A stretch of DNA of 54,677 nucleotides from Candidatus Cloacimonadota bacterium (GTDB lineage Bacteria; Cloacimonadota; Cloacimonadia; Cloacimonadales; TCS61). This document shows, piece after piece, positions 1-54,677 of the stretch. Below the pieces are notes generated by a model that saw only the letters and a list, made by a program, of their open reading frames with translations, was not told the DNA's origin and made no database searches. The stretch lies in NCBI GenBank assembly GCA_021736135.1, contig JAIPGO010000015.1, positions 1 through 54,677 on the forward strand, written 5' to 3'. The position numbers and the translations under genes were made by a program. Every line of letters starts with the position of its first letter. Within the stretch, counting starts at the first letter, position 1.

Positions 1-113
1 CAGGATATATATGAACTCCTAAATATTCCAATTAAAACTGATCGAAAAATAACAAAAATACCTATTCAAAAGTAGTGCCTAAATTGAAAATCGGATCCTT
101 ATATTTCAATAAC

Positions 114-1655
114 TTAGCTGCATTTTACCGAAAGATGGGCTAAGTTTCCGGCAATTGTTACATTTGTGAAGACGGGATCGGAATGAAAACAATAAATGCC
201 ACCACCCAGACTTGCATTATTATCTGTTATCGTAATATTAGTTAACACGGGATTGGAATTTGTGCAGTAAATGCCACCACCCTGTGAAGTTGCTATATTG
301 CCGGTAATTGTCACATTTTCTATAACAGGATTGGAATAGTAGCAGTGGATACCTCCACCATGGCTCAGGTAACCATTTATGATAGTTAAATCAGAAATTT
401 TCACATTCTCCACATTTTCAAACCTGAAAACGCCGTTCGAATATTCTCCATCAATTATGACCTCTGCTTCATTATTGCCTTCCAAAGTGACGAACTCCGG
501 AATAGAAACTGGTAAGTATTCTCCATTCACGGCAGGGCTGTAAATTCCCTCCGCAAGATAGATAGTATGAGGGTCAAGGCTGTCGGCTAATATAATTGAA
601 CAGGCATACTGAATCGTTCTTAACGGTTCATCAACAGTTAATCCACTGTTATTATTATCACCTTCTGAGGAAACAAAAAGATCGGCATTAAATTGAGTCT
701 GGATTCCGTTCAAGATATCAAACGTGAAGTTCTCAAGCGGGGAAGTATGAAAATCTGTGGGATTCATAACAGTAAAAGTATCAACAATAACATTGATATT
801 GGAGTCAGTATAGATATCACAACCGACACCCCGGTTATTAACTCCGTTCAGAAATATATTACAGCGATTACTACTGCTGAAATTCGGACTGGAATACCAA
901 TTGCAGAGAATACCACCACCAAAAATTGCTGAGTTATCAGTAATGGTTACACCATTTAAATTTGGACCTGAATGATCATAGCAATATATTCCGCCACCAC
1001 CATAAGCTGAATTATTCCTTATAACTACATTAATTAAAAGAAGATTAGAATAATCAATGCAAAAAATCCCGCCACCCATTTCTGCCGAATTATCTATTAT
1101 CCTCACATTATTCAAGTGAAGATCAGAATTGTCAAAGCAGTAGATCCCACCACCCATATCTTCTGCAAAATTACCTGCTATTGTCAGGTTTGTCATATTG
1201 GGTCCGGAATTGTCATAACAATAAATCCCACCTCCAATGCAGGCGACATTATTGATAATCCTCAAATTCTCTAAAACCGGTTCAGAATTGGTGCAATAAA
1301 TTCCTCCTCCGGAATAGGCATTTCCATTGGTAATAGTAAAACCGCTTAAAATAGAATTGGAATTTTCCCCATTTTCAAACTTTACAACGCTGCCGGAATT
1401 ATTGCCATCCAGGATTGTCTCTGAAATATAGCTTGTATCCTGAGTGGTATAAAACAGGGAACATAAGGTAATCTCTTTTCCAGTAAAGTCGATATCGCCG
1501 AAGTAAATGCCGGGTTGCACAAGTACTATGTCATCATTCACTGAGGCATTTATACCTCCCTGAATCGTAGGATAGTCTCCCGGTACATTGATAACTGTGG
1601 CGTGCCACACTGTAAATGACAATAAAAGCCCCCAAAAAGCTGATTGTTTTTTCAT
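114..1655 (-). CDS. Parallel beta-helix repeat surface protein, C-terminally truncated
   Basis: Secreted protein of 513 residues. I start it at the ATG whose codon occupies 1655-1653 because GGAGG lies five bases upstream; a longer reading adds 11 residues without a good site. Residues 1-20 are a signal peptide. The body opens with a DYPTIQ-type beta-helix cap (V-P-G-D-Y-P-T-I-Q ... V-L-V-Q-P-G-I-Y) and then carries many 22-25 residue coils with the signature G-G-G-I-Y-C and N-x-T-I-T-x-N, interrupted by a second cap near residue 330. This is the polymorphic-outer-membrane / right-handed beta-helix type, probably an extracellular adhesin or glycan-binding fibre. The coil array stops abruptly after N-L-A-H and no FlgD-like sorting module follows, unlike the other secreted proteins here; reading the other frames past the stop does not recover the repeat. 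Probably a decayed 3' end. Confidence 0.75.
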   Translation of the reverse strand: MKKQSAFWGLLLSFTVWHATVINVPGDYPTIQGGINASVNDDIVLVQPGIYFGDIDFTGKEITLCSLFYTTQDTSYISETILDGNNSGSVVKFENGENSNSILSGFTITNGNAYSGGGIYCTNSEPVLENLRIINNVACIGGGIYCYDNSGPNMTNLTIAGNFAEDMGGGIYCFDNSDLHLNNVRIIDNSAEMGGGIFCIDYSNLLLINVVIRNNSAYGGGGIYCYDHSGPNLNGVTITDNSAIFGGGILCNWYSSPNFSSSNRCNIFLNGVNNRGVGCDIYTDSNINVIVDTFTVMNPTDFHTSPLENFTFDILNGIQTQFNADLFVSSEGDNNNSGLTVDEPLRTIQYACSIILADSLDPHTIYLAEGIYSPAVNGEYLPVSIPEFVTLEGNNEAEVIIDGEYSNGVFRFENVENVKISDLTIINGYLSHGGGIHCYYSNPVIENVTITGNIATSQGGGIYCTNSNPVLTNITITDNNASLGGGIYCFHSDPVFTNVTIAGNLAHLSVKCS

Positions 1656-1866
1656 CATATCCTCCAATAAAACATATTTAACAGCCAATTACAAAGATAA
1701 AATACAACCGAAGTGCTGGGTGTATTACAACAATCAGAGATAAACCGCATAATATTTTTTACTTCTAATTAAAGTAAATAATATAATAGCTGATTGTCAA
1801 GAAAAAGCTTAATTGTATAAAAAATAATTAAGCGAGACTGTTCGGTTTCAGGCACTCCTTTTCAAT

Positions 1867-2401
1867 AACTTCAGAACACCTGACTTCAAAGATTATAAAA
1901 TGACCCCGATTTTAAGAATAAGCCTTATACTTAATCCGAATGATTGCATTATATTTACGGTCTAAATTACTACTAAAAAAATACAAATAATGGGTATATA
2001 TTTGCAAAAAATTGAAAAAGAGTGACAAACACAGGTTAAAGCTATAAAAATAAATCAAATAGATTGTCACTTTACTGTCACTTTTTATTTGAGAGTTGTA
2101 TTTATTAATATAACAGTAACTTAGGCGGATTAATTATAGGAAAATATTTCTAATAAGCCCAATAAAGAAAGAGATTAAACAAATAACAAAGAAATTGAAA
2201 ATGGACTTCACGTCTTTCAGTGTGTGATGAGTAATGCATTTCCCGGCGTATCTTTGATTATATCCTCCCTGTTTTTCAAAAATTAAGTTCAATTATAAAT
2301 CTTTATTTTGGCAAGGTATAAAATGTGAATAAGAGATAATATATTGAAATGTATGGTATTACAATTTAGTTACTTCTTATGAGGTCAGGTGTTCTGAACT
2401 T
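1867..2401. repeat. 535-bp non-coding element bounded by 21-bp inverted repeats
   Basis: Bases 1867-1887 and 2381-2401 are inverted copies matching at 19 of 21 positions (core TTCAGAACACCTGAC). The DNA between is AT-rich and has no convincing ORF on either strand. Inside, 2022-2088 holds AGTGACA ... TGTCACTTT segments that can form a hairpin followed by a T-run. It resembles a decayed or miniature mobile element, but there is no transposase and no clear target duplication. Confidence 0.4.
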
Positions 2402-2514
2402 ATGCTGAATAATATCAATAATAATGCACAATTATTGTTTTCTGGCAATTTCAGTTCAAGTTAGTACATTTATAAGTATCTATTATAAAGTCACTTATCA
2501 CTGTTTTCGTTTTC

Positions 2515-2640
2515 CCCATAGGGGATATTTAATTGTAGAAATAGACATCGGTCATCCCCCCCACCCCAGCGACTGGCGGAGCCGGTCGCTGGGGTGGGAG
2601 GGGGTAATATTATATTCTACAAATAGATAAGTCCTACGGA
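2515..2640. repeat. Nested palindrome with C/G-tract hairpin, copy A
   Basis: Centre: a hairpin at 2556-2577 / 2581-2604 with a C7-A-C4 tract on one arm, a GC-rich core (AGCGACTGGC / GCCGGTCGCT) and a three-base loop. Outer arms are TTGTAGAA near 2532 and TTCTACAA near 2615. Each foot has a small hairpin of its own (CCCCATAGGGG; GTCCTACGGAC). The same layout occurs at 20126-20322. Probably a palindromic dispersed element. An ORF across it (2424-2630) is a by-product of the palindrome. Confidence 0.55.
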
Positions 2641-2820
2641 CTAATTAACATTCCCTAGACTATCTCAGGAAATTAGGTTTTGTCAATTACGACAATCCTG
2701 CCTAAAGCGTAGCAGATGTGCACATTTCATCTTCATTTTAAGAATTTTGGTAATTATATAAAGAGTTACACTGAACAGTATCAATTAAGCCGAGACCGTA
2801 CTGGAGTATCAATTCTTTGC

Positions 2821-2854
2821 TTGACAGAAATCAAAGGAAAAAATCCATATTTGC
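2821..2854 (+). promoter_or_regulatory. Promoter of the lipoprotein operon
   Basis: TTGACA at 2821-2826 and CATATTTG at 2846-2853, 38 bases before the CsgG-like start. The same TTGACA ... ATATTTG pairing precedes the giant-adhesin operon and the 51.9 kb minus-strand gene. It resembles the TTG / TAnnTTTG promoters of the FCB group. Confidence 0.5.
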
Positions 2855-2891
2855 ATGTTAAAAATAATAATTCAAAGTAAGGGGTGATTAC

Positions 2892-3842
2892 ATGAATGTA
2901 TGGAAAGTATTATATCCGGCATTAGTAATAATATTACTCACCGGCTGTGCAACAGTACAGCAGCCGGAAGTGGTAAATATTATGCCGTCTGAGCCGGAAA
3001 TCAGCAAGACACTTTTAGCTGCAGATGATTATTCATTGAAAAGGAAAGTGACGATTGTCCGGTTTTCCAATGAAACTCAATACGGCAGAGGGAACCTGTT
3101 TAATAATGAAGACACAAAGATCGGTAATCAGGCAATGGACATCCTGAGCACGAAATTAACCAAGACAGGGAAATTTTTAATGTTTGAAAGACCGGATCTG
3201 GAGGGGATGAATTTTGCGAATACTGATTCTTCCACATTTAAACTTGCCTCTGATTATGTGATTGTAGGGTCGGTGTCCGAATTTGGCAGGGCGAATACCA
3301 GTGAAGTTGATATATTTTCGCGCACCAAGAAGCAGACTGCCAATGCGAAGGTAAATATACGTCTGGTAAACGTTAAAACGGGTCAGGTAATCTATGCCGA
3401 GGAAGGCAGTGGTGAAGCCTCATCGGAAGCAGGAACAGTGTTAGGTGGCGGTTCACATGCCGGTTATGATTCATCGCTGAACGACAAGGCGCTTGATGCT
3501 GCCATATCAAAGCTGGTGAGTAATGTGGTAGAAAATCTGCTTAATGAAGCCTGGCGCGCTTATATTCTGGATATTGATGGAGATCAGATCATAATGTCCG
3601 GCGGAAAATCACAGAATATCAAGGTGGGTGACACGTTTGCCGTTATGAAAAGAGGAAAAGTTGTTCATAATCCACAGACGGGGATTGATATTGAATTGCC
3701 GGGTGAGGTTATTGGTAAACTCAGGATTGATAGTCAGCTTGGTCAAACTCTGGTAGATGAAATTTCAATTTGCAGCTTAGTGGAAGGAGATGTTTCCGGT
3801 TTTTCACTCGCAGATATATTTGTAGCAGAAATCATGGAATAG
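2892..3842 (+). CDS. CsgG/HfaB-family outer-membrane lipoprotein
   Basis: A 316-residue lipoprotein with lipobox L-T-G-C (Cys19). The region from about residue 50 (R-K-V-T-I-V-R-F-S-N-E-T ... G-N-Q-A-M-D-I-L-S-T-K-L ... F-E-R-P-D-L) and the block Y-V-I-V-G-S-V-S-E-F-G followed by A-K-V-N-I-R-L-V-N-V-K-T-G-Q-V-I-Y are the hallmarks of CsgG-type proteins, which form an oligomeric outer-membrane pore (curli export) or related assemblies. The C-terminal 90 residues (G-D-Q-I-I-M-S-G-G-K ... V-G-D-T-F-A-V) look like an added small beta domain. AAGGGG lies eight bases before the start. First gene of a four-lipoprotein operon whose DUF4810 and GNA1162 members commonly accompany CsgG homologues; no curlin or CsgA-like gene is seen, so the exported substrate is unknown. 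Confidence 0.85.
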   Translation: MNVWKVLYPALVIILLTGCATVQQPEVVNIMPSEPEISKTLLAADDYSLKRKVTIVRFSNETQYGRGNLFNNEDTKIGNQAMDILSTKLTKTGKFLMFERPDLEGMNFANTDSSTFKLASDYVIVGSVSEFGRANTSEVDIFSRTKKQTANAKVNIRLVNVKTGQVIYAEEGSGEASSEAGTVLGGGSHAGYDSSLNDKALDAAISKLVSNVVENLLNEAWRAYILDIDGDQIIMSGGKSQNIKVGDTFAVMKRGKVVHNPQTGIDIELPGEVIGKLRIDSQLGQTLVDEISICSLVEGDVSGFSLADIFVAEIME

Positions 3843-3855
3843 GGGGAAAATATTT

Positions 3856-4161
3856 ATGAAAATGATACTAAGTCTGACCCTGATCAGCCTGATCCTGATC
3901 ATAACCGGCTGTACCACCGTTAATACGACTATTATCCAGAAAGATGAAGCTGCCTTCCTGAAATTGACGGGAAACCTGGAAAATGTGACCATGCAGATCG
4001 ATGACGGATCTTTGGTGCAGGTTGATCCCGAAAAGCCGGATGTGGTTTATCAGATAAAACCGGGGACTCATATTGTAACGATATTTAGAGCTGGAGAAAT
4101 TGTGGTACAAAGAGAATTATATTTCGATGATAAAATAACCAGGGAGATTGATTTAAGATGA
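3856..4161 (+). CDS. Small lipoprotein in CsgG operon
   Basis: A 101-residue protein with signal peptide and lipobox I-T-G-C (Cys19). The mature part is about 80 residues and mostly beta (L-K-L-T-G-N-L-E-N-V-T-M-Q-I-D-D-G ... I-K-P-G-T-H-I-V-T-I-F-R-A-G-E-I-V-V-Q-R-E-L-Y), similar in layout to PEGA-like domains, with a G-T-H core and a hydrophobic V-T-I strand; I cannot assign it firmly. It lies 13 bases after the CsgG-like gene and overlaps the DUF4810 gene by ATGA, so it is translated as part of the same unit. It is an extra member relative to the three-gene CsgG-DUF4810-GNA1162 arrangement known from other bacteria. Likely a periplasm-facing outer-membrane accessory. Confidence 0.7.
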   Translation: MKMILSLTLISLILIITGCTTVNTTIIQKDEAAFLKLTGNLENVTMQIDDGSLVQVDPEKPDVVYQIKPGTHIVTIFRAGEIVVQRELYFDDKITREIDLR

Positions 4162-4517
4162 AAAAAATCCTATTACCTTTACTATTAGCATTGATCATGT
4201 TAACCGGTTGTGTGGCAACCACGCCCTATTATTGGGGTTATTACTCATATTCGCTTTATCAGTATAAGAAATCACCCGGTGAAGAGACATTGATCAAGCA
4301 TAAAAACAATATTGAGAAGATCTTCCGTAAGACTGAAGCCGGCAAAAAACAGGTGCCTCCGGGAATATATTGCGAATATGGCTATTACCTGATCGAAGAA
4401 GGCAAGATCACAGAAGGACTGGAATATTTTGATAAGGAAGTGAGGCTGTATCCTGAATCAGCAAAATTTATTGAAACAATGAGAGCGCAACTGGCAAAGG
4501 GAGATTCAAATGAATAA
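4158..4517 (+). CDS. DUF4810 family lipoprotein
   Basis: A 119-residue lipoprotein (lipobox L-T-G-C, Cys18). The mature start has the aromatic stretch T-P-Y-Y-W-G-Y-Y-S-Y-S-L-Y and then a single TPR-like helical pair (P-P-G-I-Y-C-E-Y-G-Y-Y-L-I-E-E-G-K-I-T-E-G-L-E-Y-F-D-K-E), both typical of DUF4810. Members normally sit between a CsgG-like gene and a GNA1162/DUF799 gene, as here, and are thought to belong to one outer-membrane lipoprotein complex of unknown function. The start overlaps the previous stop (ATGA) and its 3' end overlaps the next start by eight bases, so translation of the set is coupled. Confidence 0.85.
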   Translation: MKKILLPLLLALIMLTGCVATTPYYWGYYSYSLYQYKKSPGEETLIKHKNNIEKIFRKTEAGKKQVPPGIYCEYGYYLIEEGKITEGLEYFDKEVRLYPESAKFIETMRAQLAKGDSNE

Positions 4518-5187
4518 GAGAAACATCGCTATATTACTGGGAGTGATCATACTTTTAACGGGTTGTTCCGTGAATAAAAGAACCAAATCCAGCGTATTTC
4601 CTTTAATGTATGAGCAAAGACCCCAAACCATTCTGATATTGCCGCCTATAAACGAATCAACCGCACCGGAAGCGAAAGAATATTTTATGTCCACTTTGAG
4701 TGAATGTGCCAATGCCACGGGTTACTATTTTTTACCTCTGGAAGTAACCACGCCATTTTTACAGTCAGAGGGTTTATATGATACGGAGATCATTTCTGAT
4801 GCCGTGTTACCTCAGTTTAAGGAATATTTTGGGGCAGATGCCGTGATGACAACCAAAATTCTGGAATGGAATAAGGATTATCATATAACCGGAGGTGCTG
4901 TATCCGTAGCCGTGGAATTTAATATCAGATCAACCACGACCGGTGATATACTCTGGAATTACTACGGAAAAGTGGAAGTGGACACATCCAGCGACGATAC
5001 TAATCTGCTGGCAGCCGTTATCCAGACAGCTATTTCCACAGCAGCAACTGATTATGTCCCTATTGCTCAAATGGTGAACAGAATGGTGTTTGACAATGCG
5101 CCCGTGGGGCAACATCATCCCAGATTTAATGAAGACGGCGATGATGAGCTGAAGGAAGTTAAACCGAAAGATAAACCCGGATTTTAA
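4510..5187 (+). CDS. GNA1162 family (DUF799) lipoprotein
   Basis: A 225-residue lipoprotein with lipobox L-T-G-C (Cys19). Family features are the segment P-Q-T-I-L-I-L-P-P-I-N-E-S-T, then the conserved Y-Y-F-L-P-L-E-V and the C-terminal A-V-E-F-N-I-R-S-T-T-T-G-D-I-L-W-N-Y-Y-G. The family has a fold related to the TolB N-terminal / CsgG nucleotide-binding-like domain, and members of this operon type are surface or periplasmic outer-membrane lipoproteins, one of them a meningococcal antigen. Residues 190-225 are charged and probably flexible. Last gene of the operon; the palindromic array follows directly and no classical terminator is seen. Confidence 0.85.
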   Translation: MNKRNIAILLGVIILLTGCSVNKRTKSSVFPLMYEQRPQTILILPPINESTAPEAKEYFMSTLSECANATGYYFLPLEVTTPFLQSEGLYDTEIISDAVLPQFKEYFGADAVMTTKILEWNKDYHITGGAVSVAVEFNIRSTTTGDILWNYYGKVEVDTSSDDTNLLAAVIQTAISTAATDYVPIAQMVNRMVFDNAPVGQHHPRFNEDGDDELKEVKPKDKPGF

Positions 5188-5204
5188 TGACAGTTTTTAT
5201 TTTC

Positions 5205-5466
5205 CTGTAGCATAGACGTCCCCGTCTGTGAACCGCTTTGGTGATCTTCTGAAATTTACAGTAAAGATCTTAGTCAGTCCCAAATTTCCACAGACGAGAC
5301 GTCTGTGAACCGCTTTGGTGGTCTTCTGAAATTTACAATAAAGATCTTAGTCAGTCCCAAATTTCCACAGACGAGACGTCTGTGAACCACTTTTATAGTC
5401 TTCTGCAATTTACTGTAAAATCGTAGTCATTGGAAAATTTCCACAGACGAGACGTCTGTGCTACAG
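5205..5466. repeat. Tandem array of four palindromes, period 76-77 bases
   Basis: Four hairpins: 5211-5230 (variant), 5289-5307, 5366-5384 and 5442-5460. The last three are identical (CACAGACG, loop AGA, CGTCTGTG). The roughly 57-base spacers are also near-identical to each other, so the unit is hairpin plus spacer. CTGTAG at 5205-5210 and CTACAG at 5461-5466 enclose the array as an outer inverted repeat. Because the spacers are repeated rather than unique, it is not a CRISPR array. It sits between convergent genes, so it could block transcription from both sides. Confidence 0.75.
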
Positions 5467-5535
5467 GTAGATTTATAACTTGAGAAAATTGATCTTTATG
5501 GCGTAACTGCCTGTTTGATCTTTTTTTCAACACTC

Positions 5536-6741
5536 TTACGGATTACCGTTAAAAGTGTATGTTAAATCTGTCTCATCTTTCAGTTCCAGGGTTGAGTAAT
5601 CCAGAAATTTATTATTTAGAAAAATTCTTTGCAGAAACACAGTCAGTTTTCTATTTTCTATTATCTGAGAGAACTCTCCGCTTGCAAGCTGTTTCTTTAT
5701 TTCTATGTCAATTACATTGTAGCTGATATTACGGCGATGGGCAATGTAGTCCTTTTGTTCTTTGAGCCATTCTGCATATTTGAAGGCAGCGGTTTTCAAT
5801 CTGGCAGTGTGAATGCCTTTTAATCTATAAAGTTTTTGCATATCATGCAGGAGGATGGAAATTTCATCATAGAGGGCAAATTTACCTTTGAAAACCTGAT
5901 GTGGAATGCAGTCAGTGAAACCGTATTCTTCATATAACGGCATTATCTGCCGGTAAAACTGTCTGCCATTTAATGGTGCTCCATATTGATCATTATTCAG
6001 GTATAATCCGGTCATTTTCTGCAGGTGCCGGGGGAATTCATTATTAATGAAATCGAGAAAGTAGTCTTTTTGTCTGCCAGGTTTTAGCGTGAGTCCGGCG
6101 ATCCAGATAAAATCGAGATCCAGTTCCCTGGTTTTAGTCAGCAATTTACGTATGTGTTCATCGGAATCAGAAATCCCGGGGATCAGGGGCATAGCCAGCA
6201 CCCCTGTTTTAAAACCGGCATTATGGGCGATCCGGAGCAGTTCCCAGCGTTCTGAGGCGCTGCTGGCGCCTGGTTCGAATTTCTGACGCATACTGTCATC
6301 CAGCCAGGTGATGGAAACATATAAATTTACTCCACTCCGCCGGTTGATCTTTTCCCAGTTTAACCAGTCACGCAGCATCAGGTTTGACTTGGTGTGCAAT
6401 ATCACCGGAAAATCGTATTCTGCCAGGATAGATGTGCATTCGCTCATTAAACCATATTTCCGTTCTGCAGGCTGATAAGCATCTGAAATGCCGGAAGAAA
6501 TGCAGATGGGACCGAATTCCCGCAGTTTTGGTAATTCCTGTGCCAATAGTTCAGGGGCATTTATGCGAACGGAGATATCCTGATGCAGGTCTCCTTCGAA
6601 ATGGTATTTTTCATATCTGCCGTCGCAGTATTTACAGTCATGGCTGCAGCCCATATAAGGTGAAAAAGCATATTTGCCGGCAAATGCTTCCGGAAATCTG
6701 TTTTTCCTGAGAAGTTTCTTTACTTGAATTTCAGAAGGCAT
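5536..6741 (-). CDS. Radical SAM protein, spore-photoproduct-lyase-like
   Basis: A 401-residue enzyme. Cys32, Cys36 and Cys39 in G-C-S-H-D-C-K-Y-C form the CxxxCxxC site that binds the [4Fe-4S] cluster for S-adenosylmethionine cleavage. The following D-G-R-Y-E, the segment I-S-S-G-I-S-D-A-Y-Q-P-A-E (SAM-contacting), T-K-S-N-L-M-L-R-D and the S-I-T-W-L-D-D-x-M-R-Q-K-F-E-P-G-A-S-S-A-S-E-R block match the SPL / Rv2578c-type radical SAM family. Classical spore photoproduct lyase repairs thymine dimers, but distant members such as this have no proven substrate. The C-terminal part from about residue 300 is helical and lacks known motifs. It lies two bases after the lipoprotein gene and ends the MscS operon. 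Exact reaction unknown. Confidence 0.85.
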   Translation of the reverse strand: MPSEIQVKKLLRKNRFPEAFAGKYAFSPYMGCSHDCKYCDGRYEKYHFEGDLHQDISVRINAPELLAQELPKLREFGPICISSGISDAYQPAERKYGLMSECTSILAEYDFPVILHTKSNLMLRDWLNWEKINRRSGVNLYVSITWLDDSMRQKFEPGASSASERWELLRIAHNAGFKTGVLAMPLIPGISDSDEHIRKLLTKTRELDLDFIWIAGLTLKPGRQKDYFLDFINNEFPRHLQKMTGLYLNNDQYGAPLNGRQFYRQIMPLYEEYGFTDCIPHQVFKGKFALYDEISILLHDMQKLYRLKGIHTARLKTAAFKYAEWLKEQKDYIAHRRNISYNVIDIEIKKQLASGEFSQIIENRKLTVFLQRIFLNNKFLDYSTLELKDETDLTYTFNGNP

Positions 6742-6743
6742 TA

Positions 6744-7421
6744 TCAGTCGGAATCAAAATAAATCTTTAAATCAGAAACTCCCTTATCATAGATATATAC
6801 TGAATCGAGGCAGACTGCGTTATATTGGGTATGGACAGCCCAGATATCGATTGTGCGAGTTACATAACCCATACCGATATAATTGCCATTTTCATCGAAG
6901 ATTTCCATCTCGTTTTCAGCATGATTAAAAGCCAAATCCTGCTGGCTGATAGCGAAATACCCGTAATCATCGGTAGTAGCATAAACTTCGACATCTGTAC
7001 CATGACTGTTGACATACGAGCAGTTTAAAAAGAACTTCTGAGTAGATTCTTCATTATTAATAAGTAAGTGGAAAGTGTAATATCCGCTAATAACTGCAAT
7101 ACCCTCGCTATTTGTGCCATGCCAGATAATGGCATACTGTCCCGCTTCCTTATGTTCATCAATTAGAGTGAATATATTTTCGTTGTTTGAGGATCTCGTT
7201 ATCCATGCTTTCACATTAGCAGAATATGGTACTTCATAAGCGAAATAAGCCTCTGGTCTGCTTCCATTCAATTCCAGGTAGTATGAAATGACAATTCCCG
7301 CATCTTTAACAAGCTCTCCGTTTGTCTCATATACGTAACCTGAGATGTCAAAGTTCTTGTCATCAGAAATTGTACAGGCAGAAAGCATAACCAGGATAAA
7401 CGCAGCAATTAAAATCTTCAT
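6744..7421 (-). CDS. Lipoprotein with FlgD-like Ig domain
   Basis: A 225-residue lipoprotein (lipobox L-S-A-C, Cys16). Residues about 25-50 (I-S-G-Y-V-Y-E-T-N-G-E-L-V-K-D-A-G-I) resemble a carboxypeptidase-regulatory-like strand pair. Residues 85-125 (H-K-E-A-G-Q-Y-A-I-I-W-H-G-T-N-S-E-G ... S-G-Y-Y-T-F-H-L) are the FlgD/Por-type Ig core that also ends the secreted proteins of this window, here internal rather than terminal. Function unknown; it probably faces the periplasm. Its start overlaps the MscS stop by one base (TAATG) and the radical SAM gene follows after two bases, so the three genes form an operon. Confidence 0.7.
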   Translation of the reverse strand: MKILIAAFILVMLSACTISDDKNFDISGYVYETNGELVKDAGIVISYYLELNGSRPEAYFAYEVPYSANVKAWITRSSNNENIFTLIDEHKEAGQYAIIWHGTNSEGIAVISGYYTFHLLINNEESTQKFFLNCSYVNSHGTDVEVYATTDDYGYFAISQQDLAFNHAENEMEIFDENGNYIGMGYVTRTIDIWAVHTQYNAVCLDSVYIYDKGVSDLKIYFDSD

Positions 7422-8740
7422 TATAATTCCTTGTTAACTATTGGCAGATCAATAGTGGGATTTGTCTGTTCCGGCATTGATTTGATATACACATCGTTCT
7501 GTGGGAAAGGTATCTGGATATTGTTCTTCTTAAAAATTTTCCATATTTCAAGGCGCACATTGCTGGTGATATTATCAGTACCAAATTCCGGGTCTTTAAT
7601 CCAGAAGGTAATGCGCAGGTCAATGGAACTATTTCCAAAATTAGTGATCAGTGCCTGTGGAGCTCTGTATTTTGAAACTCTCTTAACGTTGGCAGTTGCT
7701 TCTTCCAGCAGTTTGAGCGCCAGTGGAATATCTGTAGAGTAAGCAACGCCCACATCAACTGCCAGCCTGATGAAGCGGTTAGAATGTGACCAGTTTACTA
7801 CTCTCTGGGTAATCAGGTCTTCATTAGGAATGAGATGCTCCTTGCCTTCGATGGTGAGAACCGTTATATAGCGCCCGCTCAGCGACTGGATGGTTCCGAA
7901 AGTATTGGCAATTTCGATCACGTCACCGGGTTTAACTGATTTATCCATGAGCAGGAAAAATCCGCAGACAAAATTGGAAACGATCTTCTGGAGACCAAAA
8001 CCGATACCCACACCAATAGCGCCGCCGAGAACGGCAAATGCGGTAAGCTTAATGCCGATATAGTCAATGGCGATCAGGATGGCAAAGATCAGTAGAGTAA
8101 TCCGGAGCGTTTTACTAAGTAATATTTTCAGCGAAGGATTAAGCCGTTCACTTTTGGAGATTTTGAGGTTCATCAGATCTGCGATTTTATCAGCCAGCCA
8201 CAAGGTTATTAATATGGTAAGAACACCCTTGACCAGAATCAGCAGAGAAAGATGAGTACCCCCAAAATCGAAACCAATCTTATCCATTGCCACCAGGGTT
8301 ACGTCCAGCAGTTTTAGCACTTTGAGGAGGGCAAAAATCCAGATTATAACGCGTACAGGCGGGAGCCAGAGCGCATTTTTAAATAATATCTTCAGCAGAC
8401 GGTTAATGATGCGTACTGCAAAATAGGTAACAAAGATATTAAAGAGCAGATCATTCCAGCCAATCTGCTGAAAGGCAAAACGTATTGCTGATGCAATAAT
8501 GAAAAAGAAAATAGGAAAATAAAAATAATTAAAGCTATCCAGTAAGGGTTTCAGCTTTTCTTTTTTCTCGCTGATGTGTCTGAGGTTTTTTTTGAAAAAC
8601 ATCGCCAGATAGTAGGAAGCAACCAGTATCGTAACCAGTATGCCCAACTGGATCAAGCCGATACGTGTAAATATATCTCTGGTTGCCTGATCATATATAT
8701 TATGATAAAGAGTAATCAGATATACTTTTAATTCTTCCAT
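7421..8740 (-). CDS. Mechanosensitive channel of the MscS family
   Basis: A 439-residue inner-membrane channel that opens on membrane tension to release solutes after osmotic downshock. I place the start at the ATG read from 8740 because AAGGTG precedes it; an in-frame extension to 8827 is not membrane-like. Four to five hydrophobic segments precede the pore helix, whose glycine/alanine-rich sequence (A-F-A-V-L-G-G-A-I-G-V-G-I-G-F-G-L-Q-K) is the MscS TM3 signature, followed by the beta domain start (S-V-K-P-G-D-V-I-E-I ... G-T-I-Q-S-L-S-G-R-Y) and an alpha/beta C-terminal domain. Longer than E. coli MscS (286) because of extra N-terminal helices. First gene of the operon with the lipoprotein and radical SAM protein. 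Confidence 0.92.
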   Translation of the reverse strand: MEELKVYLITLYHNIYDQATRDIFTRIGLIQLGILVTILVASYYLAMFFKKNLRHISEKKEKLKPLLDSFNYFYFPIFFFIIASAIRFAFQQIGWNDLLFNIFVTYFAVRIINRLLKILFKNALWLPPVRVIIWIFALLKVLKLLDVTLVAMDKIGFDFGGTHLSLLILVKGVLTILITLWLADKIADLMNLKISKSERLNPSLKILLSKTLRITLLIFAILIAIDYIGIKLTAFAVLGGAIGVGIGFGLQKIVSNFVCGFFLLMDKSVKPGDVIEIANTFGTIQSLSGRYITVLTIEGKEHLIPNEDLITQRVVNWSHSNRFIRLAVDVGVAYSTDIPLALKLLEEATANVKRVSKYRAPQALITNFGNSSIDLRITFWIKDPEFGTDNITSNVRLEIWKIFKKNNIQIPFPQNDVYIKSMPEQTNPTIDLPIVNKEL

Positions 8741-8895
8741 ACACCTTTTTCCTTTCAGATAATTAATTCCAACAAAATTATTTAAGCGATTGAACTGTAA
8801 AGGTATTTTTCTGGAAGCGGGGCTCAATATATTTTGCGTGATGTGGAACAGGAAATGTATTAAAGAACATTGTTAACTTCTTACGATAAATAAAG

Positions 8896-8930
8896 GCGGA
8901 AGGTTTCCCATCATTTTCCTTCCGCTTTTT
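8896..8930 (+). terminator. Intrinsic terminator-like hairpin 1
   Basis: GCGGAAGG (8896-8903) pairs with CCTTCCGC (8918-8925) and is followed by T5. It points rightwards although no rightward gene lies before it, which suggests a short non-coding transcript or an orphan structure upstream of the leftward MscS gene. Confidence 0.55.
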
Positions 8931-9220
8931 CCATTTTAAGATCACAATAATAAAATGATTAGATGAACACAACCGCACTTCCGGATAATTTTAGATAATA
9001 ATTTTCAGGAAGCAAGGAAAACCGTTATGGTGCGGAATCAAGCGCGCGATTCCGAGCATTATCTGCTTTTTTGAACATGCCCCGGATTCGATGAGGACGG
9101 CAGAAAAATAAATTTACCGGCGAATTTCAGAAATAGCAAGGATTTGGCGGTTTCCCGAAATATAAAGTTCTGTTGTGGAACGATTATTGTTTATTGAATA
9201 ACTTGATTCTGGTTTAATAA

Positions 9221-9263
9221 TGCGGTAGGTTTTTTCACCATTTTTCCTGCCGCACTTTTTTTT
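9221..9263 (+). terminator. Intrinsic terminator-like hairpin 2
   Basis: TGCGGTAGG (9221-9229) pairs with CCTGCCGCA (9246-9254, one G-T wobble) and is followed by T8. It has the same stem pattern and T-rich CCAT-containing loop as the hairpin at 8896-8930, and no gene precedes it. Confidence 0.55.
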
Positions 9264-9284
9264 GCCCATTTTTCAGGTAAGCGT

Positions 9285-9403
9285 GACTTGCACCGCTACC
9301 GGTACTCCGGAAGTGGGGCTAGAACAACGACTTTTCAGCATCCGGAACTTTATAGAAACCATGTTCGCGCCCCACTTGCGCAATACGCCAGCGGTGCACG
9401 TGC
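9285..9403. repeat. Nested imperfect palindrome
   Basis: TGCACCGCT (9289-9297) pairs with AGCGGTGCA (9390-9398), AAGTGGGGC (9311-9319) with GCCCCACTT (9369-9377), and GAAC with GTTC further in. This long folded element with no ORF sits upstream of the redox genes. With the two terminator-like hairpins it fills the 750-base gene-free gap between the MscS gene and the Omp28-like gene. Confidence 0.5.
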
Positions 9404-9436
9404 TCTCAGGATGATGCCTTTATCACGATTAAAGTG

Positions 9437-9467
9437 TTGACATCTAAGATATGGGAAAAAATATGCA
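9437..9467 (+). promoter_or_regulatory. Possible promoter of the Omp28-like / TlpA genes
   Basis: TTGACA at 9437-9442 with a weak AATATGCA at 9460-9467, 25-30 bases before the lipoprotein start. The -35 is perfect, while the -10 is poor and its spacing uncertain. Confidence 0.35.
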
Positions 9468-9490
9468 GGAAAACAGCGTTGGAGAATAAT

Positions 9491-10570
9491 ATGAAGAAAG
9501 TTTTCTTATTGATAATACCGTTGCTGCTGCTGAGTTCCTGCGACCGTTTTGAGCATGAGCCTTTTAAAAGTGCAGTTTTAGAAGGGGATATGCTCTCCTT
9601 TTTTTCTGCTCTGCAATCTGCATCAGCGGATAGTCTGGATGGAGTGATGGAATGGTATAGTAGCGGTTACCTGCAGGATAAGCAGAATAAAGCCGATATT
9701 GAACACCAATATGCTAACTATTATCTGGAATACGGAAATGATCTGCAATTGCTGGGAAACCTGGAAGATTACTGGAAATCGGGCCGTGTTTTATGGGAAC
9801 TCCAGGGAACCTTGCCTGATAGAAGCACTTTTCTGATAGCACAACAGGAAGATTATCTGCATAAAGAAGGAGATCACTACTTTTTCATCGGTAATCAGGT
9901 TTCGCCACCGGAGCTTGATCCTTCTAAACCAGTGATTTTAGTGCAGTATTTCACGGCAACCACCTGCGGGAACTGTCCGGCAGCATCCACAAAACTTTCA
10001 GAAATGCATGATGAATATGGTGAACAGATGGTCATATTGGAATACGTGGCAGATTCCGATCCGGGATCAGTATATTTTCCTGAATCCATTTATTATGGCG
10101 GTGCCCAGCCTTCGGCAATTTTCCAGGGTCAATATCGGGTAGTAGGTGCCGGAGCAGCCAATTTGCAGGAATATGAAGCGCGCTATCAGCTGGCTGTGAG
10201 TGAAGAACTGCAATTCAGATTTACATCTCTTGATATCAATGTATCAGGTAATACAATTATTGCAGATGTAAGCTGGGAAACAACTGGCATATTAACGGGT
10301 GATGATCTTATGCTACGCTCCGTAGTTTTGGAAGAAGATCCCGATATGCATTATATTTTCTCACCAGCAGTATATTTTGAAAACCGCGTAATTGCCGGAA
10401 TGGAAACAAATTTTGAAGAGAGTATAACTAATACCGAACTCACGCTTGAAGTCAGCATCGATTTGCCACCTAAATTCAGTGTTGTCGTCTGGCTGCAGAA
10501 TCATCCCGAAACCTGGACAGGTGATACCGGGCAGGTTTATAATGTCATCAAAAAAGTTGTGGGGGAATAA
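9491..10570 (+). CDS. Omp28-related thioredoxin-fold lipoprotein
   Basis: A 359-residue lipoprotein. The start is the ATG after GGAG-N6; a 19-residue upstream extension is not signal-like. Lipobox S-S-C at Cys17. Residues about 30-130 form a helical N-terminal region with no clear relatives. From residue 147 it has the thioredoxin-like segment V-I-L-V-Q-Y-F-T-A-T-T-C-G-N-C-P-A-A with the C-x-x-C pair Cys159/Cys162, followed by the Omp28-type middle (S-E-M-H-D-E-Y-G-E-Q ... G-G-A-Q-P-S-A-I-F) and a beta-rich C-terminus. Omp28-family proteins are outer-membrane-associated and carry a thioredoxin-like domain of unproven substrate. The gene overlaps the next one by one base (TAATG), so it is translationally coupled to the TlpA-barrel fusion. 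Confidence 0.75.
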   Translation: MKKVFLLIIPLLLLSSCDRFEHEPFKSAVLEGDMLSFFSALQSASADSLDGVMEWYSSGYLQDKQNKADIEHQYANYYLEYGNDLQLLGNLEDYWKSGRVLWELQGTLPDRSTFLIAQQEDYLHKEGDHYFFIGNQVSPPELDPSKPVILVQYFTATTCGNCPAASTKLSEMHDEYGEQMVILEYVADSDPGSVYFPESIYYGGAQPSAIFQGQYRVVGAGAANLQEYEARYQLAVSEELQFRFTSLDINVSGNTIIADVSWETTGILTGDDLMLRSVVLEEDPDMHYIFSPAVYFENRVIAGMETNFEESITNTELTLEVSIDLPPKFSVVVWLQNHPETWTGDTGQVYNVIKKVVGE

Positions 10571-12501
10571 TGAGATACTTTTATATAATCATGATACTGA
10601 TATTACTTTGCGGGACACTATCAGCAGGAGAACAGTTACAGCAGGCACCGGATTTTGAGCTTACTGATGCCGAGGGCAATACCGTCCGTCTTTCAGAAGT
10701 TAATGATAAGCTGGTATTGATCGATTTCTGGGCATCCTGGTGCACACCCTGCAAGAAAGCGCTGCCTCATCTCAGCCGTTTTCAGGAAGATTATGCCGAA
10801 GACCTGGTGGTGCTGGCAATCAATATTGATAAACCCCGTCAGAAAGAGAAAGCGAAAGCTTTCCTGAAATCAAATGACTATGCCTTCACGGGGCTGTTTG
10901 ACCCGGAACAGGTAACTATGAATCTCTTTAACGTGGTAAACCCACCACGAACGATTTTAATCACTCCCGGTATGAATATAGTGTATACGCATGACGGTTA
11001 CAAGCGTGGGGATGAGGTGGAAATAGAAGAGCAGATCCAGCATTTCATCGCAATGGGGAAAGAAGTGAAAAGCAGCAGTGCAGCATCAGTTTCCGAAGGT
11101 AATTTCTTTATCGGCGGAATTAATAAAATGACTTATATTTACCGTACGGTGGAGGATTCTCTGCATCATTATATCGATAACGATTTCTCATTTGCAGCCA
11201 CTTATAACAAATTCCGGTTCGGGATGACCTTTAAGGCGGAATTTCCTGAATATAACAAATTTGCTCCTGATGAAAACCTGAGTTCGGCTAATATATATCA
11301 CGAATGGGTGGAGCGTTTTGGTGAATATAACGGTGAAAATATCTATCTGCGTGCCGGGAATTATGAAACAGTGTTTGGCAGCGGGATGGTGATCCATGCT
11401 TATGATAATACTGATATGAATGAAGATGAGCGTCTTGAGGGAGTGCAGTTGCGGCTGAATTATGAAAACTATGCAATTCAGGGTATTTATGGTTCTCTGC
11501 CTAATGAAGTATCACCGGAAAAGGACGATATCGTGGTCGGTGCCGATTTCTCTGCTCATATCATTAAGCCAGTTACTATAGGCGGCAGCGCACTCAGTTA
11601 CCGCAGCTATATTAACGGTGAAGATTATGAATATAACCAGCGAGACGTTTTTGACGGCAGAATGCTGTTTACTGCTGGTATTCTGGAATTGAGCACGGAA
11701 TATGCCTGGAGCACAAAATACCGCGATATCACTGAAACCCTGGATGGTTCAGCACTTTACGGCAATCTCAATATTTACCTGGGTAAATTCCGTATTACTG
11801 CCGCCTATAAGGACTATGAAAATTTTAATGCCCGACTGGCAGAATTGCCTACGGTCAATCATTGTGAAGAACCGGTTGCCGAATATGGAGCCTGGAGTGA
11901 ACCTGGATATGACGAAGAGGGACTGCAGGGCATTTTAAGCTGGACGCCTGATGAAAAAACCGAACTGGAGCTGAACTATTCCGAAGGCTGGGCAGAAAAT
12001 GGCGAAGTGGATCAGAGCGACTTTTTCGGCAGCCTGAAACATAACTTTGACAACTGGTCTTTGAACCTCGAATATACACAGATGGAGCGCATGGATTACA
12101 GTGAAGTCGAATACCGCTGGGATAAAAAAATGACTCCGCATATCGAAGCTGATTTACTCATTAACGGCAAGCCTGCCCTGGTTAAGCTGGAATGGAATAA
12201 ACAGCAGTATGACAGCTACGGCTCTGAGCATGGCTACTTTGAACCGTTAGCCCAGGCAGATTACGGATTTTATAAGAATTACTCATTCTCGGTCCAGACT
12301 TCCCTTCATTATAATGATGACGAAAAAATTATAAAAGCAGAAAGCAAGATCGGTTTTGAGATTTTTGCTCCTATCTGGGAACATACCGACATTCGTCTTT
12401 TCGCCGGCAGCGAAAAAGGCGGAAAAGTCTGCCGTAACGGGGTCTGCAATTACCAGGCGCCCTTTGACGGCATAAGACTGCAGGTGACTACGAGGTTTTA
12501 A
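10570..12501 (+). CDS. TlpA thioredoxin domain fused to DUF6029-type beta-barrel
   Basis: A 643-residue protein. A signal peptide (1-19) is followed by a complete TlpA/ResA-like domain (about 24-155) with active site W-A-S-W-C-T-P-C (Cys58, Cys61) and the cis-proline region N-P-P-R-T-I-L. A short Ser/Ala linker near residue 165 leads to a region of about 470 residues dominated by alternating amphipathic strands and ending in Phe (V-T-T-R-F), as in outer-membrane barrels. The motif A-G-N-Y-E-T-V-F-G-S-G-M-V-I-H-A-Y resembles the G-R-G-L signature of DUF6029 proteins. Cys near the C-terminus (C-R-N-G-V-C) form another possible pair. I infer an outer-membrane barrel with a thioredoxin tethered on the periplasmic side. 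Coupled to the Omp28-like gene; a four-helix cassette begins nine bases after its stop. Confidence 0.75.
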   Translation: MRYFYIIMILILLCGTLSAGEQLQQAPDFELTDAEGNTVRLSEVNDKLVLIDFWASWCTPCKKALPHLSRFQEDYAEDLVVLAINIDKPRQKEKAKAFLKSNDYAFTGLFDPEQVTMNLFNVVNPPRTILITPGMNIVYTHDGYKRGDEVEIEEQIQHFIAMGKEVKSSSAASVSEGNFFIGGINKMTYIYRTVEDSLHHYIDNDFSFAATYNKFRFGMTFKAEFPEYNKFAPDENLSSANIYHEWVERFGEYNGENIYLRAGNYETVFGSGMVIHAYDNTDMNEDERLEGVQLRLNYENYAIQGIYGSLPNEVSPEKDDIVVGADFSAHIIKPVTIGGSALSYRSYINGEDYEYNQRDVFDGRMLFTAGILELSTEYAWSTKYRDITETLDGSALYGNLNIYLGKFRITAAYKDYENFNARLAELPTVNHCEEPVAEYGAWSEPGYDEEGLQGILSWTPDEKTELELNYSEGWAENGEVDQSDFFGSLKHNFDNWSLNLEYTQMERMDYSEVEYRWDKKMTPHIEADLLINGKPALVKLEWNKQQYDSYGSEHGYFEPLAQADYGFYKNYSFSVQTSLHYNDDEKIIKAESKIGFEIFAPIWEHTDIRLFAGSEKGGKVCRNGVCNYQAPFDGIRLQVTTRF

Positions 12502-12509
12502 GTCATTTT

Positions 12510-13163
12510 TTAATATAGGACTTATGGGTCGTATGGGACTTATATTTAAGAGAGGAAATGTTGATGACGGGATTTTTACCTAAAAAAGGTAATTATCACG
12601 ACTTGCTTTCTTATCGGAAAGCTGTGATCATTTATGATGCTACTTTCAGGTTTTGCGAACGCTTTCTGGAAAAGCATGACCGTACTATTGATCAGATGGT
12701 ACAAGCTGCCCGTTCAGGAAAACAAAACATAGTAGAAGGATCTATGGCTGGTGTGGCTTCTGCAGAAACGGAATTGAAACTGACCAATGTTGCCCGAGCC
12801 AGTATGGAAGAACTGCTGGAAGATTATCTGGATTTTTTACGGGTAAGAAATCTTAAACTGTGGCCAAAGGATAGCAGAGAAGCTCAATACGTAAGGAAAC
12901 AGGAGAAAACAAAAGAATCTTATGAAACTTACAGAGAATTTCTGGAAACTCGAGCAGCAGAAGTCTGTGCTAATATCATCATCTGCCTGGTACATCAGTG
13001 TAATTATTTATTAAATCAGCAAATCAGAAAACTGGAACGCGATTTCGTGAAACAGGGTGGTATTCGGGAAAAGATGTACACCGCTCGAAAAACTTACCGG
13101 AAGAACCCAGGCGAAGATAAAGGGGAGTTATAAGTCCCATACGTCCCATAAGTCCTATATTAA
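12510..13163. mobile_element. Four-helix-bundle cassette 1 with terminal nonamer inverted repeats
   Basis: Bases 12510-12544 and 13129-13163 are 35-base inverted repeats differing at one position. Each consists of 9-base units close to ATAAGTCCC / ATAAGTCCT. They enclose exactly one gene, whose stop codon lies inside the right repeat. A second cassette with the same layout lies at 15346-16042. No transposase is present. Confidence 0.65.
12564..13133 (+). CDS. Four helix bundle suffix domain protein, copy 1
   Basis: A 189-residue cytosolic protein. I start it at ATG 12564 (AGAGGA seven bases upstream), which matches the start of the paralogue at 15427; an ATG six bases earlier is too close to the site. 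Residues about 15-110 are the S23 / IVS four-helix-bundle domain (L-L-S-Y-R-K-A ... T-I-D-Q-M-V-Q-A-A-R-S-G-K-Q-N-I-V-E-G), and about 110-170 are the family's suffix (E-S-Y-E-T-Y-R-E-F-L-E-T-R ... A-N-I-I-I-C-L-V-H-Q-C-N-Y-L-L). Relatives are encoded in 23S rRNA intervening sequences or, as Avd, near diversity-generating retroelements, and bind nucleic acid. There is no reverse transcriptase or rRNA here. It is about three-quarters identical to copy 2. Confidence 0.85.
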   Translation: MTGFLPKKGNYHDLLSYRKAVIIYDATFRFCERFLEKHDRTIDQMVQAARSGKQNIVEGSMAGVASAETELKLTNVARASMEELLEDYLDFLRVRNLKLWPKDSREAQYVRKQEKTKESYETYREFLETRAAEVCANIIICLVHQCNYLLNQQIRKLERDFVKQGGIREKMYTARKTYRKNPGEDKGEL

Positions 13164-13199
13164 TCCAAACCACTTTTCTCCCCCCTCAAACAAAATCTC

Positions 13200-13230
13200 T
13201 TGCCAAAAAACTGGTGTTTTCAGCTTATTA
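13200..13230 (+). promoter_or_regulatory. Possible promoter of tRNA-Sec and the selenium-redox operon
   Basis: TTGCCA (13200-13205) and TTATTA (13225-13230) with a 19-base spacer, ending five bases before the mature tRNA 5' end. The elements are weak, but the position fits transcription of the tRNA together with the genes behind it. Confidence 0.35.
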
Positions 13231-13235
13231 CCCGC

Positions 13236-13330
13236 AGAGAGGACGGGACTGGTGTCTCACCTGGTCTTCAAAACCAGTAACAGGCGGCTAAAACTGTCTG
13301 CGGCAGGTTCGATTCCTGCCCTCTCGGCCA
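13236..13330 (+). tRNA. selC: tRNA-Sec (anticodon TCA)
   Basis: Reads UGA as selenocysteine. The cloverleaf can be built by hand: acceptor 13237-13242 / 13320-13325; D stem GGGAC / GTCTC with loop TGGT; anticodon stem CTGGT / ACCAG (13261-13265 / 13273-13277) with loop CTTCAAA, so the anticodon is TCA (13268-13270); a long variable arm CAGGCGG / CTGTCTG (13281-13287 / 13294-13300), diagnostic of this class; T stem GCAGG / CCTGC with TTCGATT; encoded CCA at 13328-13330. Oddity: A13236 opposes G13326, and an eighth pair C13235-G13327 is possible only if C13328 is taken as discriminator, so the acceptor end is irregular for bacterial tRNA-Sec (usually eight pairs). It stands 16 bases before the DsbD-alpha-like gene. 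Confidence 0.88.
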
Positions 13331-13346
13331 TTTTATCGGAGGATTA

Positions 13347-13805
13347 ATGAAGTATATATTACTGGCAGCAATAATGTTGCTGAGTTTATCTGCCTTGCTG
13401 GCAGATGAAACGGCTGCGGAAGCAGTTAAACCGGAAATCGTGAAGCTGGAACTGGTTGCCGATACGCTTGTGGCAACTATCACTATTCCCGAAACGATGC
13501 ACATGGCGAAGCAGGAAGATTTCGTCTATATTGACATTGAGCCCGTGGAAGGCGTTATTTTAGGTGAAACGATCTGGTCGGATGGTGGACATCCTGATGA
13601 ATTTGGCGTGCTTAATTATGAAAAACAGGCAGTTCTCAAGCGTCAGATCACTCTTTCCGATACACTTAAATTGACGGGAGTGAAACTCGTAACCTTCGTC
13701 GGTTACCAGATGTGCTATGCCACATATTGCGAACCACCCCAGGAAGTAGAGATCGAGCTTGATATACCTGGCATTCACTGCGGTAAATGTCCCGGAAAAA
13801 AATAA
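13347..13805 (+). CDS. Secreted free-standing DsbD-alpha-like domain with extra CGKC tail
   Basis: A 152-residue exported protein (signal peptide 1-19; GGAGG four bases before the ATG). The Ig-like body and the motif G-Y-Q-M-C-Y-A-T-Y-C-E-P-P (Cys123, Cys128) match the N-terminal domain of DsbD (thiol:disulfide interchange), whose two cysteines relay electrons from the membrane protein to periplasmic acceptors. In DsbD it is fused to eight membrane helices and a thioredoxin; here it stands alone and ends with a second pair in H-C-G-K-C (Cys145, Cys148), close to the C-terminus. It lies between tRNA-Sec and the selenoprotein, with a membrane Fe-S protein and TlpA downstream, so it is probably the periplasmic shuttle of an alternative electron relay. 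Confidence 0.8.
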   Translation: MKYILLAAIMLLSLSALLADETAAEAVKPEIVKLELVADTLVATITIPETMHMAKQEDFVYIDIEPVEGVILGETIWSDGGHPDEFGVLNYEKQAVLKRQITLSDTLKLTGVKLVTFVGYQMCYATYCEPPQEVEIELDIPGIHCGKCPGKK

Positions 13806-13824
13806 ACTAATTACGGATTGAACA

Positions 13825-13980
13825 ATGTTTATCAGGAAAAAAGCATTTAAACCGGTTCTGTTGCTGCTCAGCTTCCTGATCGGGTTTTTCTTTATCCTCG
13901 TGGGCATAGGTGGCGAAGAGTTTTACGAAATCGCCGGCAATGCCCTGACCCTCTGACTGTCCTGCATCGGTATAGGTTAG
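13825..13980 (+). CDS. Selenocysteine-containing CD1871A-like small membrane protein (UGA recoded)
   Basis: ATG 13825 opens a frame of 43 sense codons, then TGA (13954-13956), then seven more codons to TAG (13978-13980): 51 residues if UGA is read as Sec. Residues 10-29 are one membrane helix (P-V-L-L-L-L-S-F-L-I-G-F-F-F-I-L-V-G-I-G). The tail reads N-A-L-T-L-U-L-S-C-I-G-I-G. CD1871A-family CxxC proteins are about 45-50 residues with one helix and a tail ending C-x-x-C-I-G-I-G, so the UGA falls exactly on the first cysteine and gives U-x-x-C. A tRNA-Sec gene lies 0.5 kb upstream and a SECIS-like hairpin follows the UGA. The start lacks a strong ribosome site. Neighbours: DsbD-alpha-like gene 19 bases before, Fe-S membrane protein nine bases after. 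If UGA were a true stop, the protein would lose its only redox motif. Confidence 0.8.
13957..13980 (+). promoter_or_regulatory. Candidate bacterial SECIS hairpin
   Basis: Directly after the UGA, CTGTCCTG (13957-13964) and TAGGTTAG (13973-13980) pair at seven of eight positions, counting G-U, leaving loop CATCGGTA with a GGU, as expected for SelB-binding elements. An alternative hairpin AGGTTA / TAACCT (13974-13988) overlaps it. It runs through the last codons and the stop. Confidence 0.55.
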
Positions 13981-13988
13981 GTTAACCT

Positions 13989-14852
13989 GTGAAAAAGAAA
14001 TTTGCTTTTTATACCCATAACTGGACGCGGCTTTTCGTCCTTATTCTGTCAATTTTCATCATTGACGGACATTTCTACGTAAAATTCTATCCCCAGGTCA
14101 GGGAATTTCTCATGAACATCCCACTTCCCGTGTTGAACTGCTATTCAGTGCCCAGTACTGTTTTTGCCTGTCCCATCGGCACGTTTCAGCATTTTCTGGT
14201 GATAGGGTTCTTTTCTTTTATCACCCTGGGAATTCTGCTGCTTGTTGCTGGTCTCATCGGGCGCTGGACCTGCGGCTGGCTTTGCCCTTTCGGGTTTATT
14301 CAGGAACTTGTGCATCTGATCCCGACCACCAAATTTAAGATACCTAACTGGACCCGCTATATAAAATATCTGGTTCTGCTTGTTCTTGTTGTGATCATGC
14401 CGCTCTTTGTAACTGCTAAGGATACTGGTATGGCTGAAACCTGGTTCTGTAAACTGGTGTGTCCTGCCGGGACTCTTGGTGCGGGGATCCCGCATGTGTT
14501 TCTGGAGCCAGATCTGCAGAACCTGATCGGATTTATGTTCTGGTGGAAGATCGCTATTCTGGTGATCGTGCTGCTGGCTTCTGTTTTTATCAGACGTCCC
14601 TTCTGTTCCGCTATCTGCCCCTTAGGCGCTTTTCTGGGATTATTTAACAAGATCAGCTTTCTCAAACTCCGTTTTATTGAAAAACACTGCTATAACTGCA
14701 ATCTCTGCGAACGTGACTGCCCTATGGGGCTTGATCCCAGAAAGGATTACCAGTCACCGGAATGCATCCGTTGTATGAATTGCGTGCAAAAGAAATGCTT
14801 TGCTATCCGCACTTATGCTTCCATAAGTGATGATGTGCCACAGGAGAATTAA
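13989..14852 (+). CDS. NapH/CcoG-like polyferredoxin membrane protein
   Basis: A 287-residue inner-membrane protein starting at GTG 13989. It has about five membrane helices (around 13-30, 66-90, 124-142, 181-200) and paired cysteine motifs at their ends: C-G-W-L-C-P (95, 99), C-K-L-V-C-P-A-G (154, 158), C-S-A-I-C-P-L-G (206, 210). Two [4Fe-4S] ferredoxin motifs lie at the C-terminus: Cys234, 237, 240, 244 and Cys259, 262, 265, 270. This is the NapH / RdxA / YccM arrangement, which carries electrons between quinol or cytoplasmic donors and extracytoplasmic partners. Cys51 and Cys61 near the first periplasmic loop are additional. Flanked by the U-x-x-C protein (nine bases) and TlpA (one-base overlap). 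I infer it replaces the DsbD/CcdA membrane part as the electron conduit. Confidence 0.85.
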   Translation: MKKKFAFYTHNWTRLFVLILSIFIIDGHFYVKFYPQVREFLMNIPLPVLNCYSVPSTVFACPIGTFQHFLVIGFFSFITLGILLLVAGLIGRWTCGWLCPFGFIQELVHLIPTTKFKIPNWTRYIKYLVLLVLVVIMPLFVTAKDTGMAETWFCKLVCPAGTLGAGIPHVFLEPDLQNLIGFMFWWKIAILVIVLLASVFIRRPFCSAICPLGAFLGLFNKISFLKLRFIEKHCYNCNLCERDCPMGLDPRKDYQSPECIRCMNCVQKKCFAIRTYASISDDVPQEN

Positions 14853-15346
14853 TGAAAAAAATCACTATATTATTTATACTGCTTCTTGGCAGTATGCTGT
14901 TTGCTGAAAAGATGCCCGATTTCACGCTGGAAAACTCCGCAGGAGAAGAAGTCAGCCTCTATAGCGCTCTCAATGATTCCACGATTGTCATTGTGGATTT
15001 CTGGGCTACCTGGTGCGGTCCCTGCTGCCTGGAACTGCCCCACCTCGATTCTTTGAACAATAAATATAAAAACCTCACTGTAATAGCCATTTCCACTGAC
15101 GGAAAAAAAACCATGCCCAAAGCCAAAGAATATATAGCCGAAAAAGGCTATGGTTTCACGGTGCTGCATGATCCCCGCCGGGAAGTTCAGCGTTTGCTCA
15201 AAGTCAGTGCTATTCCGGTTACTTTCATAGTAGCCCCCGATGGTGAGATTTTCTATCAGCACATCGGCTATAAGGAAGGCGACGAAATAGAACTGGAAGC
15301 GAAACTGAAGGAACTGCTCATAAGCCTCAAGTTGATAGAAGGATAA
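14852..15346 (+). CDS. TlpA-family thioredoxin, exported
   Basis: A 164-residue protein with signal peptide (1-18) and a TlpA/ResA fold: P-D-F-T-L-E-N, F-W-A-T-W-C-G-P-C (Cys55, Cys58) and cis-proline region A-I-P-V-T-F-I. An extra cysteine directly follows the active site (C-G-P-C-C, Cys59), which is unusual. Such proteins reduce disulfides or cytochrome c apoprotein in the periplasm. The ATG overlaps the polyferredoxin stop (TAATG), so the two are coupled, and it is the last gene of the tRNA-Sec / DsbD-alpha / selenoprotein / Fe-S unit. The likely role is terminal thiol reductant receiving electrons from the selenoprotein or Fe-S protein. The nonamer repeats of cassette 2 begin at its stop. 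Confidence 0.9.
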   Translation: MKKITILFILLLGSMLFAEKMPDFTLENSAGEEVSLYSALNDSTIVIVDFWATWCGPCCLELPHLDSLNNKYKNLTVIAISTDGKKTMPKAKEYIAEKGYGFTVLHDPRREVQRLLKVSAIPVTFIVAPDGEIFYQHIGYKEGDEIELEAKLKELLISLKLIEG

Positions 15347-16042
15347 GGCTGATAGGACTCATAAGACCTATAGGACGAATATGCCTTATAGGGAAGAATA
15401 AGCCTGATATACTGAAGAAGGAAGAGATGACTGAATTTTTACCTTCCAAAGGCGGTTATGGGGATTTGTTATCTTATCAGAAAGCATTGATAATTTTCGA
15501 TGCAACATATAAATTCTGTAATCGCTTTCTGGATAAGTATGACCGCACTATTGATCAAATGATACAGGCAGCCCGTTCCGGTAAACAGAATATTGTAGAA
15601 GGTTCCAAGGCAGGGAAGACATCTGCTGAAACGGAACTGAAACTGACTAATGTTGCCCGGGCAAGTATGGAAGAATTATTGGAAGATTATCTTGATTTTC
15701 TACGGGTACGCGGTTTGCGGTTATGGGCAAAAGACTGTAAAGAAGCGAAATATGTTCGTAAATTAGCCTATAAAACTGATGAATCTTATGAGACATACCG
15801 GGAATTTCTGGAAACAAGACCTGCAGAAGTCTGCGCCAATATCATTATATGTCTCGTGCATCAGTGCAATTATCTTCTGGATCAGCAGATCCACAGCTTG
15901 CAGACTGATTTCGTGAAAGAAGGAGGCATTCGCGAGAAAATGTCTAAAGCCAGAAAAAACCACCTGAACAATCCGCCTAAGAAAGATTAATTATTCGTCT
16001 TATTAGTCCTATCTGTCCTATAAGTCCTATTCTTCCCTATTT
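15346..16042. mobile_element. Four-helix-bundle cassette 2 with nonamer repeat borders
   Basis: Left border 15346-15405 and right border 15991-16042 are built of the same 9-base units as cassette 1 (right side: ATTAGTCCT, ATCTGTCCT, ATAAGTCCT). Sub-blocks occur inverted between the borders (GATAGGACT-x-ATAAGAC; ATAGGGAAGAATA) but in swapped order, so this copy is more rearranged than cassette 1. It encloses a single gene. Confidence 0.55.
15427..15990 (+). CDS. Four helix bundle suffix domain protein, copy 2
   Basis: A 187-residue paralogue of the gene at 12564, with the same start context (purine-rich AAGGAAGAG just before ATG) and long identical blocks (Q-A-A-R-S-G-K-Q-N-I-V-E-G-S; S-A-E-T-E-L-K-L-T-N-V-A-R-A-S-M-E-E-L-L-E-D-Y-L-D-F-L-R-V-R; N-I-I-I-C-L-V-H-Q-C-N-Y-L-L). 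Differences lie mainly in the first helix and the basic C-terminal tail. Members of the S23-like four-helix family are small helical, often oligomeric, nucleic-acid-associated proteins found in rRNA intervening sequences and mobile elements. Same strand as copy 1, 2.9 kb away, with the selenium-redox genes between them. No partner enzyme is visible. Confidence 0.85.
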   Translation: MTEFLPSKGGYGDLLSYQKALIIFDATYKFCNRFLDKYDRTIDQMIQAARSGKQNIVEGSKAGKTSAETELKLTNVARASMEELLEDYLDFLRVRGLRLWAKDCKEAKYVRKLAYKTDESYETYREFLETRPAEVCANIIICLVHQCNYLLDQQIHSLQTDFVKEGGIREKMSKARKNHLNNPPKKD

Positions 16043-18097
16043 CAGTAAAATAACCTTCTTCCCCCCAAAATATCCGCCAGCCTGAAACCACACCAGATAA
16101 ACTCCACTCGCCATACCATCTGCCTGCCAGACTACTGAATGTTTACCGGATTCCAGATACTCATCAACCAGCGTCACCACCTTCTGCCCCTTCAAATTAT
16201 AAATACTTATCTCTGTGTTATCTGATCCTTCTGGAACAGAAAAACAGATTGTCGTCTCAGGATTAAATGGATTCGGATAATTCTCAATTATCAATTCCCC
16301 AATATCAATTATTGTCTCTTCATTACTTACCGGATATTCAAGATCACAGATAAACGGAAAGCCATCATTAATATCATCTTCCATGCCCCAGATGTCTTCC
16401 TCGCCATTTACGCTTTCCCCCGCAAAATCCCAGCCAATATCCGTATAGGTACTCATTATGAGCATTTCCGCAGTCGTCAATCCCAGCAGGTCGGTTACCG
16501 TTCCTCCGTCATCAAGCCCAATCCCAACCGATTGCCCGGAGGTTTCCACATTCCAGATGCAGCTTGCGATCTCAAAAACATATCCATAAGCACACCCGAT
16601 GAAACCACCTGTCTGATCATTTCCAGTCACGCTTCCGGTTGCATAAGAACTTACTATCATAGTGGGATCAATTTCAGACCCAACGCTGCCGCATTGACCT
16701 ACCAGACCCCCCGTAATATATTCACCGCTAACACTGCCGGTGGCATAAGTATCAGCTATTTGAGAATTTGTATTACCACCCGAAAGACCGCCGATTAACA
16801 TATTTCCGGCTACATTCCCGGCAGCATAACTTTCAGTTATATAGGAATATGAATTTCGTCCTGATAATCCACCGGTACTCGATTCTCCCACTACATCCGC
16901 ATTTGCCCAGGATTGGATTATTTCGGAATAAAAGCAGCCTCCCACCAGCCCGCCCACGATCATAACGCCATTCACATTACCGGAAGCAGATGCCCCGGTC
17001 AGGCAGGAATGTGAGAAAAATCCTGCCAGGCAGCCCATATAACGAAAGCCATGTATTTCAGCATTTGTAATTCCAAGCTCAGCAATGGCTGCTTCGTAAG
17101 CAAACCCAAAAAGACCTATATTAGATATAAATGGCGTGTTAATATACAGGTTATTCACTAAATGACCATAACCAAGAAAATCTCCCCTCAGGCAAGGAAT
17201 AAAGAAACCCGGGTCATCAATCAGATCCAGGTCAGTGTTTAACCGGTAATCATACTCCGGATTCTGCCCAAAGGCTAAAAGACAGCGAAAATCATCCAGA
17301 TCATTGATCAAATAGCAACCATCTTCCTCAGTCAGATAATCGTTGATATCCAGAGACATTTCGTTTTCCATCCAGGCAGTGAACATATCGTCAGTTAAAG
17401 CTCCCATTGAGATTAAATGCTGACCATTAATCAGAGATGTTTCGTAATTATAATAACTATTAACGACGTGTATTATGTTCTCGCCAGTGAGTCCACCCAC
17501 TTCAATTTCTCCTTCCACGCTGGCTGCGGCATAGCAATTTGTAATGGGTAATGTTGTGAGATTCCTGCCTGCCAGACCTCCCACACTTTCTTCTCCAGTG
17601 ACTATACCTGTAACATAAGCATCAGTTATCAGGCTGTTAGCATAAATGCTTCCTGCCAGTCCACCTACGTAACACCCGCCTGATATATCAACATTAGTTA
17701 ATCCCAGGTTCCTGATCACTGCTCCTATTGTAAAACCAAACAATCCCACATAATTGTCTATTGGTCTGTTGATAAATAGTCCATCAATAATAAAGTGGTC
17801 ACCATTGTAATATCCCTGAAAGGGATGCTCGTAGGTTTGAATACTGAAATACCCGATCGGATCAAATCCTGCTCCATCATTCCAGTTTTGCGTATCACTG
17901 GCATCAATATCTGCAGTTTGCAGAAAGTAATATGTGCTGTCCCAGACCGCTTCATTAGTGCTGATCCATAAGAGATTATCCAGAATTGCCACCAGATACG
18001 GGTCATCTTCCGTACCGCTACCCTCTGGAGGAACGCCATCAGCCACCAGGCTGACCATCATCATCAGTATCATCCCCAAAAAGTAAAACTTACCCAT
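16037..18097 (-). CDS. GLUG-repeat surface protein with FlgD-like C-terminal sorting domain
   Basis: A 686-residue secreted protein. I prefer the ATG read from 18097 (GAGGAG eight bases upstream, then a signal peptide M-G-K-F-Y-F-L-G-M-I-L); the in-frame ATG at 18115 falls inside a nonamer repeat. After a GLUG-type opening (G-S-G-T-E-D-D-P-Y) there are two blocks of GLUG repeats, about 20 residues each, with V-G-G-L-A-G / I-G-G-L-S-G cores at roughly 110-220 and 310-520; such repeats form beta-solenoids of extracellular adhesins. The final 85 residues (Y-P-N-P-F-N-P-E-T ... S-I-Y-N-L-K-G-Q-K-V ... V-W-Q-A-D-G-M-A-S-G-V-Y) are the FlgD-like / type IX-type sorting module, so it is probably attached to the cell surface. 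Downstream of cassette 2, on the opposite strand. Confidence 0.85.
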   Translation of the reverse strand: MGKFYFLGMILMMMVSLVADGVPPEGSGTEDDPYLVAILDNLLWISTNEAVWDSTYYFLQTADIDASDTQNWNDGAGFDPIGYFSIQTYEHPFQGYYNGDHFIIDGLFINRPIDNYVGLFGFTIGAVIRNLGLTNVDISGGCYVGGLAGSIYANSLITDAYVTGIVTGEESVGGLAGRNLTTLPITNCYAAASVEGEIEVGGLTGENIIHVVNSYYNYETSLINGQHLISMGALTDDMFTAWMENEMSLDINDYLTEEDGCYLINDLDDFRCLLAFGQNPEYDYRLNTDLDLIDDPGFFIPCLRGDFLGYGHLVNNLYINTPFISNIGLFGFAYEAAIAELGITNAEIHGFRYMGCLAGFFSHSCLTGASASGNVNGVMIVGGLVGGCFYSEIIQSWANADVVGESSTGGLSGRNSYSYITESYAAGNVAGNMLIGGLSGGNTNSQIADTYATGSVSGEYITGGLVGQCGSVGSEIDPTMIVSSYATGSVTGNDQTGGFIGCAYGYVFEIASCIWNVETSGQSVGIGLDDGGTVTDLLGLTTAEMLIMSTYTDIGWDFAGESVNGEEDIWGMEDDINDGFPFICDLEYPVSNEETIIDIGELIIENYPNPFNPETTICFSVPEGSDNTEISIYNLKGQKVVTLVDEYLESGKHSVVWQADGMASGVYLVWFQAGGYFGGKKVILLK

Positions 18098-18115
18098 AAA
18101 TATTCTCCTCTTCAT

Positions 18116-18145
18116 ATTAGTCCTATCAGTCCTATAAGGTTTATT
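18116..18145. repeat. Solo nonamer repeat block
   Basis: Three to four 9-base units (ATTAGTCCT, ATCAGTCCT, ATAAGGTTT) of the type that borders the four-helix cassettes, here without a cassette. It lies between the GLUG protein start and the RDD protein stop and overlaps the possible longer start of the former. Confidence 0.6.
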
Positions 18146-18151
18146 CTTCTC

Positions 18152-19999
18152 CTAAAACCTCACGGTCACCTTTCTCGTTCCCTCATTATCTTCCTGCAGC
18201 GGTCCTTCATAATAGATAGTTCCTGCCTCCTCATCATACATAAATGCTTCTCCGGTATAGGGATTAAAATACTTGTCCTCCTGCTCAACCAGAAAATCGC
18301 TGATATCCTCCTCGGCAATCTCTTCGGTCCTTAGCAGAGATTTCATTTTCAGCAGCCGCAGTTTTCCGTTAATATCGAAGGTTTTAAGCAGGTAACGGCT
18401 GTAAACATCCTGTTCAGATAGTATGAGCACCGTTCCGAAGGGATCCAGCAGAAAACTGAGAGTACCAGCCTGGGCGGGTTCCCCGCTGGTAGTCTCCATC
18501 AGGTACTGCTGCGCATTAATTCTGGAACTCCTGCTCAATGCTGCCAGATTACGGTAACGCCAATTAAGATAATGACATGGTTTAAATATTCCATAACTGC
18601 GGCTGGCATTAATAAGTCGTGGATTCAGTCGCAGCGGGTTTTCCAGAAAAGTTGGAATCCTGCCGGCAAAAAAGGGCAGAATGTTTCCCGCAGTATAGAG
18701 AAATTCATATTCTGTGGTTTTTTCAAAACTCCGCTGTTCCGGTGTCATCTCACTCAGCTCCAGCAGCGAATAATGCAGAATCCTGTCGGGCAGAGCATCA
18801 ATTTCCAGCAGACGGTCATACATGGAAAGGTCGCGCTGGATCATAATAGTCACACCCAGTTTATTGATCAGAAACCCGATTTTCGGGTACAGATCATTCC
18901 AGCGCTGATAATCGGCTTCCAGACGTGAAAGCGCTTCTTCAGTATCGCCTTCCAGATAGTCAAGTCCAATATTGAGCAGGTATAGTGCCTGATACATGAT
19001 CACATTAACTATATAAGGAGAATTAGTCTGGGGATGCGCCGGCAGAGTATTCTTATATTCCGGCTGCGTGCCCAGTGCTTCATAGCGTTCCTGCAGATAA
19101 TCATATTCATCATAAGCATTGCGCAGTTCGTTATAGAACATGATCAGCGATTGTGTAGTATGATCACCTAAAAATATACTGAGCACCAGGTCATTGATCT
19201 CTTCGGCAAATAATGAGTCCGGGCTGAGCAAAGGTTCTCCCTCTACAAACATATTCGTTTTCTGTTCCAGCAGTGCCGCAACGCAATCCTGTCTTTTCTG
19301 GTATCCGACAGTAAAGGCGTTTTCATCCTTACCGGCAGCAAAACCCAGCAGGTAATAAAAAGCATTATCAGAAGGCTTCGCCGAATCGGCATAATTTTCC
19401 TGCAGCCAGCTTTTTGCTTCCGGCTCTAATCTTTCATCATAAAGAAAAGCTATTTTGATAAGCACCAGTGCCAGCATCGTGATTATAATAAGCACTTTTC
19501 CTGTTTTCCAGTAGCGGTGATCACGTTCCGAAGACTTCACCGGAAATAATTCCGCAATTTGCTCCTCTGTCTCTGCCTGCATTTCACGTTTTACTACCAC
19601 CGTTCCGCAGATCTTGTCATGCCAGGTCTGTTTCCGGCTGTCCCATAATGACCATAATAATCCGATTAAAAGCCCGGCATGCGAGACCACGTCAGTAATA
19701 AAGCGTAAAAATAAAAAAACCATAGTGCTGCGTTTACCGGTTCTGGCATTTACCACCTGCAGACCCAGCAGCAGTTGACCAGGCGTACCACCCAGCAGTT
19801 TCCAGAAAACCGTATGCCACACGAAAAGCACACCCATCACAATGATAAAAACTGGTAACACCTTTATCAGCAGCAACTCAGGATAGTTCGCAGTGATCCA
19901 GAGATACAAAGGATAATACAAAATAACCGTAAGAATTAAAGTATCAAGCACATAAGCTGCCAGCCTCCGGCCATGACCAGCCAGTGAATATTTATACAT
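18152..19999 (-). CDS. RDD-family membrane protein with large C-terminal domain
   Basis: A 615-residue protein. The RDD domain (about 1-145) shows G-R-R-L-A-A-Y-V-L-D-T, membrane helices near 13-33, 43-65 and 95-115, and the second signature G-G-T-P-G-Q-L-L-L-G-L-Q-V-V, ending T-W-H-D-K-I-C-G-T-V-V-V. RDD proteins are thought to act in ion or small-molecule transport or membrane sensing. A fourth helix at about 168-188 leads to a roughly 420-residue soluble region, probably helical and exported (Y-L-L-G-F-A-A-G-K-D-E-N ... Y-L-E-G-D-T-E-E-A-L-S-R-L-E), with no family I recognise; TPR-like spacing occurs near 350-400. RDD proteins are usually 130-300 residues, so this is an unusual extension. 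GGCGG precedes the ATG. Confidence 0.75.
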   Translation of the reverse strand: MYKYSLAGHGRRLAAYVLDTLILTVILYYPLYLWITANYPELLLIKVLPVFIIVMGVLFVWHTVFWKLLGGTPGQLLLGLQVVNARTGKRSTMVFLFLRFITDVVSHAGLLIGLLWSLWDSRKQTWHDKICGTVVVKREMQAETEEQIAELFPVKSSERDHRYWKTGKVLIIITMLALVLIKIAFLYDERLEPEAKSWLQENYADSAKPSDNAFYYLLGFAAGKDENAFTVGYQKRQDCVAALLEQKTNMFVEGEPLLSPDSLFAEEINDLVLSIFLGDHTTQSLIMFYNELRNAYDEYDYLQERYEALGTQPEYKNTLPAHPQTNSPYIVNVIMYQALYLLNIGLDYLEGDTEEALSRLEADYQRWNDLYPKIGFLINKLGVTIMIQRDLSMYDRLLEIDALPDRILHYSLLELSEMTPEQRSFEKTTEYEFLYTAGNILPFFAGRIPTFLENPLRLNPRLINASRSYGIFKPCHYLNWRYRNLAALSRSSRINAQQYLMETTSGEPAQAGTLSFLLDPFGTVLILSEQDVYSRYLLKTFDINGKLRLLKMKSLLRTEEIAEEDISDFLVEQEDKYFNPYTGEAFMYDEEAGTIYYEGPLQEDNEGTRKVTVRF

Positions 20000-20027
20000 A
20001 ATTACCGCCCATAAAAAGATTTTTTCA

Positions 20028-20056
20028 TTTATTTAATATCATCTGCAAAATGTCAA
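20028..20056 (-). promoter_or_regulatory. Possible promoter of the RDD gene
   Basis: On the minus strand, TTGACA (20056-20051) followed after about 17 bases by an AT-rich AATAAA-like box, 30-50 bases before the RDD start codon. Confidence 0.4.
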
Positions 20057-20125
20057 TGAATCATGTTATTTAAATTCTCATCCCCCCGAAATTTAATAAA
20101 AATATCAATTCCGGTTGAGTTTCTT

Positions 20126-20322
20126 TTCCCTGAAAGGGATAAATTTGTATAGCGTATGGTTGGATCGGTACTCCGAGACTACCTTATGAATAATGCATCC
20201 CCCCCCTCCCCATCGGCGCGCAGCGCCGATGGGGAGGGGGGGGATGGGGGCGTTTCATTTTTTACATAAGGTAGCACCTGCGGTGCAACCTTACGCTATA
20301 CAAATATATCCCGTACCGGGAA
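20126..20322. repeat. Nested palindrome with C/G-tract hairpin, copy B
   Basis: Outer arms 20126-20163 and 20286-20322 are inverted copies sharing ATTTGTATAGCGTA; next pair ACCTTATG / CATAAGGT (20180-20187 / 20266-20273); centre a perfect 21-bp hairpin 20199-20219 / 20223-20243 with C8-T-C4 on one arm and loop GCA. Each foot ends in its own small hairpin (CCCTGAAAGGG; CCCGTACCGGG). Same architecture as 2515-2640. No ORF. Confidence 0.75.
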
Positions 20323-20649
20323 TTTTAAGAGATAAATCCTGAATAATAAAACCAGGGAATGACAGATAGTATCAATACTATTAACTTAGATCATAAGATG
20401 AGAAAATCATAACCTTTACCGGTAAATCAGCGATTGTAATCACGTAAAATATGCCTTAATAGGTGAATATAACCGGCAAAATAGGGATAAAAATACTTTA
20501 TACCCGGGAAATAAAGTGGAATCCTCGCCGCAACATTAAAAGCGCTTCCTTTCTGAATACTTATCCTTAGGCTGCTGTCAGCCGCATCACAAAGGAAAAC
20601 TATTTTGATTTCCTGTTAAATGAAAATGATTAGACTGTTTTCTCTATCT

Positions 20650-20695
20650 AACCAAGACCTTGCGGATGGTCTTGCACCTCCGCAAGGTCTTGGTT
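20650..20695. repeat. 17-bp perfect hairpin
   Basis: AACCAAGACCTTGCGGA (20650-20666) pairs perfectly with 20679-20695; the 12-base loop repeats part of the stem (GGTCTTGCACC). It lies in the non-coding 20.0-21.2 kb region. No T-run follows, so it is not a typical terminator. Confidence 0.65.
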
Positions 20696-20736
20696 TTGGC
20701 GGTTATTAGGCAATAAGGAGCCAATAAGGAAGTACT

Positions 20737-20822
20737 AAGGAGGTACTAAGGAGTGACAACAAGGCACAATCTAACATTATTCTGTTAGATTGTGCCTTGT
20801 TGTCACTCCTTAGTACCTCCTT
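20737..20822. repeat. 40-bp perfect inverted repeat
   Basis: 20737-20776 and 20783-20822 are perfect inverted copies around loop TTATTC. The arms contain direct repeats of an 11-base unit (TAAGGAGGTAC and variants), and the left flank holds further imperfect copies of the unit (from about 20715). No ORF and no T-run. In RNA it would form an RNase III-like duplex; in DNA, a cruciform. Confidence 0.8.
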
Positions 20823-21074
20823 GATGCCTCCTATTACCAACCTGTTACACATTGAGTAGTTTCATTTTGCCAGTATAATGTCAAGATGGTTAATGCTTTA
20901 GCGTTGTTTTGAGAGTTGTCTGGAATAATCTGGTGGGGGATGTTGTTAAGGAAAATCTGGCAATCGGAGGGGAATAAATTATGTTATATATATTATAGAT
21001 TGAGAAACTAAGGAAATTAGTTTGACGTGAAAAGGTGCATAAGAAGAAATAAACCCATATTGTGCAGCAGGATT

Positions 21075-21230
21075 TCACAAATAGCGGGAAGTTTCTGGCA
21101 CAGAAAAAGACAGAAAATGATAATAAATATTAAATAATATTCACTGATCATTTTCTATCTTCTCTGCACCCAGAACCTTACCACTCTTTGCAAAAGCCTG
21201 CTACACAAAATGGGTTAAAATAATAAAAAC
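21075..21230. ncRNA. Putative structured RNA, copy 1 (covarying stem)
   Basis: A conserved block of about 155 bases shared with 54128-54282: same first 27 bases apart from one change, same AGAACCTTA-x-CACTCTTTG middle and same ACAAAATGGGTTAAAAT end. Between them the inner stem differs in sequence but keeps pairing: AGAAAATGAT / ATCATTTTCT (21112-21121 / 21147-21156) here, GAAAGTTAT / ATAACTTTC in the other copy. The outer stem is TTCTGG / CCAGAA (21093-21098 / 21170-21175). It lies just upstream of the TPR gene; it could be an sRNA, a leader or a mobile element. The strand is assumed to be plus only from the downstream gene. Confidence 0.55.
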
Positions 21231-21242
21231 ACGGGAGTGATG

Positions 21243-21896
21243 ATGAAAAGAAGTGTTATAATATTACTGGCAGCGCTGCTTTTGAGTATCAGTCTTTGGG
21301 GTGAAGGCGAAGAGAGCAGCGATTACGCGAAATTTCAGGCATATATGGCAGAACCGAGTGGAGAAAGTTTTCAGGAGGCTAATGCATATTATCTGGGATT
21401 TCAGGATGATATGAGCGGGATATTGCAGATGTATCTGCATTGGGAAGAGCTGAACCGGTTAATTGCTGGTTTTGCTGCGAGAAGCGACAGTCTGGATCTG
21501 GGGACGAGTTTTCAATATGCGAACCTGCTACTGGCAATCGGCAGGTATGAGGAAGCGATCCCCATATATGATAGATTAAACGTGGAATCCCCGCAATGGT
21601 CTTGCCCTTATCGTCATAAGGGAGAGGCATATCTGAAACTGGATAAATTGAGTGAAGCGGAAGCATCGTTGTTGAAATCAATAGAAGTGCGCCAGGACCA
21701 TTATGATGCTTATGTGATGCTGGCGGAAGTATATAATGCCCAGGGCAGATATGAAGAAGCATTGAAGACTCTGGAAGAAAGTTTTAAATATAAAGGTGAC
21801 CATGGGGAAGGATCGGAAGTCACAGAAGAAGAAAATCTGGAAGGAACGGTGGAGAAGCTGCATCAGGAGCTGCTGGAAAAGACGGGGAGAAATTAA
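21243..21896 (+). CDS. Exported TPR protein
   Basis: A 217-residue protein with signal peptide (M-K-R-S-V-I-I-L-L-A-A-L-L-L-S). Start: three start codons occur in a row (GTG 21237, ATG 21240, ATG 21243), and GGGAG at 21233-21237 favours the last. At least two TPRs are clear: about 90-125 (S-F-Q-Y-A-N-L-L-L-A-I-G-R-Y-E-E-A-I-P-I-Y) and 128-185 (P-Y-R-H-K-G-E-A-Y-L-K-L-D-K-L-S-E-A-E-A-S-L; A-Y-V-M-L-A-E-V-Y-N-A-Q-G-R-Y-E-E-A-L-K-T-L). TPRs mediate protein-protein contact. It overlaps the metal permease gene by one base, so it is likely its periplasmic partner. The charged C-terminus may be cytosol-independent linker. Confidence 0.8.
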   Translation: MKRSVIILLAALLLSISLWGEGEESSDYAKFQAYMAEPSGESFQEANAYYLGFQDDMSGILQMYLHWEELNRLIAGFAARSDSLDLGTSFQYANLLLAIGRYEEAIPIYDRLNVESPQWSCPYRHKGEAYLKLDKLSEAEASLLKSIEVRQDHYDAYVMLAEVYNAQGRYEEALKTLEESFKYKGDHGEGSEVTEEENLEGTVEKLHQELLEKTGRN

Positions 21897-23245
21897 TGGT
21901 TTCATTATTGAAGGCAATCTATCAGATGTATCTGGAGATTGCACCTTATCTTTTTATCGGACTGACTTTTGCGGGATTGATGCATATTCTTCTTAAAGGT
22001 GATTTCATTTATAAGCAACTGGGAAAGAAGAATTTCTGGTCGATCTTGAAAGCAGCGCTATTTGGTGTGCCCCTGCCATTATGTTCCTGCGGAGTTATCC
22101 CAACTGCCATGCATCTGCGCCGGAAAGGAGCGAGTAAAGGGGCGACAATTTCGTTTTTGACATCTACACCTCAGACGGGGATAGACAGCATCATTCCCAC
22201 AATAGGCATGCTGGGCTGGTTCATGGGTATCTACCGTCCGCTAACGGCACTGATCATGGGCATTATCACCGGTGCTGCCACTAATAATATCAAAGAAGAA
22301 GAGAAGCTGGATAAGATTAAAGAGTGCGCCAGCGGCTGCTGCATAAAGTGCGAGTGCAATGATCCGGCGTGTCCGCATCCTTCGCATCCCTGGAACCGTC
22401 CGGTTGTAAAGGTAAAAGAGCATGGGCATAACCATGACCATGGACATGCTCCCAAGGGTAAAGGCTGGTTAAGCAGTTTTATCAGTTATGCTTATGGTGA
22501 CTTTATTGATGACATTTCCACGCAGTTGACGGTGGGCATAATTATTGCCGGACTGATCACGTGGCTGATACCGGAAGGTTTTTTCCTCAAGTATGGGGGA
22601 GACGGATTTCTGGGCATGCTATTTATGATCGTGGTGGGATTACCGATGTATGTTTGCGCCACGGGTTCGATACCAATTGCGGTGAGCCTGATGATGAAAG
22701 GTATTTCGCCGGGAGCGGCTTTCGTTTTTCTGGTGGTGGGACCGGCTACTAATGCTGCCTCGCTGACGGTTATAGCTGGGAGTCTTGGTAAAAAGATAAC
22801 CATAGTGTATGTAAGCGTACTGACAGCCTGTGCACTGGGCTTTGGTTATTTATTGAATTTTCTGAAACCGCATCTGGTGGAAGAGATACGAATGAATCAT
22901 GGGCAGCATGAAATGGGAAGATCAATAATACTTGATGTAATAACGGTACTTTTCACAGTTGTCCTGCTGCTTTCCTTTTGGCGGAAATACCGTCCTCGAC
23001 GAAAAGTGGCTATCAAAGAGATCAAGACGGGAGATTTGATGAGAAGATTTATTGTTAATATGCACTGTAATCACTGCGTGAAAGCGGTGAAATCGGCATT
23101 GGAAGAGCTTCCGGGTGTAGAAAATCTGAAAGTGGAACTGGAAGGCAATCTGGTGGAATTGACGGGAGCCGTGACGGATGAAAGCGTGATCACGACAATA
23201 AAAAACCTGGGCTACGAGATAGAAAAAACGGGAGAAAATAAATGA
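21896..23245 (+). CDS. SO_0444-type Cu/Zn efflux permease with C-terminal HMA domain
   Basis: A 449-residue inner-membrane permease of the DUF318 / YraQ class. The first half contains F-G-V-P-L-P-L-C-S-C-G-V-I-P (Cys63, Cys65) and T-S-T-P-Q-T-G; the second half mirrors it with V-G-L-P-M-Y-V-C-A-T-G-S-I-P (Cys254) and V-G-P-A-T-N-A, the inverted-repeat permease topology of this family. The cytosolic loop at 144-185 is rich in metal ligands (G-C-C-I-K-C-E-C ... H-G-H-N-H-D-H-G-H). Residues about 383-449 form a heavy-metal-associated domain with M-H-C-N-H-C (Cys391, Cys394). The likely role is export of copper or zinc delivered to the HMA domain. Operon with the TPR gene (TAATG overlap) and DUF302 gene (ATGA overlap). 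Confidence 0.9.
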   Translation: MVSLLKAIYQMYLEIAPYLFIGLTFAGLMHILLKGDFIYKQLGKKNFWSILKAALFGVPLPLCSCGVIPTAMHLRRKGASKGATISFLTSTPQTGIDSIIPTIGMLGWFMGIYRPLTALIMGIITGAATNNIKEEEKLDKIKECASGCCIKCECNDPACPHPSHPWNRPVVKVKEHGHNHDHGHAPKGKGWLSSFISYAYGDFIDDISTQLTVGIIIAGLITWLIPEGFFLKYGGDGFLGMLFMIVVGLPMYVCATGSIPIAVSLMMKGISPGAAFVFLVVGPATNAASLTVIAGSLGKKITIVYVSVLTACALGFGYLLNFLKPHLVEEIRMNHGQHEMGRSIILDVITVLFTVVLLLSFWRKYRPRRKVAIKEIKTGDLMRRFIVNMHCNHCVKAVKSALEELPGVENLKVELEGNLVELTGAVTDESVITTIKNLGYEIEKTGENK

Positions 23246-23718
23246 GAAAAATAATATACCTAATCGTGGGAATTATAATCGGAGCGATATTGACGGGGAT
23301 ACTCGTCTGGAACCAGATGCCGGGGCTGCTGCTGGTGCGGCTGGAAAGCCAGCATGATTTCGATACAACGGTGGATATGCTGGAAGAAAATGCCTTTGCG
23401 GGGGGCTGGGAAGTGATCAGCGTGGTTGATGTGCAGCAGCGTCTGGAAGGCTATGGATATGAAGATTTTCTGCGGATGAAGATCATCGAGATCTGCCATG
23501 GCGAGCATTCCTATACTATTTTTCAGGATGATGAGAATAAAAAAGTGGCAGGTATCATGCCTTGCCGTTTTGCCGTATATGAGCAGTATGACGGAAAAGT
23601 GATGATCTCCAAAATGAATATAGGTCTGATGAGCAAGATGTTTGGCGGACTTATTCAGCGGGTGATGGGTACTGTGGCGGGTGAAGAGAGAGTGATGCTT
23701 GAAGGAGTGGTTAAGTAA
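23242..23718 (+). CDS. DUF302 domain protein, membrane-anchored
   Basis: A 158-residue protein with one N-terminal membrane helix (5-22) and a DUF302 domain: H-D-F-D-T-T-V-D-M-L-E-E-N-A ... G-W-E-V-I-S-V-V-D, then the characteristic K-I-I-E-I-C-H-G-E-H-S-Y-T-I-F and M-P-C-R-F-A-V-Y-E. DUF302 proteins have a beta-alpha fold and often occur with sulfur or metal redox and transport genes; their function is unknown. The two cysteines (in I-C-H and M-P-C) are the conserved family pair and could bind metal. It overlaps the permease stop by four bases, which ties it to metal efflux. Confidence 0.85.
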   Translation: MRKIIYLIVGIIIGAILTGILVWNQMPGLLLVRLESQHDFDTTVDMLEENAFAGGWEVISVVDVQQRLEGYGYEDFLRMKIIEICHGEHSYTIFQDDENKKVAGIMPCRFAVYEQYDGKVMISKMNIGLMSKMFGGLIQRVMGTVAGEERVMLEGVVK

Positions 23719-23789
23719 TTGATAATTGATAATGAATAATGGATAATTAAAATCAAGACGAAGGGGATGAGGAAAAGCGGGTAAAGTTA

Positions 23790-23820
23790 TTGACAAGCAT
23801 TAGGTACTATTGATATTTGC
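23790..23820 (+). promoter_or_regulatory. Promoter of the giant-adhesin / motor operon
   Basis: TTGACA (23790-23795) and GATATTTG (23812-23819), 36 bases before the start codon. The preceding AAAGTTA and the following AATGCGGA recur near 54545-54620, where a similar promoter stands. Short near-repeats of GATAATT-type units lie just upstream (23719-23750). Confidence 0.55.
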
Positions 23821-23855
23821 GAATGCGGAAATTTTAAAAATGATGGAGAAAAAAA

Positions 23856-26800
23856 ATGAGGAGACCACGATTATTTTTTATTTTGCTGCTGGTATGGTTA
23901 CTGGCAGCAGTGAGAGTTTATGGTATAGAAGTTTTATCTCCCATGCCTGAAAACGGCAGTACCGGGAACCCGATAAATTCTGAGATTTCATTTCAAATAG
24001 CAGGAGAGTCTGATACAACTGCCGTTGATATCGAATCAATAGAGATCAATGTTAATGATACGACTTATTACTGGAATTCTGCTGCAGTATCTTATGAATA
24101 TGACGGATTGCTGAGTTACACCTTCTATATCGTCCACCCTTCAACTTATGGCGACCATATTGTGGTAACCGTAAGTGCGTCAGATATTCAAGGGACACCT
24201 ATGTATGATTTTACCTGGGAATTCTGGATACAAACAGATAATATAGCACCACAGGTTCGAAATCCCAATCCAGCAAGGAATGCAACAGAAGTGCCACTGG
24301 ATACCAATATTTTATTTGAGCTCACGGATAATATTTCGGGGGTTCAGTTAAGTACGGTGAGTGTAAATATTCAGACCAGTGAATCAAATATAAATCAGAC
24401 ATTTTCAATAGGACCTAATCTATGGTATATAACAGCTTCAAATGTTCATTATTTTACACTTGATCCTCCCACAAGCTTTACTGTAGGAGATACTGTAAGA
24501 GTAGAGATACATGCCGATGATTACGCAGGTAATACGAGAACTGACATTTACCAGTTTTTCGTGATATCGAGTTATCCATATACTTATGTAGGTTATCATA
24601 GTCCTGATTCAGGCGAACAAGGTGTGAGTGTTAATACTCTGATAGAATTTGACATTTATAATTATCTGCCGGGTGTATATGTTGATTCTACCAGTATATT
24701 AGTGTCCACTACTGCAAACGGGCAGCAGCAGATATATTCTCATAATAATTTTGATATAGAACCGATCTATAATACCCATTCAGTTAACATTGGCTACCAG
24801 GTAACAATTCTTCCCTATCATCCATTTAATTATAATACACTGGTAACGGTATTGATAAATGCCACCGCCACTGATAGTATTCCCATGTCACCATATTCAT
24901 ACAACTTCCGGACGATTAACGACGTCATCCCCCCTTCCATTAGTGCCTGGGATCCTCATGACGTCCAGACTGATGTACCTGTAGATACTGATATTTATTT
25001 CCAGATCAAGGATTTGCGGTCAGGAGTTGATACGACCAGCGTGCAGGTGATGATCGACAGCGTGATGTATGATCCAACGCATGACAGCTTCGTTTACGGG
25101 GACGTGCCAGACGGTTATTCGGTAACGATAACTCCCCCACCATTCGGATCTGAGCAGCTTGTGAATATCAGCATAACCGGAGCGGATAACCTGGGTAATA
25201 CCGTATATAATTCTTACAGTTTTACGACGGAAATAACCAGTGCAGACAGTACTGCGCCATTTTTATGGGATATAAATCCTGATAATGGAGCTGTAAATAT
25301 CCCATTAAGTGGAGAATATATAAGTTTTTATGTATTTGATTCCGATCCCGGAGTGGATATGAGTACTATCAGGCTGAGGAAAAATGGAGTTAACGTAACC
25401 AGTTCAGCAACGATAGTGGCAGATGATGCTTTTGGTTTGTCATCAACAGGCTATCATATTGCTTATCATGTCACATATCCAATTATTGAATCAACCCCGG
25501 GGGTAGTAACCTGGAGCGTACGGGCATCCGATATGATCGGAAACACATATAATCAGGATTTTGATGAGATATTCAGCTTCACCTGCGTGGGCAGCGCGCC
25601 GCCTTATATAAACCTGCCGAATGAATTCATATTTCTGGAAGATCACACACTGATAGTGGATTTTGCTGATTTTGCCGGTGATCCGGATGGTACTTTTCCC
25701 ACTTTAACCTATTTACCTGTCAACAATATAGGTATCAGCATAAATGCGAATATCGTCACCTTCAGTGCACCCTTAAACTGGAATGGGACAGAGGTTGTAA
25801 CTTTTACTGTATCTGACGGATCAGGAGGACAAGCTAGTGATGTGGTCACGGTAACCGTATTGCCGGTTAATGATGCGCCGACAATAGATCTGCCGGATGC
25901 GGGATTCACGTTGGTGGAGGATATACCGCAAATGTTCAATTTTTCAGGCTATGTAAACGATCCGGATGGTGATGCTATGATATTAACTGCTACTGGCCAA
26001 AGCTCCGTGATCATATCGATCAGCGCTATGAATGTGACAATATCGGCGTTACCGGACTGGTTTGGCACGGAACAGGTTACTTTCACAGTATATGATAATG
26101 CGAGCAGACTGAGCGATAGCGAAACAATACCAATCACTTTTACGTCAATCGACGAACCGCCGGTATTAACATTACCAGCCGTTTTTTTGATTGTGGAAGA
26201 CGGTAGTGATACGATAGATTTTGCTCAGTATATATATGAGCCGGAAGGGCAGGAAGTGATCTTGGGAGTAGCCTTGGCTAACCAGGTTGATGTAGATATT
26301 GACGGAACGATAGTAACCTTTACTCCGGCAGCTAACTGGCATGGTGATGATGCTATGAGGTTTTCGGTTGATGACGGTACTTCTATGGTAAATGGGAACA
26401 CAATTGTGAGAGTAGTGAGTGTGAATGATGCTCCGACGATGACTTTGCCGGCATCAGTTAGTGTAAATGAAGATGCGGTTCTGGTGCTTGATTTCAGTAG
26501 TTATGTTAATGACGTTGACGGGGATGATATATTTTTGAGTCATAGTGGTAATGTTAATGTGGGAGTGACGATAGATAGTATGCAGGTAACCTTGACCCCG
26601 ATAGCCAACTGGAATGGAACTGAAACTATCGGAATGATAGCTACAGATCCATATGGGGCAGTGGTTTTTGCGGGATTACATGTCAATGTGATACCGCAAA
26701 ATGACGCTCCGACAATAAATCTGCCCCCTGAAATTACCTTTGTCGAAGATACAGAACTGGACGTGGATCTTAGTAACTATATCGTTGATATTGATGGTGA

Positions 26801-29800
26801 TGACCTTTTAATAAATATAACCGGGAATGACAATATTTCCTATCAATTAACCGGATTTAATCTTCATCTGTCCGCGCCGGCAGACTGGGTGGGAATGGAG
26901 CAGTTTTTCTTCAACGTATCTGATACGCAGATAGACGTTGATGGCAGCGTGCAGGTGAGAGTAACCAGCGATAATGATGCACCAGTAGTGAACCTGCCGG
27001 CATCAATAAACTTTGATGAAGATGGTCTGCTGCAGATCAATTTTACTGACAGCCTTTATATCACAGATATAGACGGTGATGCAATCACGATACTGCCATC
27101 AGGAAATAACCAGATACGGATACAGGTAGTTGAAGATGTGGTGATCTTCACGGCGGAGGAAAACTGGAATGGAAGTGAGGACATTACTTTTCTGGCAGAT
27201 GATGGCCATGGTGGATTAAGTTCCGGGATCATGACAGTAATAGTAAACCCGGTAAATGATGCACCGACAATCAACCTTCCGGGAGGATTTACCTATCCGG
27301 AAGAGACGACTCTTGAAGTCAATATGGGGCAATTTTTGAATGACGTGGATCTGTATGATGAGAACAGCATTGAAGAGCTAACCTTGAGCTGCACCGGCGA
27401 CGAGAATGTGACCGTTGATATAAATGATATGCAGGTTACTTTCGGATCGCTGCCGGACTGGCATGGGTTTGAGGATATAACCTTTACGGTAAGTGATTTT
27501 GAAGGAGCGGAGGCGAGTGATATCGTGCGGATTACAGTATTTATCTCGCAGAATAACCACATACCGGAACTATACCTGGTTGCAGATCAGTCTTTTTATG
27601 AAGACGGGGAACTGATCGTTGATTTTGTGGGGGATTCGCTGGTTGTGGATATTGATGGGGATGAACTGTTGATCTCAGTTTTGGGGAACACGCATATCCT
27701 GGCAGAAGAAGATGGAGCCCTGGTAACTTTTACGGCAGATGAGGACTGGTATGGCAGTGAGGTCATCAGCTTCTTTGCCGATGATCAGAATGGGGGAATT
27801 GTTCAGGGGCAATTAGAGATCACTGTATTGCCGGTTGATGATGTGCCCGTATTTACATTGCCTGATTTCTTTGATTTTCAGGAAGGAACTAACCGGGTGG
27901 TAAACCTGAATGATTACGTGATAGAAGTTGATGATGACGATCTGAGTATGGAATTTACCGGGAACAGCAATATTGTCATCCAGGATGTTGGTAACCTGGT
28001 GGTTAATATGCTGGTAATGGGTGCCTGGACAGGTCAGGAAACAGTGTTCTTTACGATAGATGACGGCACAACGGCTGTTATGGATTCGGTTCAGGTAATA
28101 GTAACACAGGGAACCTGGAACCATGCACCACAGTTTATCGGTTTACCGGCATCATTTACTTTCCCTGAGGACGAACAGCTCCAGATAGACCTGGAACCTT
28201 ATATATTTGATCTGGATGCGGATGATGAATTTATCATTACAGTCGGTAATAACAGTAATGTTCTTTATCAGATATCCGGATTGATAGTAACATTGAGCGC
28301 CCTGCCGAACTGGTATGGCAGCGAAACCCTGCATTTTATGGTATATGACACGCAGGCAAGTGGCGGCAGGGCACATGCAGATGCTTATCCCAATATAATC
28401 GTAACACCTGTAAATGATGCACCCACACTAAACCTGCCACCCTATATGACATTTATAGAAGACGGGGAATTGATAGTTGATTTTAGTAGTTATACTAATG
28501 ACGTGGATGGAGGAACTCCTGTATTAAACAGTCCCGGTGGTGAGAATATTTTTATCAGTATCCTCGGATCTAATGTTACTTTCACAGCGACTCCCGACTG
28601 GTTTGGTTCGGAATATATCATGTTTACGGCAACAGACGGGGGAGGTTTAGAGGCAACAGATTCTTTGAATATAATTGTCACGGAAGGCATGTGGAATAAT
28701 CCTCCCGTTATAACTGGCTTACCTGATTCGGTAGAATTTGAGGAAGACGGACAATATGTACTTGATTTTAATCCTTATGTAACTGATGAAGACGGAGACG
28801 AGTGGCTGGTGACTTTCGGTTATAATCAATACATCAATCCTACCGTAGTAGATAACGTGGTTTCTTTCCGTTCCGTGAGCAACTGGTTTGGTCAAACGAC
28901 AATCGGATTCACGATCTATGAGCTGCGCAGCCGGGTAACAGTACCCGGAGAAATTGATGTTTTTGTAAGTCCGGTGAATGATGCACCGGTAATAAATCTG
29001 CCAACCGAGATCACTATGGGAGAAAATGAAGATCCATATCTGCCTTTTACGGGTTATCTGAGTGATATAGACAGCACAATCCTGACGCTCAGCGTAACCG
29101 GTAATGATACGATTTCCATCGTGATCATAGCGGGGAATGTAGTACATTTCACCCCACCCGCGAACTGGCATGGCACGGAAACAGTAACCTTTACGGTAAC
29201 TGATGACAGTCTGGCTTCCAGCAGCGATGTAGTGGATATCGTGGTGGAGCAGGGCAACTTTAATCATGCCCCGGTTATAATCCTGCCGGCTGAGATCAGT
29301 ACCGATGAGGATACGCCTTTGATGGTTGATTTCAGCGCTTACGTTAGTGATGTGGATGGAGACCAGTTGATACTGGTGAGTGATAACAGTGAAAACATGG
29401 CTATCGTGATTGACGGTCTGGAAGTGACTTTCACTCCGGTTCTGAACTGGCATGGCTATGAGGATATAGATTTCACGGTGTATGATACTTCCGGCAGCAG
29501 ACTATCGGCAACTGACGAAGTGAGGGTGAGAGTACTTACCGTAAATGATGCTCCTGAGCTGGATCTGCCCGAATTATTCTCTTATGATGAGAATGCCACC
29601 CTGGTCGTGAATTTTAGTTATTATCTTTTTGATGCAGACGGGGATTTTCTCACGATCACCTGGGCTGGCAACAGCCAGGTTCATATCAGTAATAATGCCT
29701 ACCAGGTGACATTATCAGCAGCCCCTGACTGGAGCGGCAGTGAAATAGTTCATTTCACGGTAACGGACGGTCAGCAGGCAACGGCAACCGACAGTGTGGA

Positions 29801-32800
29801 AATAATTGTCAATGCCGGTCAATTCAATCATCCACCGGAAATAGTATTACCGGACACCTTAAGCTTTGATGAGGATACAGCAACAGAATTCAATTTCGGC
29901 AGTTATATCAGTGATGAGGATGGTGACGGATTGATCCTGACCGCAGGATATAATGCCAATATGGCAATAGAGATAGTGGATAGCCTGGTGACATTCCGTC
30001 CAGCGTTGAATTATTTTGGTTCGCAGATCATTACTTTCACGGTATATGATACTGGGGGAGGCAGGGCTTCGGCAAGTGATGATGTGCTCGTTACGGTTAA
30101 TCCGGTAAATGACCCGCCAACACTTAATCTCCCTAACAGGTTCACTTTCTCCAATGCCGATATCCTGCTGGTGGATTTTGCTCCTTTTATGTATGATCCT
30201 GATGGCGAGACACTAACGATTACTTATTCAGGTAATGATGAGATCACAGTTAATATTGCCTATCCTTCAGTAATATTTTCCACAACTGATGAATTCAGTG
30301 GTTCGGAAAATATACAATTTACTGTAATGGATGGTAACGGAGATTCTGCCAGTGATATAGTTATTGTGCAGGCGGTCAGCGGCAGTGTGAATACACCGCC
30401 GGAAATTACACTTCCGGCTCAATTCACGACTGCAGAAGATGAAGTATTCGAGGTGGATTTCGAAGCTGAGGGATATATCTCAGATATTGATGAAGATCCC
30501 CTATCGCTGCTTGTTTATGGTAATATTCATCTATATGTTGAGATTGAAGGTACGAATGTGACTTTAACTCCGGAATTAAACTGGAACGGGACAGAAGAAT
30601 TGATCTTTTACGTTTTTGATGACGGCGACGGTAGAGCAACTGCCTGGGATAATGTCAATGTTGTGGTAACCCCGGTAAATGATGCACCGGTTATCAATCT
30701 GCCGGTTAATTTCGGTTTTGTGGAAAATGAGGAACTGAATAACGTGATGATCAGTAATTATATCAGCGATGTTGATGAAGACGAGATAACTTTATCCTAT
30801 ACCGGCAGCGGTAATGTAATAGTAGATATCAATTATTACGGCAATGCCATACTGGCTGATTTCAGTGCTGTTGCAGGATTCACGGGACCTGATACTTTAA
30901 CCTTCACAGCAGATGACGGCGAGTTGACGGGAAGCGATGATATTGTCATTATAGTTGAACCTGGAAACTTTAATCATCCGCCAGTAATGAATCTGCCGGC
31001 AAATGTGAGCATAGCAGAGGACAGCCAGTATGATGCTGATTTCAGCTTATATATCACTGATGCTGATGACGATGACATCGTTTTGACGGTTGGCAGTGTA
31101 TCTAATATGGACATCTTGATCAACGAACTGGCAGTGACGATCATACCGGATGCGAACTGGCATGGCAATTCGAATATTACCTTCACTGCTTATGATACCC
31201 AGACGCGTGCCTCAGCCACGGATGTGATGATTTTTACCGTGCGTCCGCGCAATGATGCACCGGTAATAAATCTACCCGCTCATCTGGAATTTGAAGAAAA
31301 CTCTTCACTCAATGTGAATTTTGGATTATATATGCAGGACGTGGACGGTGATTTCCTGGATATAAGCTGGACGGGTAATGAGAATATTAATATAAGTTCT
31401 GCCGGATATATGGTAACTTTCAGCGAAATAGACTTTACCGGTTCGGAGATGATCACCTTCACAGTAACTGATGACAGCCTGGCAACAGGAACTGATATAG
31501 TGGAAGTGGAAGTCCTGCCGGGACAGTGGAATCATCCTCCGACAATCGAACTGCCGGACAACTTTACTATTTATGAGGATGAAAGCCAGCAGTTCAACTT
31601 TGGACCTTACATTGATGACACTGATGAGACAGACCTGCTTATCATTACGGCAGATTATAATCCGAATATCCTGGTTTCAGTAGCTGATACGCTGGTTACG
31701 CTGATACCTTCCCTGAATTTTAACGGCAGCACGATATTAACTTTCAGAGTAATTGATAATGTCATCGACAGGGAAATAGCCTCCGATGAGGTGGTGATAA
31801 TTGTAAATCCCCGCAATGATGCTCCAACCATAAATCTGCCTGCTGAACTGTCTTTAACTCAGGAAGAAGTTTTATTTGAGAATTTCTCCTATTTTATAAA
31901 TGATGTTGATGGTGATGCACTTCTTTTAACGTGTTCCGGAGAAGAACATCTGGACGTAACTATAACCGGCGGATTCTTTGTAACGATCACGCCGCTTGAT
32001 AATGAATGGTTCGGCGATGAAATTCTCACCTTCACGGTAACAGATGACAGTCTGGCAAGCGCTTCAGATGATATGGTTATTAGAGTATATCAGGGCAGCA
32101 TGAACACACCGCCGGAGATCGATCTGCCAGCTGAAATAACCTTTGCAGAAGATGGAGAATTCTTCGTTGATTTTCTGGCAGCAGGCTATATCAGTGATGC
32201 GGAAAATGATGAACTATTTATCTCTGTGAGTGGGGATCACTTTGTAAACGTGGAAATAGACGGGTCAGAAGTAACTTTCAGTGCTGCAGCAGACTGGTTT
32301 GGCACGGAAGAACTGCTTTTCTATGTATTTGATGATATGGGCAGATCAACTGCCTCAGATAATATTGATATCATAGTAAGCCCGGTTAATGATGCCCCGG
32401 TGGTTAACCTGCCAATCAGCTTTATCTATACCGAGGATGACCTGCCGGTATTGTTTTCGCTGAACAGCTATATTCACGATGTGGACAGCGGAATTCTGGA
32501 ACTCAGCGTGAGCGGAAATGTAAATCTCCAGATAAACGTAGTGCCGGAAACATTCGTAATCAATATCAGCGCACCTGCTTCCTGGGTGGGGACTGAAGTA
32601 GTAACCTTTACGGTTATGGATGACAGCCTGGCGAGTGGCTCTGATCAGGTAAATATTATCATAAATCCCGGACAGGAAAATCATGCTCCAACATTAACCC
32701 TGCCGGATCAGTTCCTTTTGACAGAAGATAATCCCTCGATCATTAATTTTGCAGATTACATAGAAGACCTGGATGGCGATGATATTGTGATCACTACCGG

Positions 32801-35800
32801 ATTATATAATAATCTGGCAATTACGATAAATCAGATCTACGTGACAATAACGCCATCAGCAAACTATTTCGGCAACCAGGTTGTGCAATTCACGATTTAT
32901 GACACTCAGGGTCGAGCTTCGGACACCGATGACGTAACTGTAATTGTGCAAGCCCGTAATGATGCGCCCACGATAAATTTACCACCCAGCTTCACCTTTG
33001 AAGAAAATGCTCAATTGACAGTCAATTTCGGCAGCTATCTCACAGATGTGGATGGTGATATTCTCTCCATAAGCTGGCTGCCGGCGGTAGATATCAATAT
33101 CACTAATTTAGGCTACCAGGTATATTTTGAAGGACCTCCCGGCTGGTATGGCAGCGAAATGGTGTATTTCACAGTTATGGATGACAGCCTGGCAGCAGCT
33201 TCTGATTCCGTAGAAGTAATTGTTGAACAAGGTAACTGGAATCATGAGCCTGTGCTGACCTTGCCACCAAGCTGGACGATGCACGAGGATACCCAGCTTG
33301 TTTTGGATTTTACACCCTGGATATTCGATATTGATGGTGATGAACTGCAAATTTCTGCAGCTTATAATCAATATGTTGGGATAATTATCGAAGGGGCGGC
33401 TGTGACGCTGGTACCTGACGATAATTATTTTGGAACTCAGAACCTGACGTTCCGCCTGATGGATAATGTTGGTCGTCTGCAGGTATCCGATACAGTTACA
33501 TTGAATGTGACGCCGGTTAATGATGCCCCTGTTCTGAACCTGCCAAATTATTTCGGCTTTACTCAATTGGAACAGCTTTATGAAGATTTTAACGAATATA
33601 TGAGTGACATTGATAATGCCGATCCCTGGATAATGCCTGCAGCAGGAAATGAAAATATTGGCGTGAGCATTAATAATAATACAGAAATAGTACATTTCTG
33701 GCTGGAAAATGATGACTGGTATGGCACGGAAGTGATCTATTTCACTATCAGGGATGACAGCCTGGCAACGGCGACAGATTCCGTGGCAGTTACCATATAT
33801 CAGGGTTCAGTGAATAATCCCCCCCAAATAGTTCTGCCTTCGTTCTTAACATTTACTGAAGATGGAGACACTACACTTGATTTTGAGGGTCTGGGTTATA
33901 TCTGGGATGATGACGGTGACAATATGACAATTACCGTTTCAAATAATACAAATGTGACGGTCGAAATTCTTGGTACTTATGTAACTCTTTCCGCTCTGGA
34001 AAACTGGTCAGGCAATGAAACGCTGACCTTCTATGTGATTGATGAGTATAATCAGGCAAATCACGACAACGTGATCGTGCAGGTTACTGCAGTTAATGAT
34101 GCGCCCGTTATTGATCTGCCCGCCAGCGGTTTTTCTTTCCAGGAAAACACAAATTACCGGGTAGCGCTGAATGATTTCTACTCAGACGTTGATGACAGTG
34201 GCGGTTTTACTCTGCAGTATTTCGGCGATGACAATGTTAATGTTGAGATATTACAGGGAGATCCTATCTTTTTCCTGGAATTTACTGCCGAACCGGACTG
34301 GACAGGATCTGATACGCTCAGTTTCACGATTGCCGATGATGATGGGGCATCAGATAGTGATGATGTGGTGATCCATGTTACCGTGGGTAACTGGAATCAT
34401 CCGCCGGTAATAGAACTGCCTGCATCAGTCAGTTTCCTGGAAGATAGTGAATATGTCTTCAATATAAACGACTATATTTCGGATCAGGATGATGACGATA
34501 TCCTCATTTTCCCGCAGGAAAGCATTCACGTCAGCATCAGTCTGATTGATTCCATTGTAACGCTAACACCTGATGAGAACTGGTTTGGGACTGAGACTAT
34601 CACCTTCACAATTTATGACACAGATACGGGCAACCGGCTTTCTGCTACTGATAATATGAACGTGATCGTGGAATCGGTTAATGACCTGCCGCAATTTAAC
34701 CTGCCGGCAGGGATCGAGTTTTATGAAAATGCTTCATATCAGCTTGACCTGAGCCTTTATGCTTTCGATCCTGATGATGCAGTTCTTGATTTTACCTATA
34801 GCGGACAGGATACTATCACTGTTAATAAAATAGGCTATCTCGTTTTTCTGGGAGCACCGGATGACTGGACTGGTGAAGAGATGATCACCTTTACTGCTAT
34901 TGATGACAGCTTGATGACAGCAACCGATAGTGTGCTGGTAAGTGTGGTTCTGGGGAACTGGAATCATGCGCCGGAGATAATATTACCGGATGAAGTCAGT
35001 TTCCTGGAAGATGAAAGCTATATTTTCGATATTGATAATTATATTTCTGACCTGGATGGTGATGATCTATTAATTTTTCCGCAGGAAAGTAATCATATCA
35101 GCATTGCGCTCAGTAGTGGCACGCTGGTAACTTTAACACCGGATGAGAACTGGTCGGGCACTGAAACTATCAGTTTCACAATTTATGATTCAGAAGCGGG
35201 AGCACGTCTTTCTGCTTCAGATAATATGTTAGTAACAGTGGAGCCGGTTAATGATCCGCCCCAGTTTGATCTGCCGGGCGTGGTCGAATTCGTGGAAAGC
35301 ACTTCTATACAGTTAGATCTCAGACAATTTGCTTATGACCCGGATGACCCGGTACTTACATATGGATTCAGTGGAAATGATACGATCATTGTTTCTCAGA
35401 ATGTATTTATGATAACTCTGGAAGCGCCCGATGGCTGGACTGGTGAGGAGATGGTCTCTTTTACCGCTACTGATGAAAGCCTGGTAACTGCTGCCGACAG
35501 CATCCTGGTACGCGTGCTCCTGGGTGAATTTAATCATGCTCCGCAGATAGAACTGCCGGAAGAAGGGTTTACCTTTGCCGAAGACACAATAGTAGAAATA
35601 GACTTTTCGCCCTATATCAGTGATCCTGATGGGGATAATATTGTGATCACCAACACTCCCATAACGCAGGTTGCCATTTTGGTGCTGGGCAATATCGTGA
35701 GATTTACTCCGGCAGCAAATTATAACGGGACAGTGAACATCACTTTCACCGTTATTGATAATATCGATCGACTGACGGCGAGTGATAATGTGAACATCAC

Positions 35801-38800
35801 GGTCACCCCGGTCAATGATCCGCCCACGCTGACCCTGCCATCAGAGATCAGTCTTTCCAGGGATATACCACGCTATGTGAACTTTGCTCCTTTCATCAGC
35901 GATATTGATGCCGGAGATACTCACACTTTATCTTACAGCGGTAATGAGAATATTGCTATTGGAGTAACCGGACTGGTTGTTGACTTTCTTTCTCACTGGG
36001 TAGGAACGGAAGAGATAACTTTCACGGTAATTGATGACAGTCTGGCGGAAGCATCGGAAAATCTGACTATAGTCGTTTATTCCGGTCAGGCAAATAACGA
36101 TCCTGTCATCGATTTGCCGGAGCTTATCTCCTTTAATGAGGATCAAATCTATCCGGTGGATTTCAATGACTTCATCGATGATGATGATGGAGATGAATTA
36201 TCTCTGCTGGTTACAGGAAACAGCTTTATCTCTGCCAATATTGCGCCTAATGAGATCGTAACTTTTTCGGCGATGACTAACTGGTTTGGCAGTGAAAATT
36301 TGACTTTCATCGTTTCCGACGGATATTCTTTTAGTACTGATAATTTGGTAGTGGAAGTATTACCGGTAAATGACCCGCCTACCTTGAGTCTGCCGAATGG
36401 TTTCACTTTTGGCGAGAACACAACTATGGATATTCCCTTCAATCTTTATATGGGTGACGTTGACGGAGATGCCCTTGATATTTCGGTGACGGGAAATGAT
36501 AACGTAAATGTGGAAATAATAGTCACTACCGTACGATTAACCTGTAGCGGCTGGTATGGTTCCGAAATGCTCACTTTCACAGTAGATGATGAAAATGGTC
36601 AAACAGCCAGTGACAGTGTATTGATAACAGTAACGGAAGGAGTGCTGAATCATCCCCCGGTTATTAATCTTCCTCCCAGCTTTGCTGTAGAAGAAGATGA
36701 CGTTCTGCATATTGACATGACGCTTTATGTATCGGATGTTGATGAGGAGCAGCTTTATCTCTGGGTGAACGGTACAGAAAATACTACGGTAAATATTTAT
36801 GGACTTGATGTTTATGTTATACCAGCTGATAACTGGTTCGGCACTGAAACGCTTACCTTTACAGTTATTGATAATGTTGTGAGAGAAACGGATTCTGCCA
36901 CAACCAATATTATTGTTACTCCGGTTAATGATGATCCTGTAATATCACTGCCTCAGGCAGGTTTCAGTTTTGATGAGAATCATACTCTTTTACTGGATTT
37001 CAACCAGTACGTGGACGATGTGGATAATGATGCCCTGAGCCTCGTGTGCACTGGTAATACGAATGTCACGGTTCAAATCAACAGTTTAAGCGTAAATTTA
37101 GGGGCTGTCCAGTGGTGGAGTGGAACGGAAACTCTTACTTTTACGGTAGATGACGGTAATGGCGGAGATGCATTTGATGAAATATTAGTGACAGTTAATT
37201 ATATTAATGATGCACCCTATGTCTTGCAGGTAATAAATGATTTCACAATGCCTGAAGATGGCATTGATACTTCGATTAATCTGCACAATGTATTCTCCGA
37301 TCATGATCTGGATTTTGGAGATGAGCTGACGTATAGCGTTTATGGTGATCTGCATCTGCAGGTAACGATAGCTGAAGGTGCAGTGACCATTGCCCCGGAT
37401 GCTAACTGGTTCGGTCAGGAAATGCTGACTTTCCGGGCTACTGATTCTGAAGGTCTGTTCGTAGAAGAAGCCGTAACTGTATTCGTGAACAGCATTAATG
37501 ATAATCCGGTTGTTATCGTTGCTCCATCGCTCACGGCACAAGCCGATGAAAGCGGCTTTGCCCAGGTAATGCTGGATGCTAATGGTTCTTATGATATTGA
37601 CGGTGATATCGTAAGTGTACTCTGGACCTGGAATAGCGGTTCGGCTAACGGAATGATCACTCAGCAGGCTTTTGAACCAGGATATTATGCTATATTGGTC
37701 ACTGCCACAGATGATGGTGGAGGTATTGGTACTGCCACTACATATCTTTCTGTAGCAAGTTATACGAACCAGATACCAGTAGCCCTGGATGATTATTATC
37801 AGGTTTATGAAGAATCCGAACTGGTTGTATTCCCGGTTAATGGGGTTCTGCATAACGACTATGATCCCGATAGCAGTCCTTTACCTTTAGAGGCAGTTTT
37901 GATTACTCAACCCACGTCGGGAACGATGATCCAGTTCAATCCCGCCGGTTCGTTCATTTACCTGGCAGAGAATATCACCAATCATGATGTAACTTTCACT
38001 TACCAGGCTTATGACGGGCAGGCATATTCACTGATCAGAACCGTGCATATCACGGTACATGAGATCGTGCTGGATGATGCGGTAATCTCTGTAAGCAGTT
38101 TTGATCCTGGTGGCGCAACCGATATTGATATCAGCGTGCCCATTCTTACCTCAGAATTGATAGCTGACTGGGATGTACGCAATTTTGCCTTTGATCTGCA
38201 GTTTACCAGTGGTGTTTTGAATTATACCGGATTTAATCTGGACGATACTATCGTGGATACAAATGCCGTAATTCAGATCACGGAAAGCCGAGGTATATTA
38301 CACTGCACTTATACCGGTGATGAAATAGTAACCGGTGAAGGTGCACTGCTTAATATAGAATACCACTACTATATCGGATTTTCACCATTTGAGATATCGA
38401 ATTTCACTTATAATCAGACGGCTATTGGTAATACCATCAAAGGCGCAGTAAATAACGCCTATCCGGAACTGGCATTTCCAATTGTGATTACCGGTCTTAT
38501 GGAAGATTTTGAGCCTTTCACTCTTGATCTCAATGATCATTTTACTGATGACAATAATGACGTGCTTACCTATAGCATAGATTTTGATGAGGATGAAATA
38601 ACCGCAGTTATTACCGGTAGTATTCTGGAGCTAAGCTCCGTAAGCAACTGGTTTGACACCACAACGCTGACCGTTACTGCCACTGATAATTATACGTTTA
38701 CTCAGCCTGTCATTTATCCTTTTGATATTGTAATAACCGGGGAAAATGATGCCCCTGCTATAGTTCTGCCGGATTCTTTCTCTTTTGCCGAGGATACGGA

Positions 38801-41345
38801 ACTGGTTGTTAATATGTTTGAATATGTTTCTGATCCTGATTATGATGATCTGATTCTAAGCTGGAGCGGGAACACGAATATCGGTGTTTCTGCAGCAGGA
38901 ATGAATTTGACCTTTACAGCGGCTCAGGACTGGTACGGCACGGAGCTGATCACTATTCAGGCAGACGATTCGGATGGAGGCAGGCTTATTGCCATAGACA
39001 GTCTAAATGTAATAGTAACGCCGGTAAATGACCCGCCGGTATTTGGTACTCTGCCACCATCTATAGCTTTTGATGAGGATGAAACAGAAACCGTAGATTT
39101 TATCCTGGAAGGTTACGTGAGCGATCCGGAGAATAATTCCATAATACTTTCGATATCTAATAACGTAAATATTATTGCCACTTTTGAAGGTGCCATAGCA
39201 CATCTTTCCGCACCGGAAAACTGGAACGGCAATGAAACAGTTACCTTCACAGCCCGGGATGATCTGGATACACTTTCCGTTTCGGCAGATATACAGATCA
39301 TTGTTCATCAGGTAAATGACGTTCCCGTTATTGAACTGCCACGTGATTTTCTGATTGCACAAAACTCCCTGGCAGAGGATAATACGATGAATTTTGCTGA
39401 TTCCCTCTGGATTTATGATGTTGATGGTAATATCCTGGAACTGACAGTAAATGACGGTGAGTTTATCGATATAGTAATAGTGGGTTCAATCGTTACATTT
39501 GAACCCCAACCCAACTGGATCGGTCTTGAGCGAAGGACTTTTACGGTAAATGACAATCAGGGAAGAGCCACGGCATCAGATGCCGTAAATATAATAGTCT
39601 TTCAGACGTCAAGCAACCAGCCACCATTAATAGAGCTACCGGTTCAGGGATTCTCCTATCCGGAAGACGGACAGCTGACAGTGAATTTCAGCGATTATAT
39701 AACAGATCCTGAAGGTGATGAAATCATATACCTGGATGTTAACGGCAGTAATAATATTACTGCTCTCATTCAAGGCATGGATGTGATTTTTGGTACTGCT
39801 CCTGATTTCTTCGGAATTGATGAAGTTGTTGTTACGGCGATTGACTCCCAGAGTGGTTCAGCAAGTGTTGACACATTGATCATAACCGTCACTCCCGTGA
39901 ATGATCCACCACAGATTGATCTGCCTGATAATATCGTCCTGGTGGGCAATACAACCAGGGTCATCAATTTTGAACAATATCTACGGGATATTGATAATGA
40001 CGTTAATGATCTGGAGCTTAGCGCTGAGGGTAATGAACAGATAAATATAGAAATTTTCAATACAGTTGTCAGTTTCACTGCTCCGGCGCAATGGGAAGGT
40101 GAAGAAACGGTGTATTTTTCTGTGATTGATGCAGGTGCAGTTCCTGCCCAGGATAGTCTCATAGTAATTGTGGAGCAGGAGCATATCAATCATCCGCCCG
40201 TAATTTCGCTACCCGCCAGTTTCACTTATAATGAAGATGAAGAACTGGAATTGGATTTCTCTTCTTATATATCGGACGTTGATGATGATGCCCTGCTGCT
40301 GACAGCCAGTGGCAACCAGAATATAATTATCACCATTACCGGTTACAATGTATTATTGCGTGCCAGGGAGAACTGGAATGGTTCGGAAATAGTGATTTTC
40401 ACGGTTTATGACACCGGCACGAGGGCTTTTGACAGTGAAGACGTGCAGATAAACGTTACCCCCGTAAATGATGCACCGGTTTTTGACCCGATTTATGACA
40501 TCGTGATGGAACGCGATCAGGTGCTGGAAATAGATTTTGGCAATTACGTATCTGATCTGGAGGATAACGTTTTCCATCTGACAATATCGGCTGGCGAAGG
40601 CGTTCTGATCGAACAAAATACCACAGTATTCACTTTCACACCTGAGGATGACTGTCCTGCTACGCAGAACCTCACGCTGACTGCCACGGAAAACGTTTCG
40701 GATTTATTCACGGACATTATGTTCGGGCTTTTTGTTATGGAACCGGCAGTTGACTTGAGTGCCATTGATGACGCCGTGAAAGGCGGGATGTTTACTTTCA
40801 AGGAAAAATCGGGTGAACATACCATAGATTTCTCACAGTTCCTGAATACTGATTACGATAATCTCGTACTCACTTCGGCAGTAAACAATGTGATCACTGA
40901 TTCTCTGGATATCAGTATCACCGGATATACAATTAAATTTGAACCCAAAAGCAACTGGATCGGTGATATCTTTATCCCCTTCTCTATCACTTATCTGCAA
41001 AACCGCGCCCGTCGTGATTTTGAGATCAAGGTAAGCGTACGCGCTGAAAGAAACGGGGAATATGTGGAACCGCGTCCGCATCTGGTTACCTGGCAATGGG
41101 ATCATTGTGACATAATAATTACCACAGGTGAACCGATGGCTGGTGAAACCTGTAAGATACTGAACCGCCAGGGTAAGCTCATCAGGAAGCTGCCCATTGA
41201 TGATGATATCGGAAGTGACGGCAGATTTAAGGCAACGTGGTATAAAGATAATGAAGACGGCGATCCGGTTAATGGAGGTTTATACCTTTACCAGGTCGAT
41301 ATTGATGGCAAGCTCTATCAAGGCTCCATAATCATAGCGAGGTAA
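23856..41345 (+). CDS. Giant tandem-repeat surface adhesin (5829 residues)
   Basis: A secreted protein of roughly 0.6 MDa (GGAG seven bases before the ATG; signal peptide 1-24). Residues about 27-575 are four or five bacterial Ig-like domains. From 579 I count about 50 cadherin/tandem-95-type repeats of about 95 residues, each starting N-D-A-P-x-I-N-L-P or N-H-P-P-x-I-x-L-P, with E-D ... V-D-F-S-x-Y, D-x-D-G-D (likely calcium ligands), N-W-x-G-x-E-x-I-T-F-T-V and a closing V-x-V. Over long stretches N-D-A-P and N-H-P-P modules alternate, giving a super-repeat of about 190 residues. An island near 4547-4860 holds a PKD-like domain, a VCBS-like domain and a cohesin-like domain. The end (about 5745-5829; G-E-T-C-K-I-L-N-R-Q-G-K-L-I-R-K-L ... 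N-G-G-L-Y-L-Y-Q-V) is a FlgD-like sorting module. Five bases separate it from the PorV-like gene. Confidence 0.92.
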   Translation: MRRPRLFFILLLVWLLAAVRVYGIEVLSPMPENGSTGNPINSEISFQIAGESDTTAVDIESIEINVNDTTYYWNSAAVSYEYDGLLSYTFYIVHPSTYGDHIVVTVSASDIQGTPMYDFTWEFWIQTDNIAPQVRNPNPARNATEVPLDTNILFELTDNISGVQLSTVSVNIQTSESNINQTFSIGPNLWYITASNVHYFTLDPPTSFTVGDTVRVEIHADDYAGNTRTDIYQFFVISSYPYTYVGYHSPDSGEQGVSVNTLIEFDIYNYLPGVYVDSTSILVSTTANGQQQIYSHNNFDIEPIYNTHSVNIGYQVTILPYHPFNYNTLVTVLINATATDSIPMSPYSYNFRTINDVIPPSISAWDPHDVQTDVPVDTDIYFQIKDLRSGVDTTSVQVMIDSVMYDPTHDSFVYGDVPDGYSVTITPPPFGSEQLVNISITGADNLGNTVYNSYSFTTEITSADSTAPFLWDINPDNGAVNIPLSGEYISFYVFDSDPGVDMSTIRLRKNGVNVTSSATIVADDAFGLSSTGYHIAYHVTYPIIESTPGVVTWSVRASDMIGNTYNQDFDEIFSFTCVGSAPPYINLPNEFIFLEDHTLIVDFADFAGDPDGTFPTLTYLPVNNIGISINANIVTFSAPLNWNGTEVVTFTVSDGSGGQASDVVTVTVLPVNDAPTIDLPDAGFTLVEDIPQMFNFSGYVNDPDGDAMILTATGQSSVIISISAMNVTISALPDWFGTEQVTFTVYDNASRLSDSETIPITFTSIDEPPVLTLPAVFLIVEDGSDTIDFAQYIYEPEGQEVILGVALANQVDVDIDGTIVTFTPAANWHGDDAMRFSVDDGTSMVNGNTIVRVVSVNDAPTMTLPASVSVNEDAVLVLDFSSYVNDVDGDDIFLSHSGNVNVGVTIDSMQVTLTPIANWNGTETIGMIATDPYGAVVFAGLHVNVIPQNDAPTINLPPEITFVEDTELDVDLSNYIVDIDGDDLLINITGNDNISYQLTGFNLHLSAPADWVGMEQFFFNVSDTQIDVDGSVQVRVTSDNDAPVVNLPASINFDEDGLLQINFTDSLYITDIDGDAITILPSGNNQIRIQVVEDVVIFTAEENWNGSEDITFLADDGHGGLSSGIMTVIVNPVNDAPTINLPGGFTYPEETTLEVNMGQFLNDVDLYDENSIEELTLSCTGDENVTVDINDMQVTFGSLPDWHGFEDITFTVSDFEGAEASDIVRITVFISQNNHIPELYLVADQSFYEDGELIVDFVGDSLVVDIDGDELLISVLGNTHILAEEDGALVTFTADEDWYGSEVISFFADDQNGGIVQGQLEITVLPVDDVPVFTLPDFFDFQEGTNRVVNLNDYVIEVDDDDLSMEFTGNSNIVIQDVGNLVVNMLVMGAWTGQETVFFTIDDGTTAVMDSVQVIVTQGTWNHAPQFIGLPASFTFPEDEQLQIDLEPYIFDLDADDEFIITVGNNSNVLYQISGLIVTLSALPNWYGSETLHFMVYDTQASGGRAHADAYPNIIVTPVNDAPTLNLPPYMTFIEDGELIVDFSSYTNDVDGGTPVLNSPGGENIFISILGSNVTFTATPDWFGSEYIMFTATDGGGLEATDSLNIIVTEGMWNNPPVITGLPDSVEFEEDGQYVLDFNPYVTDEDGDEWLVTFGYNQYINPTVVDNVVSFRSVSNWFGQTTIGFTIYELRSRVTVPGEIDVFVSPVNDAPVINLPTEITMGENEDPYLPFTGYLSDIDSTILTLSVTGNDTISIVIIAGNVVHFTPPANWHGTETVTFTVTDDSLASSSDVVDIVVEQGNFNHAPVIILPAEISTDEDTPLMVDFSAYVSDVDGDQLILVSDNSENMAIVIDGLEVTFTPVLNWHGYEDIDFTVYDTSGSRLSATDEVRVRVLTVNDAPELDLPELFSYDENATLVVNFSYYLFDADGDFLTITWAGNSQVHISNNAYQVTLSAAPDWSGSEIVHFTVTDGQQATATDSVEIIVNAGQFNHPPEIVLPDTLSFDEDTATEFNFGSYISDEDGDGLILTAGYNANMAIEIVDSLVTFRPALNYFGSQIITFTVYDTGGGRASASDDVLVTVNPVNDPPTLNLPNRFTFSNADILLVDFAPFMYDPDGETLTITYSGNDEITVNIAYPSVIFSTTDEFSGSENIQFTVMDGNGDSASDIVIVQAVSGSVNTPPEITLPAQFTTAEDEVFEVDFEAEGYISDIDEDPLSLLVYGNIHLYVEIEGTNVTLTPELNWNGTEELIFYVFDDGDGRATAWDNVNVVVTPVNDAPVINLPVNFGFVENEELNNVMISNYISDVDEDEITLSYTGSGNVIVDINYYGNAILADFSAVAGFTGPDTLTFTADDGELTGSDDIVIIVEPGNFNHPPVMNLPANVSIAEDSQYDADFSLYITDADDDDIVLTVGSVSNMDILINELAVTIIPDANWHGNSNITFTAYDTQTRASATDVMIFTVRPRNDAPVINLPAHLEFEENSSLNVNFGLYMQDVDGDFLDISWTGNENINISSAGYMVTFSEIDFTGSEMITFTVTDDSLATGTDIVEVEVLPGQWNHPPTIELPDNFTIYEDESQQFNFGPYIDDTDETDLLIITADYNPNILVSVADTLVTLIPSLNFNGSTILTFRVIDNVIDREIASDEVVIIVNPRNDAPTINLPAELSLTQEEVLFENFSYFINDVDGDALLLTCSGEEHLDVTITGGFFVTITPLDNEWFGDEILTFTVTDDSLASASDDMVIRVYQGSMNTPPEIDLPAEITFAEDGEFFVDFLAAGYISDAENDELFISVSGDHFVNVEIDGSEVTFSAAADWFGTEELLFYVFDDMGRSTASDNIDIIVSPVNDAPVVNLPISFIYTEDDLPVLFSLNSYIHDVDSGILELSVSGNVNLQINVVPETFVINISAPASWVGTEVVTFTVMDDSLASGSDQVNIIINPGQENHAPTLTLPDQFLLTEDNPSIINFADYIEDLDGDDIVITTGLYNNLAITINQIYVTITPSANYFGNQVVQFTIYDTQGRASDTDDVTVIVQARNDAPTINLPPSFTFEENAQLTVNFGSYLTDVDGDILSISWLPAVDINITNLGYQVYFEGPPGWYGSEMVYFTVMDDSLAAASDSVEVIVEQGNWNHEPVLTLPPSWTMHEDTQLVLDFTPWIFDIDGDELQISAAYNQYVGIIIEGAAVTLVPDDNYFGTQNLTFRLMDNVGRLQVSDTVTLNVTPVNDAPVLNLPNYFGFTQLEQLYEDFNEYMSDIDNADPWIMPAAGNENIGVSINNNTEIVHFWLENDDWYGTEVIYFTIRDDSLATATDSVAVTIYQGSVNNPPQIVLPSFLTFTEDGDTTLDFEGLGYIWDDDGDNMTITVSNNTNVTVEILGTYVTLSALENWSGNETLTFYVIDEYNQANHDNVIVQVTAVNDAPVIDLPASGFSFQENTNYRVALNDFYSDVDDSGGFTLQYFGDDNVNVEILQGDPIFFLEFTAEPDWTGSDTLSFTIADDDGASDSDDVVIHVTVGNWNHPPVIELPASVSFLEDSEYVFNINDYISDQDDDDILIFPQESIHVSISLIDSIVTLTPDENWFGTETITFTIYDTDTGNRLSATDNMNVIVESVNDLPQFNLPAGIEFYENASYQLDLSLYAFDPDDAVLDFTYSGQDTITVNKIGYLVFLGAPDDWTGEEMITFTAIDDSLMTATDSVLVSVVLGNWNHAPEIILPDEVSFLEDESYIFDIDNYISDLDGDDLLIFPQESNHISIALSSGTLVTLTPDENWSGTETISFTIYDSEAGARLSASDNMLVTVEPVNDPPQFDLPGVVEFVESTSIQLDLRQFAYDPDDPVLTYGFSGNDTIIVSQNVFMITLEAPDGWTGEEMVSFTATDESLVTAADSILVRVLLGEFNHAPQIELPEEGFTFAEDTIVEIDFSPYISDPDGDNIVITNTPITQVAILVLGNIVRFTPAANYNGTVNITFTVIDNIDRLTASDNVNITVTPVNDPPTLTLPSEISLSRDIPRYVNFAPFISDIDAGDTHTLSYSGNENIAIGVTGLVVDFLSHWVGTEEITFTVIDDSLAEASENLTIVVYSGQANNDPVIDLPELISFNEDQIYPVDFNDFIDDDDGDELSLLVTGNSFISANIAPNEIVTFSAMTNWFGSENLTFIVSDGYSFSTDNLVVEVLPVNDPPTLSLPNGFTFGENTTMDIPFNLYMGDVDGDALDISVTGNDNVNVEIIVTTVRLTCSGWYGSEMLTFTVDDENGQTASDSVLITVTEGVLNHPPVINLPPSFAVEEDDVLHIDMTLYVSDVDEEQLYLWVNGTENTTVNIYGLDVYVIPADNWFGTETLTFTVIDNVVRETDSATTNIIVTPVNDDPVISLPQAGFSFDENHTLLLDFNQYVDDVDNDALSLVCTGNTNVTVQINSLSVNLGAVQWWSGTETLTFTVDDGNGGDAFDEILVTVNYINDAPYVLQVINDFTMPEDGIDTSINLHNVFSDHDLDFGDELTYSVYGDLHLQVTIAEGAVTIAPDANWFGQEMLTFRATDSEGLFVEEAVTVFVNSINDNPVVIVAPSLTAQADESGFAQVMLDANGSYDIDGDIVSVLWTWNSGSANGMITQQAFEPGYYAILVTATDDGGGIGTATTYLSVASYTNQIPVALDDYYQVYEESELVVFPVNGVLHNDYDPDSSPLPLEAVLITQPTSGTMIQFNPAGSFIYLAENITNHDVTFTYQAYDGQAYSLIRTVHITVHEIVLDDAVISVSSFDPGGATDIDISVPILTSELIADWDVRNFAFDLQFTSGVLNYTGFNLDDTIVDTNAVIQITESRGILHCTYTGDEIVTGEGALLNIEYHYYIGFSPFEISNFTYNQTAIGNTIKGAVNNAYPELAFPIVITGLMEDFEPFTLDLNDHFTDDNNDVLTYSIDFDEDEITAVITGSILELSSVSNWFDTTTLTVTATDNYTFTQPVIYPFDIVITGENDAPAIVLPDSFSFAEDTELVVNMFEYVSDPDYDDLILSWSGNTNIGVSAAGMNLTFTAAQDWYGTELITIQADDSDGGRLIAIDSLNVIVTPVNDPPVFGTLPPSIAFDEDETETVDFILEGYVSDPENNSIILSISNNVNIIATFEGAIAHLSAPENWNGNETVTFTARDDLDTLSVSADIQIIVHQVNDVPVIELPRDFLIAQNSLAEDNTMNFADSLWIYDVDGNILELTVNDGEFIDIVIVGSIVTFEPQPNWIGLERRTFTVNDNQGRATASDAVNIIVFQTSSNQPPLIELPVQGFSYPEDGQLTVNFSDYITDPEGDEIIYLDVNGSNNITALIQGMDVIFGTAPDFFGIDEVVVTAIDSQSGSASVDTLIITVTPVNDPPQIDLPDNIVLVGNTTRVINFEQYLRDIDNDVNDLELSAEGNEQINIEIFNTVVSFTAPAQWEGEETVYFSVIDAGAVPAQDSLIVIVEQEHINHPPVISLPASFTYNEDEELELDFSSYISDVDDDALLLTASGNQNIIITITGYNVLLRARENWNGSEIVIFTVYDTGTRAFDSEDVQINVTPVNDAPVFDPIYDIVMERDQVLEIDFGNYVSDLEDNVFHLTISAGEGVLIEQNTTVFTFTPEDDCPATQNLTLTATENVSDLFTDIMFGLFVMEPAVDLSAIDDAVKGGMFTFKEKSGEHTIDFSQFLNTDYDNLVLTSAVNNVITDSLDISITGYTIKFEPKSNWIGDIFIPFSITYLQNRARRDFEIKVSVRAERNGEYVEPRPHLVTWQWDHCDIIITTGEPMAGETCKILNRQGKLIRKLPIDDDIGSDGRFKATWYKDNEDGDPVNGGLYLYQVDIDGKLYQGSIIIAR

Positions 41346-41350
41346 GAAAG

Positions 41351-42913
41351 ATGAAAAATACAATATTAAAGATGAAAAATGATATGATGACGACTCACGA
41401 CTCACGACTCACGACTCACGGCATTCCTCTCACGAGTCACGTCTTCCATCTCACTTCTCACGTCTCACTTCTCACTATGATTTTCTTCCTGCTTTTCTCC
41501 ACCAGCCTCTTCGCTTATGATTTCACGAATGGCGGTGTGCGTAACGCTGCCATGGGCGGCACTGGTATTGCTTCGACCAATGATGCTTCGGCAGCTCTCT
41601 GGAATCCGGCTTTTCTGGCTGAGATAAGTTATTACCAGTTTATCTCCGATTCCCGGAAATATTCCGTGCAGCTTGATAATGATGAGCTTTCCGATAATTC
41701 GGCAAGTTTTGCCATTCCTTTAAAAAGTATAGGCACATTAGCTTTGGCGGGTGGCGTTACGGGCAGCAATATATATGATGAAACACGCTTTGGGGTTTCT
41801 TTCGGGTCGGCAGCCTTATCAAAGGTCTTCTTTGGAAGGGATGATAAGCTGCTTATCGGTGCCAGTCTGCAGAGTTACATGACCGGTTTTTCAGATCCTG
41901 ATTATTATACTCCCGACGGAGAGATTACCGGATTTGATGACGGTAAAAGCGCTTTTGATGCCGACCTGGGTATAGTGTATAAACCGGCACCATTCCTGCA
42001 ACTGGGACTAACGGTAAACAGGCTGATGTCTGCCAATATGGCATTGGAAGATGGCGGTTCAGATAAATTACCTCGTAAGATCGGTATGGGTGCAAATCTC
42101 AATTTCGGAGCTTTGAATATCGCAGCTGATTACGCGATGGAGCAGGGTGAAAACATTACGGAAACGGGTTTTGCTGTGGGTGCTGAATATCAGGTGGCAG
42201 ATAATCTTTATCTGAGAACCGGATTAAATAATCTTAATCTAACAGCCGGTGTAGGTATAGACGTCTATCACCGCGACTGGCTGGACGAATTTGCCTCTAA
42301 TGTTGATGGTATGGCGGATGTAACAACGCTTAATATAGGGGTTGATTATGCCTTCCAGACGCCTTTCCTGGATAATGAAGCAGAAACGGAATACGGTAAT
42401 CACTATTTTGGAGTCACACTTTCCTATGGTCGCAGAACGGTGGGTGACAATGAATTGGCAAAGATGTTCCCCGATCAGTATTCCTCAGGCTTAGACCTTG
42501 ATTCTCTTTATTTTGCCCGGGTAAAAGCAGATACGGTTTATAAGGAAGTTACCCTTTATGACACATTGCGCGTAATCGAACGCGTGGCAGATGAAGACGT
42601 TGTTAATGAAAGATTGTCTCAGGAATCGGAACGCATAAAACTGGAACAGGTCGGTGACATCAATAAAGCTTCCGTATTTCTCATCCGTTCGCTGGAATAT
42701 TTCTATGCAGAGCAATATACTCTGGCGATAGATATGTGCGAAAGAGCTATTGCCACGGCACCCAATCTATCACTTTCCTACCTGAGGCTGGCTTCCATCT
42801 ATTATCGTCTGAATGAGCGGCAGCAAGCGCTGGAATATCTCGATCAAGGCTTGCGGATTGACCCCACAAACGAAGAACTGCTTCGTCTGCGCCAGACTAT
42901 AGCAAATCAATAG
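41351..42913 (+). CDS. PorV/PorQ-like outer-membrane protein with C-terminal TPRs
   Basis: 520 residues as drawn. The mature domain begins Y-D-F-T-N-G-G-V-R-N-A-A-M-G-G-T-G-I-A-S-T-N-D-A-S-A-A-L-W-N-P-A, the signature of the PorV/PorQ (UPF0164-like) barrels that in type IX secretion bind C-terminal sorting domains. About 330 residues of barrel strands follow, then a linker (near 375-420), and two TPRs at 440-520 (Y-F-Y-A-E-Q-Y-T-L-A-I-D-M-C-E-R-A; L-R-L-A-S-I-Y-Y-R-L-N-E-R-Q-Q-A-L-E-Y-L-D). The start is uncertain: ATG 41351 has a purine-rich site but creates a 42-residue leader encoded by heptamer repeats, whereas ATG 41477 starts directly at a signal peptide (M-I-F-F-L-L-F-S-T-S-L-F-A). It sits between the giant adhesin and the motor genes, so it may anchor the adhesin. 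Confidence 0.8.
   Translation: MKNTILKMKNDMMTTHDSRLTTHGIPLTSHVFHLTSHVSLLTMIFFLLFSTSLFAYDFTNGGVRNAAMGGTGIASTNDASAALWNPAFLAEISYYQFISDSRKYSVQLDNDELSDNSASFAIPLKSIGTLALAGGVTGSNIYDETRFGVSFGSAALSKVFFGRDDKLLIGASLQSYMTGFSDPDYYTPDGEITGFDDGKSAFDADLGIVYKPAPFLQLGLTVNRLMSANMALEDGGSDKLPRKIGMGANLNFGALNIAADYAMEQGENITETGFAVGAEYQVADNLYLRTGLNNLNLTAGVGIDVYHRDWLDEFASNVDGMADVTTLNIGVDYAFQTPFLDNEAETEYGNHYFGVTLSYGRRTVGDNELAKMFPDQYSSGLDLDSLYFARVKADTVYKEVTLYDTLRVIERVADEDVVNERLSQESERIKLEQVGDINKASVFLIRSLEYFYAEQYTLAIDMCERAIATAPNLSLSYLRLASIYYRLNERQQALEYLDQGLRIDPTNEELLRLRQTIANQ
41392..41419 (+). repeat. Heptamer microsatellite (GACTCAC x4) at the start of the PorV-like gene
   Basis: Four perfect GACTCAC units at 41392-41419, followed to 41476 by degenerate relatives (CTCACGAGTCACG; CTCACTTCTCACG). 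The tract lies between the two candidate start codons; a change of one 7-base unit would shift the frame from ATG 41351. Confidence 0.7.
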
Positions 42914-42941
42914 AAAATATGGTAAATAAAAGGAAATGTGT

Positions 42942-44339
42942 ATGAAGAAAATTCTAACCTTTCTTTCAATTCTGATCCTGGCGGTTTTCGCCTGGGCACA
43001 GAGTACTGATATCGAAACAGTTATGGAAATCCAGGCGGAACGCGAGCTAGCCAACTGGATCGAAAGTATGCTTTATCCCATCGTAGGTGATAACGTGGCA
43101 ATAGTCGATATGACGCTGCGTTATCCTTCAGAGCAATTGAAGGTTTTCGGTTCCACTCTGGATAAAGAACGCAGTCTGCCGGGTTTGCCGGTTGCCAAAT
43201 CAAGTGGTGTAATGCCCAGTCAGATAGCTGGTGAAGAAACTTATCCCACCATTGTGGTTAAAAAAGTAGTCACCATTTATCTGAGTAAGAATACTACAGC
43301 AGAAATGGAAGATTTTATCCGTCAAAATGTCATAAGCTGGGTGAATATTAGTGATGCCAAAGGCGATAAACTCGAAGTGAAAAGTGTTCTTGACCTCAAA
43401 GCTGAAGAGGTGGTTGACGAAAACGGTACACCCATAATTCAAACTCAGGATTACCGGAACTATATACTGCTGATAGGTGCTATTCTGTTACTGATCATAA
43501 TCATTTTTGTCATCGTGTTTTCCTCACGCATGGGAAGACTGGCAAAATCTATGAAAGAGATCACAATTCCCGGATTAGACAACCTTTTACGTCCGCCTGC
43601 CACCCGCGAAGCAGCGCGTAAAAAAGAAAGCACATCCAAAGAACCGGTTTCAGTACGCATTTTACCCCAGGATGAGACCAGAAAAGAGGCCGTCAGTTTC
43701 AAATTTGTGGAAGAACTCTCACCTGCCGGCTGCGGGGCATTACTGGCGAAAGAAAAGCCGGAAGATGCCGCTTATGTGCTATCCCAGCTTTCGCCGGAAT
43801 ACGTGAGCAGCTTTTTTGCCAGATTCGAGGGTAATATTGATATCATTCTGAAAGCTGTAATAAAAGGCAAACAGCTCACCCGCAGTGAAATTTCAATGCT
43901 TTATGACAGACTGCGTAAGCTGCAAAGCCAGATCAGTGAAACGGAGAGTCTCACCTTTGATAATCATCAGTTCATTACATCACTGGTGAACCATCTGCCA
44001 GCCGAAAGCTCGGAAAAATTCTTTAATAAAGTAAATAACCTCGATGCCGGATTTGCCAGTCTGCTGCGCAAAGATGTCTTCTTTCTCGAAGACCTTGCCC
44101 GTCTCGATACAAGCCAGATCGAACTCATCATTCGGCAGATTGACCGAGATATCCTCATCAATTATATCTCCTTTTCTCCTCCGCTCATCAAAGAAAAATT
44201 CTTTAACAGCATGACTACCCGTAACCGGGATATTTTTGCTGATGAACTGGAAAACTTAGTCCCTCTTAAAGAAGAGGAAAAGTCAAATATCCAAAACCTG
44301 ATCCTGGCAGAAATTCGTCAGATCCTGGCGCTGGTTTAG
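42942..44339 (+). CDS. FliF-FliG fusion: membrane rotor protein of a non-flagellar motor
   Basis: 465 residues; ATG 42942 has AGGA seven bases upstream (an ATG six bases earlier is too close). Signal-like helix 1-20. Periplasmic residues 30-152 resemble the FliF RBM3 region: R-E-L-A-N-W-I-E-S-M-L-Y-P-I-V-G-D-N-V, then V-V-K-K-V-V-T-I-Y-L-S and G-D-K-L-E-V-K-S-V. Membrane helix 173-195. Residues 253-350 resemble FliG middle domains (L-S-P-A-G-C-G-A-L-L-A-K-E-K-P-E-D-A-A-Y-V-L-S-Q-L-S-P-E). Residues 376-465 align well with FliG-C: V-F-F-L-E-D-L-A-R-L-D ... K-E-K-F-F-N-S-M-T-T-R. Of the E. coli torque residues, R281, D288, D289 and R297 correspond to Arg427, Asp434, Glu435 and Lys443; K264 is not kept. 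In flagella FliF and FliG are separate MS-ring and C-ring proteins. MotA follows after eight bases. Confidence 0.8.
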   Translation: MKKILTFLSILILAVFAWAQSTDIETVMEIQAERELANWIESMLYPIVGDNVAIVDMTLRYPSEQLKVFGSTLDKERSLPGLPVAKSSGVMPSQIAGEETYPTIVVKKVVTIYLSKNTTAEMEDFIRQNVISWVNISDAKGDKLEVKSVLDLKAEEVVDENGTPIIQTQDYRNYILLIGAILLLIIIIFVIVFSSRMGRLAKSMKEITIPGLDNLLRPPATREAARKKESTSKEPVSVRILPQDETRKEAVSFKFVEELSPAGCGALLAKEKPEDAAYVLSQLSPEYVSSFFARFEGNIDIILKAVIKGKQLTRSEISMLYDRLRKLQSQISETESLTFDNHQFITSLVNHLPAESSEKFFNKVNNLDAGFASLLRKDVFFLEDLARLDTSQIELIIRQIDRDILINYISFSPPLIKEKFFNSMTTRNRDIFADELENLVPLKEEEKSNIQNLILAEIRQILALV

Positions 44340-44347
44340 GAGGATAA

Positions 44348-45082
44348 ATGAGAATATCAGTAGTTTTCGGTTATCTCCTGGGTCTTGCTGTTGTCCTTAT
44401 TACCATCTTAACCAAGGAAGACACAAGTTACTTTCTTGATCCCGGGGCTCTGGCAATCACACTTGGTGGAACCTTCGCTGCCCTGCTTATCCATTTCTCT
44501 CCGCGAGCCTTCAGCATTGCCTGGATATCATTTATCAAGCTGTTTACGGAAAAACAGTACTCCCGAAAATATATCATTGATCAACTGGTCCTGCTTAGCA
44601 GAGATGCCAAACGTAATGGCGTGCGCTCCATTCTCTCCAGCAGCTTTGTGAAGGAAAACCCTTTTCTGGAAAAAGGATTAATGCTCGTTGCCGATGGTGA
44701 AAACCCGGAAGAAATTGAAGAATCCCTTATCCAGGAAAGCATTACTGTTACTGAAGAATACAGCCTCGGTGAACAGGTTCTCAAATTCGGTGGTAGTGTT
44801 TCTCCGCAGTTTGGTATGATGGGAACTATTATTGGTCTTATTGCCATGCTGAACCGCGTGGAAGATCCTGCTTCCATACCCGCTGCCATGGGACTGGCGC
44901 TGGTTACAACCCTTTACGGACTGCTAATGTCTGCCCTGTTTTTTAAACCTACTGCCGGCAAGATCAGAATTAAGAATCAGATCGATACTAAATCACGGGA
45001 AATTATGGTGGAAGGCATACTCTCCATTGAGAAGGGAGACAGTTCACAGATCACCCGTGAAAAACTCTCCATATATTTCTAA
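44348..45082 (+). CDS. motA: MotA-family stator subunit
   Basis: A 244-residue inner-membrane protein with four helices (about 5-22, 32-50, 147-170, 178-198), start preceded by AGGAGG-like bases. Helix 3-4 carries the family signature S-P-Q-F-G-M-M-G-T-I-I-G-L-I-A-M-L ... M-G-L-A-L-V-T-T-L-Y-G-L-L-M-S-A-L-F-F-K-P-T-A-G-K. The cytosolic loop has the basic segment A-K-R-N-G-V-R-S-I and acidic residues (E-N-P-E-E-I-E-E-S) where flagellar MotA contacts FliG. With MotB it would form a 5:2 ion-driven rotor. Closer to MotA than to TolQ/ExbB in length and loop. It stands between the FliF-FliG fusion and MotB, with no flagellar genes in the window. Confidence 0.88.
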   Translation: MRISVVFGYLLGLAVVLITILTKEDTSYFLDPGALAITLGGTFAALLIHFSPRAFSIAWISFIKLFTEKQYSRKYIIDQLVLLSRDAKRNGVRSILSSSFVKENPFLEKGLMLVADGENPEEIEESLIQESITVTEEYSLGEQVLKFGGSVSPQFGMMGTIIGLIAMLNRVEDPASIPAAMGLALVTTLYGLLMSALFFKPTAGKIRIKNQIDTKSREIMVEGILSIEKGDSSQITREKLSIYF

Positions 45083-45091
45083 AGGTGTACT

Positions 45092-45718
45092 ATGGCAAAT
45101 AGTAAGCTAAAACTGGAAAAACTGCGCCGGCAAATGAATGACCTGGAGGAAGACCTTGATGATTCCGTGAACATGCAGGATATGATGACGCCTTATGGTG
45201 ACCTTATGACCCTGCTGCTTGTGTTCTTCGTTTTCTTCTTTATTATCAGCGATATCCAGAAGAATCAGCGTATCATTGAACAGAATGCCAGAGTTACTGA
45301 AACTCAGGCATTGATTGATTCGCTGCTTGATCTCAATGAAACAGTTATTACTATACCGGGCGAAATATTATTCGGCTCAGGCAGTGCAGATCTGCGCTGG
45401 CAAAGCCTGCGTTCACTTGCCCAGGTCGCGGAAAATATCAAACGCGAAATCGGAAGTGAAGACGGCTGGCAGATTCGTATTGAAGGGCATACTGATAACG
45501 TACCCATCATCAACGGTAAATATGAATCAAACTGGGATCTTTCTATGGCAAGAGCACTCAGTATCGTGAAATTCTTCGTGGAAAACGACTTTTTCCCACC
45601 AGAGCAACTGCAGGCAATGGGCTATGGTGAATTCAAACCAGTCGCCCCCAATGACACCGACGAAAATAAAACCAAAAACCGTCGTGTGGAAATCAGACTA
45701 ACCCGTAAATATCAGTAA
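45092..45718 (+). CDS. motB: MotB-family stator subunit with OmpA-like domain
   Basis: A 208-residue protein. A short cytosolic, possibly coiled-coil N-terminus (1-30) is followed by one membrane helix (about 33-53), T-P-Y-G-D-L-M-T-L-L-L-V-F-F-V-F-F-F, in which Asp37 takes the place of the ion-carrying aspartate of MotB (Asp32 in E. coli). After a linker of only about 45 residues comes the peptidoglycan-binding OmpA-like domain (about 85-205) with E-G-H-T-D-N-V-P-I, S-M-A-R-A-L-S-I-V and N-R-R-V-E-I-R-L. The plug region is short compared with E. coli MotB (308 residues). Last gene of the operon, nine bases after MotA, followed by an intrinsic terminator at 45777. Confidence 0.9.
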   Translation: MANSKLKLEKLRRQMNDLEEDLDDSVNMQDMMTPYGDLMTLLLVFFVFFFIISDIQKNQRIIEQNARVTETQALIDSLLDLNETVITIPGEILFGSGSADLRWQSLRSLAQVAENIKREIGSEDGWQIRIEGHTDNVPIINGKYESNWDLSMARALSIVKFFVENDFFPPEQLQAMGYGEFKPVAPNDTDENKTKNRRVEIRLTRKYQ

Positions 45719-45727
45719 TTATCGATC

Positions 45728-45970
45728 TTAATATAGAATCTATAGGGCTTATAAGACCTATAGGCTCATCTCGTAGGGGCGAATAATCATTCGCCCTTTT
45801 TATTTATCCCACTCACCAGCCATAACTTCTTTCCAACACTCATCCCCAGCCCCCATTCTACACAGAGCGTTGAAATGAGAGGCGGGAGTGATGGAATAAG
45901 AGAAGGGAATGAGCTTTGAATGATGGGTGATATTAGTCCTATATGTCCCATATGTCCTATAAGTCGTATA
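45728..45970. repeat. Nonamer repeat pair without a cassette gene
   Basis: 45728-45765 and 45932-45970 are blocks of the 9-base units that border the four-helix cassettes, in the same outward-inward arrangement (first block as the reverse complement, second forward: ATTAGTCCT, ATATGTCCC, ATATGTCCT). Between them are only about 165 bases with the motB terminator and no ORF. It looks like an empty or deleted cassette site. Confidence 0.5.
45777..45801 (+). terminator. Terminator of the giant-adhesin / motor operon
   Basis: GGGCGAAT (45777-45784), loop AATC, ATTCGCCC (45789-45796), then T5. It lies 59 bases after the motB stop. Confidence 0.8.
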
Positions 45971-45979
45971 TTCATCACG

Positions 45980-46020
45980 AAAAAGCAGCCGGAATACAAG
46001 CTATTTCCGGCTGCTTTTTT
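45980..46020 (-). terminator. Terminator of the minus-strand surface-protein genes
   Basis: Long stem AAAAGCAGCCGGAA / TTTCCGGCTGCTTTT around ACAAGC, flanked by A-run and T-run, so it can act in both directions; it lies 18 bases after the stop of the 1306-residue protein. Confidence 0.8.
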
Positions 46021-46037
46021 AGGAGTTCAAAATAAGT

Positions 46038-49000
46038 CTATCTAATGATCACCATTTTACTGAATTTCTGAACGTCTCCTGACTGCAGACGGGTGAAATA
46101 TACTCCGGAGGCTACCATTCGATTTTGATTGTTTTTCAGGTTCCAGTTCAGCAAATGGGCACCGGCTTCAAAATCATCGTCAGCAAGATCTGCAACTTTC
46201 TGACCTCTAATGTTATAAACAGCCAGAGTGGCATTTCCCGTCTGCGGAATATTAAAAGCGATATTAATGCCTTCACTGCGGCTCTGTGAAGCAATGAAAG
46301 GATTGGGATAATTCAGCAGTGTGCACACCGGAATGATGCTATCATCCTGCTGTGACATCCAGGTGGGTACGAAACTGATGCTACCTGTCACAACTTCTGT
46401 GGAAGGTGTATAAACGAAATTGCCCTCACGCGTCAGGTCATGTTCAATGCCGTCGATAGTCATTATCACTACGACCTCTTCAGGCAGCTCATTAATATCC
46501 AGAGAAAATTCTATTTCTTCGAGCTGCTGTATTGTGAGAGCAAAATCCCAGTCCTGCTGCTCATTCAGAATATCATAGGCATTTACGGTATTCTGGTTGA
46601 ATTGTGTCCAGGTGCCGGTGGAATCAATCACAGAGAAGAAACTCAGATTACTGTGACCTGGTTTGAAGGGCGGTTCAGGCAGATCATAATAAAGGTCAAA
46701 ACTTTCCGAACCGAGTGAGTTTAATGCCAGGATCAGTTCATCAGTGTCACCCTCAGACTGCGATGCTGTTAAGCGTACTTTCAGGTCATAATCTGCCAGA
46801 GTAAGCCAGTTGTAGTTATCCACATAAGGGATGAATTTCACCTGCAGATCCGGCTGATTCACAAAGAGCAGGAATGATTCGTTAGGTCGAATGTAATCTA
46901 TTTCCCGCCACGTTTCATCGAGAGTATAGATAACGCTTTCGATGAGATCATATTGCACAGCTTCCGCAAAAGTCATTTCCCAATCGGGAGCTATGATCCT
47001 CAGATTATTAGTCAGGTAGCCGGTAACGTGGGGATTAGGTACGATGTTCCAGCCAACCTGCAGATCAAACTGGGCGTTACCGCCCTGGATATCAGCGGAT
47101 ACAACTTCCACATGTCCAAAGATGCTTTCCAGCAGATAACCGTTACCATAGAAGAATTCACTATCCTGGATATATTCACCGTTTTCCAGAGTATATATGG
47201 TTGCATCGTCACCGAGGAGTTGACTGATATTAAAGGGACCGATGAAGGGATTGGAAACGAGGTGTAAACCGGATGGCACTGCCAGGGTATAGCTGGAAGG
47301 AACGGTACCAAACTGATATGGTGAAGTAAATTGATGCCGGTCACCATCGATCATCAGCAAATCTACAATTACTCTTGCTTCTTCCAGCAGCATTCCTTCC
47401 GGAACAATCCAGTTAGCCTGGTTAAAGAAAGGTGGCAGATTGGAAGCAATCTGGAAATAATCTGTAGGCGTGGAGATATAAACGTTAGTGCTTTCCACGA
47501 GGAAACTGTTGGAAGTGCTCCAGTTTAAAGAAACGATTTCGCCTGCCTGGTAGATATGATTAGCCGGATTGGCAAAATCAACATCAGGTACGATATTTCC
47601 CCAGTACATGGTAAAATTGCGCCAGGCTGCATTCACATTTTCAAAAACATAATCATTGTTGAGTAGATCAACGGTCTGTCCGGAAGCCTGATCAATGATA
47701 TAGAGCTTACGGCCATCGCGCAGGAAATTTCCCAGTGCTCTGATGGTGATATTATCATCAAACTGATTACTTCTCACGCGGAAAACCCAGGATCGGAGAG
47801 TGGTATCGAAATTATATCCGCCCTCAATTTCGCGCGTCATGCTGGCATGGTTATCCCAGTCTGTTTCAAAGAATTCGGCAAAGACGTAATCATCAACCGG
47901 GATTTCATCCTGTTCAATATCATAATCGGGATCCCAGCCGCTGCTGGCATTAGGACTGGCGCCGAACCAGATCTCATCGGTAAGCAGTGAATCTTCATGT
48001 TCAAAATAGATAGTATAAATATCAAAGGGCGTAACGCTGCTGGGATAATTATGCCAGTATTCATTACCGGAAGAATCCGTGCTGGCGGCAATATAGTTAT
48101 ATTGCGTCCAGTTGGTTACGGTGCTGTCACTCCAGTTATAAGTATAATTATTGATACCGTTGAGAGACACGAGGCTGGGATTGGTTTGCCAGCTGTCAAT
48201 CATTGAATATTCGGTCTCATTTTCCGCTTTGCGGTAGATCAGAAAACCGGCATTATCCGTCTGGTAAAGAGCATTAAAGGAGAAATTGATATATCCGTCC
48301 CTGCCTACAGCTTTCTCATAGCGCAGCCTGGCAGGCGATGTAATATAGCTTACTTCGTTGGAAAGGTCAGAATAATTGCCATTGGCATCCAGTACTCGTG
48401 CCTGGAAAAAATATTCCGTATTCTCATCCAGACCTGTCACTAAAGTATAGGTGCGAGCGGAATTATTCAACTGCGCATCATTTGCTCTATCCCATATTTC
48501 ATAATTTCCAATGATAATCGGTTCTTCCGCATATAATATCTGATAGCTGTCATAATCGTAACAATTCGTTTTTTCCCAGCTCAGTTCCACGCGGTCATAA
48601 TTTTGACTAACCAGTTCCAATGGTGTTACATCAGGGGGAATATCACCATCATCAAAATCAAAAGCAGGCGGGATAACTGCTGCCAGAGCTTCTATCCAGT
48701 GAGAATAATATTCTAAAGTATTATCGAATAAATGATCAAAATCAAACCTCTGAATTATGGGATCATAAGCATAAAACCAGTAATAACTGGCATTCGTCTG
48801 AGGATAAACGTTAGGCAGTTCATCCATTTCGATATGGAAAAAAGGTTCAAAAGTCAAATTATCGTTCCAGCCGTTACAGGTATAAACCATCTGCCTGTTA
48901 TAGCGATAACCGGGAAGATCAATGGCGGTATTTACCGCAAAGCTCTCATTTTCATTGGTATAAATGAAATCATAAACACTACAGTTCACACCAAAATAAT

Positions 49001-49958
49001 CATTCAAGTGCACGGCAGGATGTACGCCAATTTCATTAGCTGAAAGAATATAGGGATTGCAGTAATTTATGATGTCAATTCCGTAATTCGAATAATCACG
49101 AATGGGAATGCCCGGATTATCTTTACCCCAGCCGGCAGATATCTGGCAATTGGCATACCAGAGATGCCGGTTCCAGTCATAACCGTGAATCTGAACGCAA
49201 AGTTCGCGATGATTGAATGTTTCCCTTAAATGATCACAAAATGCCTGATAAAGCCGATTATAAGGTAGATCCTCCTGACGCGTAGGATCACAGTAACTGA
49301 AACTGTTGGAATAATAGCCATAACTTGTATCATATAAAGCTTCTCTGCCTACTCCATTTAATAAAAGCGCATAAGCGCCGGTTTCCCGAAAAGCCTTTAA
49401 TGCCACTGGAACTGTGGTGAAATCATCGGTAATGTGCGGTGCCGTGATCAGTACGGGATATTGTGCCGCAGGATTAATAATATAAGCTCCCCAGCCATAA
49501 TCAAAGCCGCCACGCTCATCATCGCCATCCCATTCCGGTGTCCCATTGTCATCTACATATATGGGATTCAGATTTTCCCTGATTATCCAGTAAGTATTTC
49601 CGGTGAACGTATCATGGAATTCCACCAGTTTGAAAGGCAATCCTGAATCCATCAGAAGAGTATCTACCTGTCCGTATTCCGCAGTAGCAATTGCTGCGCC
49701 AACGGAACTCCAGGTAAAAAGATGACCGGCGTTAGGAACGGTAAATGTGCCAAAACCATTTGTTTGCCTGTCATAGGGCGCAAAAAGATTATATCCCGGA
49801 TCAGCCACAGCTTCCACTACATGCGATAGCCAGTTGTCATATTCCAGACTATCAGAGTGACCATAAACAAATTCTTCGAGTGAGGCAGTTTCAGTTGTCC
49901 AGCCCCAAATGCTTACTGTTAAAAGGATAAGTATATTGATAATTATTATTCTTTTCAT
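46038..49958 (-). CDS. Secreted multidomain protein: putative hydrolase, fibronectin III, FlgD-like sorting domain
   Basis: 1306 residues, signal peptide 1-18, AGGAGAG before the ATG. Residues about 55-400 form a compact domain with possible metal or catalytic motifs: V-L-I-T-A-P-H-I-T-D-D-F-T, V-Q-I-H-G-Y-D, N-E-I-G-V-H-P-A-V-H and F-F-H-I-E-M-D-E. The pattern recalls amidohydrolase or carboxypeptidase-like exoenzymes, but I cannot name a family. Residues about 445-540 are a fibronectin type III domain (P-L-E-L-V-S-Q-N-Y-D-R-V-E-L-S-W-E ... Y-F-F-Q-A-R-V-L-D-A-N-G-N-Y-S). Beta-rich modules follow. The last 90 residues (L-N-Y-P-N-P-F-I-A-S-Q ... V-Y-N-I-R-G-Q-K-V ... N-R-M-V-A-S-G-V-Y-F) are the sorting module. 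It lies nine bases behind the 636-residue protein, in one operon. Confidence 0.75.
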   Translation of the reverse strand: MKRIIIINILILLTVSIWGWTTETASLEEFVYGHSDSLEYDNWLSHVVEAVADPGYNLFAPYDRQTNGFGTFTVPNAGHLFTWSSVGAAIATAEYGQVDTLLMDSGLPFKLVEFHDTFTGNTYWIIRENLNPIYVDDNGTPEWDGDDERGGFDYGWGAYIINPAAQYPVLITAPHITDDFTTVPVALKAFRETGAYALLLNGVGREALYDTSYGYYSNSFSYCDPTRQEDLPYNRLYQAFCDHLRETFNHRELCVQIHGYDWNRHLWYANCQISAGWGKDNPGIPIRDYSNYGIDIINYCNPYILSANEIGVHPAVHLNDYFGVNCSVYDFIYTNENESFAVNTAIDLPGYRYNRQMVYTCNGWNDNLTFEPFFHIEMDELPNVYPQTNASYYWFYAYDPIIQRFDFDHLFDNTLEYYSHWIEALAAVIPPAFDFDDGDIPPDVTPLELVSQNYDRVELSWEKTNCYDYDSYQILYAEEPIIIGNYEIWDRANDAQLNNSARTYTLVTGLDENTEYFFQARVLDANGNYSDLSNEVSYITSPARLRYEKAVGRDGYINFSFNALYQTDNAGFLIYRKAENETEYSMIDSWQTNPSLVSLNGINNYTYNWSDSTVTNWTQYNYIAASTDSSGNEYWHNYPSSVTPFDIYTIYFEHEDSLLTDEIWFGASPNASSGWDPDYDIEQDEIPVDDYVFAEFFETDWDNHASMTREIEGGYNFDTTLRSWVFRVRSNQFDDNITIRALGNFLRDGRKLYIIDQASGQTVDLLNNDYVFENVNAAWRNFTMYWGNIVPDVDFANPANHIYQAGEIVSLNWSTSNSFLVESTNVYISTPTDYFQIASNLPPFFNQANWIVPEGMLLEEARVIVDLLMIDGDRHQFTSPYQFGTVPSSYTLAVPSGLHLVSNPFIGPFNISQLLGDDATIYTLENGEYIQDSEFFYGNGYLLESIFGHVEVVSADIQGGNAQFDLQVGWNIVPNPHVTGYLTNNLRIIAPDWEMTFAEAVQYDLIESVIYTLDETWREIDYIRPNESFLLFVNQPDLQVKFIPYVDNYNWLTLADYDLKVRLTASQSEGDTDELILALNSLGSESFDLYYDLPEPPFKPGHSNLSFFSVIDSTGTWTQFNQNTVNAYDILNEQQDWDFALTIQQLEEIEFSLDINELPEEVVVIMTIDGIEHDLTREGNFVYTPSTEVVTGSISFVPTWMSQQDDSIIPVCTLLNYPNPFIASQSRSEGINIAFNIPQTGNATLAVYNIRGQKVADLADDDFEAGAHLLNWNLKNNQNRMVASGVYFTRLQSGDVQKFSKMVIIR

Positions 49959-49967
49959 TTCTCTCTC

Positions 49968-51878
49968 CTATTTAACCAGCATCAAACGAGTATTGGCAGA
50001 ACCCTCGTCAGATTGCAGCCGCAGCAGATAAATACCTGAGGCAACCGTTTTACCCTGAAAATCAAAGCCATCCCAGAATACTTGACCTGAGCGTTCCACA
50101 AATAATGTCTTTACCCGGCGGCCTTTAATATCGTAGATGGTCAGTTCAGAATTGGTTGCAAAAACTTCAATGCTGACTCCCTGACGTGAATTGACAGGCA
50201 TAAACGGGTTCGGATAGATTTTTCCGAAACTGACAGGTGATACTGTTATCATATTTTCATCACCGGAACTTGCCGGAACCAGAATTATTTCCACTTCTGT
50301 CAGATTGCCGGAGGTGATTTCTATCTCTTGAATATAGTCGGCGTACCCTTCCAGGCATACCGTTAATTGATGAGTTCCGTTATCGATCTGCTCGAGCATG
50401 AAATATCCTGAAGAATCAGTGACGGTTTGCCACAGTAAACTATCAACAGTTACTTCCGCTCCTATTAATGGTATACCCGTCTCGTCAAACACATAACCGG
50501 AAAGGCTCCCATAAGGCAAAGGTGAGATAGTTAATACAGTATTTGCCAGCCAGTCACATAGTATTCCACCTTCCAGATCATATACATCAAAGGCATGATT
50601 ATCACTAAAATTATAGCGGGTTCTCCCGTATTCCTCACCCGTTATCTCACTGAAATAAAAACTGGTCTGCCAGCTATAATATTGTGTTCCATCAAAGACA
50701 CGTTCCAACAGGACCACCAGATTTGAACCGTTATACACAAAAAGTGAATCCAGTTCGATATTTATAATGTTGGTTCCACTGGGGAAATCGCAAGTATTGT
50801 CAAATACAAGCTGGAGAGTATCAGCATTTATCCAGTTATCCTGCAATGAAACAGCATCGGTCTCACCCAGCCAGATCCGCAAAGAAATATCATTAGCCTC
50901 TTCACAGAAGTTATTGAAGAAATCAATACTGCTGATCACTCCCGTAGCTGGTATCTCATCGGCAAAATAGAGTGTTTCTGAGATACTGGTATTCCAGATA
51001 AGGCTAACGGGCAACTGATTGGTGAGACTATCCCTTTCACCAATTACGGCAAATTGATAATCTGATGGAATGATGTGGATGTCCTGCCGTTGACTGAGAT
51101 CGTTCGCGGGATTTTCGTCAGTGCTTACATAACATTTACCAAATAAGCCGATCAAGGTATCAGGATAATCTTCTGCTGGCTCTATAGTTAATTCTACAGT
51201 GTTTTCATTACCGGGTGCCAGCATCCAGAAAATAGTCTGAGCATCGAATTCCGTACCGGCACTATCCACCAGGCTAACCGTGTAACCGGTTAAATTGAAT
51301 TGACCGCTATTGCGTACCGTAACTTCATAATTATAACTTTCACCACCCGTAAGCTGTGAAGGCCCTGTGAGATCAAGCACTTCCAGATCATAATTGAAAA
51401 CCTCTTCTTCAATAAAGAAGATGATATTGTCAAGCCAGCCGGTATCAGAACCGGTGGATACGCTGTAATCCTTTTCATAGCTCCAGCGCAGATTATGCAC
51501 TCCGGCTGCCAACTCATAACCGACCTGCGTCCAGCCTACTGTGCCATGGATCTGTGCCATTTGCAAATCATCAAGATAAAACCTGAGAAAGTCGTAATTG
51601 GCTTCGCTGCTGACTTTCCAGGTAAAAGTTAAAAATCCATTCTGCGGGCAGTCGATATCAATAGCAATGGTTGTGCTCTGATTGTCGTTAACATCTCCAC
51701 CCTGAGCGCAATAACTTCCGGCATAGGGATAACTGCTGGTTACAAAAAACAGGGCATCTCCGGAAAGCTGCCAGTCATAACCGCTGAAATCCCCACTCTC
51801 AAAACCTTCATCGATTACCTGACCTAATAAAGGCAGGCTAATCAGGAAAAATAACAAAAACATTATCTTTTGTCTCAA
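49968..51878 (-). CDS. Secreted protein with jelly-roll, CARDB-like, carboxypeptidase-regulatory and sorting domains
   Basis: 636 residues, signal peptide 1-19 (ending L-L-G-Q), GGAGGG before the ATG. Order: a MAM/jelly-roll-like binding domain (about 20-155; D-E-G-F-E-S-G-D-F-S ... F-T-W-K-V-S-S-E-A-N-Y-D-F-L-R-F-Y-L-D ... S-T-G-S-D-T-G-W-L-D-N-I); a CARDB-like Ig domain (about 165-270); a beta-rich region; a carboxypeptidase-regulatory-like domain (about 455-535; G-S-L-S-G-Y-V-F-D-E-T-G-I-P-L-I-G-A-E-V-T-V); and the FlgD-like end (Y-P-N-P-F-M-P-V-N ... T-I-Y-D-I-K-G-R-R-V-K-T-L). It probably binds carbohydrate or protein at the cell surface. It precedes the 1306-residue protein by nine bases and probably shares its promoter at 51923-51952. 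Confidence 0.8.
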   Translation of the reverse strand: MRQKIMFLLFFLISLPLLGQVIDEGFESGDFSGYDWQLSGDALFFVTSSYPYAGSYCAQGGDVNDNQSTTIAIDIDCPQNGFLTFTWKVSSEANYDFLRFYLDDLQMAQIHGTVGWTQVGYELAAGVHNLRWSYEKDYSVSTGSDTGWLDNIIFFIEEEVFNYDLEVLDLTGPSQLTGGESYNYEVTVRNSGQFNLTGYTVSLVDSAGTEFDAQTIFWMLAPGNENTVELTIEPAEDYPDTLIGLFGKCYVSTDENPANDLSQRQDIHIIPSDYQFAVIGERDSLTNQLPVSLIWNTSISETLYFADEIPATGVISSIDFFNNFCEEANDISLRIWLGETDAVSLQDNWINADTLQLVFDNTCDFPSGTNIINIELDSLFVYNGSNLVVLLERVFDGTQYYSWQTSFYFSEITGEEYGRTRYNFSDNHAFDVYDLEGGILCDWLANTVLTISPLPYGSLSGYVFDETGIPLIGAEVTVDSLLWQTVTDSSGYFMLEQIDNGTHQLTVCLEGYADYIQEIEITSGNLTEVEIILVPASSGDENMITVSPVSFGKIYPNPFMPVNSRQGVSIEVFATNSELTIYDIKGRRVKTLFVERSGQVFWDGFDFQGKTVASGIYLLRLQSDEGSANTRLMLVK

Positions 51879-51922
51879 TTTCCCTCCTAAATATATTATT
51901 TTATTAAATTTATTCTATCTCA

Positions 51923-51952
51923 GAAATATGGATTCCTCTCGATATTTGTCAA
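51923..51952 (-). promoter_or_regulatory. Promoter of the two surface-protein genes
   Basis: On the minus strand, TTGACA (51952-51947), 16-base spacer, CATATTTC (51930-51923), about 45 bases before the start codon; same style as the promoters at 2821 and 23790. Confidence 0.5.
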
Positions 51953-52054
51953 TCATATAATTATTTTTGCCCGGTTTTTACCAGCATTTAGTTGAAAAAA
52001 TCAGCAGGCGGATGTAGCTTTTCTGATTAATCATCTCGGTTTTGTATGAAAATC

Positions 52055-52082
52055 TTGACAAATATTCCTTCCAGGGTATAAA
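52055..52082 (+). promoter_or_regulatory. Sigma-70-like promoter of the membrane-protein gene
   Basis: TTGACA (52055-52060), 16-base spacer, TATAAA (52077-52082). The start codon I chose at 52101 gives a short leader with GAGAGGGA. Confidence 0.6.
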
Positions 52083-52100
52083 TAAATGAGAGGGAATTTA

Positions 52101-52811
52101 ATGGATATAGCAGAACTGAATAAACTATGTCAATCACACCTTATTCAGACGCTGGATAAGAGGTTTGACCTTGCTCAGCAGCGGAAAATCTCCTTAAAGG
52201 ATGATACGCTGAGAAATACGAAGAGGATCATATTTACCATAATATCCTTTTCGGCTTTTTTCATTTTACCTATGCCGGCGGGAGATCCCAGGTTTCTTAC
52301 CGGCAAAGTAGTTCTAGGGATTATCAGTACAATTCTTGTTATCGGTATCCTAAATTATATCCGTAAATATAGTAATTTTAACAAAACACGCACCCTGGAT
52401 CAGATCCAATCTTTTTATGGTTCAGTCTTCTTGCAGACAACAGATAAATACAAGACAACTCCACGAGACCGCAATCGTTCACTTAAAAAGGCTCTCAATG
52501 ATAATAGAGAACTTTTTCCGTATCCGCTTTTTAATCTTTTTATAAAAGACGGATATCGCTCTTATCTGAATGAGTGGGGAGAAATTCTCCGGCTCTATCC
52601 CCTCTGGAAAATCGAGATTTGCGCGATCAGAATGATGTTTACCAATTTCACAATGGGTAATATAAAATATCTCAAAGTGGAAATTGATTATCGAATGGAA
52701 GATACACTGAATACTCTATATCTGTTTAATGCAGTAATTGAGCTGGAAGGAATTTATTTTCTGGTGAGTCCCTTCCCGATTACTGATGCAGAATTTAAGG
52801 GGAAAAAATAA
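52101..52811 (+). CDS. Two-helix membrane protein of unknown function
   Basis: 236 residues; the ATG at 52101 has GAGAGGGA seven bases before it, whereas the ATG at 52086 would place the ribosome site inside the gene. Residues 1-40 are charged and helical. Two membrane helices lie at about 42-60 and 66-88, separated by a short P-A-G-D-P-R loop. The remaining 145 residues are cytosolic with alpha/beta character (Y-G-S-V-F-L-Q-T-T-D-K-Y ... L-K-V-E-I-D-Y-R-M-E-D-T ... I-E-L-E-G-I-Y-F-L-V-S-P-F). The layout (N-terminal helix, helical hairpin, soluble tail) resembles DUF3137-type proteins, but the match is too weak to name. It has its own promoter; a flavodoxin-like gene follows after 72 bases. 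Confidence 0.65.
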   Translation: MDIAELNKLCQSHLIQTLDKRFDLAQQRKISLKDDTLRNTKRIIFTIISFSAFFILPMPAGDPRFLTGKVVLGIISTILVIGILNYIRKYSNFNKTRTLDQIQSFYGSVFLQTTDKYKTTPRDRNRSLKKALNDNRELFPYPLFNLFIKDGYRSYLNEWGEILRLYPLWKIEICAIRMMFTNFTMGNIKYLKVEIDYRMEDTLNTLYLFNAVIELEGIYFLVSPFPITDAEFKGKK

Positions 52812-52883
52812 ACCCCTTTTCCACGGTTTCACAGAAATTCAGGTTGTTAATTAATAAAACTCACATTTGGACAGGAGTAGTGT

Positions 52884-53351
52884 ATGAGTAACTTAATAGT
52901 ATTTTCTACGTTCGGTGGTTTTTCACAAAAACTGGCGGAAATGCTGGCAGAAAAGCTTCCCGGTGAAACTATCCTTATCAATGTCAAAAAGAATCCCTCC
53001 TTAACCGGATATGATAATGTAATTCTGGGAGGTGCGGTTAGGGCTGGCGAAATTAGACAGGGAATGAAAAATTATGCTCTAAAGCATCTGGAAGAATTAA
53101 AGAACCGGCGCATTGCGCTTTTTGTTAGCTGTCTTAATGAAGATCAGGACATGATTCAGCAGTACTTTAAAAAAAGCTTCCCCGCGGAACTTGTAGAAAA
53201 TGCTGTAGCTATGGAATCTTTGGGGGGAGCCTTAAACCTTGAGGAAACGAAATTCCCTATGAAGATCATATTTAAAATCATGAAAGCAAAGAATTCAGAA
53301 AAGATTTTGACGGACAATATTGATAAGATTGCCGGTTTTTTCCAGATATAA
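52884..53351 (+). CDS. Flavodoxin-like domain protein
   Basis: 155 residues, AGGAG before the ATG. Flavodoxin-type alternation is visible: strand 1 N-L-I-V-F-S-T-F-G-G-F-S-Q-K-L-A at the phosphate-binding loop, Y-D-N-V-I-L-G-G-A-V-R-A-G-E-I at the second FMN loop, R-R-I-A-L-F-V-S-C-L-N-E-D-Q at the third. The last pattern and length match the flavodoxin domain of HemG-like protoporphyrinogen oxidases and their relatives. The first loop has F-G-G-F-S instead of the usual T-x-T-G-x-T, so FMN binding is likely but not certain. No haem gene is nearby; probably a small electron-transfer flavoprotein. Confidence 0.8.
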   Translation: MSNLIVFSTFGGFSQKLAEMLAEKLPGETILINVKKNPSLTGYDNVILGGAVRAGEIRQGMKNYALKHLEELKNRRIALFVSCLNEDQDMIQQYFKKSFPAELVENAVAMESLGGALNLEETKFPMKIIFKIMKAKNSEKILTDNIDKIAGFFQI

Positions 53352-54127
53352 AATGCTGACTTACTCTCCGGCTCTTTATTAAGCCAGTAGATAAATCCAA
53401 TCTCTTAATGACGTATAATCTGAGTTGAGCTAACTCCGGATAAAAATACAGGAATAATAATTGTCCTGCTTATCATAACGATCATAAGTATTTATTTGAT
53501 CAGTAGTTCGCATATCCCGCAATCCTTTGACGTTAGGGTTTATCTACATTCATGACCTTATCAGAAAAAGAATCTTCTTCAAAAATATCTCTTGTCGCTT
53601 AATCAATTAGAGATTTGATTTTCTCAAACCTTTTACAACCTTTTTAACCCGAAGCCTAATGCATAATGTGGGATTAATGCCCATAATAAAAAGTATCATA
53701 CTCTACCGGTGCTGCCCGACCCTGGAGTATGGAGAAATAAAAAATCTTGGATTCCTCCGGTGCAGAGTTCCTTACTGAAGGCTATTCTATTCCATCTATT
53801 ACGTATGAGACCGGAATTAATATTGATTCATCTCTCTCTACTCATTAAAATGCTTACTCTTATCTGATATAAAGTCTCAACGGAATGGCTGCTTCTTCTA
53901 AGCGTATGCCACATAATGGTTTGATTCCCCCTTTGTGCCACTAAAGTATAAACTTACATCTATCCGACCACTACAGAGCAGACACCCATAACAATAAAAT
54001 GTTATGCGTGTCCCCCCTATATCGGTCGGTGATATGTAATGAGGCTAATTGATGGCTGAGTATAGGTATATCAATTTTGCCTCAGTAAGTTTTCCTGATA
54101 TTTAAATCCACTTTATGCAGTGGGGTA
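53352..54127. other. Gene-free region
   Basis: No ORF on either strand looks coding: codon use is erratic and no ribosome sites precede the short frames. The only structure I see is the nested hairpin at 53964-54029. Confidence 0.6.
53964..54029. repeat. Nested hairpin
   Basis: CCGACC (53964-53969) pairs with GGTCGG (54024-54029), and inside it ACACCCATAACA (53982-53993) pairs with 54000-54011 at 11 of 12 positions around ATAAAA; a C6 tract follows. Possibly a small RNA or palindromic element. Confidence 0.45.
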
Positions 54128-54282
54128 TCACAAATAGCGGCAAGTTTCTGGCACAGTGAAAGTTATAAAATTAAAATAGAGATAAAAAAATATTCATTGA
54201 TAACTTTCTAACTTCCCTGTACTCAGAACCTTATCACTCTTTGTAAAATCCTATCGTACAAAATGGGTTAAAATATTAATAC
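54128..54282. ncRNA. Putative structured RNA, copy 2 (covarying stem)
   Basis: Second copy of the block at 21075-21230. Inner stem GAAAGTTAT / ATAACTTTC (54158-54166 / 54200-54208), outer stem TTCTGG / TCAGAA with a G-U pair (54146-54151 / 54223-54228). The ends are nearly identical to copy 1 and the stem arms differ while pairing is kept. No coding sequence. Orientation is the same as copy 1 in this window; transcribed strand unknown. Confidence 0.55.
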
Positions 54283-54360
54283 TATATGATATTAGAGTTT
54301 TATAAGCGATAATCTTAACCGTAATATTCCATTCTAAATATTCAGGTTCCTTATTTTTGT

Positions 54361-54388
54361 TTGACGTGCTGTTAGGGTTCATTATGAT
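54361..54388 (+). promoter_or_regulatory. Sigma-70-like promoter
   Basis: TTGACG (54361-54366), 16-base spacer, TATGAT (54383-54388). No gene follows within the window before 54677. Confidence 0.4.
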
Positions 54389-54549
54389 ATATTCGATTGG
54401 ATACTGGATAATTCCGTAAAGTCAGTTACGTCTGGAAAGGATATCTGAGAATAAATATTATGAGGGTGTTATTTTCTATTTTATGCGGCTTTAGGTGGTT
54501 GTTTTGTCCTTTGGCAGGCATATATGAGGATGAAAAAGAAATAAAGTTA

Positions 54550-54581
54550 TTGACACGAAAAGGGGTATATTTGATGTTTGC
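54550..54581 (+). promoter_or_regulatory. Promoter similar to that of the giant-adhesin operon
   Basis: TTGACA (54550-54555) preceded by AAAGTTA, then TATATTTG (54566-54573) and GATGTTTG (54573-54580), followed by AAATGCGGAG; the same elements in the same order precede the 5829-residue protein. It probably drives a gene just beyond the window. Confidence 0.45.
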
Positions 54582-54677
54582 CAAACCTCAATGATATGGG
54601 GTACGCAGAAATGCGGAGTTCTTTAAAAGAGAAAGTTAAAAAGAAATAGAAGTGTATGGTGAGTGAGAGTTAGGATA

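Follow-up and report, generated by a model that had tools for sequence, protein, structure and literature searches.

Several described systems can be set beside the locus reported here. In Agl-Glt gliding of Myxococcus, a MotAB-like stator works outside a flagellum, and we know of no FliF/FliG rotor in that system. A 2025 stator survey places this stator in the generic, not the flagellar, clade, and mentions FliG once, in a flagellar context (PMC12505986). In Bacteroidota, PorP-like carriers hold type-B adhesins, SprB of F. johnsoniae for example sitting on its neighbour SprF (PMC9143113), and it is by way of the periplasmic tail that SprF is set in motion (PMC12635249); a 2026 gliding review leaves FliG and FliF unmentioned (PMC13104615). 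Lastly, single-chain FliF-FliG fusions have been engineered in Salmonella and Vibrio, and these form rings (PMC6079021, PMC11481574).

The locus shares with the flagellar motor an RBM3 domain, FliG middle and C-terminal domains with the torque arginine and acidic pair, and flagellar-type MotA and MotB. It differs in that FliF and FliG are a single gene lacking RBM1, RBM2 and the FliG N domain, FliM and FliN are absent, the EHPQ motif is lost, no export gate was detected, and the motor genes are linked to an outer-membrane carrier and an adhesin. As in Bacteroidota gliding (SprB/SprF, GldLM, T9SS), there are a giant repeat adhesin that ends in a type-B-like sorting domain and, beside it, a PorP/SprF-like barrel with a putative periplasmic tail, and SprA is found in the genome; in contrast, the motor of the cluster is MotAB with a FliG-bearing rotor instead of GldLM, the tail consists of a TPR domain, and no track protein was identified. 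Unlike the engineered fusions, which are laboratory constructs of flagellar proteins, the fusion here occurs in nature, is shorter and does not belong to a flagellum. As for the type III injectisome, its FlhA/SctV gate and YscJ ring were not found in the host genome. No earlier description of the system was found in the open-access literature (preprints not covered). As far as we can tell, the parts belong to known families and their combination has not been described so far, the novelty being at the level of the machine.

Layout of the cluster and anatomy of its motor proteins

The window, that is the whole stretch of 54,677 nucleotides analysed, belongs to a Candidatus Cloacimonadota genome of 4.14 Mb in 148 contigs, with an estimated completeness of 98%. 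The first-pass annotation had recognised a motor trio at 42942-45718, in which one ORF joining RBM3, a membrane helix and the FliG middle and C-terminal domains is followed at once by MotA and MotB. A check of the ORFs confirmed the three frames, with gaps of 8 bases between fusion and MotA and 9 bases between MotA and MotB. The complete system reaches further, from 23856 to 45718. It is a five-gene cluster on the plus strand (adhesin, barrel-TPR protein, FliF-FliG fusion, MotA, MotB) whose downstream half is the motor trio; the cargo, i.e. the adhesin and its TPR-tailed carrier, had not been described.

Counted from its second ATG, the fused rotor protein has 465 aa (42942..44339); it was identified by HMM, PDB profile matches and fold. 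A further in-frame ATG at 42936 is the alternative start of the ORF. The order of its parts is a signal peptide, a periplasmic domain (residues 27-150, 43020..43391), a membrane-spanning helix (model helix residues 168-206, 43443..43559), a long low-confidence linker, a FliG middle-domain region (43740..43922; HMM, PDB matches and alignment) and a FliG C-terminal torque domain (PF01706, 44031..44324). RBM3 is the only RBM present.

The FliG part was recognised both by sequence and by fold, in agreement with the FliG-C similarity first proposed. FliG_C matched at 1.6e-15, the NCBIfam model TIGR00207 FliG at 8.3e-18 over residues 247-462, and solved FliG structures in the PDB at E values as low as 6.6e-15; FliG_M gave 0.024, which is under the family cut-off. 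In AlphaFold models of moderate confidence (mean pLDDT 71-73), the FliG-C part fitted 1qc7 with a TMt of 0.84 and FliG in the MotAB-FliG structure 8ucs with a TMt of 0.80, and the full-length model fitted both FliG and FliF structures.

For the periplasmic domain, the model showed the topology helix-strand-(collar-like loop)-strand-helix-strand, followed by the membrane helix. Foldseek gave 18 matches with E<=0.001, every one of them to FliF S-ring/RBM3 structures (best 3.8e-6). At the sequence level, FliF chains were the top three PDB profile matches, with E values of 0.06-0.27, and hhalign against the FliF of the phylum itself aligned 30 columns only (E 2.7e-4, probability 42%); it is therefore the modelled fold on which the RBM3 assignment mainly depends. 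We conclude that the domain is of the FliF RBM3 type, weakly by sequence and clearly by its predicted fold.

MotA (44348..45082) matched MotA_ExbB at 2.4e-19, the NCBIfam MotP model at 3.1e-47 and the C. jejuni MotA structure at 3.4e-37. MotB (45092..45718; HMM, structure match and alignment) matched OmpA at 1.2e-17 and MotB_plug at 4.8e-8. Its membrane helix contains the ion-carrying Asp37 (PYGDLM), and its OmpA-like domain is of the peptidoglycan-binding type. The channel aspartate is kept in 15 of 16 MotB sequences. Judged by these matches, MotA and MotB are a flagellar-type stator. The window MotA has L/S/S at the sites that correspond to the acidic E96/E97/E99 of PomA. MotA has kept its basic positions but not the acidic ones, which the window copy lacks and relatives have only in part, for which reason the electrostatic match between MotA and FliG is incomplete.

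Torque surface, FliM-binding site and flagellar markers

When the window FliG-C was aligned with E. coli and Salmonella FliG, R281 corresponded to Arg427 and D288/D289 to Asp434/Glu435 (torque helix, 44217..44252), a basic residue was kept at R297 (Lys443), and serine was found at K264, which bears out the charges at four of five torque positions noted at first. Each of the 20 aligned fusions retains the torque arginine and the acidic pair; Lys443 is private to the window among them and not conserved. The FliM-binding motif EHPQ, which reads EKPE in the window, is present in none of the 20 fusions, versus 7 out of 7 Cloacimonadota flagellar FliGs examined. Retained torque residues together with loss of EHPQ are what one would expect of fusions that still contact a stator and have no FliM switch to bind any more. 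In a tree of the FliG middle and C-terminal domains, the fusions split from all flagellar FliG with a support of 1.0; long branches limit the tree as a guide to how the fusion arose.

Absence of a flagellum was tested by family searches for FlhA, FliM/FliN, YscJ/FliF and FliG_C, all with positive flagellated controls. In the host genome, no match was obtained for FlhA (PF00771), for the FliM/FliN C-domain (PF01052, FliMN_C) or for YscJ_FliF, and a single FliG_C was present. With the export gate missing, genes for rod, hook and filament are unlikely to be there. The statement that export apparatus, FliM and FliN are missing near the operon thus extends, for FlhA and FliM/FliN, to a genome 98% complete, and no sign was found, by FlhA, FliMN or YscJ/FliF, of the complete flagellar set elsewhere that the first-pass annotation had named as fatal to its proposal. 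That annotation had also suggested a survey of relatives. Among 125 Cloacimonadota genomes, the fusion was found in 24 and FlhA in 12, and both in only one (G046, 81% complete), which leaves 23 of the 24 fusion genomes without FlhA. An overlap of one genome is no significant shortfall against chance (Fisher p 0.46), so that the argument is one for independence of the fusion from the flagellum, and not for mutual exclusion. In G046 itself, MotB (L046:216-797) has an asparagine in place of the channel aspartate (PFANLM), a change which by its sequence would be expected to block ion flow.

These counts bear on whether the trio could be part of an ordinary flagellum or injectisome whose remaining genes escaped notice because the assembly is incomplete or the sequences have diverged. 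The division of the genome into 148 contigs and the company of FlhA in G046 speak for such an oversight. We rejected it, as the export gate, FliMN and YscJ/FliF are unmatched at 98% completeness, FlhA is absent from 23 of the 24 fusion genomes, and a rotor with neither RBM1/RBM2, FliG N domain nor FliM-binding motif does not suit it; we hold it to be very improbable. Marker absence and FliG-C similarity together support the idea of a rotor/stator pair that would turn outside a flagellum.

Beyond the phylum, one sequence was used in a scan of contigs. It retrieved the Cloacimonadota MAG JAIPGP010000060.1, whose fusion protein is 65% identical, and otherwise only a match of the FliG part in Selenomonas. 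Limitation of the fusion to Cloacimonadota is not proven by this one-sequence scan.

The adhesin, its carrier and their linkage to the motor

Upstream of the fusion, a giant secreted adhesin-like protein of 5829 aa is encoded at 23856..41345. It consists of a Big_5 domain, many cadherin-like/Big_9 repeats of about 95 residues, and a C-terminal FlgD_ig/CHU_C-like domain. In relatives, the giant repeat protein has about 770 to 3200 aa, some copies being truncated by contig ends. CHU_C, a T9SS sorting domain, scored above cut-off in the adhesins of L051, L052, L042 and L109; the window domain taken alone scored only 0.12, and it aligns with the domains of these relatives. Matches to the type-B model TIGR04131 in adhesin C-termini were all below cut-off. 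By homology, the C-terminal domain would be a type-B-like T9SS sorting domain. At 46038-51878 of the window, the minus strand encodes two more large secreted proteins; these end in FlgD_ig/Por_Secre_tail-type sorting domains and are likely T9SS cargo.

The carrier (41351..42913) is an outer-membrane beta-barrel of the PorV/PorP/SprF (FadL-like) kind, followed by a DTV/DTL-rich linker and a TPR domain (TPR_1, 9e-10) that is predicted to be periplasmic. The barrel scored higher as PorV family (NCBIfam PorV_fam, 1.8e-10) than as PorP family (4e-6), and scored as PorQ family as well; among its relatives, PorP_SprF (PF11751) gave 3.4e-5 in L046, above cut-off, and 1.8e-4 in L040. Nine relatives all keep one cysteine of the TPR domain (A5 Cys439, window 41351-42913). 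A shared cysteine is likewise found in most of the adhesin C-terminal domains, and both may be compared with the disulfide-linked SprF tail of Bacteroidota. In L113:4056-5987 (G116), tandem repeats some 34 residues long (DTVFVEKVRVDTL...) enlarge the barrel-TPR linker, as though carriers differed in how far they extend into the periplasm.

Linkage of these genes to the motor holds in three arrangements. Adhesin and barrel lie upstream of the motor genes and in line with them in the window, L037-L048 and L109-L114; they are divergent from them in L051 and downstream in L052. Barrel+TPR and fusion were found together in 20 genomes, the fusion only in 4 and barrel+TPR only in 2 (Fisher 3e-17, kinship ignored), and all six exceptions are genomes estimated to be less than 90% complete.

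Full flagella do occur in other Cloacimonadota, and flagellar remnants are found in many non-motile species (PMC12199754), so the motor could be the decaying relic of a lost flagellum, with no function or a residual one. We rejected this on the grounds of open, full-length frames in several families, conserved motifs, linkage kept in three arrangements, and the fully supported fusion branch apart from all flagellar FliG; the company of an adhesin and a carrier is not what one would look for in a remnant, and we give this reading hardly any credit.

In a different role, the motor would supply energy for exporting this one adhesin by the type IX translocon, or for displaying it, by taking adhesin and carrier off SprA, and would not move it thereafter. 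The type-B-like sorting domain on the adhesin and the adjoining carrier would fit, as would the result for GldM, part of the usual T9SS motor: PF12081 matched above cut-off in none of the 125 Cloacimonadota genomes, although a divergent GldM could have escaped detection. A weak match in G006 was discarded as an unrelated protein, by eye HD-domain nuclease-like. SprA, on the other hand, is present in the host genome and in 71 out of 71 high-quality Cloacimonadota genomes, most of them devoid of the fusion. T9SS export does not therefore generally need the fusion, and the module comes on top of the T9SS without being one of its general components. We regard an export function as unlikely, though worth keeping in mind.

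Some genomes contain a second, divergent FliF-FliG fusion (L050, 2895-4469; L054, 8592-10133; L053; L056), and both types were found in G022, G023 and G013. In L050 and L054, the fusion of this paralogous motor is followed by MotA, MotB and then a secreted TPR protein of 376 aa, with no adhesin or barrel adjoining, which fits the TPR as usual coupling partner. In one subclade (L039, L040, L042, L043, L044 and L110), an MscS-type mechanosensitive channel gene comes after MotB. Both arrangements, the channel gene and the paralogous motor with a TPR partner alone, would also suit an envelope or sensing device that responds to adhesin load or membrane tension, or that acts on the cell wall, and leaves the adhesin unmoved. 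The core cluster is without a signalling domain, and the torque residues and channel Asp have been kept despite strong divergence, which points to torque. We think a sensing or cell-wall function improbable.

A proposed motor for a surface adhesin

The reading we prefer is that a flagellar-type rotary motor drives a surface adhesin, as a gliding-like machine and not to turn a filament; we put its probability at about one half. In the machine that we infer, MotA5MotB2 stators would be held to the peptidoglycan by the OmpA domain of MotB and, powered by ions, would push on the FliG-C domains of a ring formed in the inner membrane by the FliF-FliG fusion. The RBM3/collar face of this ring would engage the TPR tail of the carrier in the periplasm. 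The giant type-B-like adhesin, exported by the T9SS of the genome, would be held on the surface by its PorP/SprF/PorV-like carrier, and rotation of the ring would tug or move carrier and adhesin, resulting in gliding-like motility or active attachment. In favour of this reading are the identity of the domains, the torque residues and channel Asp that have been kept, the missing EHPQ motif and flagellar markers, the linkage and co-occurrence of motor, carrier and adhesin, the CHU_C domains of relatives, SprA in the host genome, the TPR partner of the paralogous motor, and the precedent of SprB and SprF. That a MotAB-turned FliF-FliG ring driving a T9SS-exported adhesin through a TPR carrier makes up a further class of surface-motility machine is a more tentative proposal, to which we give somewhat less than an even chance.

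Several points weigh against the adhesin-driving motor: the L/S/S of MotA at the PomA acidic sites, the unconserved Lys443, and the CHU_C score of 0.12 in the window. Moreover, on-the-spot rotation of a single ring is not enough to account for movement of the adhesin over long distances, and no track protein was found.

If true, the adhesin-driving motor would mean that a flagellar rotor is able to function in the absence of switch, export gate, rod and filament. The question raised in PMC12199754, what half a motor is good for, would then have a concrete answer. The system would offer a natural minimal motor, of one rotor protein and two stator proteins, for torque studies. It would also connect the flagellar motor with T9SS-linked adhesin movement, two subjects that have so far been treated as separate.
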